Positions 1-64,000 of a DNA stretch of 64,000 nucleotides are shown piece by piece. The position numbers were made by a program, and so were the translations under genes. Numbering within the stretch: position 1 is the first letter of the stretch; each line of letters begins with the position of its first letter. Below the pieces are notes generated by a model. The model saw only the letters and a list, made by a program, of their open reading frames with translations. It did no database searches and had not been told where the DNA came from. The stretch spans positions 124,001 through 188,000 of the forward strand of contig JABSSW010000052.1 of NCBI GenBank assembly GCA_018902385.1. Direction: 5' to 3'. Source of the DNA: Physcia stellaris. Taxonomy: Eukaryota > Ascomycota > Lecanoromycetes > Caliciales > Physciaceae.

Positions 1-1
1 T

Positions 2-523
2 GAGGTCCAGACTATATTTTGCAGCGACAAAGAAGATATTCAGGTCAACGAGTGGCTAATTCCTAAAGGAAGCTTGATTGTTGTCCCAGCAGGAAAAGCC
101 CACATGGACAAGAACTTCTGGAACACCAGAAGCGGGCAATATCCTCTCGATCGGTTCTGGGCTGATCGATTTCTGTTTTACTCCGGCGATCCTCGGAGCG
201 GCCCGCGGAAGCATACTCACCCTAACAGCAAGAGCATTGACACGGGTAAAGAGGAATTCTCCTGCGAGAAGCCTAAGTTCGCGGCTTCGGGCTTGGCAGA
301 CTCGTTTATGCCTTATGGCATCGGGGAGAGAACTTGTCCCGGGCGTGGCTTTGCAAGGCGAGAGATTATTACATTTTGCGCGTTAGTCGTTGATCGTTAC
401 GACATTGAGTTTCCCCTGGAAAGGTTTGACCTCAGGACAACCACAGCCTTCTACGGAATAGGGACGCAGCGACTGAAAGGTAAGATTTCATTCAAGATCC
501 GGAAAAGAGTCAAAACAGGATGA
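2..523 (+). CDS. Cytochrome P450, C-terminal part (runs off the left edge)
   Basis: This is the last 173 codons of a heme-thiolate monooxygenase whose 5' part lies outside the window. The frame is open from base 2 to the stop at 521-523. The heme-binding loop is intact: FMPYGIGERTCPGRG fits FxxGxxxCxG, and its Cys is the axial heme ligand. Before it, PLDRFWADRFL corresponds to the PERF region that packs against the ERR triad. The ARREI stretch after the Cys is the start of the L helix. The ExxR helix and the membrane anchor are not visible because they lie upstream. The substrate cannot be inferred. A PDR transporter lies about 850 bp downstream on the same strand, a pairing common in secondary-metabolism or detoxification regions; a functional link is inference only. 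Nothing in this fragment looks broken. Confidence 0.9.
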   Translation, partial: EVQTIFCSDKEDIQVNEWLIPKGSLIVVPAGKAHMDKNFWNTRSGQYPLDRFWADRFLFYSGDPRSGPRKHTHPNSKSIDTGKEEFSCEKPKFAASGLADSFMPYGIGERTCPGRGFARREIITFCALVVDRYDIEFPLERFDLRTTTAFYGIGTQRLKGKISFKIRKRVKTG

Positions 524-1372
524 CTTTGGAGTTGGTCATCACCGTTATATCAAATTCCAATCAGTATGAGATCTCATCTTCCCCCAATGAAACAAACCTC
601 AATAGGTACCTTAGGTACCTTAATAACGTAAATTACACCAGATTAACTCTCATGTACGTATAGTGTGAGTGGGAGCTAGGTCCTCGATGCGAGTTCCGCG
701 AAAAACACGTATATTACACACCGTACGTACACTCTAGAGGCATGACTTGCGTGGTTCGGCTGATGCCAAGTCACACGCGCACTTTCTACCATAGAAATGT
801 ACCGACATTAAGAATCGATCATATCTTAGTCAGTCTATCGTAAAGTACGAGTTAGGTACTATCCCATGCACTGGCAATCCATGGTACTCATTCGGCTAAA
901 CCCTGAAAACGAGTACCACGCCAGTATGGGTTCTGCTGGCCTTGGCGAACGCCTTCCGTCTCAAATTTCGGTATGTAGTATGTACGCGTGCGTTGGCGAC
1001 TCCTTGCATTAGCTTGGTGATGGTCGTGATGACTGTGCATACGCTCGGCTGCACCCAGCGCCTCGTGAAACGGTCACGTTTCGAAAGGTTTCTTACAACA
1101 ATTCATTTATTGGTACACCGGGAATTCCAGGTCTAACTCCGTCGCAGCCGCTAATGGGACTTTGCTTCATTTTGGCTGCGATCAACCATGTCTCTTACTT
1201 GCCTTATTCTACAGGTCTACCGCAATCTGGCAATTGAGAGTATCCCGCTGTTACAGTGACCTTACTCTAACCCCACTCTGGTTGATCCACAAGTTGATGT
1301 CGGACTCTACAACGGGACAATATCGATAATAGTCTGAGAAACGTGCATATCTTTGGGGAAGATCTCATTGGT
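524..1372. other. Intergenic, P450 to ABC transporter
   Basis: No coding sequence recognised. Two adjoining 9-bp TAGGTACCT copies lie at about 603-621. The rest should hold the P450 terminator and the ABC transporter promoter, but I can point to no specific element. Confidence 0.5.
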
Positions 1373-4300
1373 ATGAGCCAATTTCAGGCCGAAGAATGGA
1401 CAGGAGCTCCTATTTCCACGCCTCAACAACGGTCAGAGGATGGTCTCCAACGATCCGGCATGGAACGGAGTGCAGCAAGCATCGCATTCCAAGATCTTGG
1501 AGTTTACGGCTTCGATACTTCAGCCAATTACCAAAAGACATTTTTCAATTATGCATTCATCATCATCGGCCGATTGTGTCGAAAAGTCATTGGTCGATCG
1601 TCAAACCAAAAATCATATATATTGAAAAAGTTTGAAGGCATCGTAACAAGTGGGGAGATGCTTCTTGTTCTTGGGAGACCAGGCAGCGGTTGCACGACTC
1701 TGCTCAAAACCTTAGCCGGAGACACGTATGGGCTGCATGTCGATCCAGCTTCGCTAATCAATTACCAAGGTATCGTCAATCAGTATGTCCCTCCTCGAAC
1801 AGCGCTAATGGATTCTGATATAGGGAACTCGTACGCCGATGTGCACACATACTCCCGCGGAGATTGCGTCTACTTGCCAGAATCCGATGTCCATTTCTCC
1901 CGTTTGACGGTAGCACAGACTTTGCAATTCGCTTCACGAGCTAGAGCGTCTGTAGAATTGAAGTCTACAGAGGGTATTATTGGGGCACTTGGTCTGGAGC
2001 ACACGTGGAACACGAAAATTGGCGATCATTCTATCAAGGGCATAAGTGGAGGCGAACGCAAACGTACAAGCATCGCAGAAGTACTAGTTGGCGCCAGTCG
2101 CCTACAGTGTTGGGACCACGGTACCCGAGGGCTCGATAGTGCTAATGCTCTAAGATTTGTACAAACAGTCCGATCTGCCGCCCGGGAAGCCGGCACCGTC
2201 GCTATTGCTACCCTACACCAGGCCTCTGAAGACATCTATAATTGCTTCGATAAAGTTACGCTCCTATACGAAGGGCGTCAGATTTTTTTTGGCTCGGTCA
2301 GCAATGCAAAGGCTTATTTCACGGACTTGGGATTCCTTTGCCCGGCTCGCTCGACAACAGCTGATTTTCTTTGCTCTATCACAGATCCTGTTCAACGAAC
2401 GATAGATCAGAGCCGTAAAGACGAGATACCCCGCACTTCTGATGAATTGGCAAGGCAGTGGGAAGCTAGTACCGAACGTGAAAAGCTGGTGACAGCGATC
2501 CAAAACTACGAGCGAGAGTATCCCTGTGATGGAAAGAATGTAAAATTTCAGTCTCGACGAGATTTTGTGTCGTATCCACAGACTTCCCCTACATCATACA
2601 ATCTGGACCTGTTCAAAGAAATCCATCTGTGTACTGTCCGAGCTTTCCAGAGATTGTTCCAAGATCTGACGCCGCCACTCTCGGGTATTGTTGGCAACGT
2701 GATCATCTCAGTTATCCTGGGAAGTATGTTCTACAACATGCCAAGAGACACTAGTAGCTTCTTCGGTCGGGGTGTGCTCCTATTTTTTACGATACTCACA
2801 AACACACTCCTGGCGTCTTTCGAAGGGGTCCAACTTTGGGACCATCGTCCCATTGTTGAAAAGCACTATCGTTTCGCGTTCTATCATCGGTCGGCAGAGG
2901 CCATAGCATCAATGCTTTGCGACCTACCTAACAAGGTTCTTCTTACGGCAGGCTTCAACATACCATTCTACTTCCTCGCGAATATGCGGCGGACACCAGC
3001 GGCTTTTCTTACTTTCTATCTGTTCGCATTCACAAGTCTCCTTACGGGATCAATGCTATATCGAACGATCGGAGCAATGTCGCGGACCCTGACCGCGTCT
3101 ATCGCGCCGGGTTCCGATTTCATTCTCTTGCTTGTCATCTATACCGGATTCGTATTACCGATACCAAGCATGCATCCTTGGTTAAGGTGGTTTGGATATC
3201 TGAACCCTGTGGCTTATGCTTTCGAAAGCCTCATGATCAATGAGTTTGACGGAATCCGATTTCCTTGTGCGAGCTTCGTTCCAGACGGCCCAAATTACAC
3301 CAATGTCACTTCTTACCAGAGAACGTGCTCAATTAATGGTGCTACCGCAGGTAGCGACACAGTCGATGGTGGCTCATACCTTGCGGCGAACTTTAACTAC
3401 TATCCAAGGCACCTCTGGCGAAATCTAGGTATTTTGTTTGGATTCATGGTCTTTCTTTGCTGCCTCTACCTGCTAGCAACGGAGTATTTGTCGGCTCAGA
3501 GATCCAAGGGTGATGTGTTAATTTTCAGAGAAGCTCAGTCACTGAAAGCCAGAGCTTTGGACGACCAAGAGGCTCAACATAGTGATGGAGCCGCACCTAG
3601 CCCCTACAAGGCTGGATCGAGTAGTGAGAGTTTCAGTGAGCGCCGTGGGGATAACAGCTCTCAAGCAGCGACTGTTGTCTGGGATGATCTTAATTATGAA
3701 ATCAAGACCAACAAGGGCTGGTTAAGATTACTAGACGACGTAGAGGGTTGGATAGAGCCAGGGACGGTGACAGCTTTGATGGGGGAATCAGGCGCTGGCA
3801 AGACCACTCTCCTTAACGTACTTGCTAATCGAGCGGGAGTTGGAGTCGTCGGTGGGGAAATGGTCGTGGATGCGAGGTTCCAAAACGAGGGGTTTGCACG
3901 CAAAGTCGGCTATGCTCAGCAGCAAGATCTGGCCACCCCTGCAGCAACCGTCAAAGAAACATTGATATTCAATGCACGTCTTCGGCAGTCATCGACATAT
4001 TCAGATGTGGAGAAGTTGGCTTACGTTGAGGAGGTGCTTGCGAAGCTCGACTTGAGTGAGTTTGCCGACGCAGTGGTCGGAGTACATGGAGAAGGTTTGA
4101 ATATTGAACAACGAAAGCGTGTTACTATAGGTATTGAGCTTGCGGCGAGGCCAGAGCTTCTTCTTTTTCTGGATGAGCCCACATCTGGTCTGGATAGTGA
4201 CACGGCTTGGTCGGTCTGCCGGCTCTTACGAAAACTCGCTGACGCCGGCCAGGCGATTCTCTGCACTATTCATCAACCTTCTGGAACAATCTTCGAGATG

Positions 4301-5730
4301 TTTGACAAGCTCTTATTTATCCAGCAGGGTCGGCCGATTTACTTTGGAGATATTGGTCCAGGGTCTCGAACAGTTGTCGAGTATTTCAAAAGGGAAGGCA
4401 TCGCAGATTGCCCGTCTGACGCAAACCCTGCAGAATGGCTCATGGCTAATACTAGTCGTTCGGAAGATGCTACCTTAAATAGAGATTGGCCACATACCTG
4501 GGCAATATCTACTGAGAGACAGCAAATCAAAGAGTCAATTGTAGAGAGAAAAAGAAGGCTACGAGCATCAGCGAGTGATGTTCCACAGTTAAGCTCTAGG
4601 ACAGAGTTTGCTTCGACATACCTGCAACAACTTTGTCAGGTCACGAAAAGGAATTTCGAGCAAGATTGGCGCACACCTTCGTACCTGTATTCAAAGCTCT
4701 TTCTCGCCCTTGGCGCCGTAAGCATTCCTTCCTGACAATACGCGCCGCTGACTTAATGATACTTCTAGAGCTTAATCAACGGGTTTTCTTTCTACATGTC
4801 AGCTAATAGTCTGCAAGGAGTACAGAATCAGATTTTCTCCGTTTTTCTACTCTTCACTCTACACAGCAGCCTCGTTCAATTAATAATGCCACAGTTCCTC
4901 GAACGACGGTTACTATATGAGCTAACAGAGCGACCGTCGCGAACATACAGATGGGATGTTTTCATTTTGTCCAACGTTATATCGGAAATTCCGTCGCAAA
5001 GTGTATTGGCCATCATCCAGTTCATAACGTGGTACTACCCTGTCGGAATGTACAGGAATGCTCTTTCAGAGCATGATCTAAACGAGCGCAGTGGTCTTAT
5101 GTGCCTACTTTTATGGTCCTACATGATTTTTTCCTCGACATTTTCCCAGATGGTGGCAACAGTAATGCCTGATGCTGCAACTGGAATTAACATTTCTTCA
5201 TTGCTGTACACACTATCTCTCATATTCTGTGGGTGAGTTTGTGCAAGCTCTTTCCGACTTCCAAAGGCCAGGGCTTGGCTGACTGAAACATCAGAGTTCT
5301 AGTTGCACCTGACGCTCTCCCTCGCTTCTGGATATTCATGTATCGCTCCACACCAATCACATATTTTGTCAGTGCAATGGTCTCGACGGGGATTGCTGGT
5401 GTACAAGTACATTGCTCAGCCAAAGAGCTCGTGCGATTCGACCCTCCTCTTGGTCAAACCTGTGGAAATTATCTGCGAGGCTACATTGTCCAGGCCGGAG
5501 GCACTTTACTGAATCCCACAGCTGCACGGCAGTGTGAATTATGCCCGGTATCAACTACTGACAATGTCATTGCCCAGATCAAAGTGTTCTATCACGATCG
5601 CTGGATGGATCTTGGCCTTTCTCTAGTATACAGCATTATTAATGTGATTGGCGCCTTAGCGTTGTACTGGGCCTTCAGAGTTCCGAAAGGAGCCCGCCAC
5701 ACGATTAGCCGGCCCGGGATCTCCAAATAG
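1373..5730 (+). CDS. PDR-type (ABCG) full-size ABC transporter
   Basis: This is a plasma-membrane multidrug efflux pump of the fungal pleiotropic drug resistance family with (NBD-TMD)x2 order. Exons are 1373-4717, 4769-5232 and 5295-5730; all phases close, giving 1414 aa. The first in-frame ATG is at 1373. NBD1 has Walker A GRPGSGCTT (about residue 101), signature ISGGERKR (about 224) and the degenerate Walker B WDHGTRGLD, which is the usual asymmetric PDR state. NBD2 has Walker A GESGAGKTT (about 804), a linker-type signature LNIEQRKR (about 909) and Walker B LLLFLDEPTSGLD. Two six-helix membrane domains follow the NBDs. The N-terminus before NBD1, about 100 residues, is shorter than in many relatives, so an unseen upstream exon is possible. 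The gene is otherwise complete. Substrate is unknown; azoles, fungicides or the product of a local pathway are possible. Confidence 0.93.
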
Positions 5731-7222
5731 GCTGCTCCAGTATGAAAACAATTCTTGTCTAGATGTACGAATATAAAAAATTGTTTAGCGATGCACGTGG
5801 CAAAAGACATTCCGGATTACCGCCATCGCGGCGCTATTTGCTACAAGATAATCAAATGTCGATAAGATTGATACCAAATAGCCTCTACCTTCGCTTCATG
5901 CAGCTGTTGTTACCAGATGACGAGAAGTGAGACACGAGTCGTGTAAGTCCCTAAAAGACGTTGTCGGCGAGCGCAGTTCGCCCATGCCTTTCGTATGGTG
6001 CTCAGATCAAAATCAGGTGAGGCGCCCCTAGACGCAGATCTGACAGGAGGTTGGGCAAATTCCGGGCTCCAGCTCCCCTCACAAAATCTGCAAGCCCCAT
6101 CAATATCTCTTTTAGCGATTAGAGAAATGTGGCAAATATGGCCAGATTCGTACGTGGTCAACGCGGACCTGGCAAGCTATGGGGCCTGATTGCTGGTGTG
6201 ACCTCTGGGAAGCTATACGGTGGGTAAGCCTGCAATCCATCAGCCAAGGGTATATGCGGGTTCCTGTTGCTACGACACACAGATAACCATGGGATTATCA
6301 AGACTGTCGGTCTTGACCCCTCAGATGTAATGCCTTTCGCTCCCATAGGATCTCATTCGGTGTCCCTTCGTCCTCGGAACCAGGATGGAGTGACAGCAGA
6401 AGAGGTGGAATAAATGGGAAACCCACAAAGCACACTCCAATCAAGAGGCGTAGGCTTGGGTCTAGATTGGGTGGTAATGTGCTAGCGATGTCCATGGTCA
6501 GTGATTGTAAGAGTCATGGAAGATACTGTAGCTACCAAGGGCGCTTCATTTTATGTCTCACAGTCTCAGCGATCTGATTACTCGAAACCAAAGGCTTCAC
6601 CCGTAAGATACCGTTTCAGCTCGTATTGACTGTTTTGATAATTAAGACGTGCGAAAAGTTCGCCTTCATTTGAACTCTCTATGGATAGAGCAAGCTGCAT
6701 TGACGTTCATGTATGCGCGACCGTCTAATTGGAGGGTCAGCACACCCTTATTCGGTAGGTACTCCGTAAGGCGTAAAGTGCATGCTACGCCCCATGCATC
6801 TAGACTTGAACAGATGCCTGACTTCATACGAGGCGGTAGGCTAGGTCAAGTCTCCGGCAATCTCATGGCACAGCAGTGCTCCGATTCTCTTCGGTTCGCT
6901 TTCAGCTGACAAGCACAGCCTACTTGCATGTGCATCGCCGATCTCCTTCGAGCATCGTTGCTACATACGCATGTTGTCGATGGCTTGAAGTCGGATTTTC
7001 GAGGGAAATGCCTGGCCACAGAATTTTCTGGGTGCGGAGTTTCAGCCAATGGGTCACTGCCGCTCTACAGCCGGACTACTGAGAGGTGCTTGTTTTACAG
7101 TCTTTCGGTCTTATAAGATGACTAGTGGTCATACAATGGGCTCGTAGAGCGATGAAAAATCTATATACGCTCGTCTAAGCCGTCATCGGAAAGCTTTGGC
7201 TTCGTAGTCGCCCATTGCCAAT
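5731..7222. other. Gene-free interval
   Basis: About 1.5 kb of ordinary base composition. Only short overlapping frames without family resemblance occur. I see no RNA gene, repeat or mobile-element end here. Confidence 0.45.
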
Positions 7223-8597
7223 ATGACACCCTACGATAACTCTGGCCGCATCCACAAGCAAGCATTTTTGGTGAGTTACTGAAGCTATCCCAAGCCAAGC
7301 ATTGCTGCTCACTCAGTTATCAAGATTTCCAACCTAGTCCTGTTCGCTCTCTGCATGTGCAGTGTCTGCGCACGTTACTACATCCGCGTTTACATCCAAA
7401 AACAATTTTCCAGCGACGATGGAATCCTCCTGTTCGGCGTGGCATGCCTTATCGTAGCTATTGGTCTGCTCTTCAAATTCGCCGACAAGATGTATATTGT
7501 GGGAAGCCAGGAATCCGGCGACCTTATTGGTGTCCCGCTTCCAGGTGACTTTATCGAGCAAGCCTACGATTTTCAGAAACTTGTCACTGTTGCTCTCATC
7601 TTGACGTGGTTGACCATTGTGTCCGTCAAATTCAGCTACCTGTTTCTTTTCAGGAGGCTTATCGGAAGGATGCCGAAATTGATTGCATATTGGTGGTTTG
7701 CAGCTGTTTACAACGCGGTGATATCAACTTATGGTGCTATCGTATATGGAGTAGAATGTCCGCATTTCTACTCACTCAAAAATTGTAAGTCTTCACCTTG
7801 TCGAAGACCTTGTGTCCACCAGCCAACGCTTGTCTCAGTACAATGCATCTTTGGTAGAGGCTTAGCCAAGTCAATCGCATTCTCGGAAAGCCAAATGGTC
7901 CTTGATATTATTGGTGATCTTTTAAGTCAGTCATCTCAAAGATCTCGTATTAATTAACAGGGCCGCGTACTAAATATCATCGTCAGTTATTTTCATTCCT
8001 TGCCGACTTATCTGGTCTGTCAAGCTTCCATGGACCCAGAAGATTGCATTAGCCTCAACCTTATGTCTTACCATCCTAACCATCATGTGTACTATTGTAC
8101 GTATGGGTGGTATCCACACCGGCCACCCTGTTAAATCTATCGACTCTGTCTGGGAGACTTACTGGCAGTTTGTTGCGGCGAACATCGCAGTAGGAATGAC
8201 AGCAGCGACAGCGTTCCGTACCTTCTTCGTCAGTCGCAACGCTGACAATCATGACCAAGGTCAAGGTGCTCAGGATGATGATTGCAGGGAGACTTGGTAT
8301 GGCAAGAGCTGGAGACTCATGAGCTCCGTCTTCTCCACACGCTTATGGCACTCCTGGCGATCGAAGAATTATCCCCGCGGTTCAAGTGAAAGGGGCAGTG
8401 GTCGGGACGACTCACCTATGGAACTAAGACAACAGTTCCCGAGAGCTACATTAACAGGAATGAGGACATTCATTGGAAAACACGCAATATCACATTCGCA
8501 TGGCGCAAGCCAAATCATGCGCTCGGTCGGAGAGGAGGAGTTCCGTGACAGCTGGCCTTTATCTGCAGCGGCTAGAAAATCTCAGTATATTGTATAG
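7223..8597 (+). CDS. SAT4-type fungal rhodopsin-domain membrane protein
   Basis: This is a multi-pass integral membrane protein of the fungus-specific rhodopsin/SAT4 family; biochemical role is unknown. The model has exons 7223-7270, 7325-7784, 7839-7925 and 7987-8597, which close in phase to give 401 aa. The last three junctions are strong (GTAAGT/CTCAG and GTCAGT/GTCAG). The first intron needs a less usual CAAG acceptor, so the first 16 residues are the least certain part. Family marks are a first helix followed by RYYIRVYIQKQ, a DD pair (SSDDG), DIIGDLLI before a WSVKLPWTQK loop, and SIDSVWETYWQF preceding the last helix with TAATAFRTFF. A polar tail of about 110 residues follows. Paralogues often sit beside secondary-metabolism genes and some resemble PTH11-like receptors. 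No CFEM domain is fused to it, but a separate CFEM gene lies 1.35 kb downstream. Confidence 0.85.
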
Positions 8598-9949
8598 GTT
8601 TTTCCAGGCACAAGGAGGGCAATGGAGTATCGACCCCTTTTGGGATTAAATGCAGTGGTATGTATCACAGAAAACGCCGCTTTGGCAAAAAAAACCCCAT
8701 TACTTTTACATGTTCCACTGGTATATAGGAGTAATGGAGGGGACCCAATCGTACTGTACTGATTCGCAATAAGAGCCTACAAAGTAGTACAGTACGATTA
8801 CTACATCGACAAACCGGGGCTGGATCGGACTGTGGGTTTCTCATGTAAACAGAAACAGACATATAATGATAAAAAGGTGCTAAACCAACGCCCCGGCGGC
8901 CCGCTCGGCACACGGCTCATAAAGTAGTGTTCCAAGACAAGCAGCAGCGACTACTCGGAGTTGACTTCCATTCTTTTCCTGCTTACTTTATACGCGTTAG
9001 CCGGCTACTGTTCTCTTCAAAGGTCAGAAGAGTTGGCGAGTTTACGCCTCTTGCATCAGAACTCGGATTTCTCCGCTTATGACCGAGGATGCTCTAGGAC
9101 CGTCGTATACGTAGTGGACCAGACAGATTGAGGCTTAAATTACTCTAACGAAGCGTTTCGCTCAAATGTTTGAGTGTGGGTTCCGGGGAAACACTGAGTA
9201 CTCCAAAATGAATCTCAGCTGACCTCATGAGAGGCGTCGTAGATTGTGATACATACCTTAGTACGAGGAGTACATGACAGCACTCCAATGCAGGAGTTTA
9301 GCGCTCCTTTCTTGCATAACAATGGGGGCTTACTGTTTCACCAACCGAGCGCAGGACCCCCAATACATATTTGATGTCGGTCGTGGACCGCGCCCAGACT
9401 TGAGTCAGACAATGACACCCCTTCATTGCCTCATTTAGAATGCCTATTAGGTGTCACATTATTGCTGCACAGGATCCGATAGCTAGAACCGCTCCAAGCA
9501 TTTCGTGCATCAGGTCAAGTGGGCGAGGCAAGGCCTGGTCCACGCATACACACGTGTTGGATTGCCAATGATTGGAGTTGTCCGATGTACAATACCGACT
9601 GCAAGCTGATGCAGACATGGTATCCCCGGGTGTTCGCTCTGACAGCTTCCAAGATCGACGCCGTAGAGCCGCGCCGAGTGTGGCATCCTGAACAGTAGTA
9701 ACTCCTGTATCGAGGCTGAGAAGCACCCGTGGCACAGCCATGTTAGTATCCTTTGCTCTCGTCAATCCTCTCAGAAAGCTCCTCTGGCTGAGGCCCACTA
9801 CTTGGAGCTGCTCTGTATGTCTAGACAATCCGGAGATTATACAGCTCATGCCACTGATATCCTGACCTTTTCATTCATACCTCCTCGCGGCAACCATCCC
9901 TCTGGTATACTGGCCGCGATACTTCTTCGTCCTGGCCAATCTTACTGCA
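8598..9949. other. Gene-free interval with inverted repeats
   Basis: No supported gene. The part at about 8690-8800 holds short inverted repeats (see separate entry). A 131-codon antisense frame at 9454-9849 has no recognisable family and was not accepted. Confidence 0.45.
8747..8799. repeat. 14-bp perfect inverted repeat (hairpin)
   Basis: Arms AATCGTACTGTACT (8747-8760) and AGTACAGTACGATT (8786-8799) are exact reverse complements around a 25-nt loop. A smaller pair, CCATTACT and AGTAATGG, lies just upstream at about 8697-8737. The position is 150-200 bp beyond the SAT4-type stop, so a role in 3'-end formation or a relic of a small DNA element are both possible. Confidence 0.7.
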
Positions 9950-10694
9950 ATGCTTGACCAACTCTCTCACTCTTGGGCGATCATTGTCTTCACCCTCTCG
10001 CTTTCTGTTCTCGGCCAAGACTATTCCGACCTTCCCAAGTGCGCGGTGGGTCCTTCCAATTGCTGAGACGTTGAATCTCTCACCTTCGCTAAAGTACTTT
10101 TAGCAAGCTCCAGCGCTATCGAGCATCGGCTCGACGGGCTGCCAGCTCACGGACTTCGCGTGTATCTGTAAGGACCAAGACTTCATCAACTCGTTGATCC
10201 CAGTCATTGAGAAGCAATGCACGGCGAGCGAACTCCAAAGTGCGTAATTGTGAATCCTCCACCGTCTGTGAGCCTGCTAGTGCTCTGTCTCGCACTTCAA
10301 CTGTCGCTGGCGTGTTGTGGACAGGAATCAATCTGTGTTGCTCAATGGGAGAGGTCAGTCCACGCAGCGGAGAAGCTGATTTGAGGAATGCGAAACAGGT
10401 GTCCAAGCCTTTACCAACAAATTGTGCAACTCTGTGGGCGTACAAGTTACATCGCAACTAACGCCACAGCCATCAACTTCACCGATAAGCACGGAAGCCA
10501 CCTCTGGACCAGCTAGAGTAAGCTCTACTTCGTCGGTGGCAGCGGCGCCGACACCATCTGCAGGGACCACAAGTGTACCGACCTCCAGTGCAGCAGGAAG
10601 CGAAGCCAGTGTTCGTAACGGATACTCCATACAGCTGTTGTTGATAATGTGGACGTTCGGGGTAGCGTTGGCACGCTTGTGGTCCACACTCTGA
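9950..10694 (+). CDS. CFEM-domain GPI-anchored cell-surface protein
   Basis: A small secreted protein of the CFEM family; members act at the cell surface in heme/iron capture, adhesion or host interaction. Exons 9950-10045, 10104-10239 and 10399-10694 close in phase to give 175 aa. Residues 1-22 form a signal peptide ending near VLG. The CFEM core follows with Cys at 31, 45, 52, 54, 71 and 87 and the conserved Asp 49 in the LTDFACIC motif. A Ser/Thr/Pro-rich spacer (about 95-150) precedes a hydrophobic tail, the pattern of a GPI signal. Family members usually have eight cysteines; the second and sixth are absent here (QAPAL and LIPVI at their usual places), which may mean loss of one disulfide. 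The second intron (159 nt) is long for this locus, so a small extra exon is not excluded. Confidence 0.85.
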
Positions 10695-10963
10695 AAAGCC
10701 TTGAGTTGCGGGCGTCCGGAAAAACCTAAGAAGACATCTACTTGGTAATTATTGGGGAAGACCACCTACTCAGTCATGATAGAGTTCGGCAAGTTGTGGA
10801 CGTTTGTCGTGCTTTGCGCAGATTTGGTTGTGTTTTCATAAGTTTTGTAGGTCATACAAGGCGATGAACTCAGAAATCCTTTACTCTCTTAGTAGCTAGG
10901 CTGTTATTGTGACGTGTCATTCTTTGAGTCCTCCACCGTTGGCTGTGACACATTGGGCTTATT

Positions 10964-11503
10964 TCATTCGTGTAAGACATGCTGTAGATCATCCGCCAGT
11001 CCGCCCAACTCCTCCTTCCCGAACCCCCATAAGAACGCCTTCACCGCCTGCAACTGCTCGTTTCCCATTCCAGTCTTGTTTCTGGTGCAAATGTTGACCA
11101 CCGCAGGCGTGAAAAGCGACTTCTGCGCAAACACCACCATCCAGCCGCCCTCGTTCTCCGCAGCTGGGTTCTGGCTATGCCCCAAAATCTCCCACTGGCT
11201 TGTGACCAACTTCAACAAGCCGGTCCCACGCCAGGTCCACCCGCCCGGATTGGATGGAGAAGGTGTGTCTGTCCCACGCATAGTTTGTGATTTTTGAGAA
11301 TCTAGAGTTTGGTAGGTAATCAGATCGTCTAAGCGAGGTCGTGTATCATCTGACGCGTGAGAAAGAACGCTGTAGGTGAGAACGACGTTGCGCTTGTCTT
11401 TCCAGACTGGTGAAGTCGTCTGGGTAATGTACCACTGACCGACAAAATCGTCAACGGAAAGGAAGCCAGAAGTGACCAGAGATGTTTCTGATTCTGAGAA
11501 CAT
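10964..11503 (-). CDS. Small lipocalin-like hypothetical protein
   Basis: A single-exon frame of 179 codons starting at an ATG (11501-11503). The opening DDFVGQWYITQTTSPVW resembles the G-x-W start of lipocalin/calycin barrels. Regularly spaced hydrophobic strands follow (NVVLTYSVL, GTGLLKLVTSQWEILG, EGGWMVVFAQKSLFTPAVVNI), ending in an amphipathic helix. There is no signal peptide, so it is probably cytosolic. Uncharacterised fungal proteins of this size and pattern exist and a small-ligand-binding barrel is the likely fold, but that is inference from pattern. Codon use is ordinary although the AT-rich block starts about 100-300 bp upstream of its start codon, so the gene's promoter must lie in the transition zone. 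Confidence 0.7.
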   Translation of the reverse strand: MFSESETSLVTSGFLSVDDFVGQWYITQTTSPVWKDKRNVVLTYSVLSHASDDTRPRLDDLITYQTLDSQKSQTMRGTDTPSPSNPGGWTWRGTGLLKLVTSQWEILGHSQNPAAENEGGWMVVFAQKSLFTPAVVNICTRNKTGMGNEQLQAVKAFLWGFGKEELGGLADDLQHVLHE

Positions 11504-11820
11504 TGTTACGGGAAAGCGAAAAGCAGAGAGAAATAAGAATGTTGTTAATCATGAAATGTAAAAGTTGAGACGCACGATGTTCTTACTAAGGGAAAAAGTT
11601 TTTACTGATTTATGCGCTTAAATTCGATTAGCCGATTAGCCAGAAACACTGCTTTTTCGTAACATAGAATCAAAAGTGACTGTATTTAAGCCGATCTTGA
11701 GTCAATTGAGTCAACTTTGAGCAATAAATAGCAAGATTTAAGTCAATTAAGTCAACAATATTAAGTATTTAAGTCATTTAATGATCAAAAGCAATTTTTT
11801 TTTACTTAATTGTTCTTTAA
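11504..11820. other. Transition zone into AT-rich block
   Basis: GC falls progressively. ApG and CpT are still present here, for instance in several AAGTCAATT-like words between 11695 and 11775, and disappear by about 11860. It presumably contains the promoter of the minus-strand lipocalin-like gene. Confidence 0.6.
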
Positions 11821-12452
11821 TGTATGATACACGTATTATATTATAAATAACATCTTTCTATGTGAAAAATACGTGAATTTTTCAAAAATGAAATTATTTT
11901 TTTCATAACGCTGATAACGACGTCGTTACGCGTTTTTCGTTATTTTTTCTTGATTTTTCTTGACAACGAACATCAAAAAACGCGAAAACGTTAAATTTAA
12001 TTGAGATTTTTTCAATCAACGTCGAATTTCTATTATTGATTATCGACTTTTGACGTTTCACGTTTGTTTAAATATTTAATTTTATTGATTTAATTGATTT
12101 ACGTCGAGAAAATTGTTCGATTGATTTTGACATTCGAAATCGATTTCGAATCGTTTAATCAAATAATCAAAATCATTGTTTTTCATTGTTTCAAATCAAC
12201 ACGAATTCGTCAAAAACAAATTTCAAACGATTGAAATTTGTTTTAAATCGTTTATTGTCGATTCAAAATTTACATTTGAAACATTTAATTGATTTAAAAT
12301 GTTTCAAAATTCATTAAATAATTTCAACATTTTTAATTCGTTGAATTATGAATGTTTTTATGTTTTTTTCACGTTGTTTCGTGCGCGTTTTGTATTAATG
12401 TTCGTTTTCGTTTTTTTGATGATTTTTTTATTCATGTCATTTTTTTCGTTTT

Positions 12453-12544
12453 GAATATTCATATGATTTTTTTTATTTGAATATTCATATGATTTTTTTT
12501 ATTTAAATATTTATATCGTTTTTTTTATTTGAATATTCATATTG
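12453..12544. repeat. 26-bp tandem repeat, about 3.5 copies
   Basis: Units beginning GAATATTCATATGATT with a T-rich second half start at 12453, 12479, 12505 (diverged) and 12531, giving a constant 26-bp period. It lies inside the AT-rich block. Confidence 0.75.
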
Positions 12545-15500
12545 TCATTTGAATTTCTGAATCATTGATCATTTGTATTGTTTTTGTAATATCAAATTTG
12601 TTTTATTTTTTTTATTTTGCACACGTTTTGAATTTTTTGTTTTACGATAATCGTTAACGTTATTTTTATCATTGTATTTATTGATTCGTATTAAATTATC
12701 AATCAAATTTTGATTGATTGTTTTTATCAAACACGAAATGCAAAATTTGTATTCAATATATATTAAATCGTTTTCATTATCACATTATTTCGCATCGCTA
12801 TTGATTTTTTAAAATGTCTTTTATAGTTCATTTGCAATTTTCTTTTCATTGAATTGTAATTTTCATTCGTTTTGATGAATCAGAATTTTCGATGCAAAAT
12901 ATATTCAAATATTTTTTCGTTTTGTAAATTCATTTTTTTACATCATGTTTGTCAATTTAAATCGTACATGAACGTTCATTCATGATCGTTTTGTTATTCA
13001 ATAAAATGATAAATTTCATTTTTTTCGACGATTCGATTTCAAAATTTGCGTTTTTTATATTTTGTTATTTATGATTGAACAATAAACACATTGACATCGT
13101 ATGTGTGAATTCGATTTATCAATTTTTCGACACGTTTTTCAATTTTTTCGTTTTCGTATTGAATTCGTCTTTTTTTATTTCAGATTGTTTTTTTTGTTTT
13201 CAATGAATCGATATTTGAATTTTCGACAATTGATGTCACGCGATCATTGTTTGTAAAAAATTTGAAAACGAAACGATATTTTAAAATCGTGTCAAATTTT
13301 TTTTTCAAAAAACATGATATGATTTTATTGTAATTGACATTAATATTTCGATTGACGATTTCATCAATCAAATTTGAATTGTTGATATCAATTTGACAAT
13401 TGTTAAACGTAAAAATTCGTGAAATAATTGTTTTGTTGTTTCGCAAAATTTTGATTGTTTCGATCGAATAATCACATTTCAATAAAATAATTTTTAATGT
13501 TTCATTGTTTTTTGCGTTGATTGTGATTCGATTTTTGATTTTGTTTTGAAAATATTTGCAAAATTCGTTTTGAATTTGAAAATTCAAATTTTTTCATGTT
13601 AACATGTAAAATTCGTAATTGTTTATTGCATATCAATATTTTAAAAATCGAAACGACGTGTATTATATTTTTCATTGTTAAATTTTCGAATGTTATGTTT
13701 GTTTTTTTATCATTCGCAAAAAAAAAATTAATCGCATGATGTATGATTGTGATTACAAAAAATATCATAACAAAACGAAATTTATTGAATATGTTTTTGA
13801 TGTACATTTGAAAATCGAAATCATTTTTGAAATTTTTGAAAAATAAATCGTAAATCGCGATAATTATAATGTCGACAATAAATGATATAAATTACATAAA
13901 TATTTGTAAATTTGTATCATAATTGTTGACACGCAATTATTTATTTTCGATTCAAAATTTTCATAATTAAAACGAATAAAAACATGATTATGTAATAATT
14001 TCGCAATCAATTGATGAAAATTAACAATGATTTCGAATTTATAATACGAAATCATTATGTTTTTGATTTTGTAAATTGCATTAAATCGAAAAATGTCGAT
14101 TGAATCGTACATTTGTGTTGACGTTAATGTATTTACATATATTCGACGTAAATAATTTTACAATTCGCGTTTCGAAATTTTGCGATACATTTATAATTTT
14201 CGAATGTCGTTTTATGTTGCGTTCAAACATTCGTTTGCATTTTTGTTATATTTTCAAAATAAAATCGTTAATCACATCGAAATTATGTTTTGTTTAAACG
14301 TTTAATTTGATTTTGATACATTTATTGAATATTAATATTTGAAAATAAAAAAAATTCGTTTTATCAAATATGCATGTTCATCATTAAAAAAAAATTTATT
14401 TTTTCGTCGTTTGATAATTTTTCAATATTATCGTGTAATCGAAATTTCGTTCGAACATTCATGTGACAAATAATTTTGTCGAAAAAAATGTCGATTTATA
14501 TCACGTCGATATTTTCGTTTGTTCGTTTTTGATAAAAAAATGAATTCGTTTAATTTGTTTCGATTTGATAACAATTGTTTTTTCACGATCGATATAAAAA
14601 TGTTTGAAATATTGATTGATATCGAAATTTTAAATTGTAAACAATTTAATACATTGTTTGATATTTTTTGAATAATATGATTTACAACAATAATTAAACG
14701 TCGTTTTGATGTGATATTCATGTTTTTTTTTTCGAATTTTTATTGTTGTTATCGTTTTTTGTATCGATTTCGTCGTTCGATAAATTTTTGAAATTATTCG
14801 AAATAATTTTGCGTTTTTTGAATGATTTTTGTACATTTTTTTTTTGTTATATTGTTTAAATATATTTTATTATATGCGTGTAAATGATCAATTTGTTTTT
14901 GAATCAACAACATCATTTGATTGAACAATTTATTTCGTGAACAATTAATTGCAACATTGATTATCGCAAAAAAACAATTTCGAATATCGATTGTGAATGT
15001 TGTTTGTGAAATTTTGCATTGTCGATTTTCGCGTTTTTGAATCGATTTATTTTGTTCGAAATCATTGAATTAATCGATCGAAAAAATCGTGAATCGAAAT
15101 CATTATGTTGAATTTTGATATAAAAATACAAAAATTGAAATGTAAATTTGTTACAATCAACGCGACATCAAATATATATCAAAAAAAAACAATGTAATTT
15201 AACGCGAAATGTTTCTGATTGTGATTGACGAAATTAATTGAACAAAATTTTCGTCGTCGATTAAAACAACGATTGTTCGTTTTGATTGTTAAATTATTTT
15301 GTCGTTTAACGTGTTTCGCGAAAATTTACATTTATTTAATTTTGAACGTGTTTTTGTCATGTATACGAACGTGTCGTTTATTTTTCGTTTGATTGATTTT
15401 TGTATTTTGCAAAATTGATATCGAAATCGATCAATTATTAACACAATTTCAAATGTATTAAATTATTGTTAATTTCAAAATGATTTTTTTTATTGTTAAA

Positions 15501-17881
15501 ATTCGATTATGACGATCAACAACGACAAAAAAATGAAATATTATTTTTTGTTATATTGATATTCATATTTTTAACAAAAATTTTTCGTCAAATTTCGAAT
15601 TTAAATATTTGAATAAACGATAAATGAAATAACGTCAATGATATTTGTCGTAATCGTTGTTTTTCATAATTTGTATTTTGCGATATTTTTCGAAATAATC
15701 AAAATTGAAAACACAATTGCGAAAATTAACGAATTATTACAAAGATTTGATCGCGACAATTCAAAATTTTCGCAACACGATTGTTGTGAATATTAATTTG
15801 AAATTCGAAATATGACAAAATATTCGAAATAAAATCAAATCAACAAACGTGATATTTCGATCGCATTTGAATCGATTTGAACGTTTATAAACAATTTTCG
15901 ATTGTGTTTAATAATTTCAACAACAATTAAATGATGATAAAAATAAATATCGAAATAATTTAAATACAATTTATGAATCGTGCATTCGCGAAATTTTTTT
16001 GCATTCGAATACGATATTCGAAATTTTTACAATTGACGAAATTGTAAAAAATCATATATTGTTTGACATCGAATCAGATTTAAATTAAATTCAAATTTGT
16101 TTTCAATCATTTTTCAATGTTTGTCAATTTTTTTAATTTTGTTTGAATATATTTGTAAACAATTTTCGTTTTCGATTTTTAAAAATGAAAAAAAAACGAA
16201 ATAAATGTTTAACGAAAAATAAACAATAAAAAAAATTGAAAAACGAATTGAAAACGAAAAAAAGTGAAAATTTTGAAAACGAAAAACGAAAAAAAAAAAT
16301 CGAATTAAAAACGTTAAAAAAAAAAAAAAAAAATTGAAAACGAATAAAAAAATTTGAAAAAATAAAAATCGTTGTCGTTGTCACGATTACAAAAATATAA
16401 TCGCAAATTGATACAAAAATTGATATTTTGAATCAAATTGATCGCAAAATATTAATTTTTGAAAAATTGTCGTCGATTTTTTTACAATTAAATACGTTAA
16501 ATTGATACAAATTTAAATATGTTTTTTTTAAAAACATGATTTATTTTGATTTAATTAATAAAAATTTTGTAAATAACGAAATTCATAAAAATACATTTCG
16601 AAAATCAATTTTTCAAAAACGAAAAAAATCGTTCGTTGATTTTTGACAATTTTTCAATTTATATAATTCAAACACAATGTATGAATTTCGATTCAAAATT
16701 CATATTTACATTTTTGTTTCAATATTTACACAAATATATTAAATTTCAAATGTTTCATCGTGATTTTATCGATAAAAATAATTGAAATAATTATGTTTTT
16801 TGATCGACACATTTCGTTATAACAATTTTTTTAAATGAAAATGTGACAATATCGAAAACGATATTGAATGATTAAAATTTTATGATAAAATTGATATTGC
16901 ACGATTTTTTTGATAATATCAAATTTGCGCGTTTTCGTTTGCAATTGTTGTTGATTTTTTGAATTCAATAAAATAAATATGTTTTTTTCATGTTGAATCG
17001 ACATTGTCGAATACGATAAAATATTGTTTTTTGATTGTGATAAAAATCGATTACAATTTTTTTTTGATATTAAATGATTAAATTTGTCATTTAATATTTT
17101 ATTTCGAATCAATTTCTTTTTCAAAAAAACGTATATTATTTTGTACGTTTTTTTGTTTATTTTTAAATTAATACGAAAACAAAATTTGTTTAATAATTCA
17201 CGTTCAATTTTTTCAAATTTTTTCAAAAAAATATTAAATCAAAATAATTATTGTGTTCGATATTTTCGATTGTTATAATATAATTCGACAACGTACGAAC
17301 GCGTCGAAACGTATTTTAAAACAATTAATATATAAATTTGTACAAATAATGTTGTGTTTAATCGTCAAATTAAATTTGTGTAACAACGATAAATTTTTTT
17401 CGAAATTGAAATATTCGATTTATTTAACGATTAATTTGAAAATCGACGAATAAAAAATAATATACAAATTGTTCATACAATTGTCAAAAAAATTAAAATT
17501 TTTATCAAACGCGATTAATCGCGTTCGATTAAATTAATTTCAATTAAATTGTTTCAAATATGTAAAATCAAAACGTCGAATTGAACGTACATCGAATTCA
17601 AAATTTGATAAAATTAATAATCAATTAAAATCGTTATTTTATCATATCGAAAATTAAAGTCGAAATTCGACTTGACGCATTCAAAAATCAAATTTTTTAT
17701 ATATGTTTTTGCAAATTTTATGTATTTGTTTTTCAATTTCGATATTCTTTAATTATGTAATAATATTATATTTTTGCATAAAATTTCACATTATATCGAA
17801 ATCATTTTTTTCATTTTTTCACGTTACGCGAAACATTCAAATAAACAAAACTTTTTACAATCAAATTCAATAAACGAATAG

Positions 17882-17972
17882 AAACATAATAGATTCAATT
17901 TGATTTCGAAACGAAAAAAAAAACATAATAAATTCGTTTGAATTGAAAACGAAACATAATAAATTCGTTTGT
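17882..17972. repeat. Imperfect short direct repeats
   Basis: The word AAACATAATAAATTCGTTTG or a close variant occurs at 17882, 17921 and 17952, with unequal spacing (39 and 31 bp). It sits in one of the patches that retain some ApG. Confidence 0.5.
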
Positions 17973-20900
17973 TTTGTTTTAAAGAACGTTCAAAACAAAC
18001 GAATTTTCGAAATTTCGATATCACAAAAAAATTTTTTTATTCTTATTTGACGAATCAGCAATTCAACTTTTATTTGAAAATCAAAAATTATCAAATCAAA
18101 TATTAAAAAACATCAACAAACACGATTATTTAAACATTCAATAATTTCATCAAAAAAACAAATATCAGAAATTTTATTCAACATCACACATAGTTTTTAT
18201 CATTTTGAAAAATTCGAAGTATTGAAATTTATTTAAGTTTTCGCAAATTTTTTTTTTTTTTTTTTTTTCATCAATTATTTGAATTCAAATTATCATGATT
18301 TTTTCAAGTTTTTTTTCGAAATCAATCTGAAAACGATTTTTTTAACGAAATCAAAAATTGAACGTGTATATATTTTAATAAAAATAAAAATTTCGAACAA
18401 TCATTGAAAAAATCGATATTTTTTAATTATAAATTTCAATCAGAAACGAATCACAATTTGATGAAAATAATTTTCAAAATTGTTAATTCAATAAACAATT
18501 TTTTCGAAACAAAATTTCAAAACGATTTTAAACATTTTGACGAATTATTGAATTATTTTCGAAATTTTTCGACGAAATCGAAAAAAAATTCGCAATTCGA
18601 ATTTGAAATTTTCAAATAAAAACGTTTGAAAATCAAAAAATTTCGAATCATAACAAGAAAAATATTGAAATCAATTCGTCGAAATTTTGCGCAATTAATT
18701 AAAATCGAAACGTTTATTGTTCAAAAAACGATACAATTATTTTTTCATCAGCGAATACGCGAAAATGTTAAAAAAAACGAATAAAAAAAAAATCATTGAA
18801 CATGCAAATAAAATTTGAAAAATTTTTATGTTCGATTGAAAAATCGTTTTGCATTCAAAAATTCGTTCAAAAACATTTTGTTTTTTTTATTGAAATTTTT
18901 TTGCAACATCGAAAATTCAAATTTTCGATTAATATGACATTTGAAAAAATAAATGCATAAATAAATTTGTAAAATAATCAAAAAACGCAAACGATGATTT
19001 CAAAAATTTTCGCAATTATGATTGAACGAAAAATAAATCAACAAAACAATTCGATATTCGACGTGATATTTTCAACGTCATTTTTTCGACGAACAAAAAC
19101 AAATTTTCAAATTGAATAAAAATACATTTATTCAAATCATTTTCGAAACGTTCGTCGTCAATACGATAATTTGAAAATGAAATTATTAACGAATTTTTCA
19201 ACGAATTTTATTTCGAATTTTTTTGTTAACAAATTAAATATTCAAAAAAACGAAAAACAAATAAAATTCACGATTTAAAAAAAAATCATCAAAAATTCAA
19301 CATCGACGTTTTTGAAAAAAATTTTTTGAAAATTATTTAAAAAAATTTCAAAAATGAATAACAAACATCATCGTATCAAAACAACAATATTAAAATTAAT
19401 TTTTTTAAAATTCAAATCGTCGATCAACAAAAAATTTTCGAATTCGTAATAAACGAATAATTAAAAATTTGAAAACGTTTCGTATACACATATTTTCGAA
19501 AAAAACGTACAAAATTGTCATCGTTCGTTTTAATTTGAAAAATTTGTCGCAAATATTATTAAAAAAATTAAACATTGATAAAAAAATGTCAAACGTCAAA
19601 CAAATTTTTTGAATGAATTAAAATTATCAAAAAAAATTTCAATTTCAAATTTTTTTCAAAACGATTTTCGAACAATCAAAAATAATATAAATTTCGATAA
19701 AATTACATTCGAAAATCGAAAAATTAACAATTTTTTTCGAAAAAAAAAAATTATCAAAATTTGTTACGAAATTTTCAAATGAATATTATTAACGAATTTG
19801 CATAAATTTTTAATTAAAAAATAAATTTTAACAATCGAAAAATCATGATTGCATGATTTAATTGATATAAATGATTTTAAATATGTTTTCATTAATCGAA
19901 AAAATTTTAACACAAAAAATGTGTCATAAATTAAAATTAAAAAATATTTCTATATTCAAAAAAATTTTAATTTTCGAAAAAAAAAATTAAATTTATTATT
20001 TATCAAATATTGTTCGAAAATACGATACAAAATCATTCAATAATTTTCGTTTCATTTGTTTATTATTAAAATAAAACAAAATTCGTTGATTTTGAAATAA
20101 ATCAATCAAACACGAAATGAGAAAAATATTGATAAAAATTTTAAATTTTTTTTCATTTCAAATTTTTGAAAAATAATTGATTTTTTTTTTTTCACGTTTG
20201 ACGAATAATTTCAAAAATTGTAATTTAATTCGAAAAAATTGCAACAATCGAATAAAACGTTTTATTTATTATTTTAACGATTTTCAACGTCGTTTTTCGA
20301 AAACGTTCAAAAATATCAAATATTTCAAAAACGATTCGTTTCGATAATTTTTCGAATAATTTTTTCGTTTTCGTTGTGAAAAACGAAAAAAAACGAACAA
20401 AAAAAAATTTTGATTTGAATTTCAAAATCATTGAAAAAATTCAAAAAAAAAATTTTTTTCAAATAAATTCTTCATCAAAAACGTTTGAAAATTATCATTT
20501 TTATTTTTTTTTTGATCAACGTATCAATAAAAAATGTCGATTTTCAAAAATTTACGTCGATTTTCGACGATTCAAAATCGACAATTTTCGAAATGAAAAA
20601 TGACGAACAAAATTTCGATTTTCGACAATTTTTACATCAAAACGAACATTTATTCGATTCAATTTCGAATCGTCGTTTCGATTTACGACAATTTTCATAT
20701 TGTTGAAATTATCAACGATTTTCATTTCAAAAATCGTATTTTTAACATTTTTTTATTATGAAATTGATAAAACAAATGTTTGCGTCGAATATATTTTTAT
20801 CGATAAATTAACAAACAACGCGTCAAATATGATTTTCAACAATATGTCAATTTTCATTAAATATATTATTTTGATCAAAATGCGTCAATTATTTGTTGAA

Positions 20901-23018
20901 CGAAAATTGAACGAAAATTGTCAATTATTTTTTTTGTCGCGTTTGAATTTTTGATTGCGTTTAAATTTCAACAATTCAATTATTATTGATACGAATTTAC
21001 GAAAAAATATACGATAAATTTGCAATTTCGATTGTATTCAATTCGTTGTTTTTTCAAATTAATAATTATTGTATTTCGTTTTTGTTCAATTCACATTTAT
21101 TCATATAATCAATTAATATCAATTATTGTTATTTCAAATATGTTCGTTGTTTTTGAACATGTTAATAATCGTTTATTTTTTTATTCGTTTTTTCAACGTC
21201 GTTTATCAAACGAAATTTTATTGATGCAACAACAAATTTTATATTTTTGAAAAAACACAAATGAAAAATCGAATATTCATTGATTGCAAAATTTGATCAA
21301 AATTTGCGTTTGTTATTTTCAAAACAAAATCGAAATTATCATGTTGACAAAAACGAAAATTATAACAATAAATCACAAATTATTTCAAAAAATTTACGTT
21401 CGTTAAATCGAAAACGAAATCGATATCGTAATGTTATCACGAATTCGAAAAATGATTTTGTGTCACAATTTATTTCAAATGTTTTTTCGAATAATAACAA
21501 TTTCGAATCAATTTCGTTTGACGTCGATATCGAATCAAAATTTCATTTCATGTCGACAAAAAATCAAAACGCGCATACATCAAAATCAATCGACAAAACA
21601 AATGCAAATGACGAAAATGATAAAAAATCAAACGAAAAAAACGATGAAAAAACGATAATAAATAAATATATTTACAACGACAAACAATATGTGTACACGA
21701 TTTGTTGATCACGAAAATTAAATTTAATCAAAAAAATTTTAATGAAAAATTGCGAACACGACGAATTGTGAACGCAAATTTTTCGATTTGTTAAATACAA
21801 TTTAAACAATATTGAAAACAATTCGTGTATTAAAATATCAAAATTTAAAAAAAAATTATCAATATCAATGTTTAACGATGTTCACGATATTGCGATTCAT
21901 GTTAAATAAACAAAAAAACGAAATTATCAATGCGAAAAAATTCGAAATGAAAAAAATTTATTTGTATTTTATTTGATAATTTTTTTTTATTCAATTGACA
22001 TCGTCGAAATTCAAATCGTAAAAACATTAATTATGTTTTTCACGTACAAAAACATGATCGCAAATCAAAACGATATTCAAAAAAAAATGATGTCAATCGT
22101 TGAAAAAAAATCGTTTTCGTAATTCAAAAAACGAAAATCATTGCATAAAAAAATTGTGATACACATACATGTATAATTTTATTAATTCGTTTTTATAAAT
22201 GCGAATTTTCGTGAATGAATTAATATTAATTATTATGTTTTCGACAATAATTTTGAATTAAAAAAAAACATTGAAAAATTTATCGATAAAAATGCAAAAA
22301 ACAAATAATCGAATGTTTTCATAATCGTTTATAAAATTTATGATAAAAATGTCGTCAAAATTTCGAAATGAAAACAAAAATTGATCGATATTCGATTATC
22401 AATATTTATTCAATTGAACGAAAATGAACGTTTCGATTCAAACGCGTCATTAATTTGACATAAAAAATTTCAAAAATATATTTTGAATGCGTTAATCAAA
22501 AACTATTACGTTCGCAAATATTTTCAATCGAATTCGTCGAAATTCATAATAATCATAACGATTTTTTCATATAATAAATATGTACAAATTTATTTAATGT
22601 TCAACGAACACGAATATTATTTCGAAACGAAATTGAACAAATTGAAACACGTCAAAAATATTTTATTAATGTGTTCGATTATAACGATTATCAATAAAAC
22701 GCATTTCATACGCGACAAAAATTTCGATTATTACGATTTAATTAAAAAAATTCAACAAAATTGTAATTACAACGTGAAAATCGTAATTTTGATCGAAATT
22801 TCGTTCGACAAACGATTTTTCGATGATTTTGCAATGTTTAAAATTATACAATATAACGCGAAATGAATCAAAAAAAATTTGACAACATTAAATAAAAACG
22901 TTATAATTCAATTTGACAACGCGTACATAAAATTCGAAAAACAAATAAAAAAATTTTCGTCGTATAAACAAATTCGTCAAATGATCGATGATTTGTTTCA
23001 AATTTTCAACGATATTTT

Positions 23019-23207
23019 TGTCAGAAATCGTGTCTGACTAAAAAATAAACAAATAACAAAACGAAAATATTTGATTTAAAGAACAAATATTTACATGAAA
23101 ATCGAATGTCAAAAGTAAAAATGTGTGTCAAATCATCACTAATCTCGATATGAATTTTCGCTGATAAAATAAAATTTCAATCGAAATTCTCAAACATGTT
23201 CGTAACA
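23019..23207. repeat. LTR-like direct repeat, copy 1
   Basis: About 189 bp with TG...CA ends. It shares the early word ATCGTGTCTGACTA and the late word AAACATGTT with copy 2; similarity by eye is about 85% over the first half. Confidence 0.6.
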
Positions 23208-24751
23208 TTATTTTTTCGTTTTTTTCAAACTTCGTCTCGAAGCGATTATTCATTTTTTCTATCGATCGACATTGCAAAAAAATTCGTTGACTGTGATTCA
23301 AATATTTGTTTGAACATAATTGACGTTGAAAGTTTCAAAACAAATGTGATAAACGTGAAAAAATAAATTCGAAAACAAAAAAGAAAAAGCGAGAACAAAA
23401 TATATGCGAAAATCACGAAAATGAAAATCTTGATTGAAAATCTTGTTGAATTGATACGAGAAATATTTGCAAATTAATATAATGAAACGATCGATTTTTC
23501 AAAACAAACAGAAACAAAAACAACAAAACGATATCGATTTCGCAAACGTATGTTGTTTCAAACTTTTCGAATTTGAATTTTTCGAGTTTTTATTAATCGA
23601 CGCGTTCTGATTGATTGCAGATTTTGAACAGAACAAAATGTTGACGCATCGACGATTGACAAAAAATTACGAAAAAGACGAATTTGATTTGATCGTGCAA
23701 CAGATTTGCATTGATTGTTGTTTTTCATTTCTTCATGTCATTTGCTTTCGTATCGTTTGTGTGTAAAAAATTCATTTACATTGATGTTGATTGCGAAAAT
23801 GTAAAAAATCGAACGCATACGTTTTTGATGTCGTTGTAACGAACTCATTGAAATCGATGTACGAGCCCGTTCATAAAACGTCATTGAAGCAAACTTATTA
23901 GTCGTTGTAACGAATTCATTGAGATCGTTGAAACAGACTCACTAAAACGAACGAAACGAAACGAAGCGTAATTCAAATTTTTTTGTTTGAAATTTTGAGT
24001 GATTGTTTGTTGATTTGATGTGAAATTGTTATGTGTGATTTTTATTTTTCTTTTCAACAAGCGATGTTTCAACGCTTAATAAGAAGACGTAAATTGTAAA
24101 AATCGTTAAATGAATGTCGAAAATGTTCAAGCAAGAAAATCGACTATTGACTTGTTAATAGAATTTTCATTTCTCATCACGATGAATTGATTGATTTTCA
24201 GAACAAGAAAATCAACGATTGATTGTCATTATCGTTGATTCACGATCATTTTCGCAGATTCACGATGCGTCAAATGAAAATGAAATTCAATTATCGTTTT
24301 CAAAGAAAAAATTTTTTCATTAACGCAAATTTCATTTCGACAATTGTTTCATTGACGATTTTTTTTTGATTCGCGTATTTTTACGAAAAATTTTCGATTT
24401 TCGTTTTTGAAAACTTGCGTATTTTCATTGATTTGACGATTTTCTTTAATTACTTCGCGTATCTTTAAAAGCATTTTGACGATTTTATTTTGTTTATTCG
24501 CGTATTTCGACGAGCAATCTGTTTCAATGCAAAGCGTTTAATCGAGTGTCATTTAGTTTCGCAAAATTCAGAGCGAGAAATCTGCTGTGCAAAAGACAAT
24601 GAATCATCGTCATTGCGAATTAATTGAAAAATTTCGTGTTGAAAATGTGCGATCGTCACGAGTTGTTTCGATTTTGTTTTTTTTTACTCGCTGATCGTAT
24701 GATAGCGAATGTGAAATTTACATCGTTCGTCACGATGAAAATCAAATATAA

Positions 24752-24944
24752 TGTCAAAAATCGTGTCTGACTAGAAGAAAAAAAGATAACAAATACGAGA
24801 ATATTTGATTTAGAAAACAAATATTTTCATGAAAATCGAATATCAAAATAAAAATAACGTCAAGTTTCAAATCGCGCTAATTTCGATAAAAATTTTCGCT
24901 GATAAGATAAAATCTCAATCGAACGTTCAAACATGTTTGTAACG
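24752..24944. repeat. LTR-like direct repeat, copy 2
   Basis: About 193 bp, same orientation as copy 1 and co-linear with it through its whole length. Strong enough similarity to be the same family. Confidence 0.6.
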
Positions 24945-25905
24945 CGAACATTCAAATAATTGAAAATTTGTGATTTTTAATAACACGAACGAAAATATCA
25001 TACAATCGATTTTTAATTTTTCGAAATAAACGTTTCAAAATTTGAAATATATTTGATATCGACAAATTGTTTTTTCGATTTCATTATTCAATTGAATTAT
25101 CGTTTTTTTTTGTGAACGAACAAACGTGAAAAATGTTTCGTCGTCATCGAAAAAATACATCAACGAAATTTTAAAATTTTTTTTTTTTTTTCGTTGTTTG
25201 AATTTTTCGTTTTTTTTATCGGGAAATCAAGGCAATTCGCAATTGATTTTGTTTTTTGCAATTTAACGTCGAAAAACAAATTTTTTTGATCGTTTTTTTG
25301 CGTTTCTTTTTTCGCTTCGTTTTCGACGAAATTTTCGACGATACGTTTGCAATGATCGTGTTTTTTTGTCGACGATTTTCGCACAAATTTTTGTATATCA
25401 CGTTTTCGCAATCGCGATATCGAAAAAAAAAAAAAAAAAATTTTCGATATCGCGAATTTCGATTTCAGCGTCGATTTGTTTTTCGATTTTTTTTTGACGA
25501 CGAATTTCATTGTTTTTGATTTTTGACAATTTTTTTCGTTTTTTCGAATTTTACATTTGAGAATTGGAAATCAAAATTCGTGACGTTTCGATGATCGACA
25601 AATTGATCGAAACGAATAAAATTACAAAAAACGACGAGAAAATATCAAAAAAATAAAAAATGTTCGAAACATCAAAAGACAATATCACAATCAAAAAATC
25701 AAAATTCGATTCATGAAAAATAAAAATGTAACGTTGATGCAATTTCATTATATGCGTTCGTTTGATTTTTCATTTAATACATTATGCATCAAAACAGTGA
25801 CACGTCACGCGTTATTCGCGAATTGATCAATAAAAAAATTTACATCAAAATCACAATTAAACGAAATATATTGAGTTTCATTGATTTGCAATTGTCGTGA
25901 TTGAC

Positions 25906-25927
25906 AATTCTGGCATTTGCCAGAATT
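25906..25927. repeat. Palindrome at right edge of the AT-rich block
   Basis: Perfect 10-bp arms AATTCTGGCA and TGCCAGAATT flank TT. Immediately to the left, ATTGTC and GACAAT form a second small inverted repeat (25891-25908). Normal composition starts within about 15 bp to the right. Confidence 0.7.
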
Positions 25928-26129
25928 TTCCATGATTTTGGTGGGGGACTCGGCAGACTAGCGGCACTTTCTGGATCCAGCACAGATTTACGAAATCGAC
26001 GATAACGTCACCCTACCTCCCTACCTACCTCTAACTTCTGTGCTTATCTAGTGATCCCCAAACTCATTGAGCAACACAACGTGCAATTGCAAGCTGGAAC
26101 CACCGTAAACCTCCACGGCGATCTCTACC

Positions 26130-26851
26130 ATGTTTCGCTTCGTACGGATCTCCCTCTTTCCAAGCACAAAAATACTTGCTGACGTGCATTGGTCAACCGC
26201 AGCACAAGACCCTAGACGTTATCACCCTCTTCCATAAGCCATCTGTACCAGCTTCTTTACGAGTCTTGACTATACTCAAGCAAGCTTCTGCCCATGCCTC
26301 GGAAACCGCCACAGAAGATCAAGCAACCGATCGTAAGTCTTTACAATGCCTTCTCCACCTCAGAACTCATACCAAAGCGAGGGACATGTCTTGCAGCCTA
26401 AAGCTCGTGAGAGTTTGACGATGCTGACTCCAGATTCAGATACACACCAAAACAAGCTTCAGCGTACCGAATTTGAGCTGAATGTCACGGAAGAGCCTCC
26501 TACAAGCGATCAATTGAGGACAATTCTTGAGTATGTCGGTGAACGAAAAGCAAGCCAAGTCATCGATGGTGCCAAGGACACAGATGACGCTATCCAGAAA
26601 TTGAAAGAGAATGCAAAGAAGTTCAGGGCGCCAGTGGTATGTTGAAGAAGGATTAATTATAATACACCATGATGTTTGAGGACTAACGAGAACCCAGACT
26701 ATAGACTGGAACAATGGAAGGGCCGGTAAGTTGATCACTTTGGAATCACTTTTGAGAATGCATTAACAGCAAGGTCCTAGTCGTCGGAGACAGCCAGTCC
26801 GAGATAATGAAGATGATAGCAAAATTACCCCAAGAGACAGCCTCTGTTTAG
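26130..26851 (+). CDS. DUF1687 / Fmp46-like mitochondrial thioredoxin-fold protein
   Basis: A small fungal protein of the DUF1687 family, annotated in yeast as Fmp46, a putative mitochondrial redox protein of thioredoxin-like fold. Five exons close in phase: 26130-26141, 26203-26332, 26434-26636, 26698-26725 and 26781-26851, giving 147 aa. The N-terminal motif LDVITLFHKPSVPASLRV starts right after the four-residue first exon; ATEDQATD, QRTEFELNVTEEPPT, DQLRTILEYVG and DWNNGRAVVGD follow as in relatives. The last junction was chosen because the TAG acceptor at 26780 restores the family's VVGD reading, whereas an AG a few bases earlier gives an unrelated frame. It is the first host gene right of the AT-rich block, about 200 bp from its edge, and shows no sign of C-to-T damage. 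Confidence 0.85.
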
Positions 26852-27701
26852 GACAATCAGTCAATTAGTCAGAGCACAATCTATCAAGACAATTGTCAAC
26901 TTTGCATTTAAGTCGATGGATCTCTGCCTTGTGTTCCCAGAGAACCTTCTTCACGCCTGTGTTTCGGACCAACCTATGCAATCGACAGGACCCATTCAAC
27001 GCTTGTCTTTTCTCCAGCCTGACTAGGTAAACGGGGTCTGCTGGCCTACATACTAGTTCTAGAATTGTTTGAGCATTCCGGTATTTAGACTAGAATTCAT
27101 GGATCCACAGTCTTTAATGACCTCGTACCGCATGTGGGTATCAGCGACTTTGGAGAAGATGAGAGATGATTCTCTGTAGATCCTTGGAGCCAGCAATACA
27201 AAGAAAATTAGAGAAGTCCATCTCAAGAGATGTAATATGTAACTCAAGGATGGTGTTATCCACGGAACGGATATTTTATATTTCTTCCTCATAACACAGT
27301 GTTAAAGAATGTCAGGAAATTCGAGGCAATATTTGCTCCTTTAAGTTTGGCCCAGGACGATAAGCGCTTGTCAGCTGCATGGAATATGAAGCTCTTTCAG
27401 AAGCAATTTTTCCAATTCGTCGATCTACTGATTTTGTACCTTGCTCTGGAGCTCTTTGTCAAGAAGGCAGGGCAGTAGGACTTCTCTCCCCCACACATCT
27501 CATCCTAATATAGTTGGTCGTCACTTCCTCCTTTTTTGTCCATTGTTGCTTTCGGCTCAACACCTAGCTACGGAGGAGGCAGCACTTACTCCAACGAGGG
27601 AGTCTCACTCTTTCAACCAAGCAAAGACATCTTGAATCTCCCAAACAAAGCAAGATTAAGAGTGTATCTCTTATTGCTGCAGCTTGGATATCGCGATCAT
27701 C
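26852..27701. other. Intergenic
   Basis: About 850 bp with no supported gene. A minus-strand frame at 27059-27292 shows no family resemblance. The promoter of the large plus-strand gene should lie here. Confidence 0.45.
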
Positions 27702-30700
27702 ATGGTTTACCCCATGCACTACTTCTCAACGTTTGGCGGAAAATACTTACCCGAACCTGCAACTGGCAGGAGGCCACTTATTCGTGGTGGAGCCCCTGAC
27801 GAGGAAGACGAATTCATTAAACTGCTTTGGCGACGCTTCCCAGATTTTTGCAAAACGATATTCAGTCCCATTGTGAACGGAGTTGATCTGAACCTCTATT
27901 TTGATTCAGCAGATCTCGAGGCGCATGGAGTCACATATCTTCAAAAGATCATCAACCAAATAGCTTTCGCAAAAACCACGCACGCCGGGACAAGGCTAGA
28001 GAATTTGCCCACCAATGGACCAAAGCGAACGCCGAGCGGTTCTTTGCCATGACGAAGCCGCCTGAAGCTCGAGACGCATTGGATGATAAGGACCTCGATC
28101 TATATGATCATATGTATGTAGAAGAAACATTGAAGGAGATCTGGCATGGGCGACAGACTGTTATGAAGAAGGGTAACCCACTCATACCTTTAGGTATGTT
28201 TGGAAGAAACAGGCTGATGAGGATCAGATGTAGTTGAAGCGACCCCAACCCAGCCGTCTGGCCGTGGCAATTTCAACTCAGACCCAGAACAATACGTGCA
28301 AGATCAAATCCACGATCCTCTCGCCCCCGCAAATGTTGTTGGTGTCACCAAGGACCTGGTTTTAACCCCTATTGACGGAAACCCTTCTTCACAATTGCAT
28401 ATCCGCAATCCTGTACCTATAACAGACCGTTTCGACGGTCTCAGAGACTTTCTAGAGATGCGATTGAAACAGAATATCAAAGATCTGGAAAACTTCGATG
28501 GGGATCAGCCATCTCGCCGTTTGCGTCTGATCACCACATCTTTCGGGGTGGTGCACGAGACAACGACCGTAACCTTGATGGAAGATCGTATCAAGCTGGA
28601 AACGAATACTGAGATTTACTCCCATGAGCCCTGTTGTACCGCAAACAGGTTGGCAAAAGGCCAAATCAAGAAATCGTTGAGGACTCTTCCATAGCAAATG
28701 TTCGAACGCAATATATCAAGAGAAAGGCCCAGAATCAACAATCAGCGAGTCAAGCCGAGAGACCCAGTGTTCCCCAGGTATTGCCTGTTGCTGATAGCTC
28801 AACGCGCCTCGGACTTCCGCCTGGAGCACGCAAGCAACGAATGCCTCAGGGTGGAAATCGCTATTTGGACGAACGACTCCCGGGTCTCTCTGTCTCGCCA
28901 GAGAAACGGGTACATGGCTCTTCGTCCTCCAATGCTCCGGTGCAGCAATTTGATATACCTCAAGGCGCAGCTCGAAGACCGTTACCTAATCCAGGGAGTC
29001 AGCCATATTCAGGCTACCTGGGACCTCCTTATCACGTGGCTAGTGTTCAATATCCTGTAGCTCCTGGATTTCCGGCACCCTCAGGATACCCAGCTCCTCT
29101 TGACTATCCAGTACGCTACACAAACCAGCGAAGTTTCGAGCACACGCCAACTTTCGGCCTCATAGATCAGTCGACATATCGTGAGCCAGAACGGCCCCGA
29201 AGAGAGCTACACGAGACTTTGGCCTATCCTAACGATCATGGTTTCCAAACACAGCAGTGCTGGGACCAACCAAGAGTCGCCTCTCACGAATCCCAGTTCC
29301 AGCCAGTCAGCGCGCTACCGGTTTACGATGGTCCGATTGAAACCTCACCAACGCGTCGACTGCGAAGGTCACACCCATGGACCATGGAGCATGCAGATTT
29401 CACAAGGGATCTTTGTGTGAGCGGTGTACCGGGAACTGTAAACTTAAAAAGCCTCATGGAGTTCTTTCAATTATTACCGGCTTTCCAGATCTCGGATCCC
29501 ATTCTGACGTTTCCCAAAGATGGAGGAGCCCAGCGTCCCTTTTCTCGGTGGTACTTTTACCTTCGGTGCGTTGTGATGCTTCGATAATCGGATTATCCGT
29601 TAACTGTCATACAGATTCAAGAGCGCGCATCTAGCGGAGGAAGCAAGAGCCACCTTGAGCCGCACGCCGTGTCCACTCTTGTCCAATGGTCGTCACTGGT
29701 TGACTGTTGGCTATAGACAGGACAGGAACCAAAAGCAGTCTCAAGGGTCGTCGAGTCATCCAGAGCCACGTACCCATCAAGATTTTCAACTGCAGCTCCA
29801 ACGAGCCGAGCATCAAGCGGTTATAGATAGCTCCAGTGCGAACCTGCGAAACCAGCAACAGCAAATCCCTAAAACCGTCGATAGAAAGGCCGGTTCGGTC
29901 CAATCAATTGAGCCTAGCAAGGAAAATGCGCCTCCAGAGACTCTCGCTGTTTCGTCTTCTGCCATCACCCATCAGGCTATCCCCCCGAAACAACGACAGC
30001 AGCGGTCGATCCCGAGTGAAGAATCTCAAAGGGGGAAGGTTTTGAAGAAGCAGAAAGACAAGCAGCGCGTAGAAGTCCCAGCATTACCCACAGACACAGG
30101 ACCTTCTAAAGCGATGCCACCTGCATCAGTGGGGCCCGCAGAAATACTTACACCATTGACAAACTTAGCATCTGAAGAAAACGTTCCAGCAGAACCAGTG
30201 CGCAAGCATCGCCAAAGTTTCCAAGGTTCAATGCCTTCTACCGAGTCTAGAAAATTTGTTCCACCACGTTCAGTAAAGTCAACAGACGATAAAGAGACTC
30301 CTTCACATCCAACGCCTGAGAAGATGCCTCGTCGTTCCTCACTGTATGAGATCCTACAGGATGTAAAGAACTCTAAATTATCTAAACCAGAGCCTGAGGT
30401 GAAGGAGGCGAAAGACAGGGGCCAAGTACAAGACGATGACCTAGGAATTCCAAAGCAGGAACTAAAGCAGTCAAAAGCGTCCAAGCCAGCTTCTGACATG
30501 AAAGAAAATCCAGAAACGATTCAAATAGGAAATAATAAGCTTGAAATTCAAGAGCAGGACGTGAAGAAGTCTGAAGCATCTAAGCTAGAGCCTGAGACGA
30601 CGGAATCTAAAGGAACACCCCTAATAGAAGGTGATGAGCTAGGAATCCAAAAGAAGGACATCATGCCATCCAAAACATCGAAGCCGGTGCCTGAGGCGAC

Positions 30701-33700
30701 GACGTCCGATATGAAGTCCCAAGCGAAAGTTGATACTGGCCCAGGGGTTAAAGAACCGAACATGAAGAAGTCTAAGGCACCCAAGCGTAAGCCTGAGACG
30801 AAAGGTAAAAAGGAGCCAACTCAGCCACAAGAGAGTCGCCAAGAAATTAAGACTCAACCGGAATCATACCTTGGTTTACAAGTAGAACTCTTTGCAGCAG
30901 GATTCAATACAGTTACCGAAGCTCCAACCTCAACTAGCAGTGAGAAGGCGATCGAACCAGTGCGCTCGCAACCTGCAGACTCCGCCTTTGATTCATCGAC
31001 GCAAGCATTGGAAACCGTTGAATCGACCAACGCGGTGCCAACTCTAATGGTACCGGCTGAAGCAGCCATCGCAGAATCCAAGGTCCCAGCGGAGGGCAGC
31101 TCCTCCCAAGTTGTCGCCGATAAATCAAAACAAGGAGCCTCTACACAGATGTCAAGAAAACCGATGAAAAGTGTACCTCCTGCTGTGCCAGACATGCGCA
31201 AATTGAACGAACTACTGATGGAAGAACAGCGAGCTAAGCAAGGAGACACTGAGGCTAAGAAAGTGAAGGTGGCAGCGAAAGACACTACTCATGTCGAGAT
31301 GAAACAGAGCGCCCAATCTCCGAAGAAGTCAAAAAAGGCTCCGAGGCAGTCAAAAATAACACCTGAGCCAGGGCCGCAGCATAGAATTGAAGGTTCAGGA
31401 TCTTCACGTCAGAATTTGGAGCTTGAGGCTCAACCAGCGGCTAGCCTAGATCCTGAGCAGTCTGCAGCGAGTACTCCGAAACGGGTCGATATCGCAGAAC
31501 CACCTGCAAAAGTATCAAGTATCTACCAAACACCACCATCTCTTGCTCTTCGGCCACCACCTGTAAGAACTGATTTAGCAGCGTCTCGAGATGATGATTC
31601 CGCCTATGAGACCGCTAAATCTGCTTTTGCCACACCCAATCTCTTTTCAGACCTCCAAGAGATCACGGATGGAAAAATCGAAGATGAAGTCGTTTCTGAT
31701 CAGGTCAAGGCTTTCAATCCTAGATCGCCGAGTCCAGAGTATTCCACTCCGCCGGAACATTCTCCGGAAGCAAGCCCGAAAAATTCAATAACCAGTAAGC
31801 CTCACGATCATGGTTCTCATGGTAGCGTAGAAACCCCAAGTCCGTTACAGCGGGGTACCTTGAGACAGACGAATGAAGACACTCAGTCAAGTTTAGTCAA
31901 GATTCCATCTTCCCCAGATCAGTCCCATGTATCGGGTGATGAGACTAGCCTTAAAGCACCGCCTGAAGGAACGATTGATCGGCTCTCGCACGGTGTAGAC
32001 CTATCAAGCGAGACCTTGAAAGGCGATAGCGTGGCAGCAGATGAAGCTTCGGACAGGCACGTTGAGGAAGATGTGAAGCAAGGCCCTCCTGAAGGTATGA
32101 GTTGGGCTGCCAATCACAACCGAAAGTTTGCACTCTAACACTTGTCTTGCAGCAGCCAAGGCTTCAAAAGAGGCTGCGAGGAGGCTGAAGAAAAACCAGA
32201 AGAGAAAGGAAAAGAAAGAGAAAGAGAAAGAAAAGCGTGGGGCCGAAAAGCAGCGACAGCAACCCAACTCAAAGCCCGACGACGTTGCTTCGTCATCCGC
32301 TGGCTTCTGGACTCCTAGCACAACTTCTCAATCAGAGACCTCTTATGCTGATCCTACACCTAAACTTACCGATCCTTTTACCGAGAATGAAGCTCAAAAG
32401 GCTGAGAGTAGAATACCGAACGTAGACGGCGCCGCAGACTCTAAACCGACCTACAAATATCCAGCTGTTGAATTTAGTCAGATGGCAAACGATTACACGG
32501 ATTTTTTTGGTAATTATGATCTCGGATAAAACGTCGATTATGCGTATTTGGACTTGATTGCTGACCCAGTCTTTCTAGTCGGCGACTATTTTATCGACCC
32601 TGTTGATCAAGCAAGGCTAATTGGAAGTTTTGGGGTCTTCTATCACCAGAGTAAGCCAAAACGTCGTGACATATTCAAAAATTGGGACGATTTCCAGACT
32701 GTCATTTTGAAATGTTGCGAGGAGGCAATGATTGACCCGAGTCAGTTGATGGAGGTCATGTATACGGAGGAGCAGCAAGAATTCGAGAAGGGAAATGCAT
32801 CTGTGGAAGACCTCCATGAATTAAGAGCGGAAATTGATGCCTACAACGCCGAACCCAAGGGCTTCAAGTATACAATGGACGGGGAAAACGACCTGAGCTT
32901 TGCTGATAAATTTGCCCTGCGACTTTCCCTCTGTTACTTGAAGATAGCTGAGGAATTGCTACCGACTGCTCGGGAAGAATCTCCTACTCCGTCAGCAACA
33001 GAGGTTGTCCGGCGCAACACTGCCGACCCAAAGGCACGGTTGGGTTTCGTAAAATCAGACGAGGCCTTATCACCGAGGACTCTAGGAGATTCTCCTACTC
33101 CTTCGGGAGCAGAAAACGTCCGGCGTAACATTACCGATCCAAAATCTCGGTTGGCTTTCTACGCCGATCAACAGCAGGCTTTCTACGCCGATCAACAGCA
33201 GAACGAGGCTCCTGCTCCAGCTCAACGTGCAGTAATTTCTCATAGTCCATTGGATTTCATGGCAAGCCTCATCAAAGACCCATCAACCCGCCAGGCTTTC
33301 CTCGCAAAGCATAGAGACGACCATAGTATTCCGCAATCACTAGATTTCCCTATTCCCCCTCCGTCTCAACTCTGCCCTCCAACATTAGCTACAGCCGCGA
33401 CATCAACCGAGAAACCCAAAGATCAGGCCCTAGAAGATGTCGAATCCAAGGACAAGACCGCGGAGACGACAGAGCCAAAAACACCCTCACGCACCCCTAC
33501 CAAACCCTTCCTCCATGACCAACCACCAGCCCTCTCACCCCGCAGCATCAAGATCTTCACCGACCTCTCCCAGCCCGCAGACCCCACCACCTCCAAGCCC
33601 CTCAGCAAAATCATCAACAACACCATCCACATCCCAAAGCCCGACAGCGACGGGGAATACATGCCAGCAACATATCACAGCACGGCCGACTTCGCGGGCA

Positions 33701-34245
33701 ACCACTACCTGATCCACCCGACGGACGAAATCCGCTTCTCGCCCCTCGACGGCGCCGTCCTCTCCGTCCACCGCGACGGCAACTACGCCTACCGCTGCGT
33801 GCCGGCCTGCAAGCGCGACGCCGGCTTCAAGCAGGACCTCGAAGCCGAACTCCCCGGCACGGGAGCCTATTTCTGGACCCACATGGAGACGCTCATGACG
33901 CTGCGGCAGTGGGGGAACGGGAACGTGGATGGGACGGTGCTGAAGAAGCGCATCCAGCCGCAGGTGTTGGCCATGTGGCGGGAGCTGGAGCAGGCGCAGC
34001 TGCGTAAGGAGGAAGTGCGTGCTGAGGATGACCGCGTAAGGGAACTGTGGGCCCGCGAAATGGAGGCGAAGAAGCGCTTTGGGGTCGTTCGAGAGGGGCT
34101 GGAGGAGTTGTTGGGGAGGAAGGAGAGGGATTTTGTGGAGCGGAGGGGGAGAGGTATAGGCCTTTTGATCGCGATTTTGAGGACGAGGAGGGGGAGGAAG
34201 GGTATAGACCTTGGATCAGTGAGGAGGATGAGGAGGAGAGGGTGA
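27702..34245 (+). CDS. Very large hypothetical protein with RRM-like segment and internal repeats
   Basis: Not recognised as a named protein. Exons that close in phase are 28234-28568, 28649-29565, 29615-32094, 32153-32509 and 32579-34245. They are preceded by an exon ending at 28193 and an ATG-started exon from 27702; the junction between these two (about 27.87-27.99 kb) is unresolved. The total is roughly 2,050 aa. The segment across the 29565/29615 junction has an RRM-like pattern (DLCVSGVP as strand 1, RWYFYLRFKSA as an RNP1-like strand). A long charged, disordered region follows with four 33-34-residue repeats (30381-30779). Then come a Lys/Glu-rich helix (about 32160-32260), paired VRRN-x-x-DPK motifs, an exact AFYADQQQ duplication (33154-33201) and a conserved-looking C-terminal domain (HYLIHPTDEIRF to LRQWGNG). 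After 34149 the frame seems to switch. RNA binding is only an inference. Confidence 0.6.
30381..30779 (+). repeat. Four in-frame 99-bp coding repeats
   Basis: Degenerate units of 33, 33, 33 and 34 residues share the plan SK-x-x-x-x-x-x, an acidic centre, LGIQ-x-x-D/E and a K-x-SKA ending. They lie in the disordered middle of the large hypothetical protein and probably arose by internal duplication. Confidence 0.7.
33154..33201 (+). repeat. Exact 24-bp coding duplication
   Basis: Two identical tandem copies of 24 bp encode AFYADQQQ twice. Being exact, the duplication must be recent compared with the 99-bp repeats upstream. Confidence 0.85.
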
Positions 34246-34966
34246 GGGGGAAGATCGTGGTTGTGGATGAGAGCGGCGTTGGTAGGTTGAGGACTGAGAG
34301 GGTGGGTAAGGGGCTTAGGGCTTGGTTGGAGGAGAGGAGGAGGGGGATTGGGGGAGGCGGGGTGCGGGAATGTGCGGAGGGAGGGGGTGGGGGAGGGGGA
34401 TGTGAGGGAGGGGATGAGCAAGGAGAGGAGTTTGAGTCTTGAGTAGGGGGTCGGGGGTTAGGGTCGAGGGGAGCACGACAGACAGCTCCTACTTAGGGAA
34501 CTGGATGCGAACGAGGGAGTTATAGAAGCGATCGTGGGGGTTATAGGATACTTTATAGCATATTTAGCATCAGGAAAATGAATACGAAAAAGAATGAAAA
34601 ATTAATTGATAGGATATGGACGTGGATTACGAAGGGCGATAGTTGAGTAGATTATTAAGGTTACTAGCACAACTGTGTAAGCCATTGTGCTGTTTGCTTG
34701 GTTCGAAAGAGGGGTCTTTTGATGGGGAAGCCGATGAGAGAAGCTGGAGATGCAAGATACAAGTTACGACCGCTTCGTTTGTGTTTCGTTTTCAGAGGCG
34801 GGAGGGGTGCTCGATTACAATTCAGTTACTAGTGAGTTGATGTGAAGCCATAGGTTAACCTTAAGTGATCTTACCCTCTGGGATCAAATGCTAGGGCTAA
34901 TCGGTACGGTAGTGAGGTTGTGATGATTTGGCTCCAGGCTTCTTCTTCTTCTTCTTTTCTTGCAAT
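34246..34966. other. 3' flank of the large gene, G-rich
   Basis: A frame one base off the annotated one stays open to 34442, with acidic, Arg- and Gly-rich residues (RYRPFDRDFEDEE, RYRPWISEEDEEE-like words from about 34155), suggesting the gene really ends near 34442. The remainder to 34966 shows nothing clear. Confidence 0.5.
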
Positions 34967-37140
34967 TTACACTTCATTCCTCCGTGAGTCGTCGGCACTG
35001 CCGCTCGGGCCAAAAGTGCCCTCCATATCCTGGGCTTTATCGCTGTAGCCACCCGCATCGTCATCGTCAGCAAGACTCTGGTTCTCTTTCTCTTTCTCTT
35101 CCTTTCCATCTTCATCATCATCTTCATCTTCACCTTCCGCTTCAGCTTCGCCGAGATCAGCACGTTCCTCGAAAAGCATGAAACTACCGTCATCGCCGCT
35201 ATTGATTCTTGCCCATGCTTCTCGGACGGATTTGAGGACTGAGTCGTCGAGGCTCAAACCAGGGGGTGGAGAAGGGAGGACTATGATCTGGGAATTTCCC
35301 GTGGGGCGTGTGAGATTGGATTGGGAAGTTGATGGGGCGAGACGGGGATCTGAAGAGTTGGAGGAGGTGGACTCTTGTGTCGTGAAATTATTTCCAGCAG
35401 GCGTAGGATTGGGGAGATTGTGGAAGCGTGTGTAGTGGAGTGTCCAGAGAACCGAGGGTACAGAGTCTGAGGATGACGGTAGAGATTTGAGGAGGGTTTT
35501 GGTGGCGAGCGTTAGGAGCGTCGAGGCGTGAGGTTGCGGGAGGGAGGTGTGAGCGTAAATGATGCCTATTCCGCTGGTTATTAGCAGCGTATCCCAGACA
35601 CATGGTATCTAGAGGGATTTGAGAAGCGTAGAGATAAAAGAGATCAGACTGTCAGAGGTATGGTATCTTCAATGTAGTTGCAGACAATGTAGATAAGTAT
35701 TCATAGTTTGAGTCATCATAGAAACAAGGGTATGTGTCGGTGAAAAGAGGAGCGACTCACCTTGTCCGATAGGACACTCGCCTGTGTCGCTCGAGTGGAT
35801 GGTGAGGTAGACTGGTGGTATATCCTCTGAGGGAAGCAGATTATCTAGGCTCAGAGAGCTAGTGGGAAACACAACAACGGTGGCGGCTGGTGGTGGTGCA
35901 CCCTCTGCGGCGAGATAAAATAGCGACGATAATGCGGACGAGATGATGGCGATGCTATGCGATACCTGAACGGTATTTGATCCCGCAGGCTTGGGCTCAT
36001 CTTGAGGAAGATCTTCATCAGCGCCTACCACAATGCGTGCCTTGATTTCTTCACCACCTTCCAGCCTCAGCGTCAAAAGCGGTTCCGGGGTCTCTGCGTC
36101 TTCTGAAAAGTCTTTCTTGTCTGCTTCTTGACTCGCCTCGACTTTCTCCACACCTTTGTTCAGCACGTAGACGCCTCCACCAACAGCACCAGCACGACAC
36201 CCTACTTGTGCGATCTCAGATAAGCCGCCCCACTTGGGCAAGACAGCACCAAATCCAGGTCCAAAGAGGCCGATCGATGTCAGATGCTGGTGGATACGAG
36301 GAAGTGCGAAAGAGGTGAGCGTCTGTCTAGGCGTGTAAAGGGAAGCGGTCAGGGCTAGCAAGGGAGCTTGTAGTAACTCTGGTATCTTGAACTCTGATGA
36401 AAGATACTCTGGAAAAGGCTTTGAGCCCCATCTTTCGAGGATAGAGGGATGGTTTTGAGGATCGGCGGCTATTTTGAGAAATTTCATCAAAGACCTGCTA
36501 GAGCGGAGATCGATACTCTGGTCGCTGAAGATGTCTTCTCGTCCGCCTGGAATCCTTTTGAGCTCTCCTTTAGGAGCATGTCCTGTAGATGTGCCTCCGA
36601 GAGCGCCGCTTCCATCGCTTTTGCTATATATCCACCAGCTTCCCACAGCAAGGAACTCCAACTGTGAATGAACCTTCGAGGACACCAAGGCTGGCAGCAG
36701 GTTCGAACGCGTATAGATCAGCTGAGGAGACAGCGAGATACTGTAAGCTCTCGAGAAGCCCAAAGTAGACGTAGCGCCTTCAATTGGCTCGTCTTTCTGG
36801 AGGATGGCATTTCTAAAAGGTGAAGGTCCTGTGGCTGGGATTTGTTAGGCACGTCTTCCGCGTATACCCATGCTGCGCGTACCATCATTGACCTTGTCAA
36901 CCCATGTTTCTATCTCTTGCAGGCTCAAGGCTGCTTCTGTGCCACCGTAGAAGTCGTTTCGATCGACATGCAGTACTTTCTTGCCCGATCGCGATAGAGC
37001 TCTTCCTCGGGCTTTGTCAGTCAGAAACCATCATTGAATGTCAGGTAAGGTCGGGCAGTTGCATACAATGCAAGAAGGGATTGAGATAGTCCGGTACCGG
37101 TAAGCACGATGTCCCATTCTGCTTCTTCAAGCGACTCCAT
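34967..37140 (-). CDS. MRS6: Rab escort protein (component A of Rab geranylgeranyltransferase)
   Basis: This protein presents newly made Rab GTPases to geranylgeranyltransferase II and delivers the prenylated Rabs to membranes, so it serves all vesicle traffic. Exons on the minus strand are 37140-37067, 37001-36883, 36834-35761 and 35565-34967; all phases close, giving 621 aa. The N-terminus has the GDI/REP dinucleotide-fold start WDIVLTGTGLSQSLLALALS and then GKKVLHVDRNDFYGG. FLAVGSWWIYS and LPKWGGLSEIAQVGCRAGAVGGG match the Rab-binding platform region. CPIGQGIIYAHTS is regained only if the 195-nt third intron ends at 35566, which fixed that junction. The tail (about residues 520-621) is acidic and low in complexity. 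Its start faces RRP43 across 540 bp, a likely bidirectional promoter. It is essential in yeast. Confidence 0.9.
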
Positions 37141-37678
37141 TACTGATAGCAAATATTACGAGGAGCCTGAACAACATTTTGCGCGCGTCCCCGAGTGGAG
37201 GTGTAGGGCGATAGCGGCACACGGCGGAACGTTTAGCCGAGCTGGAGATGTTCACTAGCCAAAAGGATTCCAGATTTGCATTTCAACCACATGAAATTGC
37301 AAAATCAAGCCTCATACTTGGAATTGCGAGAAGCTGAGTCTTCATTGACTTTCAGCATCCATGTGGGAGACTAAACCCACAAGCCTTCCTGTATCTGCTG
37401 CTCTGGACTTAACCTGAAGGAAGCGGTTCGTTTTGTGACGGTACATTCACGCTCGATTCAACAATTGTTCGTCGAGCAATCTGTCTGTAGCAACACAATA
37501 ATAATTTTCTGCTGCCGTTAATCAACCGCTGAGCTTTCGGTCAAGATTTACGGACCTTTACGGACCAAGCTTCCTCAGCTGCCAAAATCAGCTGAATTCT
37601 AAAGTTGAGCGATCAAGCTCTGGCAATATCTTAACTTCCTCTACTTGCTATCTACGAGACTGTACACATTACAACGCA
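37141..37678. promoter_or_regulatory. Divergent promoter region MRS6 / RRP43
   Basis: A 538-bp intergenic region between two divergent start codons, so it should drive both genes. I see no sure TATA box or other defined element. Confidence 0.45.
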
Positions 37679-38863
37679 ATGACAATCAAGCCCGCCCCTG
37701 GTCCCACCCCCCTAGCTTCCTCCTCCACCACCTCCGCCTCACCCTCAACCCACACCCTCTCCTTCCCCGCCCAAACCTTCGCCAAACTCGCGCCCATCCC
37801 CTTCCTTCACGCCCACCTCAAATCCTCCCCATCCCGACGCCCTTCAGGCCGTAGACCCTCCGAAACCCGCCCGCCATCCCTCCACACCGGCTCCCTCTCC
37901 CACGCCTCCGGCAGCGCCGTCGTTCGAATCGGAGACACAGCAGTGGTATGCGGCATCCGCGCGGAGATCCTACTCACCAAAGACGTAGCAGATTGGAAAC
38001 ACCCTGACACCATCCCTCGTTCCCTGCACACCAAGAGCGAAGAAGCTCAAGAAGACGAAACCTCACGAAGAAAAAGGCGGAAAACCGAAACCGACGAGAT
38101 CGCGCGTCTGAACCTCCTAGTGCCCAACGTCGAGCTCAGCACAGGCTGCTCGCCCGCGCACCTCCCCGGCTCCCCACCCAGCGCCCTCGCGCAAACGCTC
38201 TCCTACCGCGTTCTCACGCTGCTGCATACCAGCCAACTGGTCGAGGCCGAGGATCTGAGGATCTGGCACCATCCCCCGACCGCATCCATCACCTCCGAAG
38301 GCGAAGCAATAGAGGCAGAGGAAGCCCCAAAGCCTGAAATAAAAGCCTACTGGACGCTGCATATCACGCTCCTCTTCCTCTCTCTGGACGGCAACCCCTT
38401 CGACGCAGCGTGGCTTGCGCTCCTGGCTGCGCTGAGGGACGTACGGCTCCCGCGCGCGTGGTGGGATGTTGATGCTGAAAATGTGTTGTGCTCGCCCTTG
38501 CCTGAGGAAGCGACGCGGTTGGCGTTGAATGGGTTGCCGGTGCCGCTTACGGTGGGTATGTTCAGCAGGGAGGAGCAGGAGGGTGCGGCTGAGGGAGTGA
38601 AGACGGAGAAGGGCAGGCAGAAATGGTGTTTGGTTGATATGGATGGGTTTGAAGAGGGGTGCGTTAGGGAGACGGCGTGTGTGGTCGTTAAGGGCGAGGG
38701 GAAGGGCGCGGAGATAGTGAGGATTGAGAAAGGTGGAGGTGGGCTGGCTGGGAGAGATGAGATGAGGGAGTTGGTGGGGGCGGCGGGGAGGAGGTGGAGG
38801 GAGTGGCGGGGTTTGTTGGATGGGATACCGGATGATGGAGGGGATACGGAGATGGGAGAATGA
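37679..38863 (+). CDS. RRP43: Exosome complex core subunit Rrp43 (RNase PH fold)
   Basis: A subunit of the nine-protein exosome ring, which threads RNA to Rrp44 and Rrp6 for 3'-to-5' decay and rRNA maturation in nucleus and cytoplasm. It is a single exon of 394 codons from ATG 37679. The RNase PH core starts near residue 75: SGSAVVRIGDTAVVCGIRAEI is the diagnostic strand pair, followed by LNLLVPNVELSTGCSP. A basic/acidic insert (RRKRRKTETDE) lies between them. The second half contains WTLHITLLFLSLDGNPFDAAWLA and LPLTVGMF-like elements of the fold. Eukaryotic ring subunits of this kind lack phosphorolytic activity. Rrp42 and Rrp45 are the likely alternatives; the overall length and insert favour Rrp43. 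Its stop is about 120 bp from the stop of the convergent signal peptide peptidase. Confidence 0.82.
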   Translation: MTIKPAPGPTPLASSSTTSASPSTHTLSFPAQTFAKLAPIPFLHAHLKSSPSRRPSGRRPSETRPPSLHTGSLSHASGSAVVRIGDTAVVCGIRAEILLTKDVADWKHPDTIPRSLHTKSEEAQEDETSRRKRRKTETDEIARLNLLVPNVELSTGCSPAHLPGSPPSALAQTLSYRVLTLLHTSQLVEAEDLRIWHHPPTASITSEGEAIEAEEAPKPEIKAYWTLHITLLFLSLDGNPFDAAWLALLAALRDVRLPRAWWDVDAENVLCSPLPEEATRLALNGLPVPLTVGMFSREEQEGAAEGVKTEKGRQKWCLVDMDGFEEGCVRETACVVVKGEGKGAEIVRIEKGGGGLAGRDEMRELVGAAGRRWREWRGLLDGIPDDGGDTEMGE

Positions 38864-38982
38864 GCTCAGTGGGCATGTCAGAGGACAATGCTGCCTCTGA
38901 GGGAGCAGTGAATTGGCCTTTAAATATCCTACTCAAATGGACTCTGCAACGAGCATCTCTATCCATTGCTTTTTCACCTAAT

Positions 38983-40887
38983 CTACGATGACGACTTCAG
39001 CCTCTTCTCCGGTCTCCTCTCCGACAACTCTGCGTCGCCCCTAATGATTGACTTCCTCATCGAGCGTGTACGGGTCGCAGGCGGCGTATCCGCCATATCA
39101 GCCTCAAATGCCAATCTCAACTCCTCCTCCACGCTCATCTTCGATTTCGGTTTCTGATCAGGGGTCGGATGTTGGGGATGGGCTTCTGGCTCTGAAGACG
39201 AGCTCCCTGGGAAATTGATGGAGAAGAAGACGAGTTCGGACTTCCTGTCTCGGAAGAAGCCGCCTTTCCTCTTGGATGACTTGTCAGCCGTATCTTCTCC
39301 TTCCTTAGCCTCCGATTTGCTTTTGCCACTGCTGGCTGCGTCACGCTTCTCACTGCTCCCTTTCTCACCCTGGCGTGACCACGAGAAGATACTCATCAAG
39401 CCCTTCTTCGGCTCGTCAGGCTTTCCCTCCGCCGTGTCTTCCTCTTCGGTCTCATCGTAATTCCACATGGCTTTGAGGTCGCCGTTGTAAAGTGCAGAAG
39501 CCCACAGGGAGACAAGGACTCCCGGGACGAGGTACAGTAGGGCTGGCTGTGCGCTACCTGAGATGGACATCACGCCGAGTGTTGTCACCATGCCCAGGAT
39601 ATAGCCCCGAATGCAGGCGTAGAAATAGGTCTTCGGGAAGACTCCGCCGTTGATCGGTTCTCCGGCGGTAGACCTGCCGACCCAGAGGCGCTCGCCCCAG
39701 CCGCCGGTTGCTGGTTTATACTCGGCTTTGACATCCTCCTTGTCATCATTCACGTCCATGGCTGCGTCCTTCACGTCTGACAGGGCACTGTTACCTTTGT
39801 CTTTCCCGCCTGCTTGAGTTCGGCGTTTTTGTTTGCGCAGGTAATAGAGATAGAGATCAAATCGCAAGGCAAAACCTATGACCAGACCAGGGAGCACAAT
39901 GTCTCCCAGACCGAGCATCGCAAGAGATTGCTTAGTCGGGTCATCCTTGGGGCTTTGAGGTCTCGGGAAAAGCATCTTTGCCGGAATATCCAGCTTGGTA
40001 GCTACGGTGACCATGAGAGGAGTGTAGAAGACAAAGTAGATGTCGTACACGAAAAGTGCAGCCAATATCAAGCTGCCGGTCGAGAATGTGGTAGGCGACA
40101 TGATTTGGAGAGATGCGTAGGCAAAACTGTATCCAAGAATATTCGTCAGCCACCATGGCTTCGCAACTAAATTGAAATACAATGTCGCCGCTAAGGCGAG
40201 AAGGAAACTCAGGCAACCGTGAGGGCCTATGTGAACGCTCGCTTCAAGCATTCTGTAGATATAAGCTCGGACATGGATTCTCTTCATGGGTATTTCCCTC
40301 AATACCCACAAAGCGCTGGTTACCTTTGGTGAAAGCTTGGTTTTGGACAAACGCCCGGGTAGAGGCGAGTTGCAATTTTCGGAAGGATCTTTCGTACTTA
40401 TGGCTGTTCTTTGCTTCGGTTTGATCTCCCACGATTGTCCTCTACAGGTGTATTTGGATGGAAAGATGATAGAATGAAAAAGGCCCATTGCATCAGTAAA
40501 CAGCTTTGCGACCCCTAATACGCCGAAGACTGCAAAGTACCAATTAAGGATGGTGTTCAAGATAGCTGGATCCTCAAGCCACTTAATAATTAAGTACAGG
40601 CCCGCGAGAGTGGATCCAGCGAGGATAGGGAACATGATAGCATCAGTTGGCGACAGTCCCTCCATTTTCTGTAAGGTCTCAGTGGAGTCTTCTTCGTCAT
40701 CCTCACCTTCTGGCTTCTTCTTTTTGACTGGCTTAGCTGCCGAAGTTGGCCTTGTAAGCGACGCATGAGATCCGGTATAGATAGCGAATAGAGCTGATAG
40801 AAGTACGTGTACGTATGTACCTAACATAGGTCGGACCAAGGCAAGTTGACGTATCGCCTCGTCCAAAAGATGATCGAGAGATGCCAT
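38983..40887 (-). CDS. Signal peptide peptidase (intramembrane aspartyl protease)
   Basis: A GxGD-type presenilin-like protease of the ER that cuts signal peptides and membrane stubs inside the bilayer; in several fungi homologues (SppA) support hypoxia and SREBP activation. It is a single exon of 634 codons from the first ATG at 40887. Catalytic motifs are intact: YD in LFVYDIYFVF (Asp about 282), GLGD in MLGLGDIVLPG (Asp about 329) and the PAL motif in AQPALLYLVPG (about 448). About nine membrane helices are visible. The basic insert RKQKRRTQAGGKDKG follows the GLGD helix. The C-terminal 150 residues are soluble, highly charged and include FSWSRQGEKGSSEKRD. The gene is divergent from the cyclophilin gene (411 bp) and convergent with RRP43. 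Confidence 0.93.
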   Translation of the reverse strand: MASLDHLLDEAIRQLALVRPMLGTYVHVLLSALFAIYTGSHASLTRPTSAAKPVKKKKPEGEDDEEDSTETLQKMEGLSPTDAIMFPILAGSTLAGLYLIIKWLEDPAILNTILNWYFAVFGVLGVAKLFTDAMGLFHSIIFPSKYTCRGQSWEIKPKQRTAISTKDPSENCNSPLPGRLSKTKLSPKVTSALWVLREIPMKRIHVRAYIYRMLEASVHIGPHGCLSFLLALAATLYFNLVAKPWWLTNILGYSFAYASLQIMSPTTFSTGSLILAALFVYDIYFVFYTPLMVTVATKLDIPAKMLFPRPQSPKDDPTKQSLAMLGLGDIVLPGLVIGFALRFDLYLYYLRKQKRRTQAGGKDKGNSALSDVKDAAMDVNDDKEDVKAEYKPATGGWGERLWVGRSTAGEPINGGVFPKTYFYACIRGYILGMVTTLGVMSISGSAQPALLYLVPGVLVSLWASALYNGDLKAMWNYDETEEEDTAEGKPDEPKKGLMSIFSWSRQGEKGSSEKRDAASSGKSKSEAKEGEDTADKSSKRKGGFFRDRKSELVFFSINFPGSSSSEPEAHPQHPTPDQKPKSKMSVEEELRLAFEADMADTPPATRTRSMRKSIIRGDAELSERRPEKRLKSSS

Positions 40888-41298
40888 ATTGAGAGATGGG
40901 ACTATCCCAGGGCCCCTTCTCAATTCTGAAATGATTTAGAGCCAGCCCTTTAACAAGACAGCGATTATTTTAGGAAGTATTTCGGAGAGCGAGAGATCCA
41001 GTGGGGACAATACTTCAGCGGTCGATTATGCCACCTGGTGGATGACGTCCATCCCTAGAAGAGTGGTACTAGTTCGGAGCCCGCAAAAGTACATACTGAC
41101 TCATACAAACATTAATATTGCAAGAAGGCGACTGTTGGACAAGTGTCCAAAAATTGGAGCCACATGTGACTAAGGCGCCCGAAGCGGGTAAGGCCACATC
41201 AAACACCACTAGCCTGGCTGCCTTGCAGATCGATGAAGTCGAATCTTTCAACTGCCAAATTTTCTGACCAACCGAGTCAAGAGCACATTTCAACGGCT
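40888..41298. promoter_or_regulatory. Divergent promoter region SPP / cyclophilin
   Basis: 411 bp between two divergent ATGs. No defined element recognised. Confidence 0.4.
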
Positions 41299-41894
41299 AT
41301 GGCAACGAATGTCGCCATAGACACGACCATGGTATTCGTCGAGATCACTCCCACCCTCGACTATTGCTGAATGCTTGCAGGGATCAATTGTGGTCGAGCT
41401 CTATAACAACCATGCACCCAAGGTAGGAGCCTACCCGTCCAATCTAGTTCAAGTACGCCTACTCATACTATGTTCAGACATGCAAGAACTTCGCTTCTCT
41501 TGCCCAAAGAGGGTACTACAATAACGTCATAGTACACCGCATCATTCCCAATTTCATGATCCAGACTGGAGACCCAACAGGGACTGGTCGTGGGGGCAGC
41601 TCCATCTACGGCGAGAAGTTCGAGGATGAGATTGATGCATCACTTAAACATACTGGGGCTGGCATTCTGAGCATGGCGAATAGCGGTCCGAATACCAATG
41701 GAAGCCAATTCTTCATCACGCTTGCGCCCACGCCTTGGCTGGATGGGAAACATACCATATTCGGTAGGGTTAAGAGTGGCTTGAGAGTCGTACAGAGGAT
41801 GGGTTTGGTTAAGACTGGAGCCGAGGACCGACCTACGGAGCAGGTCAAAATATTGAAAGCTAGGGTTATGGATGAGAGTGGAGACGGCGTATGA
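41299..41894 (+). CDS. Cyclophilin-type peptidyl-prolyl isomerase, PPIL1-like
   Basis: Catalyses cis-trans isomerisation of X-Pro bonds; short single-domain cyclophilins of this type are spliceosome-associated (PPIL1). Exons 41299-41331, 41381-41422 and 41478-41894 close in phase to give 163 aa. The opening [21 protein letters not shown] and [21 protein letters not shown] match the short PPIL1 form rather than CypA. Catalytic and binding residues are present: [13 protein letters not shown] (the Arg, Phe and Gln), NGSQFFITL and the cyclosporin-contact Trp in [11 protein letters not shown]. No RNA-binding or WD domain is attached. The first two exons are very short, 33 and 42 nt. Confidence 0.92.
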
Positions 41895-42498
41895 AAAGAT
41901 TTCGATGGAGCAACGGAACACCTGAGCGCAACAGAACTGTGAGCTGGGATTTCTATTACGGTCCTCGAGTATAAGTACCTTGGGGACAGCCTCGATTCTT
42001 GGCCTACGCGGAAGACCTGCTAATCCGCTAGGTTGGAATAATGCGGGTCTGCGCGAATATGACGTGCTTGTAACCTGCTCGAGGTTCCGGAGTACGAAGC
42101 GAAGGCATTCAGTGTTCGCTACACCATGACAATTCCAGATCTACGGTGTGCGATCCGCCATCTGCCTCGGTTGGGACATGTTAAACAGGGATACCAAGGG
42201 GCAGATAGGCTATTCAATCGGAAGCGATATTGTTACGTTTAAAGAGACAGGATAAATCGAACCTCCAGAACTGGACAAGGCGAAATACGCCTTAGTAGTA
42301 CCTGCCTTAGCCTCGTATAAATAGCGCTAAGATAAGATAGAGCTTTGACAACACTACAATGCTTGAGATCTTTCTCTCCTCACGTTTCGGTACGTGACTG
42401 GTCAGGTATCACATACGTGGGCTTATTATCGCGCTGAAGTCCCTCTGCTTATAGCTATAAAGTCTTGCTTCATTCAAACACAATCTGCCACATCTAAC
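41895..42498. other. Intergenic, contains GNAT promoter
   Basis: About 600 bp without a supported gene. It includes the TATA-like element listed separately. Confidence 0.45.
42316..42323 (+). promoter_or_regulatory. TATA-box-like element
   Basis: TATAAATA lies 183 bp before the acetyltransferase ATG, a plausible core-promoter distance given a short 5' leader. Confidence 0.4.
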
Positions 42499-43170
42499 AT
42501 GTCTGCAATAACTGCTTTCTTCAAGAGCGAAGAACGATTGTTACCGTCAAAGGTGCATATCGAACCGGTGACATCAAGCACGATAGCCTCGTATCGCCGA
42601 TTGATTACATTACTTCTGCCTATCCGCTATCCTGATAAATTTTACAAAGACTCGGTCGCGAATAACACAGACTCCTCGTTGGCTCGAATTGCAATATGGA
42701 ATGGAGGAGATGCTCGCGTTGAGCATCAGACTACGAGTCAGAACGTCGTAGGTGGCATTCAATGTCGTCTAGAAGATGTTCCATCAACCCCGACAGGAGA
42801 ACGCTTGCTCTACATTCAGACAGTCGGTGTCTTGGCACCTTACAGACAGCTTGGAATTGCAACCCTACTACTTGATGACATCGTTGCTACAGTCATTAAC
42901 CATTATGAAAAGGTGACTTTGATATATGCGCATGTTTGGGAAGCTAACACCGATGCTTTGGAATGGTACAGTCAACGAGGTTTCGCATTGGATAAGGAAG
43001 TCCTTCAGGGCTACTATCGACGGTTGAAGCCTAGTGGAGCGAGAATTGTGCGGAGAAGAATCAGCATTGAAGACCATCTGGCCGCTAAGAACCATGGCTT
43101 GACCTCAGGAGCCGAGGAAATCGTGCCAGGAGATGGTGGTAGCAACCAACCCTCGAACACTCAGCCCTAA
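42499..43170 (+). CDS. GNAT-family N-acetyltransferase, Naa50-like
   Basis: Transfers acetyl from acetyl-CoA to an amino group; the closest pattern is the Naa50/San N-terminal acetyltransferase. Single exon from ATG 42499, 223 aa. The N-terminal part has the LLPIRYPDKFYKDSV motif typical of Naa50 (IPVxYPxxFY). The acetyl-CoA loop is VGVLAPYRQLGIATLLLDDI, matching Q/RxxGxG/A. Later, YAHVWEANTDALEWYSQRGF corresponds to the HVQxxNxxAxxFY motif, and the product-strand region GYYRRLKP follows. A 45-residue polar tail is unlike compact animal Naa50. The frame is open for 35 codons upstream of the ATG but contains no ATG. Confidence 0.85.
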   Translation: MSAITAFFKSEERLLPSKVHIEPVTSSTIASYRRLITLLLPIRYPDKFYKDSVANNTDSSLARIAIWNGGDARVEHQTTSQNVVGGIQCRLEDVPSTPTGERLLYIQTVGVLAPYRQLGIATLLLDDIVATVINHYEKVTLIYAHVWEANTDALEWYSQRGFALDKEVLQGYYRRLKPSGARIVRRRISIEDHLAAKNHGLTSGAEEIVPGDGGSNQPSNTQP

Positions 43171-43763
43171 TATGACGTTTGGATTTGCAGGCTCAACTCT
43201 GGTTGAGATGATCAACTGTATATCTGCAGAACCGAGCCACAAGCCTAGTCTCGGATGTTGGATGCCTCGTCGATATAACACAAGGTTCAGGGCGACACGA
43301 CATAAGCCCGTTCTCTGGCAGGCTCGGTATCAACAAAGATCTGAGAGCGTCGACCTGGCCATAATCATCTGGCCTAGAGGACTAGAGCACGAATGCCCCT
43401 TCTGAGAAATTCTACACGAAGGTGCTCAGGAGATATCGATCTGGCCGACCAACCCTTGCCCGATTGGGCAGGATACGAGAGTAAAGAGCGAAAATTGCAT
43501 CCTTCTTTAGTAAGCGAGAAACAGCCTGGGGACAAACTCCATCGTCGGCAAGAGGAGATTTAACGCAACCTTTAACCTTTCTTGAAATAATCACTACCTG
43601 GGTGTGTGGCCTGGCGTCAGAATATCAGTCAGATTATATCAAGTCTTTGAAGGCATAGAGGGAGGTCCGTAGCCGTGGGCTTCTGAATTGTTTGGCTTAG
43701 CAGAACAACGTGCCAATGAATTTTGAATGTATAATACAGCGCTGCTTATTCTCGACAAAGCTC
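43171..43763. other. Intergenic
   Basis: Convergent interval between the acetyltransferase and Mic19 stops. Nothing recognised. Confidence 0.45.
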
Positions 43764-44472
43764 CTAGTCCCACACTCGATCTAGAAAGTCCTTCTCTATT
43801 CTTCCGACCTCTGTCTTGAAAGCTTCAACCTCCTTCCAGCAGTCCAGCGGCCTCCTGTCATTGTCTCGCAAACATTTGATGACCTTGCTCTTTGCTTCTT
43901 CTATCCTATTATCCCCAACCACATCTTCTCGGATCTTCCTCGCCTGCAGTTTCTTTTTCAGATTGTCAATCTCGCCCTGAACACTCTGTCTTCCGAGGTC
44001 TCGCATTCTTTCACTCTCCTTTTTGGTGGCAGCATCTGCACCTGAGCCAGGTGGGAAAGGAATCCCAGTCGCGTCAGAAGCGGATTCCAGAGGTCCTGAA
44101 GGTGCAGGAGTATCGGGCGCCGAAGAGATCTCATCTTCGAGCTTGAACAAGGCGGCGGAGGTTTCGTCAGACAGGCGAGAAAGTTCGGCGGCAACACGGC
44201 GCTGAATATGGAGTTCGAGGTCGGAGGATCGGGTGCTGTCGGTCTACGCCATTTGTACGTTAGACATCAAGCGGAATTGAGGAGGAGCAGATAGTACCTC
44301 AGGGCTTGCTTGGAGAGCATTCACTAAATCGGGGGAGAAGCTGACGGGGGTTTCGCTGCCATAATAGTTAGTCTAAGCTTTCTGACTGTCAAGTGGCCTT
44401 GAATGATATTGCATACGCTGTGAAGACATGCTCTGTACTCGAAGGAGGCGGTTTTGAGGAGGATTGGCCCAT
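43764..44472 (-). CDS. MIC19: MICOS complex subunit Mic19 (CHCH-domain, N-myristoylation signal)
   Basis: Peripheral subunit of MICOS, which holds crista junctions at the mitochondrial inner membrane. Minus-strand exons 44472-44417, 44355-44298 and 44243-43764 close in phase to give 197 aa. The start MGQSSSKP is a good N-myristoylation motif (Gly2, Ser6), as known for Mic19/CHCHD3. A helical DUF737-like middle follows (LHIQRRVAAELSRL; a long Lys/Arg/Glu coiled stretch at about 120-165). The C-terminus carries one cysteine pair in KCLRDNDRRPLDCWKEV, spaced by ten residues, as the reduced CHCH motif of fungal Mic19. The 56-nt first exon supplies the whole lipidation signal. It starts 952 bp from the divergent glucokinase ATG. 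Confidence 0.85.
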
Positions 44473-45423
44473 CGCGAAAGTCCCAGTGGAGCTGCCTAGT
44501 CAAAGAAGCAATTGAATGCGACGTGATGCCGCGACGCCCTAGAAACTTTTTGAGAGCCTCTGCGGCCTGTATCTATGGAATCCTACTTTGCGTGATCATC
44601 TCGACTGTGGATTCGCATGCAATTGAAAGGATGTCGCTGCTCGATTGGGAATCAGCAAGTTTCGGAACGGGGGTTTCTCCGCCCAGACCCTTGTTCGCCT
44701 GGCATATCATAGGGCTGGCACAAAGATCGTGTTTCGAGTCTGCGACAGCTTAAGGTACTGTTGCTTACACATACCCTTCTTTGTTCTGTACATATCAATT
44801 GACCTTTCATAGCTCTGTAATTAGCCTGTATACGTGGTGTACCTTTGCACGACTTCTCTCTAATGCGATCCAGCCCGAAGCCTCCTCCGCACCACCAAAG
44901 CTTCCCCGCATTCTGATGTAACAGCACAACCCCGAGGCTCGAAATACTCCTCAGTTCTTGGTCGCGCAAGGTCGCAACAGGCGAAGAGATAGGCTGGGCG
45001 CATTCCACGAGCTTGAAGTCATACAAGCAACCCTTCTGCCGTAGCAGAGACTTTAGAAACAGAGCTTCCAATTAGCCCCGCCTCGATTGGCTTTTCCTCC
45101 CGAACGAAGCAGCATTGGCGTCCCACAATCCCCACATATCTCCAATCTTCGAGACACCTTCGCCTCGCCCCGTCCGATTTTACACTGCTGATTTGCGACG
45201 CTCCTCAAAGCTGTCCCGTAGGCCGTGGATCTCTGTCTCTCAAGCTGTCTCATTTGCTTTCTTGGTCCTTGTACTTGTTATCCAGTTCATTATACCTTCA
45301 CATGTGCATGTTGGAAACATCTTTCGAGATCCTTCACGTGGGGGCGCCAGCGTAGAGCCTGTTGCCTCCTGCCCGAAATCATTCATCTTCTCGGAACCTT
45401 TACCTACATCTAGTCTACATAGG
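44473..45423. other. Intergenic, MIC19 to glucokinase
   Basis: No independent gene supported. The last 309 bp (45115-45423) are open in frame with the glucokinase but lack an ATG; they include a hydrophobic stretch of about 20 codons. See findings. Confidence 0.45.
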
Positions 45424-47078
45424 ATGTCGTTGCTCGAGGAGGCCAGGCGAGTGGCTGCGGAGTTCGAATACCCAGCAAAAGATGTCAATATAGGGGTTAA
45501 AGAGTTCATACGGCAGATGGGTTGGTCGAACCCACCCTCATGAACCTAAAGGTGTACTGATCAGCTCTCTAGATGAGGGTTTGCAAAAGACAGGGACATC
45601 GATGAGTCAAATTCCCACATATGTCACATCCGTACCCAATGGAACAGAGAAAGTATGACCGCTCCCTTTCCATAAACTCCAGGGCTTATCTTGTCTGGCA
45701 GGGACTCTATCTGGCAGTGGATCTTGGAGGGACAAACTTCCGCGTCTGCTCCATACAGCTGCATGGGGATACTACTTTTTCCTTGACGCAATCCAAAGTC
45801 GCCATACCGAAAGAGCTCATGACCGCAAAAACAGCACAAGAGCTCTTCTCCTTCCTTGCAAAGCAAATAGAAAAATTCCTGAAGACGCATCATAATGACC
45901 ATTTTGAAGCACATCACGAGAGGCGAAAAGCAATGTCTCCGTCCGAAAGCTTTGGAGACGAAGATCTCTTTCAATTAGGATTTACATTTTCATTTCCTGT
46001 TCATCAAATAGGTATCAACAAAGGCACCCTAATCCGTTGGACTAAAGGCTTCGACATCGAAGACGCCGTGGGCAAGGACGTCTGTGAGCTCTTGCAGAAA
46101 GAAATAGATGCCTTACATCTCCCGGTCAAGGTCGCTGCACTGGTGAACGACACAGTGGGGACCCTGATGGCCCGCTCCTACACGTCGCCAGGCAAGACAG
46201 GAACCTTACTTGGCGCCATCTTTGGCACTGGCACGAATGGCGCCTATGTCGAAAGGCTCGATCGAGTTACTAAAATGGCTACGCTGTCAGGGTCGACGGA
46301 CTACGACAAATCTACCGGCCACATGATCGTCAACACAGAATGGGGCTCGTTTGATAATCAAATGTCTGTATTACCAAACACACCTTACGACATCTCTCTC
46401 GACAGCGAAAGCGTGAACCCGGGAATACAAATGTTCGAAAAGCGCGTCTCGGGAATGTTTTTGGGTGAGGTCCTACGTCGGGCACTTCTCGCATTAGTAC
46501 AGAAGAAGGAATGCCAACTGTTTAAAGACGAAAACTCCAGCAGCAACGACATTCACTCGACGACGACGATTGCAGATGATAGCATGCTATACAAGCAGTG
46601 GGGCATCGACACCAGTTTTTTAAGTGTCGTCCATCAAGATACCTCTTCTGGCTACCGCATCACGCGGCAGGCGCTAGCTCGCGATCTGGGCGTCGACGCA
46701 GCGAGTACGGAGGACGCAGAAGCTGTGAAAATTCTGGTGGCAGCGATAGGCAAGCGCTCTGCACGATTGTCGGCTGTAGCTATCGCAGCAGTCATCTTGT
46801 CGACCGGGAACATGGACGATAGTTCAGAAGGGAACATTGCCAAAGGCGAGGAGATGGAGGTCGATGAGGAGAAGGTCATAGACATAGGGGTTGATGGGAG
46901 TCTGGTCGAGTACTATCCCGGCTTCGAGGAATATATCCGCGAAGCCCTAAGGGAGATTGAGGGGATCGGCGAGAAGGGAGAGAAGAGGGTAAGAATTGGG
47001 ATTGCAAAGGATGGGAGCGGAGTCGGAGCAGCTCTGATAGCGCTGGTGGCGGGCAGTACCGAGAAGCCGGGGAGCTGA
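45424..47078 (+). CDS. Glucokinase (hexokinase family)
   Basis: Phosphorylates glucose with ATP to glucose-6-phosphate in the cytosol, the first step of glycolysis. Exons 45424-45520, 45573-45652 and 45702-47078 close in phase to give 517 aa. Key motifs are phosphate-1 LAVDLGGTNFRV, the sugar-binding signature LGFTFSFPVHQIGINKGTL (in the LGFTFSFP form), VNDTVGTLMA with the catalytic Asp, phosphate-2 IFGTGTNGAY, and NTEWGSF. QIPTYVTSVPNGTEKGLYLA before phosphate-1 is typical of fungal glucokinase (GlkA/Glk1) rather than hexokinase 2. An unusual acidic insert (GNIAKGEEMEVDEEK, about residues 433-447) sits near the C-terminal adenosine region. The start is the first ATG of an otherwise longer open frame. 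Confidence 0.92.
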
Positions 47079-48554
47079 GACGGGAATTCACGGTCTGGTA
47101 TGTCCTGGCCTCACCCCAACTGCAAGCTCATACTATGTCATGCCTCGCATGTCAGCATTTGCCAACCTGCAGGCTAACTACGTCTACAGGCGAACAACAA
47201 GGAGCAGAAAGGCAAGAAAGCTTGAGCATTGGATATTAGTGCTTACATCGTACTTGATACGGTATCTATCCGCTAGTATGTACCATATACTGAGGATCTC
47301 AGCAAGCATCTACTTCGTTAGCTCTTCAACTGCTCCTTCACTACCTCAAACAGTCAATGCCTTGAGCATGTCCTTGAGTTCTTTTTTCTTTCTTGGAAGT
47401 GTCCAAAGTCAGGAAATCGATCATTTAGACAGGTTTACTAACGGATCATCACCGCTGTGAAGTACACATTGACAGCATAGTAATGTTGGTTTTCAGACAA
47501 GCATTAGCAAAGGTGAGCTGATAGTTTCCTGGCACTGGGTGTTCTTGATCCTTTGAATTTAGACTTCCAGAGGTAACCTCCGGACTAGCTGCTCACTATA
47601 TAGGCTTTCATAAGCGAATGACGACGTAACTGTCTCGTTTGGCACTTGTCGTTCTCGGATCTCGCCGCTCGATCCATTATGCAGCGTTTAATGTTTGCAA
47701 TACCCCCAAAACAAGGCAATTATTAACGTGTGGATCTCACCCAAAGCTCAATGATGGCGACATTATGCTATTAACATCCGCCAGTATAGGATCCTCAAAC
47801 GGCGTCCCTATGGCGTGACATGATGAAAGCGCATAACAACTCGAGCATCGTCTCCGTTTCCCATCTTCAAGGGGCCAACAGGGAGGAAGAGGTAAATCTT
47901 CGATGGAGCTAGACTGAATCTACTTCTAGGACCGAGGACCCAGTTGTTAGGAGTTGCTTACAGCCGAGGGTAGGGAGATGATAGAATATGTCTTGGCTCG
48001 TGATAGCCCTTCCGATGTCAAAGGCAGCTCGGAGAAAGAAGAGTTCTGGATTTTGTGGCTGCGTCGTGAGACTTCACCGTGGGGGCTCATAAGAGATAGG
48101 CACTCTCATCGCACGGGCACATTATGGAGTAGGTTGTTTTTCTTGAATGTTTGATCACTTGTAGGCTATAATGCTTTCCTAGCTTCCGTGTTCGACGCCT
48201 TCTTTGATCAGATTTGATGTACACCGATTCTTGCATGCTCACTTATTCAGCCCACATTTTCCAGCTGCAATGTTTTCAGACCGAGCCCGTGAGGCCTGCA
48301 AGTATCTCCGCTGCACGATGAGGTTTGTTGCCTCTTTCCCCTTCACACTTAGAAAGTCCATCAACACTGGAACGAGTATCGAACTTATATCTGCGATTCC
48401 ATACTCTCAGTAACAGCACGAATCCGTAGAATTAACCTCTTGTATTGCAGCACAATGCCAAGCGCACAGGAGAGTTCTCAAACGATAACAGCGATAACGC
48501 AAGGAATTCCTGCAAGCTTCCACCACCCTCCTCAAAGCCTTGGAGAAAGCTGCG

Positions 48555-48661
48555 GACCAATCGCATCGATTTGCGGCCGCCACGCTAGCGCCGGGACCAA
48601 TCGCACTGATTTGCGGCCGCCACGCTAGCGCCGCGACCAATCGCAAGGAGTTGCGATCGCC
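48555..48661 (+). repeat. 40-bp CCAAT repeat array, left arm
   Basis: About 2.7 copies of a GC-rich 40-bp unit. The CCAAT words start at 48557, 48597 and 48637, exactly 40 bp apart. Each unit carries CCAATCGCA, then TTGCGGCCGC and CACGCTAGCGCCG. Forty is not a multiple of three, so the array is not a protein repeat. Confidence 0.85.
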
Positions 48662-48810
48662 CGTATTTTCGTCTTTCACCATTAATTATCACCTTCAAAA
48701 TACGCCACGAATCTATCTACAACTATATAATTATTCTCTTCCGCGTCTTTGAACAGCATGAAGAATCGTATCACTGGAAACGTTGAAGATGGGACCTGGT
48801 GACTTCTCCC

Positions 48811-48990
48811 GGCGGCCGCAAATCACTGCGATTGGTCGCGGCGCTAGCATGGCGGCCGCAAATCGTTGCGATTGGCTGCAAAGATTGGGTGTGGCGGCCG
48901 CAGTCTGCTGCGATTGGTCGCGGCGCTAGCTCCGCGCTCGCAGGCTGTTGCGATTGGCTGCGTCGCTCGCGATTGATTGCGATTGGATGC
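48811..48990 (-). repeat. 40-bp CCAAT repeat array, right arm (inverted)
   Basis: The same unit in the opposite orientation. ATTGG words (reverse CCAAT) start at 48831, 48871, 48913, 48953 and 48982, spaced 40, 42, 40 and 29 bp. GCGGCCGC, GCGCTAGC and the CGCAA/TTGCG words recur. It faces the left array across about 150 bp of AT-richer DNA. Confidence 0.85.
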
Positions 48991-50875
48991 ATGACGCGCG
49001 AGTATGATGATTAGGGAAGTCAGCCACGAGATGAGTGGTTTGTACTTTGCAAACCCTACGATTGAAAGTAGCTGTCGTTGCACCTCATTTGTATGGAGCT
49101 TCTTTCTCCCCCAAGTCTTCCTTTCTCCCCATCCGCACTCTCGGCGTCTCATGTTGCGGTCTGTCTGTCTACGGGAATCTACATGGACTCTGCTGTTTCT
49201 CATCCCACCTGGCACGGATGAGATGAGCTTACATACGGGATCTAGATTTATCCTATGGGAACAACTTCGAGAATCACAAATCTCCTCTGACTCATGACTC
49301 ATGACTGCTAACGACTGCCATCGAGTCTCTATGCCTATGCCTGATCTCAAATCTCAAGTGACTCAAACGCCTTTCACCTCTATCTCCCGGCAAAGGACTC
49401 CTTCGTCCAATCTTCTTTACATCTCCTAAGCCCGAACAAAGTCTAAAAATCGTCAACGATCATGAAATCCGATATCCGGCATAACGCTATGCACCCCTTA
49501 CCTTACCTTATCATAACCCTTCCAAACCCCCCAAGAACAGCAGCACTCGAAAAATTTGAGAGAGGATCTTCACCTCGAGCCCGTCAATTATCTCATTTAA
49601 ATCTCCGTTGAAAGACAGGTCTCTCTCAGTACCTTCCTATCACGAGAAAGCATATTTGAGACACCGGCGCTGTACTATATCAGCTTTTTCTAAATCGTTT
49701 CTTTTCGGTTTGCGAGGTATGTATGCTCTGGAGACCGGAAGATCAGGAGTTTTGTAGCTGGTCTGGTCTGTTGAGTATAGGACGAGGTAGGTGTGCTTTA
49801 AGATGCCGAGTTCCTGTCGTCGCATTAGCGCTAAGTTAAGAACAGCCCTATCAGCGATCCGCTCATGTTCCAAAACAACGCCTCTCAACACGTCTCAATA
49901 ATGAGCGAGCGAGCCGTTGTGCAACGTTCGTCCAAACCCGTCCGTCCCGCTACCGAGAATCCCATATTCTTCTCTGCCGATGTCCGCTCTTTTCTTCCCT
50001 CTCCCTCTCTCTATGCACCGAAAGTCAATCGGGTTATCAAGTCCCAAAATCCTCTCATCGTCTCACACACATATCTCATCTCTACTGTACATTATCATTC
50101 TCCCATCTCTTTTCGAATCATATCGCTCACTCACCCAACAATCTTCCCATCCATCTTCTTCCCTCATGAATTCCGCATCTCATATAACAACGCTTGGGAT
50201 TGTCATGCCATAGAAAATGTGTAGTACAACCCGGTTAGACACGACCAAAAGACAGATTAGAGCATGATTGAGATAAAATGACCAAGACACCCAGAGAAAG
50301 GGAAAAGAAAGAGACGTACAATGTTTGGATGGTGTGCCTGTCATTGTGAAGAATGTGGAAGAGGGAAGGAGGCGAATCATCCGTGAAAATTATTCAAATC
50401 TCATATTTCGTTTCTTGAACACTTTTCGGTATCCCATTCAACTACCTAAACCACACTCCCTCCCTACCCTATCCATCCATCCACGCCACAACCGTATTAA
50501 CCCCATCTCAAAACGTAGACCCCCTCGTATGTGCACACGCGCTCGCTAGATACACTCGAATAACAGCCAGCAGAAAAAAAGGGACAGATGATCTAATATA
50601 CAACCCAGCACCCAGCACCCAGCATGCATCCACCGCCTTCTAGTTTCAGCTGCGGACTTTTTGTGGATGCTGGATTCGGGATGGTGGTGGAATTGGGTTG
50701 GGAAGGTGGGTGATGCGAGATTTAAGGTCGAGGTTCGTGGATCGGATGTTTTGAGTGAGAAGGTCTCGCATGGGAGGTTTCGTGTCCCATCTCCTCAAGC
50801 CACAGGACATCAATCGCTCGATCGGCCTCGTACTCCCCAAGTCCCGAATTCCAATCAACTCCCGCCTTTCAATCC

Positions 50876-53800
50876 TCACCCAAGCACACCCCTCATCCCC
50901 TCCCTCCTCTCCCTCTCCCTCTCGCCCAACCCAACAAGCACGCCCCTCTCCCCCAACACCTCCTCCAAAGCTCTACAGACCCTCTCGAAACTACTCTTCG
51001 CGCCCCTCTCCTGCGTCACCCTCCCCACACTCAGCCCGCCTCGAACCCGCCTCCCCCGCTCCAGCACCTCGAAGAACTCCACCGCCATCTCCACGCCCTT
51101 GATCCGGAGACTGTTCTTCTCGCCCACGGTGGCGAAGATGCGGAAGGTGGATTTGTCGACTGAGATATCGCGCATCCCGTATTTACGCCATTCGCGCAGG
51201 ATCGAGGCGACGGCTTTGAGGGCGCGCAGGCGTGAGGTCTGGAAACAGAGGACGTGGGTTGCGGGTTTGATACGCAGGAAGCGGGCGAGCCAGTTTTGGG
51301 GCGCGGGGGTGATGGGGCGGGGTGGTGCGTGAGGGTACGGGGCGATGACGCCGGTGGTGTCGGTTGAGGTATTTGTTTTGCGGGAGGGTTGGCGGTGGGT
51401 GTTTGGGAGGGAGGTATTGCTTTGGAGGGCGCCGGACATGTAGGCTGACGGGTGGCGGGTGGAGGTTGTGATGGAGTCAATGCTGGAGGTGTCGTCGAGG
51501 CCGTAGTCTGGGTGGTTGTATTAGGAAAGGTATATGTGAGGAAAGGGGTGGGACTTACCGCCTGATGAACCCTTGGGTGCATTCTTGTTGGATTTTCCAT
51601 CGCGCTTACTGAAGATTTTGAAGAACATGCCTTTTGCCTTGCTTTTTGGTTCGGTTGGCGCATGCTCAGCGATTGGATCGCTGTTCCTGTTTCTTGTGTT
51701 TTGCTCAATCGCGGTACTATGGTGTTCCAGAAATACATCGTTAGGCATTTGCCCTTTGTCCTTTCCTTGACTATCTTGGGCCTGGTGGCCTCTTCGAAAC
51801 CATCCTTTTCTCTTCGACTCTCCGGACAGAGTCTTTCTCTTACGGTCGATAGGATCGAAATTCTCCTTGTCTTCATCCTCCTCAATAGGCTCTAGTGCTC
51901 GATCGATTAACGATAGCCCTGCAGACCGGTACTCGGCACTTGAAGTAGCATTATGGGATTTACCATCTTCGAAGTAGGATAGCTGCTCTTGCGAGGGTCT
52001 TGACCGGATGCGAACAGATCCATCAGAAGGCGTCGAAGATCCGCTCTTCTTGCGGATAGTCAGGGGCTTCGTTGGTGATATCGTAGTCTGATCATCTGAG
52101 TGCTCCACCATTCGTACAGTCGTTCGAACACGAGAGTTATCGGAGCGACCTCTTGGAACAGGTTCGGAAGCGGATCTCATACCTGTGTATCCTTCCTGCA
52201 AGAAGCGCTCGAATGTATCACTCCGTTTCTCAAGTGGAGATTTTGGGTCAGGCGTTGATGCTGCTCGTCGTTCTTGCTCTTGTAATCGTACTGCACTCGG
52301 CTGCATTAATCTATCTAAGTGTGCAATGACATCGTCCAAAGAGGCTTTGATACTAGGATCCGCAGCACGTTGCTTCAAAAGATCTCTCGCTTTGGCAAGC
52401 TCGCGTTGCGTAAAGTCATTTGTTCCAGGATACTCCGGCGGTGGCAATTCAGGCAACGGACGTTGTAGAATGGATCTATCGGGTACTCTCGCAGCCGTAG
52501 CTCGCTGATGCAGTTGTAGAATTGATGCCGCAGAATCGTCACGCTGTGAGAATGTAGTTGCCGGCGTGTTGACGCTTCTGTCGGTATCTCTGCTTTCACG
52601 AGTGACATTTGACTGCATTGAGGCACGATTGAAAGCTTCATCGATGTACTTCTCTAGCTCGGTGCTGACCTTCCTGGCGTCATCTCTCCAATATTGGCTC
52701 GATCTTGTTAGGACGATGTCAGGCACTTGATTGCTCTTTGGCGGTGCCTTTTTGGAGCGCACGACTTGGGTAGACTCTGGCACAGGACTATCGGCTGCAA
52801 ACCTTGAGTCGACACGGATGGGTAATTCTGGCACCTCGTCCGTCTCAAACTTCTCTGCACCTTGGTCCATGGCATATCTCTCTTTCAGTGTATGGGGTGA
52901 TTGATTCTGCTGCGTACGGAGAGACTTCGGATTTGATTGCCTTCTTGGATGTACGAAACTCACATTACGCTTGTAGCTAATTGACTTACGAGGGATGGCT
53001 TTAGCACTAGAACTACTTACCATCGAACGTCTAGACACTCCTCTGGAAATCCGCCGTTCTTGAGGACTTCCGGATGCTGAAGATGAATTTGGTATACTGT
53101 AGACCTCATCACCTTGGACCCTAGCAACGGCAGGGTTCCTTATTGAAACACGCCGGCTATGACCGCTGATGGTGCGCTGTGGTGAGCTCACAGAAGGCCC
53201 TCGAAGGACTGTGATTCGAGATTGTGGAGCCTCTGCTTTGGTCTTCTGTCGCTTGCTGGACGGTCGGTAGGGATCATAGCTTTGCTCAGTTGCAGCAACG
53301 CTGGGCTGTCGTCGATGTGCCTGGCTCTGGCTTTTACGTGGTAGGCCATCGTGCAGAAGCGAGTATTGAGATTCCCGACGATGACCGAGCTGAAGCGACA
53401 CCCTTGTCGAAGACCGTGGAGGCGGTTTCCAAGTGTGATGATAATCACTTGTAGAGTACTCCATGGAAGGTCCTTGATAATCTTCAAGGTGTTCTTCCCG
53501 AAATTGTAGAAGCTTGTTGTAAAGCACTCTCTCATGATTTGGCCTGCTGACAGTTAGCGTAAGACTATCGAGCCTGAGAGACTCTTACGCATCGCTGAGA
53601 AGCTTCCGGGCAATCTCGTCTTCCGTGATCCCATGCCATAAATTTCGCAGATTTCTTAGCAATTCTTTGTCAACTTTCCCATCACGAATTGGCGGACCAC
53701 AGTCTGTCAACGTCAACGGCGAAGGTGGGCCTATATAAGCATTTCCATTTGCATCGAGAGGGTCAAGATGCTGATAACGCTTTAGAAGCGGATGCTCCCA

Positions 53801-54976
53801 CATCTTTTTCATGGGTATTCGATCCCTCGGATCATATTGTAGGATTAGTGAAATTAAATTTTTCGCACTCGAGGATAGGCCTTCGGGAAACGAGTATCTT
53901 CCTTCAATGACTAGGCGACATACATCCCTATGGTCAGTTCCATCACTATCGAACGGGAGGGTTCCTGTTAGCATTGCATAGAGGATGATACCAGAGGACC
54001 AAATATCGGCTTTATCGCCCCGATACTTCTGGGCCAGGATAACCTCTGGAGAAGCGTAGTGCGGGCTTCCACATGAAGTTGTCAGCCACTTGTTTGCAGG
54101 CTGAAGCGCGGCCATACCGAAATCTACAATTTTGATATTACCGTGACGATCCATAAGTATGTTCTCGGGCTTCAAGTCTCGGTGACAGATATTGAACAGA
54201 TGGCAATAAGAAAGGCCTGCTATCATCTGCCGGAATATTCGTATGGCTTCTCCCTCTGGAAGCCTGCCATTTCTCGATATGTAGTGAAAGAGCTCACCGC
54301 CCTCAATGTATTCCAGCACTAGATACCTGAGACCTGTAAGCTTAGCCAAATTTTAGGAATTGGAACGTCGGCTTTACAGTTCACCTCTGTTTTCCCAAAG
54401 GTCGTAGAGACTGATGATATTCGGGTGCTCAATCAGCTTCATTATTACCACCTCTCTTTCGATACCAAAAGGAATAGGGCGATCCCCGCTTTGCGCAGCC
54501 AGAGTGTCCATAATCGCAAGGCTCTCTGTCCTCAGCATCTCCGCTGCTTTCTTGCTGACAATCTTAATCGCTGCTTTCTGACCTGTACCGGTATGTTTCG
54601 CCACTCTTACCCTTCCAGACGCCCCTTTCCCCAATGTCTTGCCTAGTTGCCAGCATCCCACGCAAGTCTTGCGTCGTGACTTCTTAGATGCGTCGGTCGA
54701 GGCTGTGGAATGCTGCGAGTCGCGATTCGCGTTGCGGTCACTGCCACTGAGAGCTGAAACGCGCTTGTCTTCTGGGAGAGAGGTTGGCGAAGAAGGATTA
54801 GGTAATTGGAGATTGCCGCCCGGTTTGAGCGAGGTATGATGTGGTATATGTGGCTGTGGTGTGGAGAATAGCTCGGAGGGTGCAGGCGTTGAGGATTGTT
54901 TGTTGACCCAGTCAGTGGTGTCGCTGAGGGGCTGACGGTATCTTGAAGGTCGCGGAGCGGAAGAATTGGATGCCAT
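50876..54976 (-). CDS. gin4: Gin4/Nim1-family septin-associated protein kinase
   Basis: Ser/Thr kinase of the Gin4/Hsl1/Cdr2 group, which couples septin or cortical organisation to Wee1 control and mitotic entry. Minus-strand exons 54976-54385, 54333-53589, 53546-51559 and 51507-50876 close in phase to give 1318 aa. The kinase domain runs from about residue 109: LGKGASGRV (P-loop), AAIKIV (Lys about 138), HRDLKPEN (Asp about 250), DFG (about 268) and GSPHYASPEV (activation loop). NHERVLYNKLLQFREEHLEDY just after the kinase domain is typical of the group. A long Ser/Arg-rich disordered region follows. The C-terminal end NWLARFLRIKPATHVLCFQ to TQERGAKSSFERV is a KA1-type membrane-binding domain. 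Which of the paralogous kinases it is cannot be told from the sequence alone. Confidence 0.92.
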
Positions 54977-55338
54977 GTTTGATTGAGCAACAGCTACGTT
55001 GAAATCAATGCTGTAGAAAGAATGGCTCGCGTCACATCCAATTCGCGCCTTGGGAAAAGCGAAAGCAAAGCAACAGCAAGTTCAATTTGTCAGTATGTAT
55101 GCGGAGCCAGTTCAGTATGTGCAGAGGGGCATTGCCGCGCCTGTAACAGTATGTACAGATCTTTGCAACGGGCGCGGAGAAGACATCGAGGAAGTATCGC
55201 GGGTCGGAGAGCCCAATCGAGGATAAGGAACTCCAGAGAACGGCTACGAGCTGCTTAATACTGGTGGGGCCAAATCTCGAAGTGGTGGTGGTGTTTGTTG
55301 CCACCGAATAAACTGCCGATCGTTCCTTCCAAATTGAG
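54977..55338. other. Intergenic / kinase promoter
   Basis: About 360 bp upstream of the Gin4-type kinase. No element recognised; short minus-strand frames were not accepted. Confidence 0.4.
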
Positions 55339-55569
55339 CTACTGTCTCTTCATTTCACGATATTGACGGTCAATGAGGGCAAGGAATAAAGTGTTGATCA
55401 TGTACGTAGCAAAGAAAGTGTTCCAGAACCACGTTGGGAGCGATTGGGCCGTGAAAGCAAATAAAATGGAGGAATGTTGGGCTGGAAGTTCTGAGAATGT
55501 TTGTTTACCTTGAGCATCAGCCGTGGCGCCAGCGGCAAATCCCGGCGTCTGGGAGTAAATGTACAACAC
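55339..55569 (-). CDS. Possible small membrane protein (3' part)
   Basis: An open frame of about 76 codons ending in SLPTWFWNTFFATYMINTLFLALIDRQYREMKRQ-like sequence: one strong membrane helix with a basic tail. The frame has no usable ATG. A TAG or CAG acceptor just upstream (about 55575) suggests a preceding short exon, which I could not fix in phase. If real it would be a single-pass protein of under 100 aa with a cytosolic or matrix-facing basic C-terminus. I do not recognise the family. It may equally be a chance hydrophobic frame. Confidence 0.35.
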   Translation of the reverse strand: MLYIYSQTPGFAAGATADAQGKQTFSELPAQHSSILFAFTAQSLPTWFWNTFFATYMINTLFLALIDRQYREMKRQ

Positions 55570-56542
55570 TGACTACAGGTAAGATAACGAAGAACAACCT
55601 GCCTCCCGATAAAAAGTCACTCAACAACAATCATCGCCGGTTACTGGAATAACATCACGCTTCGTGTGATGGCTTCTTCTTTTTGTCTTGCTCTGGAATG
55701 CTCAAGGAAGGTCTACTTTTGGCCACCATGCTGGCACGCCTGGCTGGGACAGCGGCTGCAATTTGACTCGACAATTCACGACTTTGATCTTTGCGCATCT
55801 TGGGAAGTTCAATGGACAGGTCGTGATCATATGTTGATGCTTGGATGAAACCTACAACGCGAAAGCGTAAAGTCGTCGAGTCGTTGAATTCACTAGCCGT
55901 CCTTGGCGAGCTAAGATGCCCGTCTTACCTAAGCCGAGCTAAGTGGACAAAGGTACTTGAATAGATGCACTTCGACACCGAGATCTTTTCGATTTCTTCA
56001 TAGCTTACGAGAGTCTTGTCATATCGATGGGTAGCCCCGCAAGCAAGTGACTTAAATTATAGACAATGTCAATTGAGCATTCCGGTTCCTCCCACGACTT
56101 TGGCATCCCAGCATCTTGCATACCGCTTGCCAACACAGCCGTGAGAGAAGTGCATCATTTCTCCTTTTCCAGCATTTTCTCGCAAGAAAACTTTCCCTGA
56201 CACCAATACCCAAAAATCGCCCAGACATCGCCCAGAAATCGCACAATGGTATATAGCCAACATAAACAAGCGCCACGAAGGGCCAAGAATGAGAAGTCAA
56301 CGCCTGAAATGCCCCCGTAGACGTCGCACCCAAACCTCGACCAAAACCACATTTATACATTATTAAGGTTGCATCGAGTCTCCACCATAACCCTGCGATC
56401 GTCTACCCATCGTTTTGAAATGCCCCTTGCGCCATACCGCTCATTGATACATGATCAGCCAAAATTATAAGTATAGGTTTTGATATTGATGGAACGGTGA
56501 GAAGGAACCGGCAAGCCGCCAGTCATAGATAAGCTCGAGTGA
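55570..56542. other. Intergenic
   Basis: About 970 bp with no recognised gene or repeat. It should hold the 3' UTR of the C2H2 factor on the minus strand. Confidence 0.4.
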
Positions 56543-58231
56543 TTACTTTGTACTGCCGCTGCCATCATCACTTGGTGTTTGGGACTTGTCTGGCGGTGTT
56601 TCGCGCTTCTTGTCCGACTTGCCACAGCCTTTGACAAGAATATGCCTCTATCCATGGGATCAGCACGTCTTGATCATGTACGTTATTGAAAGACTGACCT
56701 TTAGTGCATCTTTCCTTGAGAAACTCTTGTCACAATGTCCGCAAGGGAAAGGCTTCACAGCTAAATGTATCCTTTTATGCCTTTTTAGATCATGGTTCCG
56801 ATTAAAGCTTTGAGGGCATTGATCGCACTTGAATGGGCGTTCGGTCAATGGTGTCTGTTGTTGTCCATACATTTGCGTCATGGTCGCGGAATGACCACTA
56901 TTGAAGTACGGCATAGCCCCATTCATATTATGAGGCATTCCTCCCACCAACGACATCTGTCCGTTGGGGCTATGGACATTGGACATGATGGGACCAGGCA
57001 TACCATTATATGACTGAAACTGTGGGCGCGGGAAGTGATTATGTCCTTGCGGGATTCCAGCTTGCGAATGTGGATTGGTGGGAGATAACTTTGGCGCCGA
57101 GGGTCCATTTCCTATCGGACTCGCATGGTTTGGCGAGGGGCCTGGGTAGCCAGGAAAGTGGCCACTTTGAGGGGTTGATGATGATTGGGAGCCATGATAG
57201 TAAGAGCTTGGTGTTGAAGGGGGTCGTTGAGAGTGATAGGATTCGGTTGGTGAAGCCTGCGGCCCGGCGGAGACTGCAGAGACAGGTGTGGGAATATTGT
57301 TGGGAATGTTGTTGATGAACTGAGCCATCGCTTGCTGATGCTGCTGCTGCTGCTGTTGCTGCTGTTGTTGTTGATGCTGTTGCTGCAGCAGCTGGTGCTG
57401 GTGCTGGTGACTTTGTTGGTTCTGCTGCTGCTGAGCAGAGATTGCTGGGAGAGTGACAGGAGCTGCCAAGGGTGGTATAGAGGATGGAAATGGTAAGACT
57501 GTATTTAGATCGTAAGGCGGGGGCGGTAGACCCTCGGACGCAGTGGGGGAACCTGTGCCTTGTCTCATCAAAGAACCCAGCGATGGGGAGAAGACGCCCC
57601 GAGGAGGGAACAGCGGATTGAGGCCTTGTCCCCAGGGTTGCGGGGTCGTACCACTTCCAGTTGAAAAGTTTGGCGTCATGCCTGTGGCGGGTGGTGGCCA
57701 GCCAAATCCAGTGGGCGTAAATGGTGGAAGACCCTGAGCGGCGGGTGGACTGTTGCTGTTCAAACCTGAAGAAATAGGGCTCAGACTATCCCCAGGAACT
57801 TGGGATGGGGGTGTCAAAAGGTTGCCAATGTTGACATTCGCGGGAGCGGCTTGCGTTGAGTTGACGTTGATTGGATATGCAGGATATTTTTGATGGCCCG
57901 AGAGCTGCGGCGGAGGCAACTCAAAATTAGGCAGATTTGAAGCGGCAGATCTCCGCGCGGTGAGGCTTGAGGCGGGACCGTTTGATTCCATATTTGAAGC
58001 TGTCAGGCCATTCTGCTGAATTGCGGTCATGTTTCCGTTACTTGAGCTTTCCCTCGGAAACCCTGGTGGCTTGAATGCTCCTTCTTCCGCCCCTGGAGGT
58101 GTCGGAAGAGCTTTCTGTGATGGGAATGGAGTTGCTGAGGTCGCCCCAGGCCAGTATTCACTGGTCTGCGCGACCTGTGTGCTCCGGAAATCCAGGGAGG
58201 GCAACTGTACTGGGAAAAGCCGGCTTGGCAA
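56543..58231 (-). CDS. C2H2 zinc-finger transcription factor with glutamine tract
   Basis: A DNA-binding regulator. Minus-strand exons 58231-56699 and 56647-56543 join in phase. Two adjacent C2H2 fingers lie at the C-terminus: FKCDQCPQSFNRNHDLKRH and FPCGHCDKSFSRKDALKRH, the second completed by the last exon, then a partial third motif (HILVKGCG) and a short polar tail ending in STK. The first 450 residues are Pro/Ser/Gln-rich with a CAG-type run of about ten Gln near 57350 (plus-strand coordinates), typical of an activation region. The 5' end is unresolved: the frame is open upstream to about 58335 without an ATG, and the first ATG inside it is at 58030. So either translation begins there or an upstream exon supplies the start. 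The target pathway is unknown. Confidence 0.85.
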
Positions 58232-61200
58232 GAAATATGGTGCTGAGGCAGGTGCAGCTGGTGTGTTTTCGTGATGAGTGTAACGATCTGGTTGTAGTCG
58301 TGGGCTGTTGAGATAGCTCTTGAAGTGACCGATTTGTGCCTATCCAATCGTCCCTCTCAACTTTGTTCCCTTCCTAAGGTGCTTGCGCCGAAAGCAGGTA
58401 TGCCAATGAGACGTGTCGCAATTCTGCCAAAGCTGTAGACTCTAATCTATCGACTGGCCTCGATAACACTGGGGCTGCAGCCAACTGTCCGGAAAACGCG
58501 GTTCGCTGCTATATGTACAAGCGAAGCTGCGAGCGACGCAGTACCGTGATGGTTTGACGCGGGAGAGGAAGATAGCGGCGGCGGAGGTGAAGTGAGGTTG
58601 TCGTCGTGGAATGCTTAAGGTGGAAATGATAGACAGGTACCGGCGGAGCTTCCCTCGTGGAAGTATGCGCCTGGATCAGCGCGCTGTAGGTGCGGGTCTT
58701 GACAGCAGTAGTCGAGTCTGGTCGGGATGATTGCTTGAGGGCCCAGGCTGTTGGAACCGCCGATCACCCTAGGCGGAGGAACCACCTAAATCAACTGTAC
58801 CACGAGGATACTTCGAACAGCGTGAATGAGGTACGACGAAGGGAAACAGAGTTGTAAACAACGAGGAGCTGGTCTCAGGGGTCTGAACAGCTGTTGGTCG
58901 AATAATCGACGCCAAATTGTTGGGGGTGGTGCCGCTTCCTTTGTTAAGCTTGTTCGGTGTTGCGGCCTGGCAGCCCTGGCAGCGGATGGCGGTCCTCGGG
59001 GCCTCGAGGTGGATCAAGCAGGCTTGCTAGTTGCTGGCCAATGCGAATCGGTTCAACGTAGGCTCGATATCAGATCGGTTTGAGAATGGAGAATGAGGAG
59101 AGCGGGCAAGGTTGTATCAAGGACGACTTCCCACTCGAGAGGCTCTTTGCTTCCCCTCGGCAGTCCAGATTTCATTGATCGCTTCAAAGACTCGTCTACA
59201 GACAAAGACGCAAATGGGGGAGAAGCGCGTGCTGGGTGGGACTAATGTAGCTCGCAAGCTTGGGACGACCTTACCATGCTTTCACGAGCTCACTCGGACA
59301 TTATTGGCTAGTCGAGAGGTGTGCGGGACATTTCAAGCTCAAAGAGTCTAGCCATCATATTCCAAATTGCCTACTCTGACTCGGCCTAGATGGGACGACA
59401 TTGGGACTTTCCAACCCCCACCTCCCTGAACAGTAATGCCCAGGGAATCCTTTCCATTGGGGACCCTCGAGATCTCCAGGGTCGAGATTGATTAACCAAT
59501 TCCACATGACTGTCATTGCTCGATCGAACGTTCGATCGTCAAACGGTTCCCATCAGTAATTCCTCCTGCAGCCATGGAAGAGCACCGACCTGGCAATTAT
59601 GCATCTGGCTGTCTTCCACATGGCTGGCTGGGAGGCTGCGGGATGGCTTGATGATTGGGATTCTCGGGACCGATGATGGAGGAACAGCATGAGGCCATGT
59701 CTCCAGACCGGGAATCAAGCGTCTGTCCACAGGCTTGGATGTGATTGCCTGCATATCGACCATGCTGCAAAGGGCGTTCATGGGTTCCGAGCGAGAAATG
59801 TCGAATGCACCTATCGAGCGGGCTCGTGCGCTAGCTCAAGCACCGAGAAAGCAGGTCGAGTCTAGACCCCAATTACCTTTTCAGTCGATGGGGGAATCCC
59901 CCACACCACCGTTCCAGTGGCCAACGTCAGAACCGTCGCATAGCGGGGTGAAGGTTCAAGGTATCCTTTGGAGCGCCTGGAGACCCAAGAGCGCGCATGT
60001 TTGGAATGCGAGATGTGCTTTTGTTACACGGGCCATTATGAATGGGATGCTTATAAGGATGGAGACGAATTCCCACGGATTTGAATCGGACGGAAATTAA
60101 TTGGGCATATTGTTGGTGAGAGTCATGTTTCACCATGATCAGACGACTCTCGGTCTTGGCATGAATGATACGGAGCACTCCCTCCCAAAGCTTGACAATC
60201 TGAAGTTACATTTGGATTCTCAGACTGTCGATTGGGTCCCGTCGCATTCACCTGTTGATTTTGATATCAATCCGAGCGACACGAAAGAGCAAATACTCCG
60301 ACCGTTACCGGCCTTCCTTTGATTTTGAGGCCAGGAACGAATTACTATCGTTCCTCCCCACAAAGTTCCTGGTTCACTGGTTGCTATCCACCATGCAGCT
60401 AATCTCAATTCAGCCGTAGCCAGATCTCTTCTGCGTCTCCTATCGATCGCCAACCTCAGTTTGTGTCTCTGCGGCTCCCGCCGAAAAGCCACAAAAGCCA
60501 CACATTTTTCCTCGGGTTCAAGGTTTAAACATCAACATTCAACACCATGCACTGTGCAGTAGTATCATTCTTGTTGGTAACATTTGGAAAAGACAGATCT
60601 ACGAAAGATGACGAGGGGTAGGCTGCTTTGCAAAGACTCATCTTAAAGATACGGAGTACCACCAGTACCGAAGAGCCAGACTTGGTCGACGAATCAGGCT
60701 CTCCCTTTAGCGAGAACCCAAGTCCAGATTGGACCAGATCCGACAGATCTGCTATTGCAACACACACTTGGTGTTAATTACAAAGCTCAAGGGAGCACTA
60801 GGTGGGCGTAGCTTATTAGTCTGGAACGGATATCGCTCACTGGTATCACTGCTCCGCAGGGCTACCCCAGACACTTGGGTATTTATTTCAACGCTAGCAT
60901 ACACGCTGTATATTAGTTCTCCTCTGTCGATTTACGTCCGTAGGGGAAACGGAATACGGAATTTCCCTTTTCAGCCAGCCACTGACCTTGTATCCTCCTC
61001 AAGCTCATGCATCAAGCTAATGCATGGAATGGACCCGTATTTCCTGTGCTCGTCTCTTTCGAACCAATCAAAACCTCGAACACGAGCTCAAGCTCCAAAT
61101 CTGATAATGACACCACTATTGAATTTGAGAGGAGCATCTATGCAAGTCACCAGAAATGGTTGACATCGTACAAACATGGCTCACCCTTATGTGTCTTCTT

Positions 61201-64000
61201 CATACTTACTCGGCTACCTTTGGAAGCTCGAAGCGATGGGTTAGTTGGATGAGCGCTCGGCTGTCCGATGGAAAGTGCGCGAGGAAGTATGGAGATCAGC
61301 AATATAACTGCCGAGGAGATGATGATGTTGATACACGGTAATCCTCGGACTTTTATCCAGGACTACAGCTTGATTAAGGCAACTTCTCCTTCGATATGCA
61401 GTTGTCATGTGCACGCACCACCAGATGTATCGCCGTTCCACCTGCTTCCAGGACACGTGGGGATCGTCCCTCCGACATCTGTCAAAGGACGCCGACGGCA
61501 CTGCTGGATACTGGACTCGCAGCAGGCTGCAGGTCTGGCTGCCCGCGCACAGCGTTGCACGGTTCGCAAAGAAGCAAAAGCCTAGAGCTGCCGCACTTGA
61601 CAGACTACGTGCGTCCTTGGCATACAGCAATGCAATGCGGAGAAGGACCCAAGGGCTTGACCCAAGAGTTTTGAATCCAGGTTTTCTGCTGGTATGGCTC
61701 GCGCAGCGCAGAGACGACGTGCTGCTCTCCTAATGTCTGAACTTTGTCAGTACTCCGTCAATTAGGTGGCCTAACCGTAAGTGGACGATTCCATCAGCTG
61801 GAGAGCTCCAATTCTCTTTGTTCAGTAAGGCGTCCGTCATTCGTGCTTCTCACATTCTTTATGAGCTTTTGTAATCTTCAAAGTCCGTTGGCTTTCTACC
61901 GCTTAGAGCTAGTGAATTACTACCTATTCTAGTAGCGATAAGTTTTCATACTTGAGAATTCATATTCTATGTCGTTGCGTACATGCTATTGAAGGTCAAT
62001 TTGAGGTTGGCTATCTACATCGGAAGTAATCCGCTGTGTTCCTTCCTACAGCGGCTTCTTTAGATGGATTTCTGTACTCCCCAAGAAACCGCACGAGCTA
62101 CTGTTCGGCTACTAGGTTGAAGCCCGCTGTAGAGTCAGGAACAAATTCTTCCCTAAGCATGATTTCGAGCCGGAAGTTACTGTAGTGTAGTCACCGAACT
62201 CGTCCCTTGGCTCGCCAAGACTGTGGCAAACATCGCAGTATCTACCATGGTTCACTCATGCTACGATGCCCGATACGGAATCTCATCTTTGGGTCATTGA
62301 TCTTCTACGCATATTGTGTAACTTCACATCCACCGAAACGGTGACGTTGGCCTTTCATGCATGAAGCTTCTGGCTAGGAGGATGGCTATGGATGTCAATT
62401 GGCTGAATCCAATCCATCAGGATTTTCATCAACTCCTTTCCCAGGACTAAAATCTCCCCGAAAAGCTGTCGATAACATCACTTCCAACGTCCGCACTCGT
62501 GCGGATTTTCATTATCCCGTCAAAGTATCATGCTGCATCTTTAACTCACCAAACATATCTCCTAGTCTGCGGGTGCGAAGGCCAAGCTTTCTCCGCCGTT
62601 TGATCCACACGTCTCCGCTGACCCTTCCCTGCACATGACAGAAGGCGGCCAGCAGGAGCGGAAAGGTATGGATGATACTATCCAGGCCAAATCATCCGTA
62701 CGTTTCCCGATCCAGGTTTCCTGTCGCCTTTGCAACGACTTCGGAGGCTTTGTGGCGTCAGTCTAGGGCTCTTGGGAACAAAAAACAAGACGTCTCTTCA
62801 ATACTTCTTGTAATCGGTTGCGGTTATCAAGACGCTGACGGCTGTCAGTTAAACCGCTTCGAGGTTCTTGGGGTCTTGGATGTCGGAAACAGTCGGCTGA
62901 AACGCCACAGGAACCAGATATGGGATTTCCGCAGGCTGTGAGCCGTTGGGAAAGTACTTGTTCTCTTCTGGGGTTTTCTCATGCGAGGTGGTTGGGTCTC
63001 TCTTGGGAAGCACGTCATGGTGACCTGATTCTCTCTTACAGTCCGGCATGCAACCGTTGTCACCACCAAGCACTTGCGGGAGCCTTCTTCTCAATTGCAA
63101 TTACAAATACTGCAGAACTCACCGTTGCATTTCAACAACTTGAGTAATGTCATCTAGCAACTACGCCGATGGGATGGTAATAGTCAAACAAAGCGTATCT
63201 TCATTTTATTGCCAAATATCATTGTTTTAGCAGCACAATCGTACTAATCGATATCAACCCAGCGTTCCGGGGTTCCGTCGAGTGAAATTGTAGTTCCTAG
63301 GACATGAGATACTTAGGCAATGTCGCAGCACGCCGATGGAAAAAGCGCGAGCGAAGAGCCTCCGCGTGACGAGCTGAACCCGGATGGGGACAGCATCACT
63401 TCTCGCTGATAGGTCTCTCGGGTTGCTGATCTACGATGCCCATATCCCCTTTTGCTCCCTGTTGCTCGCGTTTTTCATATTAGCGTTGGTTCCGTGAAGC
63501 CTAGATATCGGCTTCATGTTACGATGGGTTTTGTAAGATACTACGTCAGAGTAAGCTAACCACATGTCACATCTGTTGCATGTCCGATCCTCAACCCCCA
63601 ACCCCAAACCACTTGTCAAGGAACCTCTCGATTCGACATCGTTGTGTTCTTTCTTGAGATTAGATCCTGAGTTGACAATCTTACTCGTGAATGAAGGTGT
63701 CGTGAAGTAAGATTATTGGAGCCTTGCCAAAATCCTCTATGAAATGGCTTAGTATTCATCCCCTCCCCCAAACCCTCACCCCCAAACAAACCAAAAACCC
63801 AAGAATAAGATAAACTTCGTGAGTTTTGAAGTCGATAAGCTGTTCTCCCCCACACACAACTTTATATCTCACCGAATATTCCTGACATACCTTTCGCCTC
63901 TCCATCCCAAATATCCCAACCACGTCCCGATGAGATTCTACTAAAGCAAACTAGACCAAACAGCCCAGCCAATATCAGACCCAATAACCTCCCAAAAAAC
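58232..64000. other. 5.7-kb stretch without recognisable genes
   Basis: Normal base composition, no low-GC signature. All frames are short and overlapping, and none shows a known family or convincing splice structure. The first part should hold the promoter and any upstream exon of the C2H2 gene. I see no tRNA B-box, LTR or tandem array. Confidence 0.5.

Follow-up and report, generated by a model that had tools for sequence, protein, structure and literature searches.

The closest described systems differ in the base that follows the mutated cytosine. In Neurospora, the RIP targets are ranked CpA > CpT > CpG > CpC in the available part of the source, with CpC being the poorest target (PMC5496416). 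For fungi with a CpT signature, the accessible text on Colletotrichum truncatum lists five CpT-labelled families with TpA/ApT values of 1.61–1.67, as compared with 0.35–0.51 in the block described here. In Stagonospora nodorum, the accessible part of one study reports abundant CpT change in short rDNA repeats, without evidence for CpA RIP, and its authors doubt that the CpT change represents RIP (PMC2621366). The question of what sets the target was posed by Amselem 2015, where a RID motif is tied to CpT in the excerpt at hand. Moreover, the C>T changes of signature SBS11 are described, in the available portion of the source, as arising only on template G and as being removed by MGMT (PMC12556801). 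Among the papers listed by our searches on RIP and fungal C-to-T change, none names a CpY-only case. The accessible Blastomyces literature yielded nothing on mutation context, and the 'CPC' of Ramichloridium is a strain number.

Here, we analysed a window of 64 kb, i.e. the whole stretch of DNA, which resembles that of a filamentous ascomycete and in which C before C or T is nearly absent between approximately 11.9 and 25.905 kb, over about 14 kb. In 1-kb bins of the + strand, CpC and GpG were zero in 11 of 11 bins between 12,001 and 23,000, where CpT ranged from 0 to 6 and ApG from 0 to 9 per kb, with CpA (44–69 per kb) and CpG (41–62 per kb) being maintained. The flank bins (1–11,000 and 26,001–64,000), with a GC content of 50%, contained 16–115 CpC and 41–93 CpT. 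To express survival, we used the C share, C/(C+T) for each 3′ base with both strands counted. Between 12,101 and 25,900, C was kept at 6/1690 positions before C and 135/5694 before T, as opposed to 1536/3422 before A and 1456/2992 before G. The corresponding shares in the flank (48 kb) before C, T, A and G were 0.451, 0.507, 0.605 and 0.448. These counts confirm the earlier note, which held that C is followed almost solely by A or G on both strands. Its claim that CpA and CpG are both spared stands for CpG (0.487 in the block versus 0.448 in the flank). For CpA the share is 0.449 versus 0.605, ranging from 0.42 to 0.57 across the sub-blocks, and the low value of 0.42 in the saturated part indicates that CpA was incompletely spared there, or that the starting sequence differed.

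The limits previously assigned to the block (11821–25930) proved approximately right. The right edge is sharp, as an unmutated palindrome begins at 25,906; on the left, depletion sets in over a shoulder from about 11.5 to 12.25 kb (Table 1). Within the shoulder, CpC was kept at 7/32 and CpT at 24/77 sites between 11,501 and 11,700, and at 0/30 and 17/123 sites, respectively, between 11,701 and 12,000. Part of the shoulder may be owed to naturally AT-rich DNA, the CpG count being 4/27 at 11,701–11,900. Moreover, the mutation dose shows one step at 23,019 and another beyond 24,914.

Table 1. Features of the CpY-depleted block; coordinates refer to the window, and counts give C kept out of C+T before the 3′ base named.
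Feature	Coordinates	Strand	Description
Left shoulder	11501..12249		CpC partly lost first, CpT next; between normal flank and saturated block
Saturated CpY-depleted sub-block	12250..23018		CpC 0/1234, CpT 36/4505, CpA 1175/2793, CpG 1060/2235 (both strands)
Possible coding relic	21169..23076	+	21,169–21,906 and 22,309–23,076 open in one frame with TGA read as Trp; weak RNY bias
Less mutated unit with LTR-like repeats at both ends	23019..24944		CpC 2/291, CpT 89/739, CpA 240/422, CpG 234/474
LTR-like repeat, left copy	23019..23207		Direct repeat with 24,752–24,944
LTR-like repeat, right copy	24752..24944		Direct repeat with 23,019–23,207
Right CpY-depleted sub-block	24945..25905		CpC 4/140, CpT 9/392, CpA 104/184, CpG 140/244

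The pattern is near-saturated and follows a context of one neighbour. When CpY was converted in silico to TpY in the flank, most of the dinucleotide table of the block was reproduced, with 203 AA (block: 201), 133 AT (140), 54.5 CG (52.8) and 64 TC (62) per kb and a GC content of 0.243 as compared with 0.227. Among 31 one-neighbour rules the CpY rule fitted best, with a divergence of 0.021 versus 0.167 for the runner-up; the 15 rules based on the 5′ base were rejected, all of them being inferior (best value 0.213). The model misses the abundance of TpA (68 per kb versus 44 predicted), and CpA/TpG lie below prediction; since genes are part of the flank baseline, this comparison has to assume the composition from which the repeats started.

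The order of targets could be read from the less mutated unit as CpC > CpT >> CpA, CpG. In line with this order, CpC survived less often than CpT in each of the two larger sub-blocks (p = 1.6e-11 and 0.0003), whereas the right sub-block did not display it (4/140 versus 9/392). The bases at −1 and +2 gave no clear signal (p = 0.11 and 0.07, respectively). Likewise, strand-coordinated runs did not exceed what the R/Y order yields in the two main sub-blocks; in the left shoulder they were borderline (p = 0.057, R/Y order kept). UV damage was rejected as a cause, since TpCpA (787) and TpCpG (810) are still plentiful between 12,101 and 25,800 on both strands, as was a conversion artefact of one strand, because both strands are altered.

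The less mutated unit of 1.9 kb is bounded by an LTR-like pair, and the density of surviving CpT shifts at its two ends. Alignment of the two copies gave 163 matches, 15 transitions, 8 transversions and 10 gap columns, and 10 of the 15 transitions fell at CpT/ApG. The copies differ at 10/14 CpT sites versus 4/32 CpA/CpG sites (Fisher p = 0.00016). The one repeat pair available therefore differs mainly at CpT. Together with the ranking of the 31 rules, these differences uphold the earlier reading that both strands underwent C-to-T change at CpY, close to saturation. No target-site duplication was found by eye at the pair, and patterns derived from the LTR-like copies had 0 matches in viral_contigs.

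The usual fungal system mainly targets C before A, and a standard test would therefore miss a block in which CpY is lost and CpA and CpG are kept. RIP is called at TpA/ApT >= 0.89 and (CpA+TpG)/(ApC+GpT) <= 1.03. The three sub-blocks gave 0.51/1.41, 0.42/1.28 and 0.35/1.25, which lie outside both limits, and the flanks gave 0.78/1.20 and 0.67/1.28. Hence, TpA/ApT in the block is below the flank values and far below the RIP limit, as anticipated in the earlier note, which had estimated about 4 TpA to 9 ApT from the letters and had predicted that the indices would fail to flag the block. Of the hallmarks of RIP, the block displays C:G to T:A transitions, affecting both strands, and no preference for CpA. 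The loss of CpT plus CpA that defines the CpT signature was not found either; CpT and CpC are lost, and the CpA share is 0.42–0.57. RIP is also characterised by confinement to repeated DNA, by the need for a RID/Masc1-type gene and by action before meiosis in crosses. The designation RIP-like is supported in part, since the extent of mutation shifts where the LTR-like unit begins and ends.

We identified no transposon or other gene or domain in the block. With TGA read as Trp, it contains 51 open stretches of at least 100 aa versus simulated means of 24, 37 and 38 (Markov order 1–3), a number reached in 0, 1 and 2 of 100 simulations, respectively. With the standard code there are 9 such stretches versus simulated means of 1.9–3.5 (0/100 reach 9). 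The longest, of 256 aa, was equalled in 7, 20 and 20 of 100 simulations, and the stretch lengths of the possible coding relic likewise arise in simulations; the weak RNY bias lies at about 21.3–22.8 kb. R/Y period-3 power above 5 was seen in 0/45 block windows versus 18.5% of 162 flank windows. A coding ancestry of the block is possible but weakly supported. When 10 open stretches, translated with TGA as Trp, were compared with Pfam at E up to 1, no match exceeded the cut-off, the best being DUF6532 at 13,406–13,891 on the − strand (E = 7.8e-4, 19.8 bits versus a cut-off of 24), and the six whole frames of the block gave no match at E 0.05. A PDB search with 22,309–23,076 returned a single match (E = 0.087), and the possible coding relic matched no family; scanning for motifs typical of RT and integrase yielded nothing convincing. 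Neither Rfam at gathering score nor a tRNA scan detected anything in the 64-kb window.

The R/Y order is unchanged by CpY transitions, and dead elements thus remain comparable in R/Y letters. A search of this kind between flanks and block gave four short matches (score 35–41, 53–82 bases, no null run), beyond which no unmutated relative of the block was found in the flanks. Within the block, it returned the LTR-like pair, a tandem array of 26-base units and, in inverted orientation, two weak matches.

Taken together, the block probably consists of old transposon-like repeats that were near-saturated by a RIP-like process changing C:G to T:A only at CpY, and a RIP-like mutator reading the 3′ pyrimidine is the most likely agent. 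Such a process would change C before a 3′ pyrimidine on both strands, CpC most and CpT next; it would nearly spare CpA and apparently spare CpG fully. Repeat homology would serve as the trigger, the process may act in the sexual cycle, and the agent would be a relative of the Masc1/RID or DIM-2 class enzymes with an altered target site. The dose shift at the repeat ends argues for likeness to RIP; yet CpC is the best target here and CpA is nearly spared. Partial CpT preferences known from other fungi speak for this reading; the lack of a transposon domain in the block and of a target-site duplication, the right sub-block without CpC in the lead and the excess of TpA over the model speak against it. 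A clearly less probable reading assigns the order CpC > CpT >> CpA, CpG to a repeat-directed defence mutator that possibly acts on G after a purine and would therefore lie outside the RID/DIM-2 methyltransferase systems altogether.

It is unlikely that a cytidine deaminase with a 3′-pyrimidine preference acted on the repeat DNA. The near-saturation, the change on both strands and the lack of long-range context would suit such an enzyme; however, the DNA deaminases commonly known recognise the base on the 5′ side, all rules of that kind fit worse than CpY, and the survivors in the two main sub-blocks lack strand runs beyond the R/Y order. Slightly less likely still, and absent from the earlier note, is a reading in which the damaged base would be G, with a repeat-directed agent or enzyme altering G after a 5′ purine (G to A at RpG), as in the formation of O6-methylguanine. 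The 5′-purine preference of chemical alkylation is merely several-fold, and we know of no repeat-targeted guanine-altering enzyme. The GpG-over-ApG order in the two larger sub-blocks would suit a 5′-purine effect, and C>T at CpC and CpT, as found in the block, is the mark of SBS11 in the available part of the source (PMC12556801). However, CpG is unreduced although CpT is nearly gone, a tract that is bounded and ends sharply requires targeting, and, with normal flanks beside it, the damage is not spread over all kinds of DNA.

We consider it quite improbable that all cytosines were attacked and that CpR was protected or repaired, e.g. through methylation or a thymine glycosylase working on TpR. 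This scheme predicts the same end pattern as a CpY-only attack, the two being identical at the level of sequence alone, but it requires two activities with exactly complementary contexts, and CpA is slightly lowered in the saturated part with CpG unchanged. A slow passive decay of methylated CpT and CpC in heterochromatin, with no active mutator, is very improbable: DIM-2 of Neurospora favours CpT among CpN in the accessible text (PMC13297926), but the strongest depletion of CpC and the untouched CpG misfit a CpN-wide methyltransferase, and two different doses adjoin. Finally, foreign DNA with a natural bias, or an artefact of sequencing, conversion or assembly, is scarcely credible, since, even though the sequence stems from a single assembly, both strands are altered within one sequence, C before purines keeps a share equal or close to that of the flank, and the block includes both a shoulder and a less mutated unit.

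RIP surveys rest on the TpA/ApT and CpA/TpG indices, and genomes with CpY-type mutation could therefore have been scored as being without repeat mutation. If the reading of a CpY mutator is true, it erases proline (CCN) and glycine (GGN) codons, turns TGG into TGA and spares CAA, CAG and CGA, while going unflagged by the standard indices. The strict R/Y switch at +1, with CpC and CpA swapped as compared with Neurospora, provides a natural contrast from which the determinants of target choice in RID, DIM-2 or another enzyme could be found.

With RIP of Neurospora crassa the block shares C:G to T:A change on both strands, near-saturated AT-rich tracts and transposon-like repeats, and differs from it in the order CpC > CpT >> CpA, CpG and in indices that point away from RIP. 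In the CpT-signature RIP described for Botrytis, Sclerotinia, Magnaporthe, Colletotrichum truncatum and Anisogramma, CpT is a main target as in the block, but, in the accessible parts of these sources, each species combines CpT with CpA change, and TpA/ApT values are high. DIM-2 comes close in that it methylates non-CG sites in heterochromatin with a preference for CpT; it methylates all CpN, however, and the available text reports no CpC lead (PMC13297926). SBS11 (temozolomide, O6-methylguanine) shares C>T at CpC and CpT, equal to G>A after a purine, according to the excerpt at hand; unlike the block, it reflects chemical damage with the lesion on G and leaves no bounded near-saturated repeat tract. 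An excess of CpT to TpT like that in the block is reported, in the portions available, for the short rDNA repeats of S. nodorum and for Tad1 of Neurospora. The S. nodorum case is the nearest precedent that we found for CpT without CpA, and, as far as the accessible text goes, it differs from the block in affecting CpT only, with neither a CpC lead nor saturation (PMC2621366).

We analysed C before pyrimidines (CpC and CpT; CpY) and before purines (CpA and CpG; CpR) across the AT-rich block at about 11.9-25.905 kb of the 64,000-base window. The earlier note had claimed a loss of CpY from this block with CpA and CpG kept, and both 1-kb bins and a comparison of the both-strand C share with the flanks reveal that this loss is real and strong. 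In every bin of 12,001-23,000 CpC and GpG are zero, and each kb contains 0-6 CpT and 0-9 ApG, with 44-69 CpA and 41-62 CpG. C before pyrimidines is nearly absent from the block, while C before purines is close to normal: the C share, that is, the pyrimidines that are C, sorted by 3′ neighbour, is 6/1690 before C, 135/5694 before T, 1536/3422 before A and 1456/2992 before G at 12,101-25,900, as compared to 0.451, 0.507, 0.605 and 0.448, respectively, in 48 kb of flanks.

Most of the block can be explained by a forward model that converts, in flank DNA, each C preceding a pyrimidine into T and each G following a purine into A. The model's GC content is 0.243 versus 0.227 in the block, and the dinucleotides per kb (model/block) are AA 203/201, AT 133/140, GA 66/60, TC 64/62 and CG 54.5/52.8. 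Among 31 rules compared on 12,250-23,018 (16 on the 3′ base, no change included, and 15 on the 5′ base), the CpY rule gave the smallest divergence (0.021); the value was 0.167 with CpT alone, 0.213 with the best 5′-base rule, 0.529 with no change, 0.668 with CpG alone and 1.01 with CpA alone. The chief misfit is TpA, with 68 observed versus 44 predicted per kb, accompanied by low CpA and TpG (56 and 55 observed versus 67 and 67 predicted); this misfit would fit weak CpA activity or another starting composition.

Features of the block and its flanks (window positions)
Feature	Position	Strand	Description
Left shoulder, outer	11,501-11,700		C kept: CpC 7/32, CpT 24/77
Left shoulder, inner	11,701-12,000		C kept: CpC 0/30, CpT 17/123
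First part, saturated	12,250-23,018	both	C kept: CpC 0/1234, CpT 36/4505, CpA 1175/2793, CpG 1060/2235
Second part, less mutated	23,019-24,944	both	C kept: CpC 2/291, CpT 89/739, CpA 240/422, CpG 234/474
Right part	24,945-25,905	both	C kept: CpC 4/140, CpT 9/392, CpA 104/184, CpG 140/244
LTR-like direct repeat	23,019-23,207		189 bases, begins TGTCA; ends our choice
LTR-like direct repeat	24,752-24,944		193 bases, begins TGTCA; ends our choice
Palindrome	25906-25927		perfect, unmutated; 22 bases, 10-base arms, 2-base spacer
Tandem array	12429-12542		in mutated block; 26-base unit, ~4 copies
DUF6532 match	13406-13891	-	in mutated block; sub-threshold, E = 7.8e-4
Remaining CC/GG steps (23-25.9 kb)	25221-25232, 25566, 23866-23868		few, mainly two small clusters
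GC-rich direct and inverted repeats	48554-48971		clustered, in unmutated DNA; arms ~65 bases, <=94% complementary; CGATTGG-like core
TGC triplet array	57333-57433		within minus-strand zinc-finger reading frame

CpC survived less often than CpT in the first (p = 0.0003) and second part (p = 1.6e-11), an order absent from the right part. Expressed as dose, the minus log of survival relative to a flank baseline that takes in genes, the second part received 4.2 (3.1-8.4) at CpC, 1.43 (1.23-1.68) at CpT, 0.06 (-0.06 to 0.20) at CpA and -0.09 (-0.20 to 0.02) at CpG; in the first part the values are 4.18 for CpT, 0.36 for CpA and -0.06 for CpG, that for CpC being set by a floor. Neither the -1 base (p = 0.11) nor the +2 base (p = 0.07) had a clear influence, and survivors in the two main parts formed no strand runs exceeding the purine/pyrimidine order, with a borderline signal in the left shoulder (p = 0.057). 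The clustering of the surviving CC/GG steps is odd if CpC is indeed the favoured target, and may stem from change at a later time or from gene conversion.

Pfam matches were obtained for 11 of the 20 flank reading frames scanned, and no family for the other 9. The families comprise cytochrome P450, a PDR-type ABC transporter, signal peptide peptidase, an RNase PH protein, hexokinase (nearest PDB chains named Glucokinase-1), two GNAT/cyclophilin-type proteins, protein kinase parts, a GDI domain and a C2H2 zinc finger. This gene content suggests that the DNA comes from a filamentous ascomycete.

The second part is bounded by the LTR-like repeats, which when aligned match at 163 positions and differ by 15 transitions and 8 transversions, with gaps in 10 columns. 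Of the transitions, ten lie at CpT/ApG, four at CpA/CpG, including the final repeat base, and one in mixed context; the copies differ at 10/14 CpT versus 4/32 CpR sites (p = 0.00016, or 0.0003 with the mixed site taken as CpR). Surviving CpT/ApG are missing from 22,504-23,022, frequent up to 24,914 and missing again to 25,229. From the sequence, we read the second part as a putative LTR-type insertion that came later and took a lower dose than the older, saturated tract around it. As no target-site duplication was seen at the pair, it may not be one intact insertion. No transposon domains were detected in the block.

Normal composition resumes from the palindrome onward, which lies exactly at the right edge and is possibly an element end. 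The left shoulder could reflect mutation spreading out of the repeat, or its sequence may be naturally AT-rich (CpG 4/27 at 11,701-11,900).

CpY change never alters the purine/pyrimidine class; it removes proline, glycine and tryptophan codons and does not turn CAA, CAG or CGA into stops. Across 13,200-23,000 (both strands, every position) we counted no CCN, GGN or TGG, and 5 TAG, 540 TGA and 670 TAA.

Taken together, the best reading, which we consider fairly probable, is a mutator similar to repeat-induced point mutation (RIP) with a 3′-pyrimidine rule, whose enzyme, trigger and timing we infer. An unexpected likeness is to SBS11, for which the accessible text describes C to T change at CpC and CpT (PMC12556801). 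In the reconstituted system of that study SBS11 originated exclusively on template G, and MGMT eliminated it. The block's spared CpG, near-saturated change and bounded extent speak against plain chemical alkylation, but the first lesion may lie on C or on G. The RIP-like process resembles RIP in its working, and because the block lacks RIP's CpA preference and lies outside the RIP indices (published limits, as far as accessible, TpA/ApT >=0.89 and (CpA+TpG)/(ApC+GpT) <=1.03), it is not yet classified as RIP.

In the RIP-related literature searched, partly accessible and with subscription papers mostly outside its coverage, so that an earlier report is possible, we did not find CpC as top target with CpA and CpG spared. 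The accessible portions of these sources hold CpT/CpC precedents that lessen the novelty: a survey in which CpT to TpT was a dominant form where RIP-capable fungi were aligned (PMC7882544), RIPCAL results with more change at CpT than at CpA in Neurospora Tad1 and, for short rDNA repeats in S. nodorum, change at CpT but not at CpA (PMC2621366), CpC to TpT double changes in Monilinia, CpC SNPs that are commonest by mean distance in Rhizoctonia, where the authors emphasise CpG, and DIM-2, which methylates all CpN with CpT preferred. They further describe, for Botrytis, Sclerotinia and Magnaporthe, CpT signatures that occur alongside CpA, with a RID motif proposed as the cause (PMC4352252), CpA and CpT change in Anisogramma, and five CpT-labelled families with TpA/ApT of 1.61-1.67 in Colletotrichum truncatum. 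The order given for N. crassa RIP is CpA>CpT>CpG>CpC, with CpC likewise last in T. reesei (PMC5496416, as accessible); compared with the former, the preference in the block is not an exact reversal, in that CpC and CpA are swapped but CpG ranks lowest.
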